From positions 1-38,133 of IMG/VR virus record IMGVR_UViG_3300035698_007443: DNA of 38,133 nucleotides. One strand, given 5' to 3'. Source of the DNA: a virus. Below, piece after piece: positions 1 to 38,133 of this stretch. The notes beneath the pieces are model-generated. The model saw only the letters and a list, made by a program, of their open reading frames with translations, did not search any database and was not told where the DNA came from. The position numbers were made by a program, and so were the translations under genes. How positions within the stretch are numbered: position 1 is the stretch's first letter; each line of letters starts with the position of its first letter.

Positions 1-266
1 CCGGGCCACAGCGCGTGCTTGAATACGAAACTGCAGCCGAACTTGTCCCCTTGTATCTGTGTCTTTGCCATGGTCAACTCCGCAAGCCCGAAATCGTGTA
101 GCGGTCGTGTCCGCAGATGCTCCTGATGCTCTAACTCAGCAATAACCGCCGCTGTCTGCCTATTATGTTGTACTTTACTTGCTACCGTCATGCCAGACCA
201 GACAAATGCAATGGCACACGCAACAATGACTACTCTTTTTACCCAGCACCAAATCTGTTTATCCAT
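1..266 (-). CDS. Membrane-anchored small protein, partial (cut by window edge)
   Basis: The minus strand is open from an ATG at 266 to the window edge, so the C-terminus is missing. The product begins MDKQIWCWVKRVVIVACAIA. A short positively charged start precedes one hydrophobic segment (about residues 8-28), followed by a polar, probably helical stretch containing AAVIAELEHQEHL. This N-in, single-span topology next to a holin-like gene resembles an inner-membrane spanin or another lysis accessory protein. That role is inference from position and topology only. Its family is not recognised. Confidence 0.5.
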   Translation of the reverse strand, partial: MDKQIWCWVKRVVIVACAIAFVWSGMTVASKVQHNRQTAAVIAELEHQEHLRTRPLHDFGLAELTMAKTQIQGDKFGCSFVFKHALWP

Positions 267-287
267 ACTAAACAGGTTACCCAAAAC

Positions 288-319
288 AACACACGTCAAA
301 ACATAAAATGACGTGTGTT
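288..319 (-). terminator. Perfect 11-bp inverted repeat after holin-like gene
   Basis: AACACACGTCA (288-298) and TGACGTGTGTT (309-319) form a perfect 11-bp stem with a 10-nt A-rich loop. The right arm overlaps the stop codon of the holin-like gene. On the minus strand the stem is followed by GTTTT, a weak U-run. It may be an intrinsic terminator or an mRNA 3' stabiliser between the holin-like gene and the next small gene. Confidence 0.45.
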
Positions 320-638
320 ACTCGGTGTTCTTCGTCCTATATTGCTCGAACAATGCCTTGGCGAGACGGCCAACTGTCTGGTATCCACCAATCGAGTATG
401 CAGCAATTGCAACGAAGTTATTGACAAACTCTGATCCTGCAAATTGCCCATCATCCCAGACACTTGAATATGCAGCCGCCATTGCTGAAAGAAGCGCGAC
501 AGATACATACTTCAGTGTGACATTCTCTGCCACATACTCACTAGCCGCCTTTGCACCAGAGATTATCAACATAGCTATCAAGCCGAGAGCAATCTGTCTG
601 AGTTGAGTGTCTTGCCAAATACCAATGATTACTTCCAT
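318..638 (-). CDS. Holin-like small membrane protein
   Basis: The 106-residue product has two hydrophobic segments, one starting near residue 17 (ALGLIAMLIISGAKAA) and one near residue 44 (VSVALLSAMAAAY). A possible third lies around FVAIAAYSIGGY, and the C-terminus is charged (LFEQYRTKNTE). Size and topology fit a phage holin or pinholin-like protein that would permeabilise the inner membrane at lysis. The ATG overlaps the upstream stop in a TAATG junction, so it is probably translationally coupled to the preceding membrane gene. No endolysin is visible within the window, so the lysis role is inferred. Confidence 0.5.
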   Translation of the reverse strand: MEVIIGIWQDTQLRQIALGLIAMLIISGAKAASEYVAENVTLKYVSVALLSAMAAAYSSVWDDGQFAGSEFVNNFVAIAAYSIGGYQTVGRLAKALFEQYRTKNTE

Positions 639-1033
639 TATTTATCCACCTTTTCGAGTAATCGATCTACCTTCTTTTCCATGCTCTTTACTGTAACGTC
701 CATGCGATTCACGGTATCCCTTGCTTCACCAAATATTGCAGTGTGAGCAGCACAATCTTCCCGCGAAACATAACCAGATACTAACTCACTTTTCGTTGTA
801 TGAAACTCTCCATTGTTGACATGATTATCGTATACACCCATACGTCTTACAGCGAACGCTATTCCACTTACTAGAATAAGTGCAACACCTATGGTAATAG
901 CACTCTCTTTGCCTATAACTGTTTTTGTAATCTCAGCCCCTCCGACAGACTGAGCACATGCTACTCCGAAACACATCAAACTCAATGTTGCTGATAGTAT
1001 TGCAATCCAATACTTCCGCATGAAAATCATCAT
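638..1033 (-). CDS. Signal-peptide/TM protein with C-terminal coiled coil
   Basis: The product starts MMIFMRKYWIAILSATLSLM. It has an N-terminal Sec-type signal ending near VACAQS, a second hydrophobic segment (ITIGVALILVSGIAFAV) and a charged C-terminal helix (DVTVKSMEKKVDRLLEKVDK) that looks coiled-coil. The reading frame stays open further upstream inside the kinase gene. The ATG at 1033, or the in-frame ATG at 1021 that directly starts the signal peptide, is much more plausible because both lie just after the kinase stop codon with an AGGA ribosome-binding-like motif. The family is not recognised. Location suggests a lysis or envelope role. Confidence 0.55.
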   Translation of the reverse strand: MMIFMRKYWIAILSATLSLMCFGVACAQSVGGAEITKTVIGKESAITIGVALILVSGIAFAVRRMGVYDNHVNNGEFHTTKSELVSGYVSREDCAAHTAIFGEARDTVNRMDVTVKSMEKKVDRLLEKVDK

Positions 1034-1034
1034 C

Positions 1035-1904
1035 CTATCGAACGTGCGTTTTTCGTTGCTTGCTAACATATTTATAGGCTGTGTCAATACCAAGTTGAAA
1101 CGCTTGGCACATATCATCGGTTTTGCCAACACCGATAGCAACACCAGCCGTAAACGCATCGCCAGCACCGACAATCCACGCATGCTCGACAGGAGCAAAC
1201 GGAATTTCAACATCTCCATCACCCCATGCAGCAACAAGAGGTCTTCCATCGTTTGTAACAACAGCGGACATAACGTCTGCTATCTGCATTATCTTCGTTG
1301 GTGATGTAGTTCCATATATCAATTCTGCTTCATGTCTGTTCGGTACAAGCACAGACGCTCCATCCCACAATGTATAATCATGTCTCTTCGAGTCAACAAC
1401 TACTGGAATATCACTTTCGATAATCTTGCGAATACTTGTAGTAGCATATCCATCAAACACTGATTTGCAGTAATCAGAGAAAACAACCACATCGTATTTG
1501 TATAGATCGGTCAACAAATTGGAGAAACAGGAACATGTGTTATTAGAGTGGCCAGTCGTCTCTGCATCTATTCTTGATATCACCATGTTTCCGTTATAAG
1601 CCCTTGTCTTGACTGGGATTGAAAACGCATCTCCAGACCAAACAATCTTGTTTGCCTTTGTGGCGATCTTAAACAGGTCTACCACCCACTTGTTTTCTTT
1701 CGGTCCTGGGCCATCAACGTATAGATCAACGGTGGCCTTGTTATCAGTAAGTATCGTAGCTACATTACCAGCACCGCCAGAGAAAATCTTGAGTGTAGAC
1801 CCTTTAGCGATGCTAATTTGGTCGTTCTCTGGACAAAAGTGAACATCGTCTCCAACATTCACCGATAGGTCAAGCATGGCGTCCCCAACGACAGCTATTC
1901 TCAT
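1035..1904 (-). CDS. PfkB-family sugar kinase, HldE/RfaE kinase-domain-like
   Basis: The 289-residue product is a ribokinase-fold (PfkB) enzyme expected to transfer phosphate from ATP to a sugar or sugar phosphate. Visible signatures are the N-terminal substrate-side region MRIAVVGDAMLDL, a glycine-rich FSGGAGNVAT at about 41-50, a central VFSDY, the VVVDSKRHDY and VPNRHEAEL stretches, and the PfkB signature VGAGDAFTAG (245-254) holding the catalytic base D249. Overall it resembles the kinase half of HldE, which makes heptose-1,7-bisphosphate for ADP-heptose synthesis. The length matches a single kinase domain with no fused nucleotidyltransferase. The matching adenylyltransferase is encoded separately at 28218-28676. 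The exact substrate is inferred. A kinase for another phage glycan sugar is possible. Confidence 0.75.
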   Translation of the reverse strand: MRIAVVGDAMLDLSVNVGDDVHFCPENDQISIAKGSTLKIFSGGAGNVATILTDNKATVDLYVDGPGPKENKWVVDLFKIATKANKIVWSGDAFSIPVKTRAYNGNMVISRIDAETTGHSNNTCSCFSNLLTDLYKYDVVVFSDYCKSVFDGYATTSIRKIIESDIPVVVDSKRHDYTLWDGASVLVPNRHEAELIYGTTSPTKIMQIADVMSAVVTNDGRPLVAAWGDGDVEIPFAPVEHAWIVGAGDAFTAGVAIGVGKTDDMCQAFQLGIDTAYKYVSKQRKTHVR

Positions 1905-1916
1905 TAGCGTATCCTA

Positions 1917-3374
1917 TTACCTGTAATCCCACTCTTCAGTGGTTCCAAACCCGTGTTGTCCAAACATGAATACTTGTATAGGACGATAGTATGGACATAG
2001 CAACTTTCGGTAGATACGAATGAAGTCTATCGTACACTCGCCATAGTTAGCACCAGTTACATCCCTGGCCACATACAGTGTGTTTGCAGAAATGCTTGGA
2101 GTACCTGTTGCTGCTACTTCACCATACATCTGGCCGTTTACATAACATCTCTTCTTTGAACCATTGTAGGTGATGCAGATATTATACCACTCATTTGTGT
2201 CTACGGTCAAAGGCGCTATGTCTGTTGTTCCTTCTGACACCCCATAAATGTTCGACTGGATATGGGTACCAGTGTATTCCAGATTAATCCCACTTGATTG
2301 CGTCAGTATTTTACATGCAACATTGGCATCAAATCTTATACCAACCGCTACAGACAATAGTTCATCCGAGAACGTCTCGGCAGTCAATGTAGTGCTGGCA
2401 TATTCGTTTGTTCCATTGAATTGAGCAGCATATGCTCGGTGGCCAGCAACCCATGAACCACCAGATAACGTCAATGTGTTGCCGAGTATTTGCGCGTTGT
2501 ATATTGATGTCCCTGCATTCTCTGAGAATGGCCAAAACTCCACATCGTTTTGAAATACAGTATCCGAGTACACCGGCCAGTCATCTTCAATCCGAACATT
2601 GGCATCAAAGAGAAGTTCGTCGATCCCGCCATCGTAGAAGTTTGAACCATCACTACCAACTGTGAATGCAGTTCCTGCTTCATCTAATGTTGTGATGGTA
2701 ACACTGCTTTTGTATACAGTACCACCCACACTCAAAAAGACAGTTCCAGCATTGTACTGAAATGCTATGTGTTGCCACGATCCAGTAGATACACTCAGGC
2801 TGCTATTCACAATTTCCGGGGTTACTCCATCAGTGATGGAAACCTTCAATACACCAGCATCCAGATACAGTGTGAAACCATCATCAAATTTACAAATTGG
2901 TCTGTTGTCAGTAACAGAATCAGGTTTAAGCCATGCGCTTACAAACGCAAACTTCTTGATTGGTTCTGTAGACGCAATAGTGACTGCTGCACTTGCAGTA
3001 GTTCCGTTGAAGTCACTTGCATCAGACCACTTACCGCTACCAGATAGCGTGGCATTGATTGTCGACAAATCATTATCGTTTGCACTTGAGTCTGGGAACT
3101 GCGCTGTTACTATGGAATCAAAATGCCACAAACCAACAACGGTATCTTTCGTCAAGTATGGCTCCGATGGAGGAGTATATGTTCGTGTTTTATTTTCCGT
3201 AAGTTGATAGGCATCAGCGCTTCCACCAAGTACTGCATCCAGAGAATCAACCAATTGACTGTTATCACTGAATACTGTATCTGGGAGCATCCTTGCTCCA
3301 AAAATATCAACTGTTCTTCCTTGTCTGATTGCTCTTTTGAGATCGGCTATGGTTGTGGTTTTGATAAGGTCCAT
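1917..3374 (-). CDS. Tail fibre/adhesin with two LamG (concanavalin-like) domains
   Basis: The 485-residue protein contains two LamG-type jelly-roll repeats. The first carries VVGLWHFDSIVTAQFPDSSA and a later GSWQHIAFQYNAGTVFLSVG. The second carries EFWPFSENAGTSIYNA and EWYNICITYNGSKKRCYVNG. The W-x-H/N-I-x-x-x-Y strand followed by a y-VNG turn is typical of the fold. LamG domains bind glycans, so this is likely a receptor-binding or virion-decorating protein. It lies directly downstream of the baseplate-like gene with a 1-nt gap, as expected for a tail tip adhesin. The N-terminal roughly 60 residues (DLIKTTTIADLKRAIRQG) probably attach it to the tail. Confidence 0.7.
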   Translation of the reverse strand: MDLIKTTTIADLKRAIRQGRTVDIFGARMLPDTVFSDNSQLVDSLDAVLGGSADAYQLTENKTRTYTPPSEPYLTKDTVVGLWHFDSIVTAQFPDSSANDNDLSTINATLSGSGKWSDASDFNGTTASAAVTIASTEPIKKFAFVSAWLKPDSVTDNRPICKFDDGFTLYLDAGVLKVSITDGVTPEIVNSSLSVSTGSWQHIAFQYNAGTVFLSVGGTVYKSSVTITTLDEAGTAFTVGSDGSNFYDGGIDELLFDANVRIEDDWPVYSDTVFQNDVEFWPFSENAGTSIYNAQILGNTLTLSGGSWVAGHRAYAAQFNGTNEYASTTLTAETFSDELLSVAVGIRFDANVACKILTQSSGINLEYTGTHIQSNIYGVSEGTTDIAPLTVDTNEWYNICITYNGSKKRCYVNGQMYGEVAATGTPSISANTLYVARDVTGANYGECTIDFIRIYRKLLCPYYRPIQVFMFGQHGFGTTEEWDYR

Positions 3375-3375
3375 G

Positions 3376-5553
3376 TTACACCGGCCTCGGCCACTGAATG
3401 GCTGTTATGGTACTACCAACAATATTCCCTTTGGTGGAGAGCGTGTCTGGTGATACATTTCTATCTATTGAAACAATTCTCCACGTAGAGCCGAACCCGT
3501 TTATCTGAATGTAGTCACCAACTCCAAGTTGTGTATCTACATTGCTGTCAAATGTGATGCGTGCACGAGACTTGCCGTACATCTTCGCCAACTCGTAGCA
3601 AATCCAGTTTACCATTTCTTGTGTATTCACTCTTGTAGGTACTATCATTAAGCGTCGTCTACCAACGTAGTTTGGAGCATTTTGATCTGTTTGACTTGCC
3701 TTGTCTTGGTATTTTTGCACTAATGCCTTTTTAGTCTTTGGGTCCTTGCCCACAACCCAGATTTCGTTGTAGAACTGATCGTGCATTATCTCTAGTTTGG
3801 GTTGCTGATGAATAGCATACTGACCAGCAGTAGTTGTCATATAGAACGTTCTGGAAACACTGATTGACGTTGTGTCTTTGAACTTAAAGATTCCTCCGCC
3901 TCCGAAGCGAACTGTCCAATCACCACGAAACCATTCATGGAGTGTCTCGATAAACTCACTGGCTACACTACCGTCCTTTGGCTTGAACTGATAGTCTTCA
4001 TTAGCCCGCTTCTTTGGCAAATACACCAATGGAGTATCATCAATATCAAGCATAGCTGTTGGGAAGCCAAGTCTCTTCATAAATTCAGTCAGCGCGTCAC
4101 TGAGTTTTTGCCCATCGTATGGTGGATGATTAAACACTACTTCACTTTTCAACAGTTCATAGCCGTCTCCACATTCCCACTCGATGTGCAACGCACCTTT
4201 GGTTGGAGTTTCATAGGCAATGTAGCTAGGATTGAGCGTATAGAATACAGCAACGTCCTCACCACCAATGTCGTAGTCTATCTCGTTCATTGGCCTCAGA
4301 GCAATGTTGTTGTATTGGCCATTCTGATTTCTTAGCGTAACAGTTGCTTTGTAGCTATCCAAATCCTCACTTAGTTGTTCATCAATCGAAACAACATCGG
4401 ATGATATATCAACAGCAGCAGATGTGTCTACGTCTGCTGTGTATTCATACAGGCAGACTACATCATTGATTACTGGTGATATTCCACTAGTGGGCGTCAA
4501 TGTCAACTCATACTTAAACCGCTTGAACAGTGGAGTAGATGTGGATGGAATTTCTGTGCCAGTATCGGCATCCAATATCTTAAAACTAATACCACCTGTC
4601 CCAACAGCACCAGCAGTGATTGCTGTATTGTCCATGTACCCAGTGCTATTGTTCCATCCGAAAATACTAAGTGCTGGATATGCACTGTTACTCTCTGATT
4701 TCTCTATCACATCACTGGTCACTGTTCCAGTTGATGGAAAATCAGTAGGTACAAAACTCAACTGCGAAAGACCACCGGACAAACTTTGCATACACGGAGA
4801 ACCGTCTGGAAATAGCTTGATGTTATCTCTTTGTAATGGAGACCGATATACGAAACCGCCACCTTCAAGAATATCTGATTTTACCAATAAGTCATCTGCT
4901 GAAATTGGTTGAAACCAAATAGTTATCCAACGCGAACCTATATCTCCTGGCTTCAATGTCAATGCGTGTGAATATACCTGTGTCAACAACTCTGTGTTGC
5001 CAGCAGCGTCGAACGCAGTGTAATTGTCATATGGATACTCACGAACAATCATTCTGCCAAAGCTGTCTATGGAAAAGTTGATTGAAGAAAAGTAGTACGT
5101 ATTGCTACCAATCGTTGATGTTTTCATCAGGTCAACCCATGGAAACAATTCAAGCGTAGGAGAGTAAACACCATCTGGCTTGTACCAAATGAAACTTGCC
5201 CTTACACCACGGTTGTTACCTATGGAGTGAGAACTGTCCAGGGCGGCTGACCATGCCGTTGTTGGGTCTCCGGCCCACCCAACAGTCTTTCCACCCATAC
5301 CAAGGTGATCCTGTGCCTCTATCCAGTTTGTACTACCTGTCGGATTTGATACATATGCATCTCTTCCCCACGGATAGTCTGCTGGTTGATGCTTTGGTTT
5401 CAACATTATGCACTTACCAATATCATCAAAATACGTGTCACTATATGTCAGTTTATACAATGTATCACTCGGTGTCGAGCAGTACGCCTCGACATTCCGA
5501 GAAATGATATTCTGTACTGGTCGTGCAGTCACGGTCATTGTTGCTTTAGCCAT
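3376..5553 (-). CDS. Phage tail tip / baseplate protein
   Basis: The 725-residue protein is encoded immediately after the tape measure, the position of distal-tail and tail-hub proteins in siphoviruses. The N-terminal half looks all-beta, with many aromatic strands. Around residues 390-420 SAAVDISSDVVSIDEQLSED followed by TVTLRNQNGQYN resembles a gp27-like hub entry. The C-terminal part (WFRGDWTVRFGGGGIFKFKD, then TQLGVGDYIQINGFGSTWRI) resembles the barrel of tail hub proteins, where a surface property and an offset are defined. Assignment rests on order and general character. No catalytic motif is seen. Confidence 0.6.
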   Translation of the reverse strand: MAKATMTVTARPVQNIISRNVEAYCSTPSDTLYKLTYSDTYFDDIGKCIMLKPKHQPADYPWGRDAYVSNPTGSTNWIEAQDHLGMGGKTVGWAGDPTTAWSAALDSSHSIGNNRGVRASFIWYKPDGVYSPTLELFPWVDLMKTSTIGSNTYYFSSINFSIDSFGRMIVREYPYDNYTAFDAAGNTELLTQVYSHALTLKPGDIGSRWITIWFQPISADDLLVKSDILEGGGFVYRSPLQRDNIKLFPDGSPCMQSLSGGLSQLSFVPTDFPSTGTVTSDVIEKSESNSAYPALSIFGWNNSTGYMDNTAITAGAVGTGGISFKILDADTGTEIPSTSTPLFKRFKYELTLTPTSGISPVINDVVCLYEYTADVDTSAAVDISSDVVSIDEQLSEDLDSYKATVTLRNQNGQYNNIALRPMNEIDYDIGGEDVAVFYTLNPSYIAYETPTKGALHIEWECGDGYELLKSEVVFNHPPYDGQKLSDALTEFMKRLGFPTAMLDIDDTPLVYLPKKRANEDYQFKPKDGSVASEFIETLHEWFRGDWTVRFGGGGIFKFKDTTSISVSRTFYMTTTAGQYAIHQQPKLEIMHDQFYNEIWVVGKDPKTKKALVQKYQDKASQTDQNAPNYVGRRRLMIVPTRVNTQEMVNWICYELAKMYGKSRARITFDSNVDTQLGVGDYIQINGFGSTWRIVSIDRNVSPDTLSTKGNIVGSTITAIQWPRPV

Positions 5554-8500
5554 TTACGTCACCGCCGTCTTCAACGCGCCTACAAACGCATCTATAGCCC
5601 TCGGCATGGCTGCAGCAACACGAGCATCAACTTGCGCAGTGCTTAGTTCGTCAAACTGGATTTTGTACACAACCTCGCTTTTGTTTTTACCGATAACATC
5701 ACCTGCTATGTTGCCACGCAATCCAGACTGATCTCGTATTTGACCAAACCTTCTGACAACCCTGCCTTCAGATATGAGATTTTTAATTAGTTGGTCAGGA
5801 GCACCAATGATTTTCCCTATGATACCATCCCACTTGTCTTTCGTCTCGTCACCGAGAATGTCAAGTGACTTCTGCAGATATTGCATTTGTTCGATGGAAC
5901 CAAACTTAGCTTGGTTTGCCATCCAACGATAATAGGCAGCCATTCTCTTCTTACCACCTTCAACAGCGGCTTCACCAACCATATCTTGCTTCGCCATTGA
6001 TTGCAATAACGAGAACGCTGCTTCGGCCTTGGATAGGTTTTCATTCCTTACTTCTCTTTCATTCTTCAACGCTGCTACTCTACGATCTATCTCTGAAGTT
6101 ACCTTTCCTTCAGTAACGGCCAACTCCTTTTCCTTGTCGAGTATATCTATGTCCATCTCCTGGAGTTCGGCCATTGAATACCCTCTGGCCTCCATCTCAG
6201 CACGATACGCTTTAGCATATTCAAGCTCTGCCTTTATCATTGTCTGAGACGCACTACGCATCTCGTTCTGTTCTTTGAGTTTGAGAGCACCAAGTTCTAC
6301 GCTTTTCAGTCTTTCTGCATTGGTGATTTGCTCATCTGTTGCACTGTTTGCCCTCAGATTGCTTATTAGAACTTCCCACTGTGCTGTTCTTCTAGCAAAT
6401 TGTTCTCTATAGGCATCTGCTTTTGCCACATGAGATGTGCTTTTCTCTCCTGGTCCAGCGCCAACACCAACATCGGCAGACTTAATTGCCAATGCCAAAT
6501 CTGCATCCATGATCTTAGAACTCATCTTGAACGCTTCCACAAAATACTTTTGATACAATTCCATATCATCAATGGCTTTTGCTTCCATAGCCGAATCCCA
6601 CGCTTCTTCCATTATCTGTTGCCCAAATATAAGAGTAGGATCGACGCCGCCAGCAGCAAAACGCCCTGCTGTTTTTGTTGTTTTGTCTAAGTCATCCTCC
6701 GCTCTCAACAATTCATCCTTCTTGTATAAAATATCAAGTTGTTTCTGTAGTTCGGCAGTATTCTCTTTTTCCTTTGCTCCTTTTTTACCAACAAATGTAG
6801 CATACAAATCTGTCAACGCTTTCAATTCTAATTGTATCTTCTTCTCTCTATCCATTTCTGCTCGTCCATCAGCAAGCACAGTGTTTACGTCTTCTCCACT
6901 CTTCAGTCTTTCTTTTATCGCCTTCTCTATCTTTTCCGATGTATGAAGTTCGTCTTTCTTATTTTCAATTTGTTCTTCGATAGCCTTGGCTACGTGTATC
7001 GATGGGTTTGCACCAGCTCTTGCTCTTTTATAATAATCTCTTTGTGCGTCTGTCAATTCTTTGTTATTTGCCAATTGCCACGTAAGCCATTCTTTTGAAG
7101 CGGCAGTTTTATCTTTGTATGTTTCAGCAATATCATCTTCCATTGCTTTATTCTTATTTGCTATGGTATCAATGGCATTTTCTAATGCTTCAAGATTAGT
7201 GAATTCGAGTTTTTCCAACTCTTCACTACTCATACCCATAATATCATTAACATCAACACCTTTCCAACCAGCGCCAAATCCCATTTGACTCTGTCTTTCC
7301 CACTCAGCACCGCCAGATGCCATTCCTTCTTTTCCACCTGTTGCACCACGTACCATCTCTGCCATGACCGTTCGGCGTTCTCCTAATTCTAATTCACCTT
7401 CAAGCATCTTGGAAGGACTAACACTTTGGAACTGCCCCTTTACGAGTTTATCCCAAGTAAGTTTGCTTATAGCATCGGCTATCTGAGCAGCAGGCGTCAT
7501 GTCGTTCATTACATCTCTTATTGTATTGCCTATATCTCCTCCTAATCCTTTAACACCACGTCCCATAAGAATATCGTAAAAACCTACACCTACATCCTTC
7601 CAGAACTGTTTTCCAGATTGTTTGCCAAGAGTACCACCAGCTTTACCATATGTTTCTGACATTTCGGCAGCACCCACTGGAACATCTTGAATCTCAGTCC
7701 ATCCCTTAATCGCTTTAGTAGATTCGTTGAGTGTTCTTGAGTATGCTTTTTGTCGTTCATTAACCTGTCTTTGTATCAATGCAAAACCAACTATTACGCC
7801 TACGAAAACACCCGCTGCCGCACCCATTCCTAATATCGATCCAACAAGAGAAGCACCAGAACCTTTAATGTTATCGAATGATTTCTTGATAGCATCTCCA
7901 GCCATCTGTAATGGCCACAAAATACCAGCAAATGCCTTTCCAATACCAGCAAACACTGTTGAAAAACCCTTGCCAACTCCGCCTGCAAAACCACCGGCAA
8001 CTGCTCCTCCAGCGGCGGCTGGTGCAGCCGCTGCCGTTCCTACTCGTCCTGCAAGTAATGCTTCATTTCTTACTATTGCGACACCAAGTTCATCATTCAT
8101 CATGCGTTGTACGACAAGTTCTTGATTTAACCCTATAAGCCTTTCCCTTTGCCGTTTATTCAATGTTCCTGCATTCAACAACGACTGTCTTTCTGCTCTT
8201 AACTCTCTGGTTTTTTCACCAACTATTGCTTTCTCCAATATCAACTGTTCTTGTGATGCCGCTGCTTCTGCTACATCTACTTCTTTTTTTGCTATACTAA
8301 TTCCTGTTGCATTCACTACCCCGCCTTGCATCCGTGCCTTTTCCACAGCAAGTAATTCTTGTTTGTATACTGTTTCTGCTTCAAGCAATGCAAGTTTGGC
8401 TTCTGCTGTTGCAATTGCTGATGTTGCGGTTGATGCTTCCTGCTCGGCGATCATCCTATTAAGCCCCATCAATTCTACTTCTGCGAGAATAATACCATTC

Positions 8501-9699
8501 AATTCTTTACCATATGTTTGTGTAAGCACCTTAACTGTGGAAACAACACCAACAACTGTCATCATTGCAGCACCAAACATCGCTGCTCCAGATATCAATG
8601 CAGTCAATACAGTAACCAATGCCATGCCATGAGTAACTACCGATCCGAGGGCACCAGCAGAAGCATCCTGTAGGTATCTGAACAGTTTAGAGAAACTAGC
8701 CAATGCATCTGTTGCCATAGGTATCAGATGGTCACCCAACACAGCGGTGTAACCAAACAATGAGTCAATGAAGTTAGACCATTGACCCTCAATAGATTGC
8801 ATCGTAGCTTCGTTCTGACCACCGTACTTTTCCTCAATGGCAGCAAGTAACGCAAATTGCATTTTAGCCTTGTCTATCACCTGTCCCTGTGCGTTCATTG
8901 CGCCATCGGCAAACTTCTCAACTTCTTGTCGGGTAATGTCAAACGTGTTTCTCAGACGCCTGAATTCACCGTGCATCGCATCAACAAACGCACGAGACGA
9001 ATGTTCAATCGTAATGCCAGCTTGTCCAACACCGGCAGCGAGATTGGCCATTGGATAAATCAACTGGGTAATGTCATACCCAGCAGTCTGTAGAACACGT
9101 CCTGATTCCAACACGTCCTGGAGTGTGTATCGTATCTTCGGTGCTTGTTCACGCAGGTATTCAACTGCTGCATTACCTTGTTCAATACTACCAGTCATCA
9201 GTGTAAACTGTCTGGTCACGCGATCAACCATACATGCATTTTTCACCAAGTAAGTAGTGGCCAAGCCAAGACCAACAGCAACTGTTCCTGCAAGCATGGC
9301 AACATCACGGAGAGGGATAGCAGACATGGTAAAGCGCCACATCATCATAGATGCTCTATCGAGGCGAATAGACAATACATCGAGGGCGTTGTTGCCAGTC
9401 GTGAGAGACACGGCAGAACGCCTAAAACCACGAGACAACCTACCAGTCTGTCGTTCAACCTCACTGAAAAGATGGGCACTGTTGCCCATCTTGGTGTTGA
9501 CGGTAGACATGCTTCGTGAAACCTGTGTGGAAGACCTGTTAATCTGCTGCATGCCACGAGCAGTACCCTGTGACGCTTGAGTAGTTCTCTGCATTCCTGA
9601 TGCAACGCCTTGCAGACGTTTCTGTATCTGGGTGATTGACTTCATCAACTGAGTTGCGTCGGCGGTAAAACGTGTTAGTACCTTGTCTTCAAATGCCAT
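5554..9699 (-). CDS. Tape measure protein
   Basis: At 1381 residues this is the longest protein in the window. It has the expected tape measure features: an alpha-helical, Q/A/K-rich N-terminus (QLMKSITQIQKRLQGVASGM), long coiled-coil stretches (roughly 400-540 and 830-1300), and hydrophobic membrane-like segments (around 128-150 and 345-390, with GVFVGVIVGFALIQ near 660). It sets tail length and probably passes into the cell envelope during DNA delivery. It follows the two tail-assembly-chaperone-position genes and precedes the tail tip gene. The N-terminal DAMHGEFRRLRNTFDIT region resembles tape measure families with a conserved minor-tail domain. Confidence 0.92.
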   Translation of the reverse strand: MAFEDKVLTRFTADATQLMKSITQIQKRLQGVASGMQRTTQASQGTARGMQQINRSSTQVSRSMSTVNTKMGNSAHLFSEVERQTGRLSRGFRRSAVSLTTGNNALDVLSIRLDRASMMMWRFTMSAIPLRDVAMLAGTVAVGLGLATTYLVKNACMVDRVTRQFTLMTGSIEQGNAAVEYLREQAPKIRYTLQDVLESGRVLQTAGYDITQLIYPMANLAAGVGQAGITIEHSSRAFVDAMHGEFRRLRNTFDITRQEVEKFADGAMNAQGQVIDKAKMQFALLAAIEEKYGGQNEATMQSIEGQWSNFIDSLFGYTAVLGDHLIPMATDALASFSKLFRYLQDASAGALGSVVTHGMALVTVLTALISGAAMFGAAMMTVVGVVSTVKVLTQTYGKELNGIILAEVELMGLNRMIAEQEASTATSAIATAEAKLALLEAETVYKQELLAVEKARMQGGVVNATGISIAKKEVDVAEAAASQEQLILEKAIVGEKTRELRAERQSLLNAGTLNKRQRERLIGLNQELVVQRMMNDELGVAIVRNEALLAGRVGTAAAAPAAAGGAVAGGFAGGVGKGFSTVFAGIGKAFAGILWPLQMAGDAIKKSFDNIKGSGASLVGSILGMGAAAGVFVGVIVGFALIQRQVNERQKAYSRTLNESTKAIKGWTEIQDVPVGAAEMSETYGKAGGTLGKQSGKQFWKDVGVGFYDILMGRGVKGLGGDIGNTIRDVMNDMTPAAQIADAISKLTWDKLVKGQFQSVSPSKMLEGELELGERRTVMAEMVRGATGGKEGMASGGAEWERQSQMGFGAGWKGVDVNDIMGMSSEELEKLEFTNLEALENAIDTIANKNKAMEDDIAETYKDKTAASKEWLTWQLANNKELTDAQRDYYKRARAGANPSIHVAKAIEEQIENKKDELHTSEKIEKAIKERLKSGEDVNTVLADGRAEMDREKKIQLELKALTDLYATFVGKKGAKEKENTAELQKQLDILYKKDELLRAEDDLDKTTKTAGRFAAGGVDPTLIFGQQIMEEAWDSAMEAKAIDDMELYQKYFVEAFKMSSKIMDADLALAIKSADVGVGAGPGEKSTSHVAKADAYREQFARRTAQWEVLISNLRANSATDEQITNAERLKSVELGALKLKEQNEMRSASQTMIKAELEYAKAYRAEMEARGYSMAELQEMDIDILDKEKELAVTEGKVTSEIDRRVAALKNEREVRNENLSKAEAAFSLLQSMAKQDMVGEAAVEGGKKRMAAYYRWMANQAKFGSIEQMQYLQKSLDILGDETKDKWDGIIGKIIGAPDQLIKNLISEGRVVRRFGQIRDQSGLRGNIAGDVIGKNKSEVVYKIQFDELSTAQVDARVAAAMPRAIDAFVGALKTAVT

Positions 9700-10089
9700 T
9701 TAATCACCCTCTGGCATCAACTTGTCAGCATTCTTTTCTTTCCATGCAGCAAGGTAAGCAGCGGCTTCGTCTTCGTCTGTTACGCCTTCTAGGGTTGCTT
9801 TTTTCGACTTGTCTTTCCCTGTATTGGCAGCGTGAGTAATCAGTGGCGATAGTCCACCACTGCTTTCAGCATCACGAACAACACCTTGTTCATCAGTATA
9901 TGTTTTTCCGCAAAGAAAGCAAGTCTTGTCTCTACGCCTATCGTCGTCTACACAACCATCACAGATATGGGATGCTTTGCTTTTGATGCTGTGATACGCC
10001 AACAGTTCTGCTGCTTGTTCATTTGTTAAATCCAACTGCGATGGCAACGCCCCTAGATGCTCGATGCTTGCATCAACGAGATTGAACAT
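9700..10089 (-). CDS. Small zinc-motif protein in tail-chaperone position
   Basis: The 129-residue protein lies between the tail assembly chaperone and the tape measure, where lambda-type phages encode the frameshifted gpT partner. It contains a CxxC pair (CDGC) and a second pair (CFLCG) about 14 residues later, a likely zinc ribbon. Both the N-terminal SQLDLTNEQAAELLAYHSIK and the C-terminal DEAAAYLAAWKEKNADKL are helical. The ATG at 10089 lies 11 nt past the preceding stop and in the -1 frame relative to it. No canonical X-XXY-YYZ slippery heptamer is visible at the junction, so it may simply be translated on its own. Confidence 0.55.
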   Translation of the reverse strand: MFNLVDASIEHLGALPSQLDLTNEQAAELLAYHSIKSKASHICDGCVDDDRRRDKTCFLCGKTYTDEQGVVRDAESSGGLSPLITHAANTGKDKSKKATLEGVTDEDEAAAYLAAWKEKNADKLMPEGD

Positions 10090-10100
10090 AAAGGGGCTAT

Positions 10101-10547
10101 TTAGAAAATTGACTCCATCTGTCCAAACTCACTTTGAACAGCACTTACCTTTTTGATACTGGCACTCAAAACGGCCAAGTAAGCCGAAGCATCTGCCTGC
10201 AAAAGCTCTATTACCTCGTCTGTCGGTTCTGGTGACACTATACACGATTGCATGATAATCTTATTCTGCGCTTCTCCGTTTATCGTATCTCCGTCCATTG
10301 TTTCCATCATCTTAGTACCATTGCTATAAATCTCAGTCATTGACGGTGTTCTCAAATGGAAACAAATTGGCTTGCCATCTTTGTCCTTTCCAACTTCAAC
10401 ATCTTCGATATCGTCTTCAACATTCTTCTTGAGGAACTGTAGGTCGTCAATGGTTGCAACCCTTGGCTTATTGATAGCATCGTCTATTTCACTAACTGTT
10501 TCTTCCTGCACAACAACATCATCAGCACTTTGCACGTCATCAGACAT
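10101..10547 (-). CDS. Tail assembly chaperone (gpG-like)
   Basis: The 148-residue acidic, mostly helical protein sits between the tail tube and tape measure genes, the conserved place for the tail assembly chaperone that binds the tape measure during tail assembly. The N-terminus is disordered and acidic (VVVQEETVSEIDDAI). A central region FHLRTPSMTEIYSNGTKMME is followed by a helical C-terminal part (LQADASAYLAVLSASIKKVS). The assignment is based on synteny, size and composition. No active-site motif is expected for the family. Confidence 0.65.
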   Translation of the reverse strand: MSDDVQSADDVVVQEETVSEIDDAINKPRVATIDDLQFLKKNVEDDIEDVEVGKDKDGKPICFHLRTPSMTEIYSNGTKMMETMDGDTINGEAQNKIIMQSCIVSPEPTDEVIELLQADASAYLAVLSASIKKVSAVQSEFGQMESIF

Positions 10548-10585
10548 GTCAGGTACTTCCTTTCACAAGTTATAATCCCGTTGAA

Positions 10586-10975
10586 TTACGATGTAGATAT
10601 AGTTGGTGCAGCACCAGCAGACAACACAGTGCATTCTTCCGTCATCGGATTGTCGATGTTGTAAGGCACATTCGTCATCATGCCAGTGCCCAGGAAGCTG
10701 AAGCCCGTGCATGACAGAGACACGACGATGGTTCCACCAGAGATAACGGACATGACGAATTTCGGGGTTGCTGTGAGAAGAGTTGATGCTGTAACTCTCC
10801 AGTCGAATGTTCCGAATTCCCTCATCTTCCAGTTGTCCTGAGCGGCAGTAACGTCGATCTCGTCTGCTGTTATCTCAAGCGATGCTGTTCTGAAAATGGC
10901 TAGTACATCAGCGCCATCAACAGTCATCACTGTTACGTCTTCTTTTGCTGTATGTCGTTCAGTAATCGCAGCCAT
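10586..10975 (-). CDS. Major tail tube protein
   Basis: The 129-residue protein has typical small tail-tube character. It starts with beta-rich TVMTVDGADVLAIFRTASLE, continues with an EIDVTAAQD stretch and GTFDWRVTAS, and ends with strands containing VVSLSCTGFSFLG. Tube proteins of this type assemble hexameric rings stacked on the tape measure. The start is well supported by AGGAGG seven nt before the ATG. The first 43 bp overlap the end of the GT2 glycosyltransferase gene, so the two reading frames share DNA. Position just upstream of the chaperone supports the call. Confidence 0.7.
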   Translation of the reverse strand: MAAITERHTAKEDVTVMTVDGADVLAIFRTASLEITADEIDVTAAQDNWKMREFGTFDWRVTASTLLTATPKFVMSVISGGTIVVSLSCTGFSFLGTGMMTNVPYNIDNPMTEECTVLSAGAAPTISTS

Positions 10976-11760
10976 TTAGGTTCCTCCTCAGACGTAAAGC
11001 GAATTGCGTCGTCTCGCCCTCTGTCTTGAGTATTCCTCGGCGCACGTTGTAGACTTGCGCTGCGTGAGTGTGTGAATGTAGTTGTATTGCACCAAGTATC
11101 CCACCCAGCAGCTAATGCTCTCATGCAGTAATCTGAATCCGAATTATACAGATAGTATTTCTCGTTAAGCAAGCCTATTTCCGAAATCATATCAACGCGC
11201 AGAGCAGCCACAGCAAATGTCACCCAGTGGCACTTGTGTGGTGCATTGTGATCGATGGTGTCGTGGACAAATCTGGTTGCACATAGCCCATCATTCGACA
11301 ACACCGACACATCTTCAGTCACAGAATATACACGCGGCCATAACAACAATATTGGTTTTGGAGCTACCCTGCCACCTGAATGTAACACATCTCCAAACGG
11401 GCTTAACAACTTAGCCCCAACTATACCACATCTTTCATTGTTATGCAAACTATCAAGCAAAAGGCTATCCCACTTATCAGGACACTGCACATCGGGGTTA
11501 ATAATGAATATCCAATCGGAAACACCTTTGTCGAGCAACGTGTTAATGCCCTGGTTGATACCAGCCGTAAACCCAGAGTTTTCATCGTTGGCATGAACAA
11601 CATAATCAGCATTTCCGAGTAGCCGAACAGAACCATCAGTAGATGCATTGTCAACAACTGTTATTGTTGTTGGATATACCACACTGCTCACAACAGTGTT
11701 GAAATTGGCTTTGATATCAGGCTCAGAGTTATATGTCAGATAGACTATTCCATTATTCAC
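10933..11760 (-). CDS. Glycosyltransferase family 2
   Basis: The 275-residue GT-A enzyme resembles rhamnosyl/galactofuranosyl-type GT2 proteins. Nucleotide-sugar binding motifs are visible: VYLTYNSEP at the start, TVVDNASTDGSVRLL near residue 35, and the metal-binding region WIFIINPDVQCPD. Later residues include KYYLYNSDSDYCMRALAAGW, which corresponds to the conserved D-x-D-acceptor loop of this group. It likely adds a sugar to a virion protein or surface glycan. It is embedded among tail genes and overlaps the tail tube gene by 43 bp at its 3' end. Sugar and acceptor cannot be read from sequence. Confidence 0.85.
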   Translation of the reverse strand: MNNGIVYLTYNSEPDIKANFNTVVSSVVYPTTITVVDNASTDGSVRLLGNADYVVHANDENSGFTAGINQGINTLLDKGVSDWIFIINPDVQCPDKWDSLLLDSLHNNERCGIVGAKLLSPFGDVLHSGGRVAPKPILLLWPRVYSVTEDVSVLSNDGLCATRFVHDTIDHNAPHKCHWVTFAVAALRVDMISEIGLLNEKYYLYNSDSDYCMRALAAGWDTWCNTTTFTHSRSASLQRAPRNTQDRGRDDAIRFTSEEEPKWLRLLNDIQQKKT

Positions 11761-11966
11761 TCGGACAGTCTCTCCCTGCCATCGGTGTCATATTGCTTAA
11801 CCGCTACTTTTTTCTTCTCTCCATCTTCTTCTATTTCAACAACAACGTTGGTAGCGCCTATTGCCGCGAGAAGTGTAGAGATAACATCAATACTTGTTTC
11901 ATCTCCTTGTTCTCGTTCTACAGCAATAATAGAACCATCATTCATCATTACCTTGATTATGTTCAT
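11757..11966 (-). CDS. Small hypothetical protein
   Basis: The 69-residue product (MNIIKVMMNDGSIIAVEREQ) is acidic then lysine-rich, with predicted strands and one helix (VISTLLAAIGATNVVVEI). It overlaps the end of the GT9 gene by 29 bp and abuts the start of the GT2 gene by 4 bp, so all three are probably co-translated. It is not recognised. It may be an accessory to the neighbouring glycosyltransferases, but only context supports that. Confidence 0.5.
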   Translation of the reverse strand: MNIIKVMMNDGSIIAVEREQGDETSIDVISTLLAAIGATNVVVEIEEDGEKKKVAVKQYDTDGRERLSE

Positions 11967-13035
11967 GGTAGACCTCCATCAATCTGCTTGCTACTTTGTC
12001 TGGGTCTAAGTCAGTGTATGCCTTACACCACGGATATGTACATGGTGGTGCTTCCTGTACAGACAGACATGGAGAACAATCAACATCACCTTGTATGTAT
12101 TCAACTGTCGGGTAATTCGATGTTCTCACAGAACCGTCTGTGAGTCCGAACAGTCCAAGCGTCGGTATATGCAACGACCCTGCAATATGAAGCGCCGCAG
12201 TATCAACAGTCAAAACAGCATCCATTTGGCTCACAAACGCCACGAAATTCTCAGTGGTGGTCAATACCCCACACATGTCTTGAATGTGCTCAGGCGGCTC
12301 ACACACGTTCTTATCATCATTCACAAACACTGTCCTATGTTCTGGAGTGCCTAATATGTAGCACGAACACCCTTTTTCCACGAGTGACAACATGATAAAC
12401 ACACCAGTATATGGTGGCAAGCTCCTGTAATGGTCCATCGAATTCATCTGGATACCTATAGCCATCCTGTCTTGATCTATGAATTGAGAGATAGGGCCAA
12501 CCAATTCATTGGGCACGGAAGGTGCCGATGGTATTCTTGGTGGTTCAATACCAAGGTGTTCTGCAAAGTTGTCAGACAACTCCTTTTGAACACTCAGTCT
12601 GTCGAGTTCCGCAATGTTTATCCATGCGTCGTAGTAGTCTGCAATCTCTTTTCTCACTGGGTAATCCCATATTTGGTCATACCATGGTTTCAGAAGAGCA
12701 GCGTCTGTAACAGACGAGACTATGCCAATTTCGACATCTGGATACTTATGACGAAAGTCTCTCATGCACGGTCTGAGATTGATCACGTCTCCAATACCGC
12801 CTGGAAAAAAGACAAGCAGCCTCTTTGATTTCTTCGAGTCAAATAACTTGTCTTCAAGTGGTGTAAGCATACAATCGTTGTCGATAAACTTAATTTTCTG
12901 TGCAATCAACTCGGTACAAACATATGGCTTTTTCTCATCAAGCAGCATGAACGCCGCTATTACTCCACCTCTTGCTACTGGACTTGCTAACGACTTAGAT
13001 GTTCTTATCTCAAACAACTGTCGATGTGCTGACAT
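11938..13035 (-). CDS. Glycosyltransferase family 9 (heptosyltransferase-like)
   Basis: The product, about 365 residues, is a GT-B fold enzyme of the LPS heptosyltransferase family. The N-terminal half contains LLVFFPGGIGDVINLRPCM, the acceptor-side glycine loop, and YPDVEIGIVSS. The C-terminal half contains AVLTVDTAALHIAGSLHIPT and LGLFGLTDG, the nucleotide-sugar binding signature (D-T-x-x-x-H-x-A). A cysteine-rich tail (VDCSPC then CTYPWCKAY) is common in this family. The start at 13035 is chosen because AGGAGG sits five nt upstream and the ATG overlaps the previous stop as TAATG. A longer in-frame start exists but lacks this signal. With HldE-like enzymes in the same genome, ADP-heptose is a plausible donor. 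Confidence 0.85.
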   Translation of the reverse strand: MSAHRQLFEIRTSKSLASPVARGGVIAAFMLLDEKKPYVCTELIAQKIKFIDNDCMLTPLEDKLFDSKKSKRLLVFFPGGIGDVINLRPCMRDFRHKYPDVEIGIVSSVTDAALLKPWYDQIWDYPVRKEIADYYDAWINIAELDRLSVQKELSDNFAEHLGIEPPRIPSAPSVPNELVGPISQFIDQDRMAIGIQMNSMDHYRSLPPYTGVFIMLSLVEKGCSCYILGTPEHRTVFVNDDKNVCEPPEHIQDMCGVLTTTENFVAFVSQMDAVLTVDTAALHIAGSLHIPTLGLFGLTDGSVRTSNYPTVEYIQGDVDCSPCLSVQEAPPCTYPWCKAYTDLDPDKVASRLMEVYHEHNQGNDE

Positions 13036-13634
13036 TACTTCCTCCTGAAACCTGCATCCTTGAGTATTCTGGTATGGTTTCGTGCTATGATGCCCTCTTC
13101 CATGCCTTTTTGTGCAATCCATCTGCCAAATGTACGAGCCACCATGTGTGCTCCACTTGCCCCTGTCCAACCTTCTCTCAACGCTTTAGGCAAAGCTATT
13201 GGTGGAAGCTCTGGTGCATATGGCTTCATCTTTGCATCTGTGCCAAGAGCAATGGTTACTTCTCCCTGTGTACTACTGTTTTCCACTTCTGTAAACGAGT
13301 TCCTAAACAGACGACCTCTGCCGCCAGTCATGTTATTCTTTTTCCAAAACGCTTGGATGGCACCAGGGTCCAACCACTCCTGCGGGTTTACTTTCCGTAG
13401 GTCACGAGAGCCAGCACCGCCACCATACATACCGTAGTGTCTTTCATTGAAGTAGGCAACCTGCATTGAGTGAGTTTGACCCTCGCTGGCTTCTAGACAC
13501 TTTCTAAGCAGTGTCTTCGTGTCCCTCTTTATCTTAGTACGAGATGATCCAAGCAAGTCTCTTGCAAGAGCGCTGGATCGTGTCTTGCAGCGACGAGCTA
13601 ATCTTATCCATTCAGTAAAATCTATGCGTATCAT
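13035..13634 (-). CDS. Tail completion/minor tail protein (HK97 gp10-like)
   Basis: The 199-residue basic protein starts MIRIDFTEWIRLARRCKTRS. It has a long helical N-terminus typical of HK97 gp10-like tail-completion proteins, a glycine-rich centre (YGMYGGGAGSRD), then beta strands including GEVTIALGTDAKMKPYAPEL. It lies between the tail terminator and the tail tube, where that family is usually found. It shares 1-bp TAATG junctions with both neighbours, so translation is coupled. The family call is by position and general character. Confidence 0.5.
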   Translation of the reverse strand: MIRIDFTEWIRLARRCKTRSSALARDLLGSSRTKIKRDTKTLLRKCLEASEGQTHSMQVAYFNERHYGMYGGGAGSRDLRKVNPQEWLDPGAIQAFWKKNNMTGGRGRLFRNSFTEVENSSTQGEVTIALGTDAKMKPYAPELPPIALPKALREGWTGASGAHMVARTFGRWIAQKGMEEGIIARNHTRILKDAGFRRK

Positions 13635-14149
13635 TAGAAATTCACCTCTGCATCAATGTTCAGCAGAGCGCTTGCTGTGTTGTACTGTCCGTTAGTCAAT
13701 ACAGATATGATCTTTCCCAGTTCATCATCTTGAGAAATGCCACCCCAATCCACAGTGATGATATCTGTCAGTCCTATCTTGTCAGCAGCCATGATGTTAT
13801 CAACCACTTTACAGATTGCTTCATATGCAACTTCTTGTGCTCTCTTTCCGACTGTGGTTTCAGCAACGTAAAATAGTCTCGCTGTATATGTTACGGAATA
13901 CTGTTTTCCATCTATCCCAGTAATACTTGGCCACCCCATACGAGAGATGAATAGTCCTGGAAAATCAGTGTCAGGATCGTCGGGAAACACCGGAGGCTCT
14001 CCTTCTATCTTCTTGTTAATCGTTAATGCATGTGTTGCACCAGCACCAGCAGTTGCCCCGACAGCCCAATTGCTATAGTAAAACAATCCAGCAACTGCCG
14101 GAGTATGTCCCATGATTTTGTTGCCCATGTCGTATAATTGCGTAGACAT
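13634..14149 (-). CDS. Tail terminator/minor tail protein
   Basis: The 171-residue protein lies after the head-closure candidate and before the gp10-like gene, which is the tail terminator position. It has alternating alpha/beta segments: YSVTYTARLFYVAETTVGKR is followed by a helix QEVAYEAICKVVDNIMAADK and a strand LTDIITVDWGG. Strand-helix-strand is the basic fold of gpU-like terminators that cap the tail tube. The assignment is by synteny and inferred secondary structure only. Confidence 0.5.
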   Translation of the reverse strand: MSTQLYDMGNKIMGHTPAVAGLFYYSNWAVGATAGAGATHALTINKKIEGEPPVFPDDPDTDFPGLFISRMGWPSITGIDGKQYSVTYTARLFYVAETTVGKRAQEVAYEAICKVVDNIMAADKIGLTDIITVDWGGISQDDELGKIISVLTNGQYNTASALLNIDAEVNF

Positions 14150-14158
14150 AGATGTCTC

Positions 14159-14494
14159 CTATTGCATCGCCGACCTACGAATGTCTGCCTGCTTGTGGTC
14201 TATGCCAGCAGAAAAGTTCTTGGGATTACTATATGAACGTGGATGACTGGTAACTTCCCATACATCTCCGTTGCTGTCTGTAAGAACATCGCCAGTCTCT
14301 ATGTCAGCACTTCCACCGATGAAGAGTAAACCATTGTCAACTTCTGCTGGACCCATAGCAGTATAGATAAGTGGTGATACCTTTTCTGGTGATACCAAGC
14401 AAGCCTCATCTGTTAATGGAGTGGTGTTGGCACCTCTAACACCAGTGTCGTCAAAAGCTCCCCTGACGGAGCTAACTGTGTGTGGGAAATACAT
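14159..14494 (-). CDS. Head closure / head-tail joining protein
   Basis: The 111-residue mostly beta protein starts MYFPHTVSSVRGAFDDTGVR. The stretches FIGGSADIETGDVLTDSNGD and VWEVTSHPRSYSN are typical of head-tail stopper proteins (SPP1 gp16/HK97 gp7-like), which contain a small beta barrel with a phrase like 'GD-x-x-x-D-x-x-G-x-x-W-x-V'. It follows the connector adaptor gene by 3 nt. Its predicted role is to close the portal after DNA packaging and provide the tail docking surface. Confidence 0.55.
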   Translation of the reverse strand: MYFPHTVSSVRGAFDDTGVRGANTTPLTDEACLVSPEKVSPLIYTAMGPAEVDNGLLFIGGSADIETGDVLTDSNGDVWEVTSHPRSYSNPKNFSAGIDHKQADIRRSAMQ

Positions 14495-14497
14495 GTC

Positions 14498-15199
14498 TTA
14501 GCTCCTTTGTCCTACATACGCATTTGCGATCTGGTTTCGAACTCTGGAAAGTTTCTTTTCAGCATACCTCATTAACACATTTGTTCCGACACTATCTACC
14601 TTGTACGAACCAGCGGTCCATCCCCCGCCGCCCTGTGTCATCATTTGGCTTACGGCAATGGATTCTTGACCAAGAGCGTACACCAACTCTTGAAACCTGA
14701 AATCTGTTATGTCATCAAGATTACTAAGTGTCTTTGCCGAAGCATAAAACACTGCAACCTTTATTCCTGCAGTAGACGGGACTGGGATGAGGGAGATTTT
14801 GCCATTGACTATATCCCAGTGTCCACCAAACTGCTTGTGCATGTTGGCGAGTGCTTGATTATTGATGACAATCTCAGAGTAACTGTATACATCCATCGTT
14901 CTCAGCAAAACCTCTTTGTACAGATCGCCAAGAGATGATGAATAGTCTGGATGCCAACCCACATCAATTATCCATCTTGCAGCAGAAGGTACCGAATAGT
15001 CCTGTTGATCGACCACAGTTGTAATACAATCACTTGATGTAGTCATAACCATGTTTGGTTTGTAGAATGACCACTCGTCAAGCGCACGACCGATAATGTC
15101 TAAGAGTTTATCATCGTCCAATTGTGTTGACGATATACCTCTCGCCCTAATGTCTTTTATGAGTTTAGACTCGTCAATTGCTTCAACTGGAGTCAACAT
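14498..15199 (-). CDS. Head-tail adaptor protein
   Basis: The 233-residue protein has a helical N-terminus (TPVEAIDESKLIKDIRARGI followed by LDDDKLLDIIGRALDEW) and a helical C-terminus (DFRFQELVYALGQESIAVSQ). This arrangement is typical of gp6/gp15-like connector adaptor proteins that form a ring under the portal. It sits after the capsid region and a glycosyltransferase, and before the head-closure candidate. Called from order and secondary-structure character. Confidence 0.55.
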   Translation of the reverse strand: MLTPVEAIDESKLIKDIRARGISSTQLDDDKLLDIIGRALDEWSFYKPNMVMTTSSDCITTVVDQQDYSVPSAARWIIDVGWHPDYSSSLGDLYKEVLLRTMDVYSYSEIVINNQALANMHKQFGGHWDIVNGKISLIPVPSTAGIKVAVFYASAKTLSNLDDITDFRFQELVYALGQESIAVSQMMTQGGGGWTAGSYKVDSVGTNVLMRYAEKKLSRVRNQIANAYVGQRS

Positions 15200-15214
15200 A
15201 ATGCATTACATCCT

Positions 15215-16222
15215 TTATGCCCGACATCTTCTCCATGCATCTCTAACAGCGCTGGCGAAGACCTTTGTGGTTTCACTTAACGCCCACTTCTTGTACTTTC
15301 CTCGTACTATTGGGCGTTCGTTATACATCCACTGCATCATTTCAGTCAGGTGTACCCAATCTGGCTCTGCCCATAATGCATAGTCAGCCTTGACATGTGT
15401 AGCCCTAACAAGTTTCTTCACGTCTATACCCCATATGCCATTGTCATCTATATAGTCAACAGGTCCACCCCATCTTGTTGTCAACACCGGGGTGCCAACA
15501 GCAGCGGCTTCTATCTGTGGTGCTCCAAAGCCTTCTCCACGAGATGGTTGAACCAAACAATCTGTTGACCTGTAGAGTTCAAGCATTTGCTCGTCAGTAT
15601 AATCCTTGTCAATTACTACAATCCTATCATCGTCGGTTTTCGGTATCCATCTCGTGTCTCTCGTCTTGATGGTCAGGCGTACATCTTCTTCATCAGGGAA
15701 TGCAGCAATGAAAGAACGAACCAATACATCGACACCTTTGCGTGGGCTCATCACGCCAACTGATGCAAATTCAAATATGTCAGTTTGCTTTCTTTTCCTT
15801 GCACGCTTGTAGAGATCATCATTATATCCCCAGGGAACAATTCTTGTCTTCGGGTTGTGTTTTGAAAACACGTTGGCACAAAATGTACTTGGAACCCATA
15901 CTTCATCTGCATAGGAGATTTCGGTTTTCCATTCTCCTGGCAAATTGTTAGCCTCATACATGCTATAGATAACTTTGTAGTTTGTACCAAGCGATGTAAC
16001 ATGTGTCGGGTATCCAATGAGTACGCCAAGCCGAGTAAACGATGGAGTGTTTGTCAGCATTGCCTTATCTTCATCTGGAAGTCCATCAGCAACATGGTTA
16101 GCTATTGGCCGAACCTCCATGTTAAAATTCTTCATTTTCTTCAGTCTACGAATCATTCCCAATGCGCCTTTTGAATATCCTGTATACTGAGCAAATGGTG
16201 CCAATATGCGAACCTGAGACAT
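15215..16222 (-). CDS. Glycosyltransferase family 4 (group 1)
   Basis: The 335-residue GT-B enzyme begins MSQVRILAPFAQYTGYSKGA. It carries the group 1 nucleotide-sugar signature in VQPSRGEGFGAPQIEAAAVG then TPVLTTRWGGPVDYI (E-x-7-E type). FASVGVMSPRKGVDVLVRSF is the usual start of the donor-binding domain. It transfers a sugar to an unknown acceptor. The gene lies between the major capsid protein and the head-tail adaptor, and its own GGAG precedes the ATG. Placement inside the head module suggests capsid glycosylation, although LPS or host-surface modification is also possible. Confidence 0.88.
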   Translation of the reverse strand: MSQVRILAPFAQYTGYSKGALGMIRRLKKMKNFNMEVRPIANHVADGLPDEDKAMLTNTPSFTRLGVLIGYPTHVTSLGTNYKVIYSMYEANNLPGEWKTEISYADEVWVPSTFCANVFSKHNPKTRIVPWGYNDDLYKRARKRKQTDIFEFASVGVMSPRKGVDVLVRSFIAAFPDEEDVRLTIKTRDTRWIPKTDDDRIVVIDKDYTDEQMLELYRSTDCLVQPSRGEGFGAPQIEAAAVGTPVLTTRWGGPVDYIDDNGIWGIDVKKLVRATHVKADYALWAEPDWVHLTEMMQWMYNERPIVRGKYKKWALSETTKVFASAVRDAWRRCRA

Positions 16223-16277
16223 TTTTTCACATCTCCATGTCGTTGTTAGTTACTTTGCAATATATTGTATCAAAAAT

Positions 16278-16310
16278 AAACGCGCATGGCAAGTTTCTCC
16301 ATGCGCGTTT
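16278..16310 (-). terminator. Intrinsic terminator after major capsid gene
   Basis: A perfect 12-bp stem (AAACGCGCATGG / CCATGCGCGTTT) with a 9-nt loop follows the capsid stop codon at 16336. On the minus strand it is followed by ATTTTTG. It should separate abundant capsid mRNA from the downstream GT4 and connector genes. Confidence 0.85.
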
Positions 16311-16335
16311 CACCATATCGTCTTCTACTTCGTCA

Positions 16336-17958
16336 TTATGTTGCCCAAGCGTCAACGCCCTGTGCGCCACGACTGATTGTCAGCGTGGCAAGTCCGTCAC
16401 CCTGCAGAATCTTCATGCCATTTCTGCTGTTGACAGAGCGCTTGTGCTTGTTGGTTTCGGCGTCGTAGTCAACTTCTGAAATGTACAGCGGGATATATGG
16501 TGAGAAAACAGCCGCCGTATGGTTCCAAGACGGTGGCTTGTAACCGATGAGCATGGTGTTTGCATTGAACCATGTTGACTCGTAGACCTGATAGGTTCCA
16601 GATACACCAGCTTTCTTCATGCCGAAGCCAAACTGGTTGGCAGGAGCCTTGTCGGGTGTCCAATCACCCATTGCGGAAAACTGAGATGTCGTGTTTGCGT
16701 CACAGACAATCCAGTCACCACGGAGATACATCTTCTCGCCAATCGAGCCAGATGTCTTATTGATCCAGTCTGCGAGACCGGCACTGTTCCAGTTTTGCTG
16801 GCCATCCCAGGCGGTTGGCATTGTAGTTCCATATGTGTTGGTGGCAGCGGACGCCCCAGCACGCATCAACTCAAGGAAACTACCATTAAGCTCACGGGCG
16901 ATCTGATCAACACAGGCAGTGATCATTTCACGATCTGCATCAAGGTTGTAGTAAGCCATCATGTCCTGCATTACAACTGATGTCAGATCGTAGTAGATTG
17001 ACTTTTCAGTAGCAGTAATGGTCTGGTGAGACATCTCGAAACTTGCCTGTGACTTAGTAGCTGCCTCAATGTGATCCGCCCATGACGTGTCAAACGCATC
17101 AGAGTCGTCAAAATCATCACCATCAGGTGTTCCAGACGCATACTGGAAGTCAAGGAAGTATACCCGTCCCTCTGGGGTTGGAATAGGCTGCACAGAAGCG
17201 ATTTCGTAAGGAATCAGTTTCGGAAACAGAGACCGGATAATCGGCAACACATAGGGAATGGTTGTTCCAAGAGCAGTTGTTGTAGTTGCTATTTCAAGTG
17301 TTCTACGCAGTCCTTGTTTCGTGCAGGCATTGAAATACATTGGGAACTGACCCTGCATGGTTTCCATCATCTGATTCCAAATATACATTGGATTACCAGG
17401 GTTCTCAACACCAGTATCCTCAATGCCTGCTCTGAGATCAGTGAGAACACCATTAACAGTATCTGGTCTCTCTGTGCCTTCGTGTTCGATATGAGGCATC
17501 CATCTGTTATCATTCGTATTACGATTTGCTTCATAACCCAAACCAGTAATGGCAATACCATCATACTGAGTCGGAGCAAATGCGTTTTCAACCTGTGGAG
17601 TAATATCAGCAGCAACTGCCGCGACTTCATCCACTGTCGTGCATTTGTCAAAATGGACAGTCATAATCTTCGCTACATCTTCTCTGCCCTTAGCGATAGA
17701 CTCGATTGCCGCTGCCTTTGCAGCGTTAAGTTCTGTTGCGCTTCGTGCGGCCTCAACGGCAGCAGTAGCGACCTCAGTTGCCTGTGATGCCATGTCAGCA
17801 CGAACCTGCGCCATAAACGCCTCAGCGTCGAATGCTGGGGCCGCTGGCGTCTGTTCCTGCGTAACTGGCTCTGGAGCAACTGACACTTCAGGTGTTGGCG
17901 GAGCAACAGGAGGCGTATCAACAGTCTGTTCCTCTGTGCCTACAATTTCTTCGGCCAT
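16336..17958 (-). CDS. Internally initiated scaffold + major capsid protein
   Basis: An in-frame ATG at 17958, inside the protease-capsid fusion, is preceded by GGAGGT with a 7-nt spacer, the best ribosome binding site in the region. Translation from it would give a 540-residue protein beginning MAEEIVGTEEQTVDTPPVAP. It would have a Pro/Val/Thr-rich then Ala-rich helical scaffold-like segment (EAFMAQVRADMASQATEVAT) and the major capsid domain. Nested scaffold genes inside protease genes are known in lambda-like phages (Nu3 in C). Here the nested product would also include the capsid protein. Inference: this start supplies most capsid subunits, and the full-length fusion supplies few protease copies. 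Confidence 0.7.
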   Translation of the reverse strand: MAEEIVGTEEQTVDTPPVAPPTPEVSVAPEPVTQEQTPAAPAFDAEAFMAQVRADMASQATEVATAAVEAARSATELNAAKAAAIESIAKGREDVAKIMTVHFDKCTTVDEVAAVAADITPQVENAFAPTQYDGIAITGLGYEANRNTNDNRWMPHIEHEGTERPDTVNGVLTDLRAGIEDTGVENPGNPMYIWNQMMETMQGQFPMYFNACTKQGLRRTLEIATTTTALGTTIPYVLPIIRSLFPKLIPYEIASVQPIPTPEGRVYFLDFQYASGTPDGDDFDDSDAFDTSWADHIEAATKSQASFEMSHQTITATEKSIYYDLTSVVMQDMMAYYNLDADREMITACVDQIARELNGSFLELMRAGASAATNTYGTTMPTAWDGQQNWNSAGLADWINKTSGSIGEKMYLRGDWIVCDANTTSQFSAMGDWTPDKAPANQFGFGMKKAGVSGTYQVYESTWFNANTMLIGYKPPSWNHTAAVFSPYIPLYISEVDYDAETNKHKRSVNSRNGMKILQGDGLATLTISRGAQGVDAWAT

Positions 17959-18834
17959 GGTAATGACCTCCGTATGATTTTGTTCACTTGTTGTTTGCGT
18001 GGGCTGTGTGGGCTGTACGTCTTCTTTGCTAATCTTCACGGTTTTTGTATCTGCGGCACCGCGAGTAACAACATCGCAACCATCCCACACATAATCAGTG
18101 ACCTTATAGTATTCAACATCGTCTTCATCGTCGTCGTCTCCAACAGGCTTCATGCGTCCATATCCAACGATAGACCATTCTGTTGCCACTCCGCTTGCCC
18201 ACAAAGTTGCGATGTCTTGGCCTGCGCGTGTGGGGATTAACTTCCCCTCCAAGTAAACATCGTCATCTTGTATCATCACGGAAGTATACCGAATCACTAT
18301 ATCTGACGGCTTGCTTGCTGAGAAGAGGTCTGGGTGACCGTCTTGTCCAGTAAATCTACCTTCCTTCTGGAGACGACGCACTCTTCCCATATTGCGTTCA
18401 AACTCTTCACGAGAATACAATCTATCATTCTTGTTCACTTTATCGCACTGTGCGACAATGGCTTTGAACGTGATCTCTCCCGTATCTTTATCTTCTGTAA
18501 AGTCAGGAACGCCGACAACGAAGTTGTCTGCTATCCGCTCCATTCCCTCAGAAACCATTATTGCATCAATGCGCTTATCGGCAATAAGAAGAATTTCTTC
18601 ATCATTCACAGTTGCAACGGCGCTGTCCACGTCCTCGATGGTTTCTGCATTTTCAATCAGAGACGCTACATCTTCAACGCTCTCATTGATCGCTTCAACC
18701 ATTATGGTTCCGCACTTAGGACACTCTTTACTCTCAGAAACCGGAGTGCCATCGTCATTTTCATAAGAACATTCTGGGCAAGTATATTTGCCATCCATTG
18801 TTCCTACAACATCTTCAGGGATAACTGCTGCCAT
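16336..18834 (-). CDS. Prohead protease - scaffold - major capsid protein fusion
   Basis: The 832-residue polyprotein has three parts. Residues 19-41 form a CPEC...CPKC zinc ribbon. Residues about 105-265 form a prohead protease of the T4 gp21/XkdF-like kind: NKNDRLYSREEFERNMGRV, a GQDGHPD box with H167 and an EWSIVGYG box with S221 are the likely catalytic residues. From about 300 comes a Pro/Ala-rich scaffold-like helix, then the capsid fold (RRTLEIATTTTALGTTIPYV, LPIIRSLFPKLIPYEIASVQ), which resembles phage and archaeal-virus gp23-like capsid proteins. A strong promoter lies upstream (18920-18948) and a terminator downstream. The fusion is continuous, with no stop codon between parts. Confidence 0.85.
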   Translation of the reverse strand: MAAVIPEDVVGTMDGKYTCPECSYENDDGTPVSESKECPKCGTIMVEAINESVEDVASLIENAETIEDVDSAVATVNDEEILLIADKRIDAIMVSEGMERIADNFVVGVPDFTEDKDTGEITFKAIVAQCDKVNKNDRLYSREEFERNMGRVRRLQKEGRFTGQDGHPDLFSASKPSDIVIRYTSVMIQDDDVYLEGKLIPTRAGQDIATLWASGVATEWSIVGYGRMKPVGDDDDEDDVEYYKVTDYVWDGCDVVTRGAADTKTVKISKEDVQPTQPTQTTSEQNHTEVITMAEEIVGTEEQTVDTPPVAPPTPEVSVAPEPVTQEQTPAAPAFDAEAFMAQVRADMASQATEVATAAVEAARSATELNAAKAAAIESIAKGREDVAKIMTVHFDKCTTVDEVAAVAADITPQVENAFAPTQYDGIAITGLGYEANRNTNDNRWMPHIEHEGTERPDTVNGVLTDLRAGIEDTGVENPGNPMYIWNQMMETMQGQFPMYFNACTKQGLRRTLEIATTTTALGTTIPYVLPIIRSLFPKLIPYEIASVQPIPTPEGRVYFLDFQYASGTPDGDDFDDSDAFDTSWADHIEAATKSQASFEMSHQTITATEKSIYYDLTSVVMQDMMAYYNLDADREMITACVDQIARELNGSFLELMRAGASAATNTYGTTMPTAWDGQQNWNSAGLADWINKTSGSIGEKMYLRGDWIVCDANTTSQFSAMGDWTPDKAPANQFGFGMKKAGVSGTYQVYESTWFNANTMLIGYKPPSWNHTAAVFSPYIPLYISEVDYDAETNKHKRSVNSRNGMKILQGDGLATLTISRGAQGVDAWAT

Positions 18835-18919
18835 GATGCATCACCAATCTCCCATTGATAGCAATAAAACATGCCCAAATAGGTACTGTATAAACGCGAT
18901 GCTACCTACGTCGGTATGT

Positions 18920-18948
18920 TATATACCACGAATCCATTGGTTTGTCAA
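18920..18948 (-). promoter_or_regulatory. Sigma70-type promoter for protease-capsid gene
   Basis: On the minus strand TTGACA (18948-18943) and TATATA (18925-18920) are separated by exactly 17 nt. The site lies in the intergenic gap upstream of the protease-capsid gene, leaving a leader of about 80 nt. A near-consensus host-type promoter here fits the high demand for capsid protein. Confidence 0.8.
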
Positions 18949-18953
18949 ACTTT

Positions 18954-20567
18954 TCACAGAAACGTCACGCACTCGTGTTTGCCACTAAGTACATTTTTCA
19001 ACATGGCTATGCGCTCTTCCGCCGTGTGTTCATCAAGTATCTTCCCATCCAGATAGAGTAAGTCGATACATTTGACGCAATAGCCAGACATTTGCTTAGA
19101 CAATACATCTTGATTGTACACTACAGATAATGGTAAAACACCGTCGTCACCAGTACAACTTAATACACCGTAAGCAATAAACGAAGATGATGTATCAATA
19201 ATGGCAGACTCTATTGCAGAAAACTCACCTATGCGGTTTCTAGCTCCATCGCCAATGAAGAGGAACAACTTCTCCCCGTCATTGTGGATTTGCATTATCG
19301 GCGCATGGCTTGTGTCCACCTGCGTAGGTGAAAACTTGATATCAGCAACTGGCTGGCCTGGACGTAGCGAATCTGCATGGTATAAGAACCAGTAAGGCTT
19401 GCGTAGATCGGCTATAACCTCATCCTCATACCTAACCATATAGCAACCATCGTTAAGCGTGGTAAGTTCGTTGCTGTGTTGGATACTAATGGTACTTGAC
19501 ATTAACTCTGGTGGAATCCCTACACGTTGCAGAACATCAAGTCTATCTGAAAGAGGAACGCTAAGTAACTCAGAATCTCCCAACTTGATTACATCGACAA
19601 TACTTATATTCTCATTACCATCATCATCTGCGAAGCGAACTCCTACAAATACTGCGCTATTGTACTGTATCGAACCAAGAACCGACGTAGCTATTTCATT
19701 AGCAACATCGTCTACGCTTCCGTCAGATGTAAAGACAGTGACAACATCTCCGTCTTTGTGTACTTGGATTAGTTCATAGTCATCACCGATCCTAACTGCT
19801 AACACAGGGAACTTATATGCCCCACTTGTTCTGAGTTTATTGGTTTGCGGCTCGTATTCACCGACAGACAATTCGGAACATGGAATTGTAACTTTCGGTG
19901 TCTCTTTCCGAATCAACCACAGGTCATATACATCTACCCCGCTGCCTGTTCTGTTTTTCACTCCATGCACAGGGACATGAACAGATTGGTTAATTGCATC
20001 TTCCACATGTTCATCACACAATATTGCTGCACTTCCACCGTCGTCATATAAAACTCCACCAGTCAAACTGGCTACGCCCTCTTCGACAAGAACTGCGCTG
20101 GGGATGTTGTCCCACACTTGGTTTTGTTCTACATTTTCATCCCAACCATCAACCGTTGAAATGTGGGTTTGCCCATGTATCGCCATTAGCTTTATTGATG
20201 CGGCATGCAACTCCGCATCATTCAGCGAGTGAGCAACATCGTGTATCTTCAATGCATCGGAGACGGATGGCAACATTGTATTGCTCTGCTCTTTGGTGCC
20301 AACGTGAAATGAACCACCTTGATCTTGACTATGACTACGTGCCTTTTCCGTAGCAGATGACGACAACCAACCATGTCTAAACGGATAGCGTATCGAGACA
20401 GTCTTGCTGTTTTCACCCCAATGGCATACTATGCGTTCTATACGCTTTCCTGCTACGCTGCCACCCTTGACACGAGCACATTTGTTGGCACCGCTACTGC
20501 TTGCCAGTAAACATGCATGCTCCTGCAGATACTGGTCTTGTGGGTTATTCATCATTCTCATCGTCAT
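18954..20567 (-). CDS. Tandem degenerate DNA-ligase-like (nucleotidyltransferase) domain protein
   Basis: The 537-residue protein lies between portal and prohead protease. Its C-terminal part resembles the adenylation domain of ATP-dependent DNA ligases: QIHNDGEKLFLFIGDG near 426-441 and IDLLYLDGKILDEHTAEERI from 501. A second, earlier copy is visible: QVHKDGDVVTVFTSDG at 268-283 and VDVIKLGDSELLSVPLSDRL from 324. The ligase catalytic KxDG motif is not intact in either copy (KFSPTQ in the second), nor is a clear E of motif III, so catalysis is unlikely. The N-terminal roughly 200 residues are unrecognised. It overlaps the portal gene by 23 bp. The in-frame ATG at 20561 may be the true start, since GAAGGGA precedes it. 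A structural or morphogenetic role is inferred from location. Confidence 0.6.
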   Translation of the reverse strand: MTMRMMNNPQDQYLQEHACLLASSSGANKCARVKGGSVAGKRIERIVCHWGENSKTVSIRYPFRHGWLSSSATEKARSHSQDQGGSFHVGTKEQSNTMLPSVSDALKIHDVAHSLNDAELHAASIKLMAIHGQTHISTVDGWDENVEQNQVWDNIPSAVLVEEGVASLTGGVLYDDGGSAAILCDEHVEDAINQSVHVPVHGVKNRTGSGVDVYDLWLIRKETPKVTIPCSELSVGEYEPQTNKLRTSGAYKFPVLAVRIGDDYELIQVHKDGDVVTVFTSDGSVDDVANEIATSVLGSIQYNSAVFVGVRFADDDGNENISIVDVIKLGDSELLSVPLSDRLDVLQRVGIPPELMSSTISIQHSNELTTLNDGCYMVRYEDEVIADLRKPYWFLYHADSLRPGQPVADIKFSPTQVDTSHAPIMQIHNDGEKLFLFIGDGARNRIGEFSAIESAIIDTSSSFIAYGVLSCTGDDGVLPLSVVYNQDVLSKQMSGYCVKCIDLLYLDGKILDEHTAEERIAMLKNVLSGKHECVTFL

Positions 20568-22014
20568 TCCCTTCGTCGTCGTCAGACTTATCTGGATTGA
20601 CTAACCATTTTTTGATCTCAACTGGGTCCAATCCAAGAAGCTCTTGACCAATGATTTCATCAGGTATCCCCATGCTTCTCCATACTGCTGCTGATTGCGT
20701 ATTGGTAAATGTCATCTTGGAATCTATCTCAACAGACCTTGGCAGGAACGGTGGATAAGCGATGATGTAGTCAACGGCTACCGGATTGTATCCATGAGCA
20801 AATAACTGAAAGTCGATGACTTGCTTGCAACCGAGAGCATGAAGCCATTGAAGTCTACTCACCATTCTGGCAAATGCTTCTTTTCTCTCTTCCGGTGTCT
20901 TGTCTACAAATGAGCGCTCACCAGATGTTCTTACGTTCATGTACCCCATTGGGAGACCAATGCCGGAAACAACTCTGTTCAGACCCCACTGAATATCATC
21001 AATGTTCTGAAGAGCAGCCGTTCCAGATTGCAGGTTATCTATTTCACCATCAACATACTTGCCCTCTTCGTTGTAGAATCTGGCGATATAGAAGTCTGTG
21101 TCTACATCAACCGGGTTTTCCCTAGATGACTGATTGAAGATTTCGTTATCTGTATCAAACGTAGTAATCCTGTCTTTTTCCATAGCCTGTCTGTATTCCT
21201 TCAACTTCTCGACAGTCTCTTCAGTATTACTACCAAGAGCCACTGGAATCTTGTGGACACGAGATTCCCATGCACGAATAAGCCTTGCAATGGCTAGCGA
21301 ATCTTCCTGAGCATGTAGTCTCTTCCACTGGGTAATCACTGGCGCAAGCAAAGGCTTATGATAGGCATTTCCTTCAGACCTACCAAATGACCAGTGGATA
21401 ATCTGCCAAGGCCAGAATGCAGCAATTATATTACCATTGTCATCGTATTGCGTATATGCCGCAGTGTTGGCAAGCGATGGGTCCTTTACAGCAGCGACTG
21501 GATCACCCCTGTTCAGCGATCCGTACTTATTCTCATTCCTCTCTATCTGATACGGAGCAGGTAATATCCGTATCTTTCTGACATTGTAAGTGTTGTCAAC
21601 CACCATCTCCGCAAAGCAGTCGGCAGCCTTCAACATGAAACGCATTACTTCCCAGGTAGAACCCTGTAGGTTAGATTGGGATGACATGGTGTTGATGAGA
21701 TTCAGCGCATTGGTACGTTCCTGGCTTACATCATCGTCATCGTGTATGTTGAGTTCTACCTTGAAACCAAATATATTCTCGTCAGGCCATGCACAGCCGA
21801 AGTCAGCCATTGAATCGAGAGCACGAGCAATCATGCCATCTCCATCATCCATCCTGGCAATATCATCGAATACACCCTTGCGATTAAATGTCCGACCCCA
21901 AGGAAGTTGAAAGCTCTTTGGGTTGACGACGCCGCTTTGCGACAATTTCTTAGCAGAGTCGTCACTTCCGATGACCTTGTTCCATATTCTCTTCAAAAAG
22001 CCTGTCTTTGCCAT
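20545..22014 (-). CDS. Portal protein
   Basis: The product, about 489 residues, forms the dodecameric DNA entry channel of the head. Typical portal features include DGDGMIARALDSMADFGCAW near the start, IIAAFWPWQIIHWSFGRSEG (the W-x-I-H-x-x-x stretch common to portals), the stem and wing helices around LIRAWESRVHKIPVALG, and GIGLPMGYMNVRTSGERSFV. The C-terminus is very acidic (SDDDEGNDDENDE). The start at 22014 is 4 nt past the terminase stop and has AGGGTGG seven nt upstream. A longer in-frame ATG at 22086 lies inside the terminase gene without such a site. Order TerS-TerL-portal is canonical. Confidence 0.9.
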   Translation of the reverse strand: MAKTGFLKRIWNKVIGSDDSAKKLSQSGVVNPKSFQLPWGRTFNRKGVFDDIARMDDGDGMIARALDSMADFGCAWPDENIFGFKVELNIHDDDDVSQERTNALNLINTMSSQSNLQGSTWEVMRFMLKAADCFAEMVVDNTYNVRKIRILPAPYQIERNENKYGSLNRGDPVAAVKDPSLANTAAYTQYDDNGNIIAAFWPWQIIHWSFGRSEGNAYHKPLLAPVITQWKRLHAQEDSLAIARLIRAWESRVHKIPVALGSNTEETVEKLKEYRQAMEKDRITTFDTDNEIFNQSSRENPVDVDTDFYIARFYNEEGKYVDGEIDNLQSGTAALQNIDDIQWGLNRVVSGIGLPMGYMNVRTSGERSFVDKTPEERKEAFARMVSRLQWLHALGCKQVIDFQLFAHGYNPVAVDYIIAYPPFLPRSVEIDSKMTFTNTQSAAVWRSMGIPDEIIGQELLGLDPVEIKKWLVNPDKSDDDEGNDDENDE

Positions 22015-22018
22015 AGCT

Positions 22019-23599
22019 TTACCACCCTTGTGATCTCGTTTTCGACCCAACCGCTCCAGACGGAACATTTTCATCGAAAGCCCCACCTCTGGTTGCTACG
22101 TCGGCCAACCAAAGGCTCATTATCATATCAGTTGTTTCGCTTTCATATGGAAAATCCAGCATTTCCTTTTTCAAATCACACATCCTACATACATGCAATG
22201 GGTCATCATGATCTCCTTGATAAGGAAAGTCCCATGTACCGGCTGTCATCTCTGAAATCAATCGTTGCAAACCAATCTCTGGATTCCACTTCTGCGATCC
22301 AGTGAAATATCCCTTGATCGGAACCTTGATATCCTCGTCTCTGCTCTCAACCAACACCTCTACAAGATCGATGAACGCCTTTTGTGTGGCATTGTTCTCC
22401 AACAGCACCTTCTTAAACCCATGTCTGGAGTGCATGTCGATGACCAACTCAGCAATATCTCTTGGCCTCTTACGAACTCTATGTACTTCGACGATACACT
22501 TTCTTCCGGTAATCTCAACAGCGATGGCAGTAAGACAACTATAACTACCTGTTTGTCTCATACTTGCTGCTGGGTCAACACCAAGATACTTGTGCTGAAT
22601 TTCCCCTCTTGTTTCCCCCATAGTCAACTCAGGTCTTAAACACACATTGATAACACTTTGCGTCCACCATGTCTGTGACTGCACAGCACCTTTAAGCATG
22701 AACTGTAGATCATATGCCACTTCACCAATCTCACTCTTGCGTACCATCAACTTCTCAACTGGCCACTTCTCTGGCCATAGAGCACAACCATCATCACTTA
22801 CTGCTGGCTTGCGCCACGAAACCCAGTTGCTGTCTTTTAGCAACTTCATGTGTAGATCGTCTGGCGTCCAGGGCGTTCCGATAACAAGTTGCCGCTTACC
22901 ACCAATGTTAAGCCAGTCTGTCTTGAACAACTTTTCTATAGTCTTCAGTCTTGCCGGTTCCTGTATTGCTGCTCTACTATCAATGATATCATCAAAGACA
23001 AGAAGGTCGGCTCTTCCACCAGTTGCTGGTGATGTGATTGCGTGTGCCTGCAACGACGCATCTTTTGCTCCCAGGCTGCCAGACTCTGAATGTATCTGCA
23101 ACTTGTGGGTACTCCATACCTCTCCGTCCATTGGCCTTAGATCGGGGAATATCTCGTGCAATCTTTCGTTCTTCTCAATGTTGTTTTTTACCTGAGTGAT
23201 AACGTCTGTGGCTAGCTCATCTTTTCCAGTGACATACTTGATTCGTATCAGCGGGTAGTGTCCCATTAAGAACAGGATGAAACACACCATCGTCTGTGTT
23301 TTTCCATGTTCTCTCGGAGCCATGAAGAAGAAGTTTTTGACATCCTCTTCTGATAATAAACTACCAGCTATGTCTATGTCCACAACGCTATCTGGAAAGA
23401 ACTGACGACACAGGTTGACAAGAATGCTATACCACTCTTTGTGGTGATCCGCTACCGTCCACTGTTCATTACTCTCGTCAACCATGACATATTCTGCAAA
23501 CTTGATGATGTCGTTTCTTATTTCATCAAGTCGGGCATAGTCAAGTGCAGCGTTGATTTCCTCTATGTCTGCGGATATACTCCCACCAACATTATTCAT
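22019..23599 (-). CDS. Terminase large subunit
   Basis: The protein, about 526 residues, is the DNA packaging motor: an N-terminal ATPase and a C-terminal RNase H-like nuclease. Walker A is seen as FFFMAPREHGKTQ, Walker B as ADLLVFDDIIDSRAA, and the coupling region as RQLVIGTPWTPDDL. The nuclease begins with KYLGVDPAASMRQTGSYSC, giving the first acidic residue, and continues with VLLENNATQKAFIDLVEVL. The start at 23599 is preferred because GAGGT sits five nt upstream and the ATG overlaps the TerS stop region. An upstream in-frame ATG at 23623 lies inside TerS. Confidence 0.95.
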   Translation of the reverse strand: MNNVGGSISADIEEINAALDYARLDEIRNDIIKFAEYVMVDESNEQWTVADHHKEWYSILVNLCRQFFPDSVVDIDIAGSLLSEEDVKNFFFMAPREHGKTQTMVCFILFLMGHYPLIRIKYVTGKDELATDVITQVKNNIEKNERLHEIFPDLRPMDGEVWSTHKLQIHSESGSLGAKDASLQAHAITSPATGGRADLLVFDDIIDSRAAIQEPARLKTIEKLFKTDWLNIGGKRQLVIGTPWTPDDLHMKLLKDSNWVSWRKPAVSDDGCALWPEKWPVEKLMVRKSEIGEVAYDLQFMLKGAVQSQTWWTQSVINVCLRPELTMGETRGEIQHKYLGVDPAASMRQTGSYSCLTAIAVEITGRKCIVEVHRVRKRPRDIAELVIDMHSRHGFKKVLLENNATQKAFIDLVEVLVESRDEDIKVPIKGYFTGSQKWNPEIGLQRLISEMTAGTWDFPYQGDHDDPLHVCRMCDLKKEMLDFPYESETTDMIMSLWLADVATRGGAFDENVPSGAVGSKTRSQGW

Positions 23600-24131
23600 C
23601 CGATACCTCGATGATTTCTGCATCTATAACATCGTCATTGATTCCAGAAACAATATCTCTCATTTCTTGCATCTTATCGACTAATTGTCTTTTCTCGGAA
23701 GGTGTTGCGTTTTGCATAAGGGCTATGTATCTATTACCCTGTGGAACGCTATGTAGATCGCCAACCTCTTCCGCAACAAGCCGAAGACCCTTAAAATATG
23801 TATCTGCAAGTTTACCAGCTTTTCCAACATCCCCTTCTGCCATCGACCTGCTGAAACCCTGCCGTAGTTCATTCAGAACAGAATCAAGTTCTGCTACACG
23901 AAAGTGTTGCTTTGAACGAGGCGTGGACAACATGATGTCCCGTGCCTGCGCTATGGCTGAGTTGGTGATAAGTTCATTGTTGCGTCTCCTGTAAGCAGCA
24001 ATGTCACGTGATGTAGCATCAACGCCATGCTCATCCAACATCTCTACTATTGCCTCGTCACTTTCACCACGAGCACAGAGGTTTATAATCTTGCCTTCAA
24101 TATCATCTCCTACGGCTAGCCAAGTATTCAT
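23592..24131 (-). CDS. Terminase small subunit (putative)
   Basis: The 179-residue protein sits directly upstream of the large terminase and overlaps it slightly. The N-terminus (IEGKIINLCARGESDEAIVE then MLDEHGVDATSRDIAAYRRR) looks like a helix-turn-helix domain suited to DNA recognition. The middle (FRVAELDSVLNELRQGFSRS) is a probable oligomerisation helix. This domain order is standard for small terminases that recognise the packaging site. Sequence families are highly divergent, so the call depends strongly on position. Confidence 0.7.
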   Translation of the reverse strand: MNTWLAVGDDIEGKIINLCARGESDEAIVEMLDEHGVDATSRDIAAYRRRNNELITNSAIAQARDIMLSTPRSKQHFRVAELDSVLNELRQGFSRSMAEGDVGKAGKLADTYFKGLRLVAEEVGDLHSVPQGNRYIALMQNATPSEKRQLVDKMQEMRDIVSGINDDVIDAEIIEVSDE

Positions 24132-24748
24132 AATTCTTCACCGTTCGCCATCTTTTTGATGATGTTGTCTATCCAAGCGACGGTGCTATACTCCATCAAC
24201 TTACTTGTCTTCCCAATGTAATGCATGTCAGAAACAACATCAGGAAGCAATAGCAATGTCTTGTCGTGTCCGTCTGTCATGTAGTATAAGTCTGTTCCAT
24301 CAACAGCCGACAACCTTGTCTGGTATCCACTTTGTGTTCTGGTAAGCGCATACACCTTGACGTGATAAGTCCTGCCGTCACCATATACAATCAACTCGGT
24401 TGATCCTGGTTTCGTCTTTGCTGTCTCGGTATCCAAACCGCATCCGTAAAAGAAATCAGATGCACACAACACGGCACTACGAGAATCATGGTTATTGCTG
24501 CTCTTGTTTTTTACAGACCATCTCTTGTACGCATCACGTCTTTGCTGTGCCCTGCATTTATCACAGTAAGCAACACGGAAACTATCTATCTCAACCTTGC
24601 ACTTAGCACACAATGGCTTTACCCCATACTTGTGTGCAAGTTGCCTTATCCGCTCTCTAGTACAACCAAGAACGTTTCCCATGGTTTCAAAGCTCGTAAG
24701 CTCTCTATACATTGTTTCAAACGCAGATATACTAACGTCCCCTACCAT
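24128..24748 (-). CDS. HTH - zinc ribbon protein with possible PD-(D/E)XK nuclease domain
   Basis: The product, about 206 residues, has three parts. First is a sigma-region-4-like helix-turn-helix (FETMGNVLGCTRERIRQLAH). Next is a zinc ribbon with cysteine pairs CAKC and YCDKCRAQQRRDAYKRW. Last is a C-terminal domain with TELIVYGDGRTYHVKVYALT and GTDLYYMTDGHDKTLLLLP. That last arrangement resembles PD-(D/E)XK endonucleases of the group I intron/archaeal type (E, then VKV), but the assignment is tentative. The ATG at 24748 is chosen because AAGGAG stands six nt upstream. It overlaps TerS by 4 bp. It could be a packaging-associated nuclease or a DNA-binding regulator. Confidence 0.6.
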   Translation of the reverse strand: MVGDVSISAFETMYRELTSFETMGNVLGCTRERIRQLAHKYGVKPLCAKCKVEIDSFRVAYCDKCRAQQRRDAYKRWSVKNKSSNNHDSRSAVLCASDFFYGCGLDTETAKTKPGSTELIVYGDGRTYHVKVYALTRTQSGYQTRLSAVDGTDLYYMTDGHDKTLLLLPDVVSDMHYIGKTSKLMEYSTVAWIDNIIKKMANGEEL

Positions 24749-24758
24749 GACACACTCC

Positions 24759-26024
24759 TTACGACACAAGTATTGGACTCAGATCGGCCCATGCAATCTG
24801 GTCATCGTCATTTGCATACGTCGAGTCTATTGTTGCTCTCCAGTATTCTGCTATTGATTTTGCATTACTATCTGTGTATGTCTTCTTTATCTTCATTCCG
24901 GCATCATCAAGAACTTTTGCAACCTCAAATGACCACAAGCCATTGGCGTCTGTCGTATAATCTGTTTTCATCACTGATCGTTGTGCATTTGCAGCAACAT
25001 CTGTCCTGTCTTCCGTGGAGATTGAGATTATCTCCACAGTAACACCACTTGCGCCAAATGCAGCATCTGACTCTACCTTACGTTCATATCCGTAAATGAG
25101 GTAATTGGCTGCGCTTGTAGTTGCTGGTACGTCATATTCAGTCACTGTGACAGTTACACTTGTTGCATCACTAACGGTGAAGTTGGTGGCTCCTCCAGCA
25201 TGGCTTGTACACGAATCTACAATTGCCCTCAAATCAGCAGCATCATCCGCATAGAATGTTGCTTCGCCGTCTTCGTCTGTAATCTGGACAAGCGCTGTCC
25301 CGTCCTCAGTTTGGTTGTCAACAGTTACCTTTGTATTGCTTTGTGCGTCACCATCACCATTTTCCACAGTAACGGTAATGGTGTTTGAACCACTACCACC
25401 GCCAGCAGCGGAGAGTGCAGCACCAGTACTACCTGCATCTGAATGGTCTGCAATAGCCTCATCCCACACAGCGTCAGCGACAACGGCAGCAGACGGAGCC
25501 GTGCCCGTCACCCATTCCGCGTCTCCGCGATCCCGAATGGCCTCAGTGCTATCAGTCGTGTTGCTGGCATTACCAACACCAGAACCAAGGTCAGTGTTGA
25601 TGTCACTCGGAACAGTGGCGTCTACATCGCTACGGAAGATGGCCTGGAATGCACCAAGTACGGTGTTACGGGCGGAGCCAGTCCATGCGCCAAATCGGTT
25701 GGCAATGGTAGTGATCGTGTCTATGGTCGTGGCCCTGGCCGCCGTGTATGCAGCTTCTGTCGTGAATGAGATAAAGCGATCATCGGCTGTCCCGCCGCCG
25801 TCAACAACCTTGAGCATTGCACAGTCACAGTCAGTGTCGTCTGTCGATAGCGCAAAGTGGATAGCCGGAGTAGCCTGTATCTGCGCCACCGTGCCGCCAA
25901 GCGCCCCGAAGTCACCACCATCTTTGCTGATGGTCCCCGTAAGCACCCCGGTCGGCGCAGTTGCCTCCCCGCCGGTGTACATGACATTATCGTGTGTCTG
26001 CGCTATCGCCTTTTGCCACGCCAT
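24759..26024 (-). CDS. Virion-associated protein with Ig-like beta domains (putative)
   Basis: The 421-residue protein begins MAWQKAIAQTHDNVMYTGGE, then a helical AYTAARATTIDTITTIANRF region. It continues with a glycine-rich GGGSGSNTITVTVENGDGDA linker and a bacterial Ig-like/carboxypeptidase-regulatory-like domain (SNTKVTVDNQTEDGTALVQI, then TDEDGEATFYADDAADL). The C-terminal part repeats a similar DANGLWSFEVAKVLDD pattern. Such domains commonly decorate phage particles. Its 5' two thirds are visibly more GC-rich than the 3' end and the downstream packaging genes. Exact location in the virion is unknown. Confidence 0.5.
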   Translation of the reverse strand: MAWQKAIAQTHDNVMYTGGEATAPTGVLTGTISKDGGDFGALGGTVAQIQATPAIHFALSTDDTDCDCAMLKVVDGGGTADDRFISFTTEAAYTAARATTIDTITTIANRFGAWTGSARNTVLGAFQAIFRSDVDATVPSDINTDLGSGVGNASNTTDSTEAIRDRGDAEWVTGTAPSAAVVADAVWDEAIADHSDAGSTGAALSAAGGGSGSNTITVTVENGDGDAQSNTKVTVDNQTEDGTALVQITDEDGEATFYADDAADLRAIVDSCTSHAGGATNFTVSDATSVTVTVTEYDVPATTSAANYLIYGYERKVESDAAFGASGVTVEIISISTEDRTDVAANAQRSVMKTDYTTDANGLWSFEVAKVLDDAGMKIKKTYTDSNAKSIAEYWRATIDSTYANDDDQIAWADLSPILVS

Positions 26025-26025
26025 A

Positions 26026-26898
26026 TCAGTTCACTCCTGCCATTGAGGGGCCTCTGCGTCCGAAGATCCGTGTACCGAAGACTGGAAAGCCACCTGCTGC
26101 TGTACTCACAAACCACCACTTGCGCTCCCCCGGCGTCCAGATGGGCGCGGAGGGTTCCGCGTAGATGTGGGCGATTTCCTCGGCGGGGAGGGCGCGGTTG
26201 TAGAATAACAGGTGTTCCATTCGGCCATCCAATGCCCTGTAGCCGCCGATGATGTTAGGATTCCAGCCGATGGTTACCGGGTCGGCGGTGACGGCAACGT
26301 CGCTGACCGCCCCATGAGTGCTGTCAAACGCGCCATCCACATAGAATGTTATTGCATCGTCGCTCGTCATTGTGACGGCAATTTCGGTTGATGCAGTACC
26401 GACTACCGCTGCGCTTGTAAGCCCGGCAGTTGTGTGTGCAGCGGCATCTGTCACAAGTACCTTATAGTGGTCTGGGGTACCATTGTCAGCCCACAACAGC
26501 AGCGGCACACTGCCTGTGTGCCGGGGACCCTTCAGAAATAGGTCCATATCGTCGCCCTTGGTGGTGGGCGTAATATCGAGGTGTATCCGCGTGATGAGCG
26601 TAAAGTCAGACATACCGGACAGCGATGGGGCATCAGGCGCGGTGATATGGTCATCCACCCCATCGAAATCAAGCGCACCCTCCCCGCCATGCTCCCCCTG
26701 CACCCAGTCAGTAGCGGCATCCATATTCTGCATGGTGCCGTGATTGTTGGCACCGGAGATGTCGGGGACCACGAGGCCACTGCCGACATTCATCTCCCAC
26801 CAAGCCACGCAGCCATTGCCGAGCGGGTGCTGGAGGTCAACTATAGACCCCGGTGGCGGCTGCCGGTAGGGGTCTCTCAGGCTACGCAGATAAGCCAT
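26026..26898 (-). CDS. LamG-domain (concanavalin-like) protein
   Basis: The 290-residue protein holds a single LamG/jelly-roll domain. GCVAWWEMNVGSGLVVPDIS opens the fold, and ALDFDGVDDHITAPDAPSLS is the typical first strand pair. Further strands end in MTSDDAITFYVDGAFDS and GRMEHLLFYNRALPAEEIAH, a pattern almost diagnostic for LamG domains. It probably binds carbohydrate at the virion surface. The N-terminal MAYLRSLRDPYRQPPPG looks like an attachment peptide. The C-terminal FGTRIFGRRGPSMAGVN is a short basic tail. It is part of the GC-rich block 25.4-27.7 kb. Confidence 0.75.
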   Translation of the reverse strand: MAYLRSLRDPYRQPPPGSIVDLQHPLGNGCVAWWEMNVGSGLVVPDISGANNHGTMQNMDAATDWVQGEHGGEGALDFDGVDDHITAPDAPSLSGMSDFTLITRIHLDITPTTKGDDMDLFLKGPRHTGSVPLLLWADNGTPDHYKVLVTDAAAHTTAGLTSAAVVGTASTEIAVTMTSDDAITFYVDGAFDSTHGAVSDVAVTADPVTIGWNPNIIGGYRALDGRMEHLLFYNRALPAEEIAHIYAEPSAPIWTPGERKWWFVSTAAGGFPVFGTRIFGRRGPSMAGVN

Positions 26899-26899
26899 G

Positions 26900-27286
26900 C
26901 TACACGGTCACCGCTTGGTATTCGATGCGGCAATCAACGGCAGATGCGCCAGTATTGACATCTGTGTTATTCTTCACCGCTACTTCGAAGAACCGAGGCA
27001 GTGAAGTCAGCGGAATACTAAACGCATAGGCTGCGCTGGCCGATACGGTGAATGGGTGCGTGATAGGGCCATCATCGTATTCCGTACCACCAGTCGTATG
27101 CAGTGGAATGATGCTGACGATCATCGTCCCTGTGGGGGCACTTGCCCAACTGGCAATGTCCAGATATAGCCGTATCTGGTCGGCGATGGTGTCGTCGTCA
27201 ATGTCAAACTCGGCGCTGGTATACGTGGCAGTCGTGTTGATGGTCTGGCTGGTCACTGGCTGAATGAGATTGCGTGCGAATGCCAT
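26900..27286 (-). CDS. Small beta-rich virion-like protein
   Basis: The 128-residue protein is predicted all-beta: TATYTSAEFDIDDDTIADQI, then RLYLDIASWASAPTGTMIVS and FSIPLTSLPRFFEVAVKNNT. This resembles small phage structural or decoration proteins. It shares a TAATG junction with the upstream gene and sits 1 nt from the LamG gene, so the four genes form one unit. No enzymatic motif is seen and the family is not recognised. Confidence 0.5.
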   Translation of the reverse strand: MAFARNLIQPVTSQTINTTATYTSAEFDIDDDTIADQIRLYLDIASWASAPTGTMIVSIIPLHTTGGTEYDDGPITHPFTVSASAAYAFSIPLTSLPRFFEVAVKNNTDVNTGASAVDCRIEYQAVTV

Positions 27287-27744
27287 TAGCTATTCACCTG
27301 CTCAATGAACTGGGGATAGATGTTGCCGATGCCGAGTTTCTGCCCAATCGTCTGTCCGAGTACGTCAATCTGTGCCGCGACCACGAGTGCATCGTGTTCG
27401 GCCTGCGGGATCAGTCCAGCTTCCGTGAGCGCATCAAGCGTACTTCGTGCTGTACTGCCCTCCGCAAGCGACAGCGGCTCCACGTCTGCGAGGGCACTGA
27501 TGAGCCACAGAGCCTCGCCTGCAGCAGCAGCATCACTCCCAGCCGCCGCATCGAGTGTCTGCAGCGTGGCCGGACTGATGGCTGTGTATGCGGCTGCGGC
27601 GTCGATGCTTGCTGTCTCATGGCCTATCACCTCTGGGGTGTTGAGCACTGACACAATTTCGGAAACCGAGAGACCATCATGCTCTGATTTGCCCACCTCA
27701 GTGGTAAGCGCATCAATAAGTGATTGTTCTACCAATTTTGGCAT
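27286..27744 (-). CDS. Ala-rich helical protein, first gene of structural operon
   Basis: The 152-residue protein (MPKLVEQSLIDALTTEVGKS) is almost wholly helical and alanine-rich, for example LDAAAGSDAAAAGEALWLIS. No motif is recognised. It is the first gene downstream of the strong minus-strand promoter at 27796-27824 and is coupled to the following beta-rich gene by a TAATG overlap. A structural or fibre-assembly function would fit the neighbourhood but is not shown by the sequence. Confidence 0.5.
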   Translation of the reverse strand: MPKLVEQSLIDALTTEVGKSEHDGLSVSEIVSVLNTPEVIGHETASIDAAAAYTAISPATLQTLDAAAGSDAAAAGEALWLISALADVEPLSLAEGSTARSTLDALTEAGLIPQAEHDALVVAAQIDVLGQTIGQKLGIGNIYPQFIEQVNS

Positions 27745-27795
27745 GGTTTAACTCCTTCGTCAAATCAATAGATAGATGCGCTTCAATCTATTACA

Positions 27796-27824
27796 AATAT
27801 ACACTATGTTACATGTTTTGTCAA
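27796..27824 (-). promoter_or_regulatory. Strong sigma70-type promoter of the structural operon
   Basis: On the minus strand TTGACA (27824-27819) and TATATT (27801-27796) are spaced by 17 nt. Transcription would begin near 27789, about 45 nt before the first gene. A terminator for the preceding genes lies directly upstream (27847-27875), so this is the head of a new transcription unit reading through the LamG, packaging and portal genes. Confidence 0.8.
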
Positions 27825-27846
27825 ACTTCTTGTGTGAAGACAACAA

Positions 27847-27875
27847 AATAACCTACATCGTTGATGCAGGCTATT
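27847..27875 (-). terminator. Intrinsic terminator between minus-strand units
   Basis: Read on the minus strand, AATAGCCTGCATC, a 3-nt loop (AAC) and GATGTAGGTTATT form a 13-bp stem with G:U pairs, followed by TTG. It ends the transcript carrying the adenylyltransferase and the 108-residue gene, just before the structural promoter. Confidence 0.65.
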
Positions 27876-27901
27876 ATTGAAGTGTGTTATCGTCGAGTAG
27901 T

Positions 27902-28228
27902 TTACAACATGGTTTTTCTCATTCTCTCAATATATGGTCTGAGATCATCGTCCTTCGACATCATCGATTCTATTGTTTCCCCTCTCAAAATATTGGTCAA
28001 TATGTTGTTCTGCGCATCAAATATCAATTGAGCCGCTTCCCGATTTGGGTCTTCTATAAATGGGAACATATGTTGTGCTATCTCTTCTACTTTCATAGAC
28101 AACACCGCATACATTAACCATGCCTTTATCTGAAACGAAGAACAACCATCCATGATGTCCATCTGTCTAACACCAACGCTCTCCACGAGTGTGGTGAATT
28201 GATCGAACATATCACTGTTAGTCTTCAT
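27902..28228 (-). CDS. Hypothetical helical protein
   Basis: The 108-residue product (MKTNSDMFDQFTTLVESVGV) is mainly helical, with no cysteine motif or signal sequence. Its start overlaps the end of the adenylyltransferase gene by 11 bp, so the two are probably co-translated. An intrinsic terminator follows 27 bp downstream. The family is not recognised and no function is proposed. Confidence 0.5.
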   Translation of the reverse strand: MKTNSDMFDQFTTLVESVGVRQMDIMDGCSSFQIKAWLMYAVLSMKVEEIAQHMFPFIEDPNREAAQLIFDAQNNILTNILRGETIESMMSKDDDLRPYIERMRKTML

Positions 28229-28676
28229 CCATACTCCCCTTTATTGATGATGATGAATACTTTTTACCATCAGTGGTTGTAAGCGGGCCTACGACAAACT
28301 TAATACCAAGCTCTTTGCAGACAGCCAGTTCCGGGACATCTTCTTCATTTACAGACGCATAGTCACCGCCCTTTACAAATATCACTGGTTTCACCCTACG
28401 GATAAGCTCACCAGGATCGTCTTCATCAAAAATTACTACTTCATTCACGTATCTACATGCTTGAATGAGAAATGCACGTTCGTTGGCTGTGAAAATAACG
28501 GTATCTTTGATTTCATTTGCTCGTCTATCTCCATTTACACCCACAACAAGTGATGGCCAACCATTTTTTGTAACATTTTGGGTGAGAATCTTCTCCCATA
28601 TCCACTCGAAAAGTTTGATGTGACCATGGTGAAGAACATCAAATACACCAGTCGTCAGTATTATTGACTTATCCAT
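28218..28676 (-). CDS. Heptose-1-phosphate adenylyltransferase-like (HldE C-domain/RfaE2)
   Basis: The 152-residue cytidylyltransferase-fold protein would join a nucleotide to a sugar phosphate. LTTGVFDVLHHGHIKLFEW holds the HxGH nucleotide-binding motif (H16-H19). VIFDEDDPGELIRRVKP followed by FVKGGDY (about 100-106) is the characteristic stretch of the HldE adenylyltransferase domain, which makes ADP-heptose from heptose-1-phosphate. KKYSSSSIKG near the end matches the terminal ISSSxI-like motif of the superfamily. Bacterial HldE is usually one bifunctional protein. Here the kinase-like half is a separate gene about 26 kb away in the window (1035-1904). The substrate is inferred from these motifs. 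Confidence 0.8.
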   Translation of the reverse strand: MDKSIILTTGVFDVLHHGHIKLFEWIWEKILTQNVTKNGWPSLVVGVNGDRRANEIKDTVIFTANERAFLIQACRYVNEVVIFDEDDPGELIRRVKPVIFVKGGDYASVNEEDVPELAVCKELGIKFVVGPLTTTDGKKYSSSSIKGSMDED

Positions 28677-28699
28677 GTAATCCCCTTATGATGTGAGAT

Positions 28700-29050
28700 A
28701 TGACTATGCAAGAGAAAGTCTTGTTGGCAATGTTTGAAACAGAGAGCAGCGGCATCGTAGCTAGAAACTCCATTATATCCAATAGGTCTGGTATATACAA
28801 ACCAGATGTAACAAATATCGTGACAAGGCTTTCATCTGAAGGTATGTGTTGGTTTGAACCACGTGTCGGCATAGGACTTACCTATACTGGAACTGAAATA
28901 GCAAAGGCCATCTTCGACAAAGTGGAGATCATCAGGTCATTCCTCGAAAAAACGCTGCAGCTTCCCCGTGAAAAGATAGAACAAGCTGCTTTATCCATGT
29001 ACAACGTTGTTGACAATGATGTATTGGATAAGATGAGGAGTACTATGTAG
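28700..29050 (+). CDS. DtxR/MntR-like winged-helix regulator
   Basis: The 116-residue protein is one of two plus-strand genes. The N-terminal half is a winged helix (SIISNRSGIYKPDVTNIVTR). The second half closely follows the iron/manganese-dependent repressor pattern: IGLTYTGTEIAKAIFDKVEI, then IRSFLEKTLQLPREKIEQAA and LSMYNVVDNDVLDKMRSTM. That corresponds to the dimerisation and metal-site helices of DtxR/MntR, where the usual AcrxEH is replaced by ALSMYN. The primary metal ligands therefore appear altered, and metal sensing may be lost. It reads away from the adenylyltransferase gene with only 23 bp between them. Confidence 0.65.
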   Translation: MTMQEKVLLAMFETESSGIVARNSIISNRSGIYKPDVTNIVTRLSSEGMCWFEPRVGIGLTYTGTEIAKAIFDKVEIIRSFLEKTLQLPREKIEQAALSMYNVVDNDVLDKMRSTM

Positions 29051-29086
29051 AAGCTTCATCACTTTGTGTGTTATAGATATACCCGC

Positions 29087-29116
29087 TTGACAAACAATCT
29101 AAACACGATTTACAAT
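29087..29116 (+). promoter_or_regulatory. Promoter for the 29174 gene
   Basis: TTGACA (29087-29092) and TACAAT (29111-29116) are separated by 18 nt on the plus strand, about 55 nt before the AAGGAG/ATG of the next gene. Both hexamers are close to the sigma70 consensus. Confidence 0.6.
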
Positions 29117-29173
29117 GTTCCTAACAACTCATTTCCTGAACGGCCCAACACAAGGCCTAAGGAGCGGTGCAAA

Positions 29174-29884
29174 ATGTACTTGAATAACTTTAGTGTGCGT
29201 ATCCCCGAAGGTGTAGAGACACAAAGCCAATATGTAGAGATGAGACACAGGCAGAAGTATTCAATTTCACTCCGTAATAACAGAGATGTCAGATGTGACG
29301 CAGATATAGTCATCGACGGCAAGTTGGTAGGTACCTGGAGGATCGAAGCCGGTGAATCTATCCGACTGGAACGGCCTGCCGATGAAGCAAAGAAGTTCAC
29401 GTTCTACAAAGCCGATAGTGAAGAAGGACAGCAGGTAGAAGCAGACAACGTAGATAAGCAAGAAAAAGGACTTGTCGAAGTAATATTCAGACCAGAGATG
29501 AAGATAGTCCCACTGATGCGAGTACAAGAACCACAACCATGGCAAACAACATGGGACTCGACTTGGTATACGACGATTGACGGTGGTGCTTGTGATAACA
29601 ATGTTCCAATATCAACATACTACTCGTCAGAAGCATCAGCAGAGCCGAAAATCACAGCAACGAGAAGTGCTGATATAGGAAGAAAAAACTATGGCGAAGG
29701 CGTCACCGGCTTGTCTGGTCACAGCAACCAACAATTCAACACAACATTCTCGCTGGTATATGATGAAGCAGAAACAACAATCATCCACCTGAGACTGGTT
29801 GCAGTTGAAGACGAGAGACAAAACCCGCAACCACTTAGGGCAGTCCGTAATTCAACAGATGTCCCGCCACCGATCTACTGTTGA
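29174..29884 (+). CDS. Conserved protein of unknown function
   Basis: The 236-residue protein begins MYLNNFSVRIPEGVETQSQY. The start is set by AAGGAG nine nt upstream. An upstream in-frame ATG at 29066 has no such site. Sequence character: VEMRHRQKYSISLRNNRDVR, DADIVIDGKLVGTWRIEAGE and LERPADEAKKFTFYKADSEE suggest beta sandwiches. GEGVTGLSGHSNQQFNT is a distinctive block, and the tail is Pro-rich (DVPPPIYC). I recall similar uncharacterised proteins but can name no function. It has its own promoter, and a consensus promoter overlaps its stop codon. Confidence 0.7.
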   Translation: MYLNNFSVRIPEGVETQSQYVEMRHRQKYSISLRNNRDVRCDADIVIDGKLVGTWRIEAGESIRLERPADEAKKFTFYKADSEEGQQVEADNVDKQEKGLVEVIFRPEMKIVPLMRVQEPQPWQTTWDSTWYTTIDGGACDNNVPISTYYSSEASAEPKITATRSADIGRKNYGEGVTGLSGHSNQQFNTTFSLVYDEAETTIIHLRLVAVEDERQNPQPLRAVRNSTDVPPPIYC

Positions 29885-29909
29885 CAAGTAACGTAGACAT
29901 GTGTATAAT
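29881..29909 (+). promoter_or_regulatory. Consensus sigma70 promoter for putative sRNA
   Basis: TTGACA (29881-29886), a 17-nt spacer and TATAAT (29904-29909) match the sigma70 consensus exactly. It overlaps the stop codon of the upstream gene. There is no reading frame downstream before a terminator, so the product should be a short RNA. Confidence 0.85.
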
Positions 29910-29915
29910 AAAGAA

Positions 29916-30000
29916 CAAGTAGGCTGTAAAGACCGTATCTGGCGAGACCCACAGCGCGGAGGTCAAGAAAGAGCCCCCTCACACCAATAGGGGGCTCTTT
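29916..30000 (+). ncRNA. Putative phage small RNA (about 85 nt)
   Basis: The interval lies between a perfect consensus promoter and a strong intrinsic terminator and contains no credible open frame. Possible internal structure is GCTGT (29923-29927) with ACAGC (29951-29955). It also contains GCGGAGGTC (29956-29964), identical to the first nine bases of the tRNA-His encoded on the opposite strand just downstream. It may act as an antisense or decoy RNA, or be a remnant of a tRNA-like sequence. Expression is inferred from signals only. Confidence 0.6.
29968..30000 (+). terminator. Strong bidirectional intrinsic terminator
   Basis: AAAGAGCCCCCT and AGGGGGCTCTTT form a 12-bp stem around a 9-nt loop, with A-run and T-run flanks. 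It ends the putative sRNA on the plus strand and could also stop minus-strand transcripts leaving the tRNA-His gene. Confidence 0.9.
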
Positions 30001-30008
30001 CGATTCAT

Positions 30009-30086
30009 TGGGGCGAAGGACGGGATTTGAACCCGCGAGTATGCGGACCACGACCGCATGTCTTAACCAGACTTGACGACCTCCGC
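30009..30086 (-). tRNA. tRNA-His(GTG)
   Basis: Cloverleaf read on the minus strand: acceptor GCGGAGG/CCTTCGC, anticodon loop TCGTGGT in a TGCGG/CCGCA stem, T-loop TTCAAAT. The discriminator is C, as expected for histidine tRNAs, and CCA is encoded. Confidence 0.95.
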
Positions 30087-30092
30087 TATTTT

Positions 30093-30127
30093 TGGGGTGG
30101 GGCAGGATGCAGTCCCGCGCCACCCCA
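30093..30127. other. Strong hairpin downstream of the CRISPR array
   Basis: TGGGGTGG (30093-30100) and CCACCCCA (30120-30127) form an 8-bp GC-rich stem around a 19-nt loop. On the minus strand it lies about 100 nt past the last repeat and just before tRNA-His, but it is followed by A residues rather than a U-run. It may be a processing or 3'-protecting element for the array transcript rather than a classic terminator. The arms resemble the GGGTGG end of the repeat. Confidence 0.5.
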
Positions 30128-30230
30128 CGTCTATTTGCTGCCGTCCACTCTGCACAACGAACGACAGGGGGTATAATTGGTACTTGACGCAAAACTGTAG
30201 CCATAGTGTCTTCTACACCAAGACTTACCC

Positions 30231-30442
30231 CCAACCACCCTCGCGCGCGCGGAACATACGATTCTCAATTCACAGCAAAACAGCAACGACTCCAACCACC
30301 CTCGCGCGCGCGGAACATACCAGCGGGGGCACATACGATAACCCCGAAGAATCCAACCACCCTCGCGCGCGCGGAACATACTCGTCATCATGATCGTGTC
30401 GTCCGTAAACCAACCAACCACCCTCGCGCGCGCGGAACATAC
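30231..30442 (-). CRISPR. Mini CRISPR array: 4 identical 29-bp repeats, 3 spacers of 32 bp
   Basis: Repeats lie at 30231-30259, 30292-30320, 30353-30381 and 30414-30442 and are all identical. On the minus strand each reads GTATGTTCC, then a GC-alternating centre, then GAGGGTGGTTGG. Spacers at 30260-30291, 30321-30352 and 30382-30413 are each exactly 32 bp and unrelated to each other. The 29/32 geometry and the repeat's character are those of type I-E arrays, yet no type I cas gene is in the window. The minus-strand direction is inferred from similarity of the repeat's 3' end to I-E handles and from the adjacent same-strand nuclease gene. The perfect identity of all repeats argues for recent use or recent acquisition. 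Confidence 0.95.
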
Positions 30443-30454
30443 ACCAACCGCACA

Positions 30455-30483
30455 CAATGTTCCGCAACACATGGGGTGGTGCC
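30455..30483 (-). ncRNA. Inverted degenerate repeat: tracrRNA-like anti-repeat
   Basis: This sequence is an inverted partial copy of the CRISPR repeat, placed between the TnpB-like stop codon and the first repeat. Transcribed on the minus strand it contains ACCACCC and GCGGAACAT, separated by 8 nt. These are exactly complementary to GGGTGGT and ATGTTCCGC in the repeat, which are also separated by 8 nt. The duplex would be 9 bp, an 8x8 internal loop, then 7 bp, much like tracrRNA:crRNA pairing. A small hairpin (TGCCTG/CAGGCA, 30480-30500) lies immediately 5' of it on the transcript. Chance matching of both blocks in register is very unlikely. Function as tracrRNA is inferred. Confidence 0.75.
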
Positions 30484-30510
30484 TGCCGTGAAGACAGGCA
30501 ACCGCAGTTA

Positions 30511-31737
30511 CTACACTGCTTCGCGCTTCACTGGGGCTGGTTTCACGTTGGCAATCAAACTGCCAACGCCAGAGCCGTCCCCTCCACGCGCGTTTAGACT
30601 CTCGCCAGTTTTTGACGCGAGTTGCTTCAGGTTTACCGCCGCATTTAGATCGCGGTCGATAACCAACCCACACTCATTACATGTAAATGTTCGCTCACTC
30701 AACGACAATTCAGATTTGATACAACCACAACCAGAACACGTCTTACTACTTGGATACCATCTATCTGCTACGATGATTGTAACACCATACCACGCTGCTT
30801 TATATGTAAGCTGACGACGCATCTCTCCCATTGATGAATCGGCAATTGATATAGCCAAACGCCTGTTCTTCAACATTCCACTCACGTTTAGGTCTTCAAT
30901 AACAACTACACTAGGCCGTAGGTGTGCAGGCTTATCGACGCCGATGATGGCTGATGTTATCCTGTGTATTTCATGTTTAAGGATGTCTGCAATATGCCTA
31001 TGTAGGTTCTTAATGCGTATCTGCGTATCGTGCCACCGATTGCTCGGGGGATGTCCATGACTTGGTTTATCCTGTCGATCAGATTTACGCTGCAGGCGTG
31101 CCATCTTTTTCATTTTCTTTCGATACGAACGTGGAGAACACCATGTTCGTCCATCAGATGTAACGGCCAATTGCGAACATCCCAGATCAACACCAATTGG
31201 TTTTCCTGTTGCAATGTCGGCTTCGGTTGATTCCTCTACTTGTACAGATGCAAACCATCGACCTCCTTTGCAACTAACAGTAACGGACATGATATTTCCT
31301 TCAGTCATAACAGGGAGATACGCTCGTTCTTTAATGCGTACCCAACCAATCTTCTGCAATCTAATACGCTTTTGTGTAATGTGGTGTAGCGAAACACCCC
31401 AAAACTTGATAGCACACCATCCACGATATTTGCTTTTGAACCTCGGGAAACCACGTGGCTTGCCATCTTTACGTGGTTTCGATGATTTAGGTAACTTGCG
31501 TTTCCCACTGCATACATCAAACCAGAATTGATATGCACTATCCAGCATCCGTCCGGCAGTTTCCTCAACACGACTGCAATACTGTCTCATCCAAGGAAAG
31601 TGACTATCCTTTCTGGAACGGAAATGCTTGATAAGCCTGCTTGTGAAGATGGTTTTGTTGCCATCAGTTGCGTGTTGCCCAAACATACTATAGTGTCGAA
31701 TTCGACGGGCAAGCATCCAGTTATAAGCAAATCTCAC
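30511..31737 (-). CDS. tnpB: TnpB/Cas12f-like RNA-guided RuvC nuclease
   Basis: The 408-residue frame (from GTG at 31737) is an IS200/IS605-type TnpB, related to compact type V effectors. RuvC-I is IGVDLGCSQLAV (D184), RuvC-II is VVVIEDLNVSGM (E281), the zinc finger is CSGC...CNEC (C334, C337, C353, C356), and RuvC-III is IDRDLNAAVNLK (D361/D363). Catalytic residues look intact. The conserved TnpB N-terminus YKTELDPNETQLKALYRHSG is in frame upstream to about 31812, but no ATG, GTG or TTG lies in that frame before a TGA at 31830. Initiation may be at a rare codon (ATT at 31821, 10 nt after AAGAGG), or a frameshift has occurred. No tnpA or IS ends are seen. An anti-repeat and a CRISPR array follow on the same strand. 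Confidence 0.9.
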   Translation of the reverse strand: MRFAYNWMLARRIRHYSMFGQHATDGNKTIFTSRLIKHFRSRKDSHFPWMRQYCSRVEETAGRMLDSAYQFWFDVCSGKRKLPKSSKPRKDGKPRGFPRFKSKYRGWCAIKFWGVSLHHITQKRIRLQKIGWVRIKERAYLPVMTEGNIMSVTVSCKGGRWFASVQVEESTEADIATGKPIGVDLGCSQLAVTSDGRTWCSPRSYRKKMKKMARLQRKSDRQDKPSHGHPPSNRWHDTQIRIKNLHRHIADILKHEIHRITSAIIGVDKPAHLRPSVVVIEDLNVSGMLKNRRLAISIADSSMGEMRRQLTYKAAWYGVTIIVADRWYPSSKTCSGCGCIKSELSLSERTFTCNECGLVIDRDLNAAVNLKQLASKTGESLNARGGDGSGVGSLIANVKPAPVKREAV

Positions 31738-31861
31738 TGCACCCGAATGTCTATATAGCGCCTTCAGTTGTGTTTCGTTCGGGTCAAGTTCTGTTTTGTA
31801 TGCCCGCTGAATTGATGAAATTACAAGTCATCCTCTTGTCTTGTTAGTTAGTGTTAATTTC

Positions 31862-31889
31862 AATATACCGCACTGTATGTTGTTTCAAA
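31862..31889 (-). promoter_or_regulatory. Possible promoter of the tnpB-like gene
   Basis: On the minus strand TTTGAA/TTGAAA lies 15-16 nt before TATATT (31867-31862). AAGAGG follows at 31837-31832. The spacing is short for sigma70, so this is only a candidate, but it is the best signal in the 140-bp gap between tRNA-Pro and the nuclease gene, which otherwise holds T-rich sequence and no gene. Confidence 0.4.
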
Positions 31890-31976
31890 CATCTTTTTTT
31901 TGTTTCGTGTGATGCGGTTTCGCCATCCCGGAATTGCTTTTTTCATGTTCACAAAAAAAATAGCCATGAGAAAAAA

Positions 31977-32056
31977 TGGTCTGGGTGGAGAGATTCGAAC
32001 TCCCGAGAATTTCCTCATCCCAAATGAGGCGTCTTAGACCGCTAGACTACACCCAG
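31977..32056 (-). tRNA. tRNA-Pro(TGG)
   Basis: Minus-strand cloverleaf: acceptor CTGGGTG/CACCCAG, anticodon stem CCTCA/TGAGG with loop TTTGGGA, T-loop TTCGAAT, discriminator A and encoded CCA. Confidence 0.95.
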
Positions 32057-32130
32057 ACTTTGCGGGCGGCACTGACTTTCACCATGACCAATCAGCCACT
32101 ATAGCGACCGTTGATTGCCACTCCGAAGAC

Positions 32131-32466
32131 TTAACTGTCACCATACTTCTTCTTCAGTCTCTCGTACTCACGGCAGTCCTTCTCTTCTTTCTTGGCTTTC
32201 TTGGTAGCTTTCCCTTTCTCTACTGCTTCATGTTTCTTTTTTCTTGCATTGAATTCTTTGTCTGTTTCAAGACGAGTTCCAGAAAATTCAACAGCATCAT
32301 CGTATACATACTCTACTCGAATATTGGTATATCCAGCAGCAACCATTTCATCTTTATTGTCTTGTAGTTCCTTTATTGCCCCGTCAATGGTTGTATCGAA
32401 AATATCATATGGACAAACACGTTCATACACAGCTTCCACTTCTTCTTTCTCATTTACGTAAGCCAT
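32131..32466 (-). CDS. Small charged phage protein, unknown function
   Basis: The 111-residue protein begins MAYVNEKEEVEAVYERVCPY. The C-terminal third is a highly charged helix, lysine- and glutamate-rich (EFNARKKKHEAVEKGKATKK then EYERLKKKYGDS). Phage early-region proteins with an N-terminal alpha/beta domain and a similar K/E-rich tail ending in YERLKKKYG are common, but their role is unknown to me. The start has an AGG motif (GAAAGGTATGTG) nearby. It lies between tRNA-Pro and tRNA-Ile. Confidence 0.7.
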   Translation of the reverse strand: MAYVNEKEEVEAVYERVCPYDIFDTTIDGAIKELQDNKDEMVAAGYTNIRVEYVYDDAVEFSGTRLETDKEFNARKKKHEAVEKGKATKKAKKEEKDCREYERLKKKYGDS

Positions 32467-32491
32467 TTCACATACCTTTCCAACGATGTTT

Positions 32492-32567
32492 TGGTGCAGG
32501 GGGACGAATTCGAATCGCCAACCTCAGCATTATCATTGCTGCCCTCTACCAGTTGAGATACCCCTGC
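32492..32567 (-). tRNA. tRNA-Ile(GAT)
   Basis: Minus-strand cloverleaf: acceptor GCAGGGG/CCCCTGC, anticodon stem CAGCA/TGCTG with loop ATGATAA, T-loop TTCGAAT, discriminator A and encoded CCA. Confidence 0.92.
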
Positions 32568-32584
32568 ACTTTGAATATGAAGAT

Positions 32585-32663
32585 GGGGATGGGTTCCATG
32601 CTTCCCTAAGAGCACAATGCTACCAGCTTAGGGCTGGTGGTCTGCTACGCATTGACCATCCCC
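32585..32663 (-). ncRNA. tRNA-sized structured RNA with predicted pseudoknot
   Basis: The element is closed by GGGGATGG/CCATCCCC and sits in line with the tRNA genes, but neither strand offers a proper T-arm. On the minus strand a GGTC/GACC hairpin is followed by ACCAG-loop-CTGGT. The loop CCCTAAG is fully complementary to CTTAGGG downstream, giving a 7-bp loop-to-downstream pairing (pseudoknot). Read as a tRNA the anticodon would be CTA with C at position 33 on the minus strand, or TAG on the plus strand. No CCA is encoded. It may be a degenerate tRNA, a small ribozyme or a regulatory RNA. Confidence 0.5.
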
Positions 32664-32676
32664 ATCAAATTATTTG

Positions 32677-32751
32677 GCATGAGCAGAAGGGATTGAACCC
32701 TCGTCTATCGGGTTGGAACCGATGGTAATAACCACTATACTATACTCATGC
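32677..32751 (-). tRNA. tRNA-Trp(CCA)
   Basis: Minus-strand cloverleaf: acceptor GCATGAG/CTCATGC, anticodon stem ATCGG/CCGAT with loop TTCCAAC, T-loop TTCAATC. Unlike its neighbours it has no encoded CCA end (acceptor is followed by CAAA). Confidence 0.92.
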
Positions 32752-32753
32752 TA

Positions 32754-32828
32754 TGGCTGCGGTAGGAGGGATCGAACCTCCGACTATCGGGCAACAGCCG
32801 ATTATTTTACCTACTAAACTACACCGCA
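32754..32828 (-). tRNA. tRNA-Asn(GTT)
   Basis: Minus-strand cloverleaf: acceptor TGCGGTG/TACCGCA, anticodon stem ATCGG/CCGAT with loop CTGTTGC, T-loop TTCGATC, discriminator G and encoded CCA. Confidence 0.93.
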
Positions 32829-32835
32829 GTCCTGC

Positions 32836-33192
32836 TTACTTATAACTGTATACGAAATAACCAAAAATGGCTACATCATTTGACTCGAAATCGTACTGTG
32901 CTCCAACACCAGCCCTATCTGCCATCGTGAATGACTTGAGTTGATCAATGACAGGAAATCCATCTGGTGCATCAGCACTACACCCAAGCCCAGCATTCGA
33001 GAAATCAACAGATGCAAATGTATCAGCATAGAACTCGAAGTCAAACCATTCCCCGATCCTGTAGCTAGCCTGTAGGCTCGGAACTGTAATATCCGCTGAA
33101 CTCCACAGGATGCCGACAGAGCCGTTGTTATCAGCAAGTGCAGGTGTAGCCATACAAGCGATTACTACGAGTGCTACAATCAGATTCTTCAT
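32836..33192 (-). CDS. Secreted (signal-peptide) protein, unknown function
   Basis: The 118-residue protein starts MKNLIVALVVIACMATPALA, a textbook Sec signal peptide with cleavage after PALA, then DNNGSVGILWSS. The mature part is beta-rich with aromatic strands (GEWFDFEFYADTFASVDFSN) and ends GYFVYSYK, like a small periplasmic or outer-membrane beta protein. The start is fixed by GGAGAC before the ATG. A longer upstream ATG would bury the signal peptide. A palindrome TTGAGTTACTCAA at 33216-33228 lies in its upstream region and could be an operator. A superinfection or envelope-modifying role is possible but unproven. Confidence 0.7.
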   Translation of the reverse strand: MKNLIVALVVIACMATPALADNNGSVGILWSSADITVPSLQASYRIGEWFDFEFYADTFASVDFSNAGLGCSADAPDGFPVIDQLKSFTMADRAGVGAQYDFESNDVAIFGYFVYSYK

Positions 33193-33263
33193 GTTGTCTC
33201 CGTTATACCCATTAGTTGAGTTACTCAAACAACGATTTTACCACATATTCTATTTTGCTTCAA

Positions 33264-34271
33264 TCAGTGCTTTTCCGTTCCACCACTACGAGACAGATAA
33301 TCATCTGAAACAAACTTGAGGATTCTCCTCCCTATTTTAGCATGAGTGCTGTTCAGTAGCGATCTGACAACAACGCCTTCGCGCATGCACTCACCCTCGC
33401 ATTCTGTATTTCCAGAAGCAAGTTCACGCATCTTGTCTCGATCATATGGCCCACGATAGATAACAGGTGCTGTTGGAATGTCGTGCTCTTCACAGGTAAC
33501 GGAAAACTCATCACAGGTATAGTACAGGCCGTCAACCTCTATGTCAAACGCTCGATATAGATATTCACCAGAGCTTGTGCCATACCGCAAGTCCTGGACC
33601 CATCCATAAATCTCTCCGTAGATGATGGCGCTGTACTCAGCATCGAGCGAACGCAATAAATCCCTAAGCGGATGAATGAACATTGGCTGCTCATATAGAG
33701 AACTTATGCCCATCGGATGTGTGTGATTACGGCTACCCACCATGAACTCGCAGTCAACATATCCAATCCTGCTGTTTGTACCATGAATCTTTTCAGTTGC
33801 AACAACCATCTCTCCAGGCTCGAACACGGAAGGATAGTTACGTTCGTTTTGTATCTTCGTATACAGACAGAAGTGTGGGTGGTTTGATATCAGGTTGGCA
33901 TCTTGCGGCTCTGGTGGATCGTACTTCTCGATGTTGTAAAACTCAGCAGCGTTGCTACCGACATCAAGATTGTCATCGTTGGGAATAACAAAGCCATGAC
34001 TTGGTTCGCCACGCAACTTCACAGCACGAACTCTCCCGTGTTGTGGCCCACTCTTACCAAACGATAGATACTTAACAACACCCCACGTTGTTGCTATATC
34101 CACTGGTACTATCGACTCTGGCGGGATGTGAACAACAACATCTCCATCGTTGAATGATTCCTTTTTAACAACAACCTGCCAACCACCAACCTGCGCGATT
34201 TCGAGAGAATCAGCATTTGGATGAACGCTTATGCTATCTATTGCACATACGCTACAGATTAGATCGCTCAC
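33264..34271 (-). CDS. RNA ligase (Rnl family, DraRnl/Rnl5-like)
   Basis: The product, about 335 residues, is an ATP-dependent RNA ligase. An N-terminal OB-like domain (DSISVHPNADSLEIAQVGGW) precedes the adenylyltransferase domain. Motif I is VATEKIHGTNSRIGYV with the catalytic K of KIHG. Motif III is IIYGEIYGWV, motif IV is MREGVVVRSL and motif V is RRILKFVSDDYL. This order and the N-terminal extension match the Deinococcus RnlA-type family. It seals RNA nicks. Surrounded by tRNA genes, its likely job is repair of tRNAs cut by host anticodon nucleases. The GTG at 34271 is preferred because GGAG lies five nt upstream. An ATG at 34292 has no such site. Confidence 0.85.
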   Translation of the reverse strand: MSDLICSVCAIDSISVHPNADSLEIAQVGGWQVVVKKESFNDGDVVVHIPPESIVPVDIATTWGVVKYLSFGKSGPQHGRVRAVKLRGEPSHGFVIPNDDNLDVGSNAAEFYNIEKYDPPEPQDANLISNHPHFCLYTKIQNERNYPSVFEPGEMVVATEKIHGTNSRIGYVDCEFMVGSRNHTHPMGISSLYEQPMFIHPLRDLLRSLDAEYSAIIYGEIYGWVQDLRYGTSSGEYLYRAFDIEVDGLYYTCDEFSVTCEEHDIPTAPVIYRGPYDRDKMRELASGNTECEGECMREGVVVRSLLNSTHAKIGRRILKFVSDDYLSRSGGTEKH

Positions 34272-34301
34272 TCGATCTCCATTCCTTTGCATGATTTGTT
34301 G

Positions 34302-34378
34302 TGGTGCCCCGAGTCGGACTCGAACCGACGACTCCCTGATTAAAAGTCAGGTACTGCTACCAACTGAGTTACCGAGGC
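34302..34378 (-). tRNA. tRNA-Lys(TTT)
   Basis: Minus-strand cloverleaf: acceptor GCCTCGG/TCGGGGC, anticodon stem CCTGA/TCAGG with loop CTTTTAA, T-loop TTCGAGT, discriminator A and encoded CCA. Confidence 0.95.
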
Positions 34379-34386
34379 ACAAAGAT

Positions 34387-34463
34387 TGGAGCGCCCGACA
34401 GGACTCGAACCTGTGTCAAATCGGGTAGAATCCGACCACTCTAATCCACTGAGTTACGGGCGC
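34387..34463 (-). tRNA. tRNA-Arg(TCT)
   Basis: Minus-strand cloverleaf: acceptor GCGCCCG/CGGGCGC, anticodon stem GTCGG/CCGAT with loop ATTCTAC, T-loop TTCGAGT, discriminator T and encoded CCA. Confidence 0.95.
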
Positions 34464-34478
34464 TTTTCGTTAGGCATA

Positions 34479-34766
34479 CTATTCAAGATCGAGTTTTTCC
34501 TGCGCATCACTAATGAGTATTTCCCTTTCTTCTCGTGGAACATCATCACTGATATGAACCATTGTCCAATCAGCAGCTACACCTTGAAGAACGTCTTCCC
34601 ATGGTTTATCAATCTGATGTACCCATCCAACTGTCCATTCTGGTGGATTCCACGATCCATCTACATCATCAACGCTATTGTTGGCTATCGTCTCCGCTTC
34701 TTCTTTTGAAGCTGCATAAACATCTACATCGAATGTTCTTTCAAACTCAATCCTGTAGTACGGCAT
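34479..34766 (-). CDS. Small phage protein, unknown function
   Basis: The 95-residue acidic protein starts MPYYRIEFERTFDVDVYAAS. The start follows GGAGG with a 5-nt spacer. An ATG four codons earlier is less well placed. The N-terminal beta strand, then KEEAETIANNSVDDVDGSWN, resembles short phage proteins with a beta-alpha 'DpnD/PcfM-like' fold (xYRVxVEETxxxxVxVxAxSxEEAxxxA), which is a tentative resemblance. No function is proposed. It lies between tRNA-Arg and tRNA-Met. Confidence 0.65.
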   Translation of the reverse strand: MPYYRIEFERTFDVDVYAASKEEAETIANNSVDDVDGSWNPPEWTVGWVHQIDKPWEDVLQGVAADWTMVHISDDVPREEREILISDAQEKLDLE

Positions 34767-34783
34767 ATCGACCTCCAATTTGT

Positions 34784-34860
34784 TGGTGGGCGCACGAGGG
34801 ATTGAACCTCGGACCTGCGCATTATGGGTGCGCTGCTCTGAACCCCTGAGCTATACGCCC
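34784..34860 (-). tRNA. tRNA-Met(CAT), C33 variant
   Basis: Minus-strand cloverleaf: acceptor GGGCGTA/TGCGCCC, anticodon stem GCGCA/TGCGC with loop CCCATAA, T-loop TTCAATC, discriminator A and encoded CCA. The loop has C where U33 is nearly universal. The CAT anticodon could also be tRNA-Ile2 if C34 is modified. Confidence 0.88.
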
Positions 34861-34865
34861 ATGTT

Positions 34866-34950
34866 TGGTGCCGGAGGAGGGATTTGAACCCTCAATCCCG
34901 AAGGCACCTGTTCTTAAAACAGGCATGTATTCCAGTTCCACCACCCCGGC
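34866..34950 (-). tRNA. tRNA-Leu(TAA)
   Basis: Minus-strand class II tRNA: acceptor GCCGGGG/CTCCGGC, anticodon stem CCTGT/ACAGG with loop TTTAAGA, long variable arm (TGCCTTCGGGA), T-loop TTCAAAT, discriminator A and encoded CCA. Confidence 0.95.
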
Positions 34951-34956
34951 AATATT

Positions 34957-35034
34957 TGGTAGCGGAGGTGGGATTTGAACCCACACTACCCGATTTTTGA
35001 GATCGGTCCCTCTGCCAATTGGACTCACTCCGCC
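34957..35034 (-). tRNA. tRNA with CAA anticodon (Leu), atypical short variable arm
   Basis: Minus-strand cloverleaf: acceptor GGCGGAG/CTCCGCT, anticodon stem CCGAT/ATCGG with loop CTCAAAA, T-loop TTCAAAT, discriminator A and encoded CCA. The anticodon reads UUG (Leu), but the variable region is only 5 nt, whereas bacterial leucine tRNAs have a long arm. Amino acid identity is therefore uncertain. Confidence 0.85.
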
Positions 35035-35038
35035 ATTT

Positions 35039-35115
35039 TGGTAACCCCGGAGGGATTCGAACCCCCAACACAGCGGGTCTAAACCGCACGCATCTACCAG
35101 TTGGGCTACGGGGTT
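35039..35115 (-). tRNA. tRNA with TAG anticodon (Leu), atypical short variable arm
   Basis: Minus-strand cloverleaf: acceptor AACCCCG/CGGGGTT, anticodon stem TGCGG/CCGCT with loop TTTAGAC, T-loop TTCGAAT, discriminator A and encoded CCA. The anticodon reads CUA (Leu), but the variable arm is only 5 nt and the outermost anticodon pair is mismatched. Charging identity is uncertain. Confidence 0.85.
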
Positions 35116-35127
35116 ACTAATATTAAT

Positions 35128-35217
35128 TGGAGCCAGCGGTAGGATTCGAACCTACGATGTTAGCCAATCGGCACCAGATTTACAGTCTGGCTCCTTCAGC
35201 CACTTGGATACGCTGGC
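35128..35217 (-). tRNA. tRNA-Tyr(GTA)
   Basis: Minus-strand class II tRNA: acceptor GCCAGCG/CGCTGGC, anticodon stem CCAGA/TCTGG with loop CTGTAAA, long variable arm, T-loop TTCGAAT, discriminator T and encoded CCA. Confidence 0.94.
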
Positions 35218-35226
35218 ATCAGATCA

Positions 35227-35532
35227 TTAGTCAAACATCTCTTGTACTTTTCTCCACAACTCGAAGTACAATGCATCTCCGTAACGGACAACATGTGGTG
35301 TAAACTCGTCAATGCCATCTTCGATCTTGCGGATAGACATTGGCGTACACCAATCAATGTATGCATCCTGGTTAGCATCTATGAACAACATCTTGGCTTG
35401 CCCGCGTGTCTTGGCAACCACAACATCGACTATTCCTACAATCTCTCTGCGTTCCCAGTAGTCGATAGTCTCGACTGTTGCCTCGTGCTCACCTGCATCG
35501 CAAAAGTATGCATTCATTACTGTGTTTACCAT
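35227..35532 (-). CDS. Small phage protein, unknown function
   Basis: The 101-residue protein (MVNTVMNAYFCDAGEHEATV) has strands and helices consistent with a compact alpha/beta fold. VAKTRGQAKMLFIDANQDAY is its most distinctive stretch and resembles short phage proteins that start with an 'F-x-V-x-A-x-x-x-G-x-A-r' pattern. Its ATG overlaps the previous stop as TAATG, implying coupling. It is not recognised. Confidence 0.6.
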   Translation of the reverse strand: MVNTVMNAYFCDAGEHEATVETIDYWERREIVGIVDVVVAKTRGQAKMLFIDANQDAYIDWCTPMSIRKIEDGIDEFTPHVVRYGDALYFELWRKVQEMFD

Positions 35533-35978
35533 TAGATTGATATAACTGTATTTTCGTTAAATTTCCCATCATAGTTTGCTCCACAAGAATGTCTCAAGGA
35601 AAGAAGTGGAATCTCTTGTATACCAAGATGGTTACACTGTTTTGTAGCCCATTTACCTCCACACTGATCTTCGACAACTTTGAACACGAATTCCTTGGCC
35701 CAATCCCATACAGAACTCATATCACTTGTGCTATCTTCGTCAAAGACAAACCCAGGCCAATGCTCAATAACAGCACCATGCTTCATCCTGTCTGCACGCC
35801 CAAATGATATGTCACGACCTACTTGCTTGTTGTACATATCATTTACAGAACACTTAGCAATCCCAACCTTTACCATTTGTGCTTCTTCGTCGAGGATAAC
35901 ACAAGCAGTAACACCACCACGCCCAAATAGATTATCATCGTCATCGTAATACCTGTAGTGAATGTACCTCGGTTTCAT
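35532..35978 (-). CDS. Phage protein, unknown function
   Basis: The 148-residue protein starts MKPRYIHYRYYDDDDNLFGR, set by GGAGAT immediately before the ATG. GGVTACVILDEEAQMVKVGI, then KCSVNDMYNKQVGRDISFGR, is reminiscent of phage proteins of unknown function that contain a C-x-x-x-D-x-F/Y-x-K-x-x-G-r motif. A cysteine pair occurs later (EDQCGGKWATKQCN). No function is claimed. It is coupled to the following small gene by a TAATG overlap. Confidence 0.65.
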   Translation of the reverse strand: MKPRYIHYRYYDDDDNLFGRGGVTACVILDEEAQMVKVGIAKCSVNDMYNKQVGRDISFGRADRMKHGAVIEHWPGFVFDEDSTSDMSSVWDWAKEFVFKVVEDQCGGKWATKQCNHLGIQEIPLLSLRHSCGANYDGKFNENTVISI

Positions 35979-36042
35979 ATCTCCATCCTTTCGTTTATTA
36001 CGTGTTGTTATAAGCCTACCCAACGGTAACCTACATCAAACA

Positions 36043-36492
36043 TTACTTCACAACAGTTGTTACCGTGTTGATAAACTCACTCATTACAAGATAGTCAATG
36101 GTGGCAATATTGATGATGTTAATAACACAACCAACTATAGACCCAAAAATACCAATAGACCCAAATACAATACCTAATGCCCACATGTTGTCACGGGTAT
36201 ACAAACGACTACTAACAACAACAAAAACTATGCTGAGAATCAATCCAAATACTGCAACACCAAGACATGAATAACAATTGATAGTATATCGTCTTTCAAT
36301 AGCCTGATAATACACCAGTCCCGGTCCGCTCAGTTTTCCTTCCAGCAAATCAACAATGCCTTCAACACAATCTACCATTCCATCTGCATCAAGCACAACT
36401 TCAACAGTCTGTGCTTTCTCCGAAGATTCATCTGCAACACAAACACCTGCTGTAACCAAAAGAACAACAAAAAACCATACATTAGTGTTCAT
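36043..36492 (-). CDS. Membrane protein with signal sequence and two TM segments
   Basis: The 149-residue protein starts MNTNVWFFVVLLVTAGVCVA, a signal or anchor sequence. The start follows AAAGGAGACAGGT. An acidic loop comes next (KAQTVEVVLDADGMVDCVEG), then two membrane spans (LGVAVFGLILSIVFVVVSS and LGIVFGSIGIFGSIVGCVIN). It is probably inserted in the host inner membrane. Phages often encode such proteins for superinfection exclusion or lysis control, but nothing in this sequence identifies the role. Confidence 0.65.
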   Translation of the reverse strand: MNTNVWFFVVLLVTAGVCVADESSEKAQTVEVVLDADGMVDCVEGIVDLLEGKLSGPGLVYYQAIERRYTINCYSCLGVAVFGLILSIVFVVVSSRLYTRDNMWALGIVFGSIGIFGSIVGCVINIINIATIDYLVMSEFINTVTTVVK

Positions 36493-36585
36493 ACCTGTCT
36501 CCTTTGTGTTGTTGTATGTTGCACATATGCGCAACATGCTTGTTTCTTACAACATACCCGCCAATCACTACGGCCAAACATCTTT

Positions 36586-36662
36586 TGGAGCCGGTGGTCC
36601 GATTTGAACGGACGGCCTGAGAAGTACAAATTCCCTGCTCTAATCCACTGAGCTACACCGGC
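36586..36662 (-). tRNA. tRNA-Thr(TGT)
   Basis: Minus-strand cloverleaf: acceptor GCCGGTG/CACCGGC, anticodon stem GGGAA/TTCTC with loop TTTGTAC, T-loop TTCAAAT, discriminator T and encoded CCA. Its 5' ten bases overlap the 3' end of the upstream small gene. Confidence 0.94.
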
Positions 36663-36934
36663 TCATCATCCAACAGATACTGAGTGCTTGCTATCATGTC
36701 TTCAATGGCTTTCTGTGGTGTCATGCCATAGCCTTGGGGGTAATCATTACATACAACAAAGTGACGTTTTACGATGCCACCCCCGTCAGGAACAACTGTC
36801 TTGATTGTGTGTGCTGTCCACTTCTCATCCATAGAATACAACTCTGGGTTGTCTCTACGATCTTCAGCAGATGAACAATATAGCCTTATCGTAAACCCAC
36901 GACCAATCTTAACCATGAACTCATCAAGCGTCAT
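36653..36934 (-). CDS. Small phage protein, unknown function
   Basis: The 93-residue protein begins MTLDEFMVKIGRGFTIRLYC. Its C-terminal part CNDYPQGYGMTPQKAIEDMI is a typical 'G-x-G-x-T-P-x-x-A-I-x-D' pattern of short phage and plasmid proteins of unknown function. The stop codon lies inside the tRNA-Thr 5' end (10-bp overlap), so mRNA and tRNA processing compete for the same sequence. No function is proposed. Confidence 0.65.
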   Translation of the reverse strand: MTLDEFMVKIGRGFTIRLYCSSAEDRRDNPELYSMDEKWTAHTIKTVVPDGGGIVKRHFVVCNDYPQGYGMTPQKAIEDMIASTQYLLDDEPV

Positions 36935-36955
36935 GCTTCACCTCTTTGATGTATT

Positions 36956-37032
36956 TGGTGCCCCCAGCGGGATTCGAACCCGCGATTTCAACCTTGAAAG
37001 GGTTGCGTCCTTGACCGCTAGACTATGGGGGC
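36956..37032 (-). tRNA. tRNA-Glu(TTC)
   Basis: Minus-strand cloverleaf: acceptor GCCCCCA/TGGGGGC, anticodon stem CAACC/GGTTG with loop CTTTCAA, T-loop TTCGAAT, discriminator A and encoded CCA. Confidence 0.95.
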
Positions 37033-37037
37033 ACTCG

Positions 37038-37298
37038 CTAATTTTCCATTACTCTTACCATTAAACTCCAGATACTCTCAAACAAACCACACTTCCGCTC
37101 GAACAACTGACACTTCCCGTCGTTGTTTACATTTCTACAATCAAGCACTCCTTCCCAACCAATACGACCAGTTATCGAACAAGTGTGTCTTACTGCATTG
37201 GCATGACATAACCAGCTTTCTCCACCAAAATAATCGGATGGATAGTAACGACAATGCCTGCACCTCACACAAATCACTTTCTCATTAATCTTGGACAT
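37038..37298 (-). CDS. Cysteine-rich putative zinc-binding protein
   Basis: The 86-residue protein has a CVRCRHC cluster near the start, then WLCHAN, HTCSITGR and LDCRNVN...KCQLFERKC, enough cysteine and histidine for one or two zinc sites. This pattern resembles short phage zinc proteins that begin with a CxxCxxC-like cluster and end in a C-x-x-F motif. It overlaps the upstream basic protein gene by 25 bp. The function is unknown. Nucleic-acid binding is possible. Confidence 0.6.
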   Translation of the reverse strand: MSKINEKVICVRCRHCRYYPSDYFGGESWLCHANAVRHTCSITGRIGWEGVLDCRNVNNDGKCQLFERKCGLFESIWSLMVRVMEN

Positions 37299-37489
37299 GT
37301 TGCTGGATCAAACATTCCTTTTCCGTCTCTTGGAGAGCGATATGGATTCCCAAACTGCCACTTGTGGGCTACTTGCCCTGTGCTTCTCTCCCATGCTCGT
37401 CTACGCCTACGCGAGAACCGCTTGTACCATCCACTCCACTTGGTAGAACAGAATGCTGAGAAAGGTCTCTTCTTACGCGATCTCGACAT
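37274..37489 (-). CDS. Small basic MSRSRKK-type phage protein
   Basis: The 71-residue highly basic protein starts MSRSRKKRPFSAFCSTKWSG and continues with a run of arginines (RFSRRRRRAWERS). Short proteins with the same MSRSRKK opening are frequent in phage genomes and remain uncharacterised. The charge suggests nucleic-acid binding. Its end overlaps the zinc-binding protein gene. Confidence 0.65.
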   Translation of the reverse strand: MSRSRKKRPFSAFCSTKWSGWYKRFSRRRRRAWERSTGQVAHKWQFGNPYRSPRDGKGMFDPATCPRLMRK

Positions 37490-37551
37490 ACGACCACCAC
37501 CAATTAGCTTTTACCAACAAACGGTATGTGACTGTTCTTGTATAAAACTGT

Positions 37552-37639
37552 TGGAGGCAGAGGGGAGATTCGAACTCCCGAAACCTTTCGGTCTAACGGT
37601 TTTCAGGACCGCCGCCTTAAGCCACTCGGCCACCCTGCC
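37552..37639 (-). tRNA. tRNA-Ser(TGA), C33 variant
   Basis: Minus-strand class II tRNA: acceptor GGCAGGG/CTCTGCC, anticodon stem GCGGT/ACCGT with loop CCTGAAA, long variable arm, T-loop TTCGAAT, discriminator T and encoded CCA. Position 33 is C rather than U. Confidence 0.93.
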
Positions 37640-37975
37640 TCAATCACTGTTATTCCAAACAAGGACTGCCTCTGTTCCATCTGGAGACATAATCGGAATC
37701 CACGCCTCCATGCCAGACTTATATGGATGGCTTTTCCAATGTAGCCCTAGATCAAGCATGAGTTCATCAACTTCAAACTCGCTTGGGTTTTTTCCATAGA
37801 ACCGCTTTATAACATCATCCCTGAATTCTTTCGGCAATGGCTGTAAATAACCTTTCTCGGACGGATGTGAACAAGACACCCCGCCTGCTTGATGTTCCCA
37901 TTCATATCCAGAATCATCAACGACGAGTATTGCTGCACCACTGCCTATTTCATCGTATATACACATTTTCATAGC
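37640..37975 (-). CDS. Small phage protein, unknown function
   Basis: The 111-residue protein begins MKMCIYDEIGSGAAILVVDD. The start follows AAGGAG by eight nt. A second in-frame ATG two codons later is also possible. The protein looks alpha/beta, with QPLPKEFRDDVIKRFYGKNP in the middle, and carries no recognised motif. Its stop codon directly abuts the 5' end of tRNA-Ser (37639), so no spacer separates the coding region from the tRNA. Confidence 0.6.
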   Translation of the reverse strand, partial: AMKMCIYDEIGSGAAILVVDDSGYEWEHQAGGVSCSHPSEKGYLQPLPKEFRDDVIKRFYGKNPSEFEVDELMLDLGLHWKSHPYKSGMEAWIPIMSPDGTEAVLVWNNSD

Positions 37976-38111
37976 ATATCTCCTTAATATACTTGGTACC
38001 GGGAACAATGCATCATTTACAACAATTCACAATGTAACACAAGAATAGACAATGCTATTTGCGCCAACACAGCATCACTACCAATATTGACCCATGCATT
38101 TTCTCTCTCTT

Positions 38112-38133
38112 TGGCTCTTCCCGTGATCGAACC
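38112..38133 (-). tRNA. Partial tRNA (3' end) at window edge
   Basis: The last 22 bases, read on the minus strand, begin GGTTCGATCACGGG and end AAGAGCCA: a T-loop (TTCGATC), the 3' acceptor strand, discriminator G and CCA. The rest, including the anticodon, lies outside the window. Confidence 0.75.

Follow-up and report, generated by a model that had tools for sequence, protein, structure and literature searches.

The window, by which we mean the whole 38,133-base IMG/VR virus record IMGVR_UViG_3300035698_007443, carries a tnpB gene that is followed on the minus strand, 68 nt 3′ of its stop codon, by a short CRISPR-like array (Table 1). The array consists of four exact copies of a 29-mer with start-to-start steps of 61, 61 and 61 nt, and of three 32-nt spacers that are mutually unrelated and have no second copy within the window. 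Over 100 shuffles of the window, the expected number of copies of the 29-mer is 0, even at three mismatches. The array stands out as a GC-rich block, at 59% GC compared with 46% for the whole record. A first-pass annotation had described four identical 29-nt repeats with 32-nt spacers, and this is borne out by the exact copies and their spacing; the GC-alternating centre and the 3′ end of I-E type that it had ascribed to the repeat (GTGGTTGG) are both present when the repeat is read on the minus strand. It had also described the phage as one without type I cas genes, and in agreement with this neither I-E cas1 nor cse1 was found in the 38-kb record, and 10 further window proteins gave no match to PADLOC. 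The identity of the four repeats, together with unrelated spacers of equal length, argues for recent maintenance of the array.

Table 1. Features of the tnpB-array locus, in minus-strand order.
Feature	Position	Strand	Basis
TnpB-family RNA-guided nuclease, frame of 438 codons plus stop	30511..31827	-	Pfam, NCBIfam, PDB, invariant catalytic columns
Probable omega/tracr-like scaffold, comprising the 68-nt gap and the last part of the tnpB frame	30443..30600	-	fold z, weak Rfam match
Two-armed anti-repeat	30457..30480	-	opposite-strand pattern, two-block score
Repeat R4, first in transcript order	30414..30442	-	exact copy, spacing
Spacer S3, 32 nt, first guide in transcript order	30382..30413	-	sequence reading, comparison
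Repeat R3	30353..30381	-	exact copy, spacing
Spacer S2, 32 nt	30321..30352	-	sequence reading, comparison
Repeat R2	30292..30320	-	exact copy, spacing
Spacer S1, 32 nt	30260..30291	-	sequence reading, comparison
Repeat R1, last in transcript order; no repeat past R1	30231..30259	-	exact copy, spacing
tRNA-His gene, next feature downstream of the array	30009..30086	-	tRNA search

The protein encoded upstream of the array matches OrfB_IS605 and Cas12f1-like_TNB in Pfam, guided_TnpB in NCBIfam (243.7 bits, cut-off 100) and the TnpB structure 8h1j in a PDB search (E 1.5e-41), and it falls below the curated NCBIfam cut-offs for C2c8 (54.2 of 350 bits) and Cas12f2 (58.3 of 450 bits). The RuvC Asp/Glu/Asp and zinc-finger Cys columns are invariant across 24 phage TnpBs, comprising the window protein and 23 others, and the RuvC and zinc-finger residues are likewise unchanged in an alignment of the window TnpB with four other phage TnpBs. 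Judged from its sequence, the gene looks intact. Homology to other TnpBs spans the whole frame from the first codons; the earliest ATG, GTG or TTG in the frame is the GTG at 31737, and a canonical start for the full-length protein is missing. The likeliest real start would be a nonstandard one, an ATT near 31821 with AGAGGA upstream, and it is possible that the full-length protein is started through coupling to a short overlapping ATG frame (31737-31827, minus strand). No TnpA was noticed in the ORF list of the window.

The tnpB-array unit lies inside a tRNA region (30009-37639, minus strand) that contains 15 tRNA genes, all on the minus strand, and an RNA ligase gene (33264-34292). On the plus strand, at 29881-30001, a sigma-70 promoter match of 12/12 (TTGACA-17-TATAAT) stands about 60 nt ahead of a perfectly paired 13-bp hairpin (z -3.3); this stretch is a candidate gene for a short RNA of some 85 nt and has no above-threshold Rfam match. 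Elsewhere in the window, an 832-aa frame (16336-18834, minus strand) encodes a major capsid protein of the T4 Gp23 family (PF07068, 1e-30). The N-terminal part of this frame matches prohead protease S77 weakly (20.5 bits, cut-off 27), and it could possibly represent a protease-capsid fusion.

Between the tnpB stop codon and R4 there is a two-armed anti-repeat, CCACCC-n8-GCGGAACAT on the minus strand, which is missing from the first-pass annotation. The arm ACCACCC is complementary to repeat positions 20-26 and the arm GCGGAACAT to repeat positions 3-11. The pattern CCACCC N8-15 GCGGAACAT has five occurrences in the window against 0.00 expected: one in each of the four repeats, on the plus strand, and one in the anti-repeat, on the minus strand. 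The energy of the anti-repeat:repeat duplex is unremarkable (19/300 shuffles are as good and one unrelated 60-nt window is better), and because the repeat is GC-rich, duplex energy does not discriminate the anti-repeat. A gapped local complementarity score is reached by 2 of 200 shuffles. The two-block score, devised only after the outcomes of the duplex-energy and local-alignment comparisons were known, is 16 for the window anti-repeat and is reached by none of 500 shuffles. The probable scaffold, folded with R4 included, has a z of -3.8 (0/200 shuffles equally stable) and contains a stable hairpin at about 30481-30499; within it, the anti-repeat and R4 fold as one omega-RNA-like hairpin of 72 nt, which by itself is weaker (7/200 shuffles as stable). 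The Rfam Transposase-2 RNA matches weakly at 30480-30529, with 17.4 bits, which is below the gathering threshold of 42.7.

Two other phage TnpB loci have the same layout. From alignment-based searches, 80 phage TnpB loci were kept out of 411 relatives, and 80 of 214 loci were kept for the Cas12n alignment. A scan of these 160 loci requiring at least three repeat copies, in which 74 of the 80 phage TnpB loci reach at least 300 nt past the stop codon, detected arrays in eight: L126 and L156 among the phage TnpBs, and L199, L200, L202, L203, L219 and L265 among the other 80. The L126 array has five repeats, two of them diverged, with spacers of 32, 32, 33 and 33 nt, and the L156 array has three repeats and one more that has diverged, its spacers measuring 33, 33 and 34 nt. 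The repeats are 29 nt long in all three phage loci, and the gap between stop codon and first repeat is 68 nt in L126, exactly as in the window, and 61 nt in L156. The window repeat is identical to the L126 repeat at 18/29 positions (0/2000 shuffles as good) and to the L156 repeat at 16/29 (5/2000). Taken singly, the two-block anti-repeat score is weak for both L126 (25/500 shuffles as good) and L156 (56/500). L128 and L138, the nearest sister TnpBs of the window, have no array.

Other TnpB-like genes were encountered in the same collection. At L219 (3275-3562), a viral TnpB-like gene from another part of the tree is accompanied by an array with a period of 65-67 nt and an AT-rich repeat. Downstream of a TnpB in L264 and L265, from 3469, there is a tandem repeat with a period of 62; its copies seem to extend over the spacer part, so that it looks like a tandem duplication rather than a CRISPR array. 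The 485-kb phage genome LR745208.1 (W01) encodes at least three long TnpB-like genes, two of them convergent, with further weak matches, and no adjoining array was seen in the stretches read.

For comparison with Cas12n, a name we use after PADLOC and PMC11641405, the Cas12u4 profile was run over 394 actinomycete genomes and gave seven loci at 547-651 bits, which were taken as Cas12n (type V-U4/V-N). Three of the seven (L077, L079 and L081) have an array directly 3′ of the effector, as does a Janibacter locus (L053) that groups with them; the period of these four arrays is 60-61 nt, bar one 78-nt interval in L081. The other four of the seven have no array in the flanks examined. Among six Cas12n loci on viral contigs, at least three repeat copies are present in four, and two copies in a fifth. 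Of the Janibacter Cas12n-like effector (L053, 2431-3528), only the C-terminal part matches the profile (positions 265-465 of 488); this effector may be a truncated one that has kept its array.

As a control we used three genuine I-E arrays adjoining I-E cas1 genes (L107, L108 and L110). In all three, a CAGGTC motif has its first base exactly 13 nt ahead of the first repeat. Six of eight Cas12n arrays (L053, L077, L079, L081, L199 and L202) carry this motif at -13 too, and the remaining two carry versions of it that differ by a single base; it is lacking from all three phage TnpB arrays (those of the window, L126 and L156). The common leader motif points to type V-N arrays being captured I-E arrays. 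At present Cas12n does not generally depend on a resident I-E system, because I-E cas1 was above the cut-off in only three of the eight Cas12n genomes searched. In a swap control, the upstream 160 nt of each of 11 TnpB/Cas12n arrays was scored against every repeat, with a mean of 12.9 for the own repeat and 8.6 for foreign repeats. The native sum is reached by 0 of 200,000 permutations for all 11 arrays and by 76 of 200,000 for the eight Cas12n loci only; for the genuine I-E arrays the own-repeat scores are 10, 6 and 10. At single loci the anti-repeat signal is clear for the window, L081 and L203, and weak or nonsignificant for L053, L079, L200, L077, L156, L199, L202 and L126. Taken as a set, the loci therefore show anti-repeat pairing, and in the window it is strong.

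With the Cas12u4 profile the window protein reaches 245 bits, whereas the seven true members reach 547-651 bits. Its assignment to Cas12n by the PADLOC profile was rejected, given that ordinary TnpBs score 200-425 bits too. In four trees of 61, 33, 112 and 36 rows (the 61-row tree without 20 fragmentary or near-duplicate loci, the 33- and 36-row trees being chosen subsets), Cas12n forms one clade and the window protein falls with phage TnpBs outside it. With constraint groups that were defined once earlier trees were known, and with a long window branch, placing the window inside the Cas12n clade is 18 log units worse (AU p 0.028) and uniting the window, L126, L156 and Cas12n is 80 log units worse (AU p 0.0004), while the test does not reject a single clade that unites the window with L126 and L156 (p 0.27). 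The best tree groups the window with the array-less L128 and L138 (97/98) and L126 with L156 (100/100). From the tree position it follows that the array was gained separately from that of Cas12n. A TnpB-like effector directly beside a CRISPR array, without cas1, is what defines type V-U, and the window locus has this arrangement; from type V-N it has the tracr/anti-repeat at the 3′ end of the effector and lacks both an effector of the Cas12n clade and the I-E leader motif. The best reading of these comparisons is that the locus would work like Cas12n yet belong to a separate TnpB lineage.

The resemblance to I-E repeats that had been noted at first holds in part. The I-E-type geometry of 29-nt repeats and 32/33-nt spacers is present, and the window repeat is identical at 16/29 positions to three genuine I-E repeats from actinobacteria (equalled by 8-11 of 2000 shuffles). 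The stable internal repeat hairpin expected for Cas6e is absent: the window repeat folds at -7.0 kcal/mol (z +0.63), which is no strong hairpin, whereas all three genuine I-E repeats form an internal hairpin of -14.3 to -15.5 kcal/mol (z -2.3 to -3.3). Cas6e processing is disfavoured for this reason. The first-pass annotation had also proposed comparing the repeat with host arrays and searching for the targets of the three spacers, and neither gave a match. The exact 29-mer is absent from all viral_contigs, and a degenerate form of the repeat, expressed as one pattern, has 0 matches in the 84,980 species genomes of genome_contigs. No protospacer was found in phages, plasmids or viral_contigs. 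The whole array matched 3 phage and 11 plasmid records in short stretches only (E about 1 or worse), the 18-nt spacer ends matched 0, 2 and 1 loci in viral_contigs, none within 8 mismatches over 32 nt, and a search of 49 viral records with S3 alone gave a match in 0 of them. The L126, L156 and L199 arrays likewise had no match in phages.

Taking together the array, the anti-repeat, their order and strand, the intact catalytic residues and the two phage relatives of equal layout, all of which are directly observed, we interpret the locus, with a probability of about 0.7, as a minimal phage-borne TnpB-CRISPR locus (type V-U-like) whose guide RNA would come in two pieces, a tracr-like one and crRNAs encoded by the array. 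The anti-repeat statistics, the swap control, the layout of L126 and L156, the layout of the Cas12n loci, the I-E leader of Cas12n arrays and the invariant catalytic columns support this interpretation; the plain duplex energy, the weakness of L126 and L156 taken singly, the lack of an I-E leader and of a protospacer, the array-less sisters and the missing canonical start count against it. The minus-strand transcript would run from tnpB through scaffold and anti-repeat to R4-S3-R3-S2-R2-S1-R1. The 3′ end of the tnpB message would be the tracr-like scaffold, with its anti-repeat pairing with the 29-nt repeats; R4-S3 could be folded in one piece with the adjacent anti-repeat, and R3-R1 would be paired in trans. 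Each repeat would substitute for the 3′ arm found in the omega RNA of an ordinary TnpB and would present its own spacer as guide, which would convert a one-guide TnpB into a three-guide nuclease. The RNA would be processed by TnpB itself or by RNase III, and DNA matching the spacers would be cleaved. The phage thus probably loads its own nuclease with interchangeable guides, most likely directed at competing phages, plasmids or host defence genes. Because the phage record has no cas1, we infer that the 29/32 geometry derives from a host type I-E system, whose array was captured or which still writes spacers into the phage array.

The first-pass annotation offered another use of the mini-array, in which it is read by a host type I-E Cascade against competing phages and TnpB is a bystander. 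Phage mini-arrays used in such a manner are known (PMC11656645), and the 29/32 geometry and the 16/29 identity to genuine I-E repeats would fit. However, the repeat lacks a strong hairpin of Cas6e type and was not found, as a degenerate pattern, in 84,980 species genomes, the anti-repeat adjoins tnpB on the side of the array, and two more phage TnpBs have such arrays directly 3′; moreover, the known mini-arrays have host-identical repeats and one or two spacers (PMC11656645). We consider use by host Cascade alone unlikely. The same annotation had treated the TnpB and I-E models as alternatives. The two can combine, because, as Cas12n loci show, an I-E-type array can serve a TnpB-derived effector.

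One such combination is dual use, where a captured I-E array is written by host I-E Cas1-Cas2 and read by both Cascade and the phage TnpB. The I-E geometry is common to all three phage loci, Cas12n arrays bear the I-E leader, host I-E adaptation can extend type IV-A plasmid arrays (PMC11656645), and the Cas12n PAM AAN (PMC11641405) overlaps the I-E PAM AAG (PMC4762764). Yet the hairpin of the window repeat is weak, the window array is without the leader motif and I-E cas1 accompanies Cas12n in so few genomes, and double reading of the array seems to us improbable. An ordinary TnpB omega RNA beside an unrelated or decayed array, with R4-S3 only or nothing of the array in use, is very improbable; the anti-repeat and R4 would suffice for one omega-RNA-like hairpin and the sister TnpBs do without arrays, but the four identical repeats and the unrelated spacers of equal length point to recent maintenance.

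The TnpB-CRISPR interpretation can be set beside known systems. Cas12n (type V-N, V-U4, c2c9) is described as a characterised, tracr-using, TnpB-derived nuclease (PMC11641405). The window locus is like it in having a TnpB-derived effector, an array directly 3′ on the same strand with a 61-nt period, I-E-like 29-nt repeats, a two-armed anti-repeat before the first repeat (clear in L081 and L203) and, on the Cas12n side from the literature, a tracrRNA within the effector mRNA; it is unlike it in its low profile score, its position outside the Cas12n clade and the absence of the I-E leader motif. Ordinary TnpB uses a single RNA from the element end, whose 3′ tail is the guide (PMC8612924). With IS200/IS605 TnpB such as ISDra2 TnpB the window protein shares full-length homology, the catalytic residues and a scaffold at the 3′ end of the gene, whereas its guides would come from a multispacer array instead of the element flank, and no TnpA accompanies it among the ORFs noted. 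The V-U2 system of cyanophage vB_AphaS-CL131, with 36-nt repeats, 26-45-nt spacers and no tracrRNA seen (PMC6293099), also consists of a phage-borne TnpB-like protein beside an array without adaptation genes, but its protein is distant (56 bits to the window TnpB) and its repeats are longer. Virus-borne mini-arrays that use host Cas proteins are similarly short and are carried by phages without type I cas genes; in contrast, the window repeat occurs in no host searched and has its own effector and anti-repeat alongside. About 50 TnpB-array associations have been inferred (PMC12669027), and for viruses the reported cases include two TnpBs located close to arrays and a single virus with three V-U4 (PMC12607003). 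Such associations are thus already frequent, including in viruses, and the window locus is therefore of a known kind.

To our knowledge, the origin of TnpB-linked arrays and the transition from omega RNA to tracrRNA plus crRNA are largely open. At the window locus the protein is still an ordinary TnpB, the RNA would already be in two parts, and the array is laid out like that of another CRISPR type. This locus and the I-E leader before Cas12n arrays make the idea of array capture directly testable, and the window, L126 and L156 provide three compact phage nucleases to test. We found nothing joining Cas12n with I-E arrays in the limited literature searched, which is no proof of novelty. We propose tentatively, as a possibility that may well prove wrong, that type V effectors arose more than once by TnpBs capturing I-E arrays, once as Cas12n in actinobacteria, with arrays that retain I-E repeats and leader, and separately in a phage TnpB lineage to which the window, L126 and L156 would belong, and that host I-E adaptation writes the guides of the phage nuclease. 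If this is true, a class 2 effector would live off class 1 memory.

Follow-up and report, generated by a model that had tools for sequence, protein, structure and literature searches.

Criteria for Cas12n (V-U4) include an AAN PAM and cleavage of dsDNA, and the TranC nucleases (for example, LaTranC) have reportedly been proposed as TnpB-to-Cas12 intermediates with a split guide RNA. The tracrRNA of Cas12n lies inside the effector's own mRNA (reviewed in PMC11641405). In the cryo-EM study of ISDra2 TnpB, the omega-RNA is described as a natural sgRNA made up of a tracr-like and a crRNA-like half, and the tracrRNA and the array are proposed to have arisen by splitting of the omega-RNA (PMC10097598). 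TnpB is inferred to have become associated with CRISPR arrays about 50 times independently, and such events are held to be frequent (PMC12669027). Landfill viruses encode TnpB proteins of 401 and 433 amino acids beside CRISPR arrays, reported in a main text in which no tracrRNA or anti-repeat is discussed and the term tracrRNA is absent (PMC12607003). The open step in these associations is how the guide RNA makes the change.

The window analysed here is the entire virus record IMGVR_UViG_3300035698_007443, a fragment of 38,133 bases that contains phage-type genes (terminase-, tape-measure- and RNA-ligase-like) and 15 tRNA genes. Its minus strand holds, to judge by the sequence, an intact nuclease gene, an omega-RNA core, an anti-repeat and a CRISPR array, with cognate complementarity between the last two. 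Our preferred reading, which we hold to be probable, is that this is a TnpB-type RNA-guided nuclease of a phage with an acquired short CRISPR array and an omega-RNA that ends in an anti-repeat. A search for related phages by means of the terminase returned only distant ones without synteny, and no close relative with the same locus was found.

The fifteen phage tRNA genes form a cluster at 30009–37639, which includes the RNA ligase gene (33264–34292), perhaps with a role in tRNA repair. On the plus strand, the interval 29881–30004 has a perfect sigma-70 consensus promoter (TTGACA-17-TATAAT), followed after approximately 90 bases by a strong GC hairpin and a T run, and is likely to be a small RNA gene flanked by a coding gene and tRNA-His. 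The small RNA (29916–30004) was considered as an omega-RNA start and rejected, its likeness being not significant (182 of 1,000 shuffles). Sugar-kinase-like, cytidylyltransferase and glycosyltransferase-like genes were recognized by eye at 1035–1904, 10933–13170 and 28218–28676, the last of which Pfam confirms as a cytidylyltransferase; such genes suggest that the phage alters surface sugars.

The tnpB/Cas12-like gene (30511–31827, minus strand, with its stop at 30511) was assigned from Pfam, PADLOC and alignment with ISDra2 TnpB, and is predicted to encode a nuclease of the TnpB/Cas12 type. Its frame comprises 438 codons with no in-frame stop. The product matches OrfB_IS605, Cas12f1-like_TNB and HTH_OrfB in Pfam, has Cas12u4 as its best PADLOC model (2.8e-82) and is aligned along its length by ISDra2 TnpB (E 7e-46), with conservation of GVDLG, IEDLN, the four zinc cysteines and DRDLNAA; the RuvC D-E-D triad and the Zn-ribbon cysteines are intact. 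The TnpB homology extends from near 31812, approximately 25–30 codons upstream of the first in-frame ATG, GTG or TTG (31737–31827, minus strand), which is a GTG at 31737. No ordinary start codon (ATG/GTG/TTG) is present where the homology begins; translation may start at a rare codon (ATT after AGAGGA), or the start codon may be damaged. Together with an array of only four repeats and the clear truncation of a Janibacter relative, this missing start would suit a decayed relic, that is, a locus that once worked and whose gene or array is now unused. Such decay is made quite improbable by the fully open frame with intact catalytic residues, by four repeats identical over 29 nt, and by an anti-repeat that still matches them.

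The array comprises four identical 29-nt repeats and 32-nt spacers on the minus strand: repeat 1 (GTATGTTCCGCGCGCGCGAGGGTGGTTGG, 30414–30442), spacer 1 (30382–30413), repeat 2 (30353–30381), spacer 2 (30321–30352), repeat 3 (30292–30320), spacer 3 (30260–30291) and repeat 4 (30231–30259). Past repeat 4, the geometry suggests a possible terminal guide (30199–30230, minus strand) that no further repeat bounds. No match was found for the three spacers or for this candidate guide, no convincing protospacer was detected in phages, plasmids, viral contigs or the window, and the exact repeat does not occur in the viral contigs. The geometry is that of type I-E (29/32, period 61) and is the same as in arrays beside cas1e. 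The repeat matches I-E repeats from cas1e loci at a mean of 16.4 of 29 positions, with none of 3,000 shuffles as similar to these or to V-U4 repeats, and is not similar to the other repeat types found; it belongs to the I-E-like class. An array of this geometry, with a repeat resembling those of cas1e loci, could also be a mini-array that serves the host Cascade or nothing and that lies by chance beside an ordinary TnpB with a normal omega-RNA, in which case the complementarity would be accidental. However, V-U4 repeats are equally I-E-like, so I-E geometry does not separate the two explanations; moreover, the 38,133-base record lacks Cas1, and no gene of type I-E was observed.

The anti-repeat (30457–30480, minus strand) lies between the end of tnpB and the four-repeat array and was delimited by its in-register complementarity to each repeat. 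It reads ACCACCC-CATGTGTT-GCGGAACAT from 30480 to 30457, with the block ACCACCC at 30480–30474 and the block GCGGAACAT at 30465–30457, and the partner blocks are found in every repeat, which has the form ATGTTCCGC-GCGCGCGA-GGGTGGT. The original prediction of two blocks complementary to every repeat in register, with 7 and 9 bases and the same 8-nt gap, was reproduced. It had drawn the duplex as 7 bp, an 8 × 8 loop and 9 bp; the two paired blocks stand, but the loop is not fully open, as most of it is pairable through G-U and G-C. A 9-mer and a 7-mer in register had further been held to be unlikely by chance, and this was borne out: scored as the sum of in-register perfect blocks of 6 or more, the site reaches 16 (9 + 7), and none of 8,000 dinucleotide shuffles of the 68-nt gene-to-array stretch equals it (maximum of 14), which argues against accidental complementarity. 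There is no second site for the 9 + 7 block match in the window on either strand, and the plain match count (16 of 24) is equalled by one scattered match in 76 kb. The predicted anti-repeat:repeat duplex has an energy of −34.6 kcal/mol, and 28 of 2,000 shuffles are as good, so that the pairing is no more than a modest improvement on chance when judged by duplex energy alone; this measure is less telling because both partners are GC-rich. The improbable part is therefore the block structure rather than the raw energy.

Related TnpBs have in common an omega-RNA core located at the gene's 3′ end, and a corresponding core, delimited by stem 1 covariation and by its fold, overlaps the 3′ end of the window tnpB (30522–30590, minus strand). 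Stem 1 pairs CGCG (30590–30587) with CGCG (30525–30522) and encloses a TGGAG motif and a hairpin formed by CGTTGGCA (30568–30561) and TGCCAACG (30553–30546). Full pairing of this four-base stem occurs in 71 of the 126 related loci, through 22 different helices, compared with 16% for shuffled partners, a pattern that may partly reflect codon use because the stretch is also coding. The window RNA folds better than shuffles (z of −3.3). The core is followed by a 7-bp hairpin, the anti-repeat, a 14-nt loop (TGTGTGCGGTTGGT, 30443–30456, minus strand) and repeat 1. The hairpin, identified from the fold and from comparison of related 3′ ends (GCCTGTC and GGCAGGC around TTCAC, 30481–30499, minus strand), directly precedes the anti-repeat and lies where related omega-RNAs have their last scaffold stem. 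The hairpin had been predicted correctly at this place, with 6 bp; its extent is as given here and its 7 bp include one G-U. No Rfam omega-RNA family matched the window RNA, and the canonical omega-RNA pseudoknot strand just before the guide is not recognizable at the 3′ end of the repeat; pairing of GGTTGG with CCAGCC is a guess at such a pseudoknot.

Because the omega-RNA core of related TnpBs is present in the RNA over the 3′ end of tnpB, the anti-repeat is placed at the end of an omega-RNA. It is predicted to be the 3′ end of an omega-RNA that overlaps tnpB rather than a free-standing tracrRNA gene, and instead of Cas9 the associated effector is a nuclease of the TnpB type. Alternatively, the end of the omega-RNA could be a CGG ahead of the array, as it is in some relatives, which would favour a chance neighbour. 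Under the preferred reading, the 3′ end of the tnpB transcript would be the omega-RNA and the anti-repeat its terminal segment. The distance of 14 nt to repeat 1 points to a cis hairpin as the primary structure, in which pairing with repeat 1 would provide a ready-made single guide for spacer 1; pairing in trans with repeats 2–4 would let the anti-repeat act as a tracrRNA. Co-folding in cis (through spacer 1) and in trans (with a separate repeat-spacer RNA) gave the same predicted scaffold and duplex. Each such duplex would supply TnpB with a crRNA that carries a 32-nt spacer, leading to cutting of matching DNA. We infer that the locus is transcribed and that its RNA is processed, loaded into TnpB and directed to DNA; the anatomy of the locus and the example of Cas12n make RNA-guided DNA cutting by TnpB, with the omega-RNA as tracrRNA, the most likely mechanism. 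The layout is that predicted by the split-omega-RNA idea (PMC10097598).

Few of the loci fetched by TnpB similarity have adjoining arrays; this screen yielded one in Janibacter terrae (L029), where the gene is truncated, and one on a viral contig (L087, other repeat type). In the former (2431–3826), the truncated TnpB lies behind an ISL3-like transposase, the five-repeat array is intact, and the genome is without cas1e. In the latter (2983–4620), the viral TnpB gene is directly followed by an array with 30-nt repeats and a period of about 65–66, a helix of approximately 15 bp can form between the last codons of the gene and the repeat, and the TnpB clade differs from those of the window and of V-U4. 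No arrays were found with the two TnpBs of the huge phage LR745208.1 (about 40%) or with Actinomycete TnpBs at 40–42%, and a second I-E-like array (L176) was rejected as a comparable locus, being without TnpB. A PADLOC Cas12u4 search of 395 Actinomycete genomes set apart a true V-U4 group (E 1e-164 or better, the next being 1e-127), with arrays directly downstream in three of its seven members, and a search of viral contigs with the V-U4 alignment added five more loci with clear arrays. All V-U4 loci with clear arrays have I-E-like repeats of 28–29 nt with a period of 61 or close to it (arrays at L253, L255, L257, L267, L268, L270, L271 and L275). They share with the window the order of gene, hairpin, anti-repeat and array, a recurrence that argues against a chance neighbour, and in each the last scaffold hairpin is followed by an anti-repeat particular to that locus, as in L271 (CCTTCCCCGCAC with GTGCGGGGAAGG, and GGCGGAC with GTCCGCC) and L257 (TCACCCCCG with CGGGGGTGA). 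The motif CAGGTC..AAG just before repeat 1 is common to several V-U4 loci. The viral contig L275 carries, with its V-U4-like gene, two arrays of the same repeat approximately 1.5 kb apart (4597–4860 and about 6083) and further repeat copies upstream of that gene.

Covariation between repeat and anti-repeat, which the original prediction had named as a check, was assessed in 11 loci in which an array directly follows a TnpB-like gene, by pairing every pre-array region with every repeat and permuting the assignments. Cognate pairing beats all 400,000 of 400,000 re-pairings (z = −5.0). Among the V-U4-type loci alone, 10 of 200,000 permutations are as good as the cognate one, and for the first six loci the cognate assignment is the best of 720; in the overall best assignment, three V-U4-type loci whose repeats are alike are not paired as in the cognate one. 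The window region ranks its own repeat first and the Janibacter repeat a close second, so the window pair alone is not decisive, and it fits the cognate pattern. This fit of regions to their repeats across the 11 loci favours a tracrRNA-type anti-repeat, as originally proposed, and makes accidental complementarity to a neighbouring array unlikely.

In the phylogenetic tree, the window TnpB falls among 28 phage TnpBs (SH-aLRT of 96) and apart from the V-U4 clade, its long end branch leaving the exact position unsure. No array was detected with the other phage TnpBs of this group, and these array-free nearest relatives are what a chance neighbour would lead one to expect. A single clade of the window and V-U4 is rejected (p-AU of 0.003); this result suggests an association that resembles V-U4 but arose independently. 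Read most directly, the evidence points to an independent association with the array class of V-U4; the array end may instead have been recombined in from a V-U4 locus. More tentatively, and with doubts outweighing our confidence, a second, independent phage TnpB lineage may have become a CRISPR effector in the manner of V-U4, the end of its omega-RNA having turned into an anti-repeat for I-E-type repeats and host I-E adaptation proteins being able to supply spacers. If this is true, type I-E arrays would have served more than once as a stepping stone on the way from TnpB to Cas12. Geometry is the sole hint of spacer supply by host type I-E proteins, which remains a guess; the idea that V-U4 genomes always carry cas1e was rejected, since only three of the seven V-U4 genomes have it and the Janibacter genome does not.

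The end of the guide scaffold matches the adjoining repeats, so the locus resembles a natural transitional form, part jumping-gene nuclease and part CRISPR system; it is a variant among the TnpB-to-Cas12 intermediates, an already known kind. In this short phage locus, which belongs to a lineage apart from V-U4, the scaffold of the omega-RNA, the anti-repeat and the repeats still form one contiguous stretch, and the I-E-like array class is common to both lineages. The split-omega-RNA idea is directly testable by swapping repeats and anti-repeats among the window and V-U4 loci. Defence, competition with other phages and host control are candidate roles, and a nuclease of 438 amino acids with a short natural guide is of practical interest.

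Like the TnpBs of IS605/IS607 elements (ISDra2), the window protein has the same fold family, catalytic residues, zinc ribbon and OrfB domains, and an omega-RNA core overlaps the 3′ end of its gene; in contrast to them, the locus has an array of repeats and spacers in place of a single transposon-end guide, and no Y1 transposase (PF01797) was matched in the 38,133-base record. LaTranC chains match the RuvC part of the protein (E 3e-20), whereas similarity outside the C-terminal half is weak. The array shares the 29-nt repeat, the 32-nt spacer and the repeat sequence class of type I-E, from which the locus differs in that no cas1e or Cascade genes were seen in this record fragment, the repeat hairpin is degenerate, and an anti-repeat is present. 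Compared with V-U4, the protein lies outside the clade, and TGTGCGGTTGGT takes the place of the CAGGTC..AAG motif that precedes repeat 1 in several V-U4 loci, a motif that is not a published criterion. With V-U4 (Cas12n), the locus has in common a TnpB-like RuvC nuclease (400–800 amino acids, 438 in the window), a tracrRNA or anti-repeat between the gene end and the array, and an array directly downstream with I-E-like repeats of 28–29 nt at a period of approximately 61 nt.
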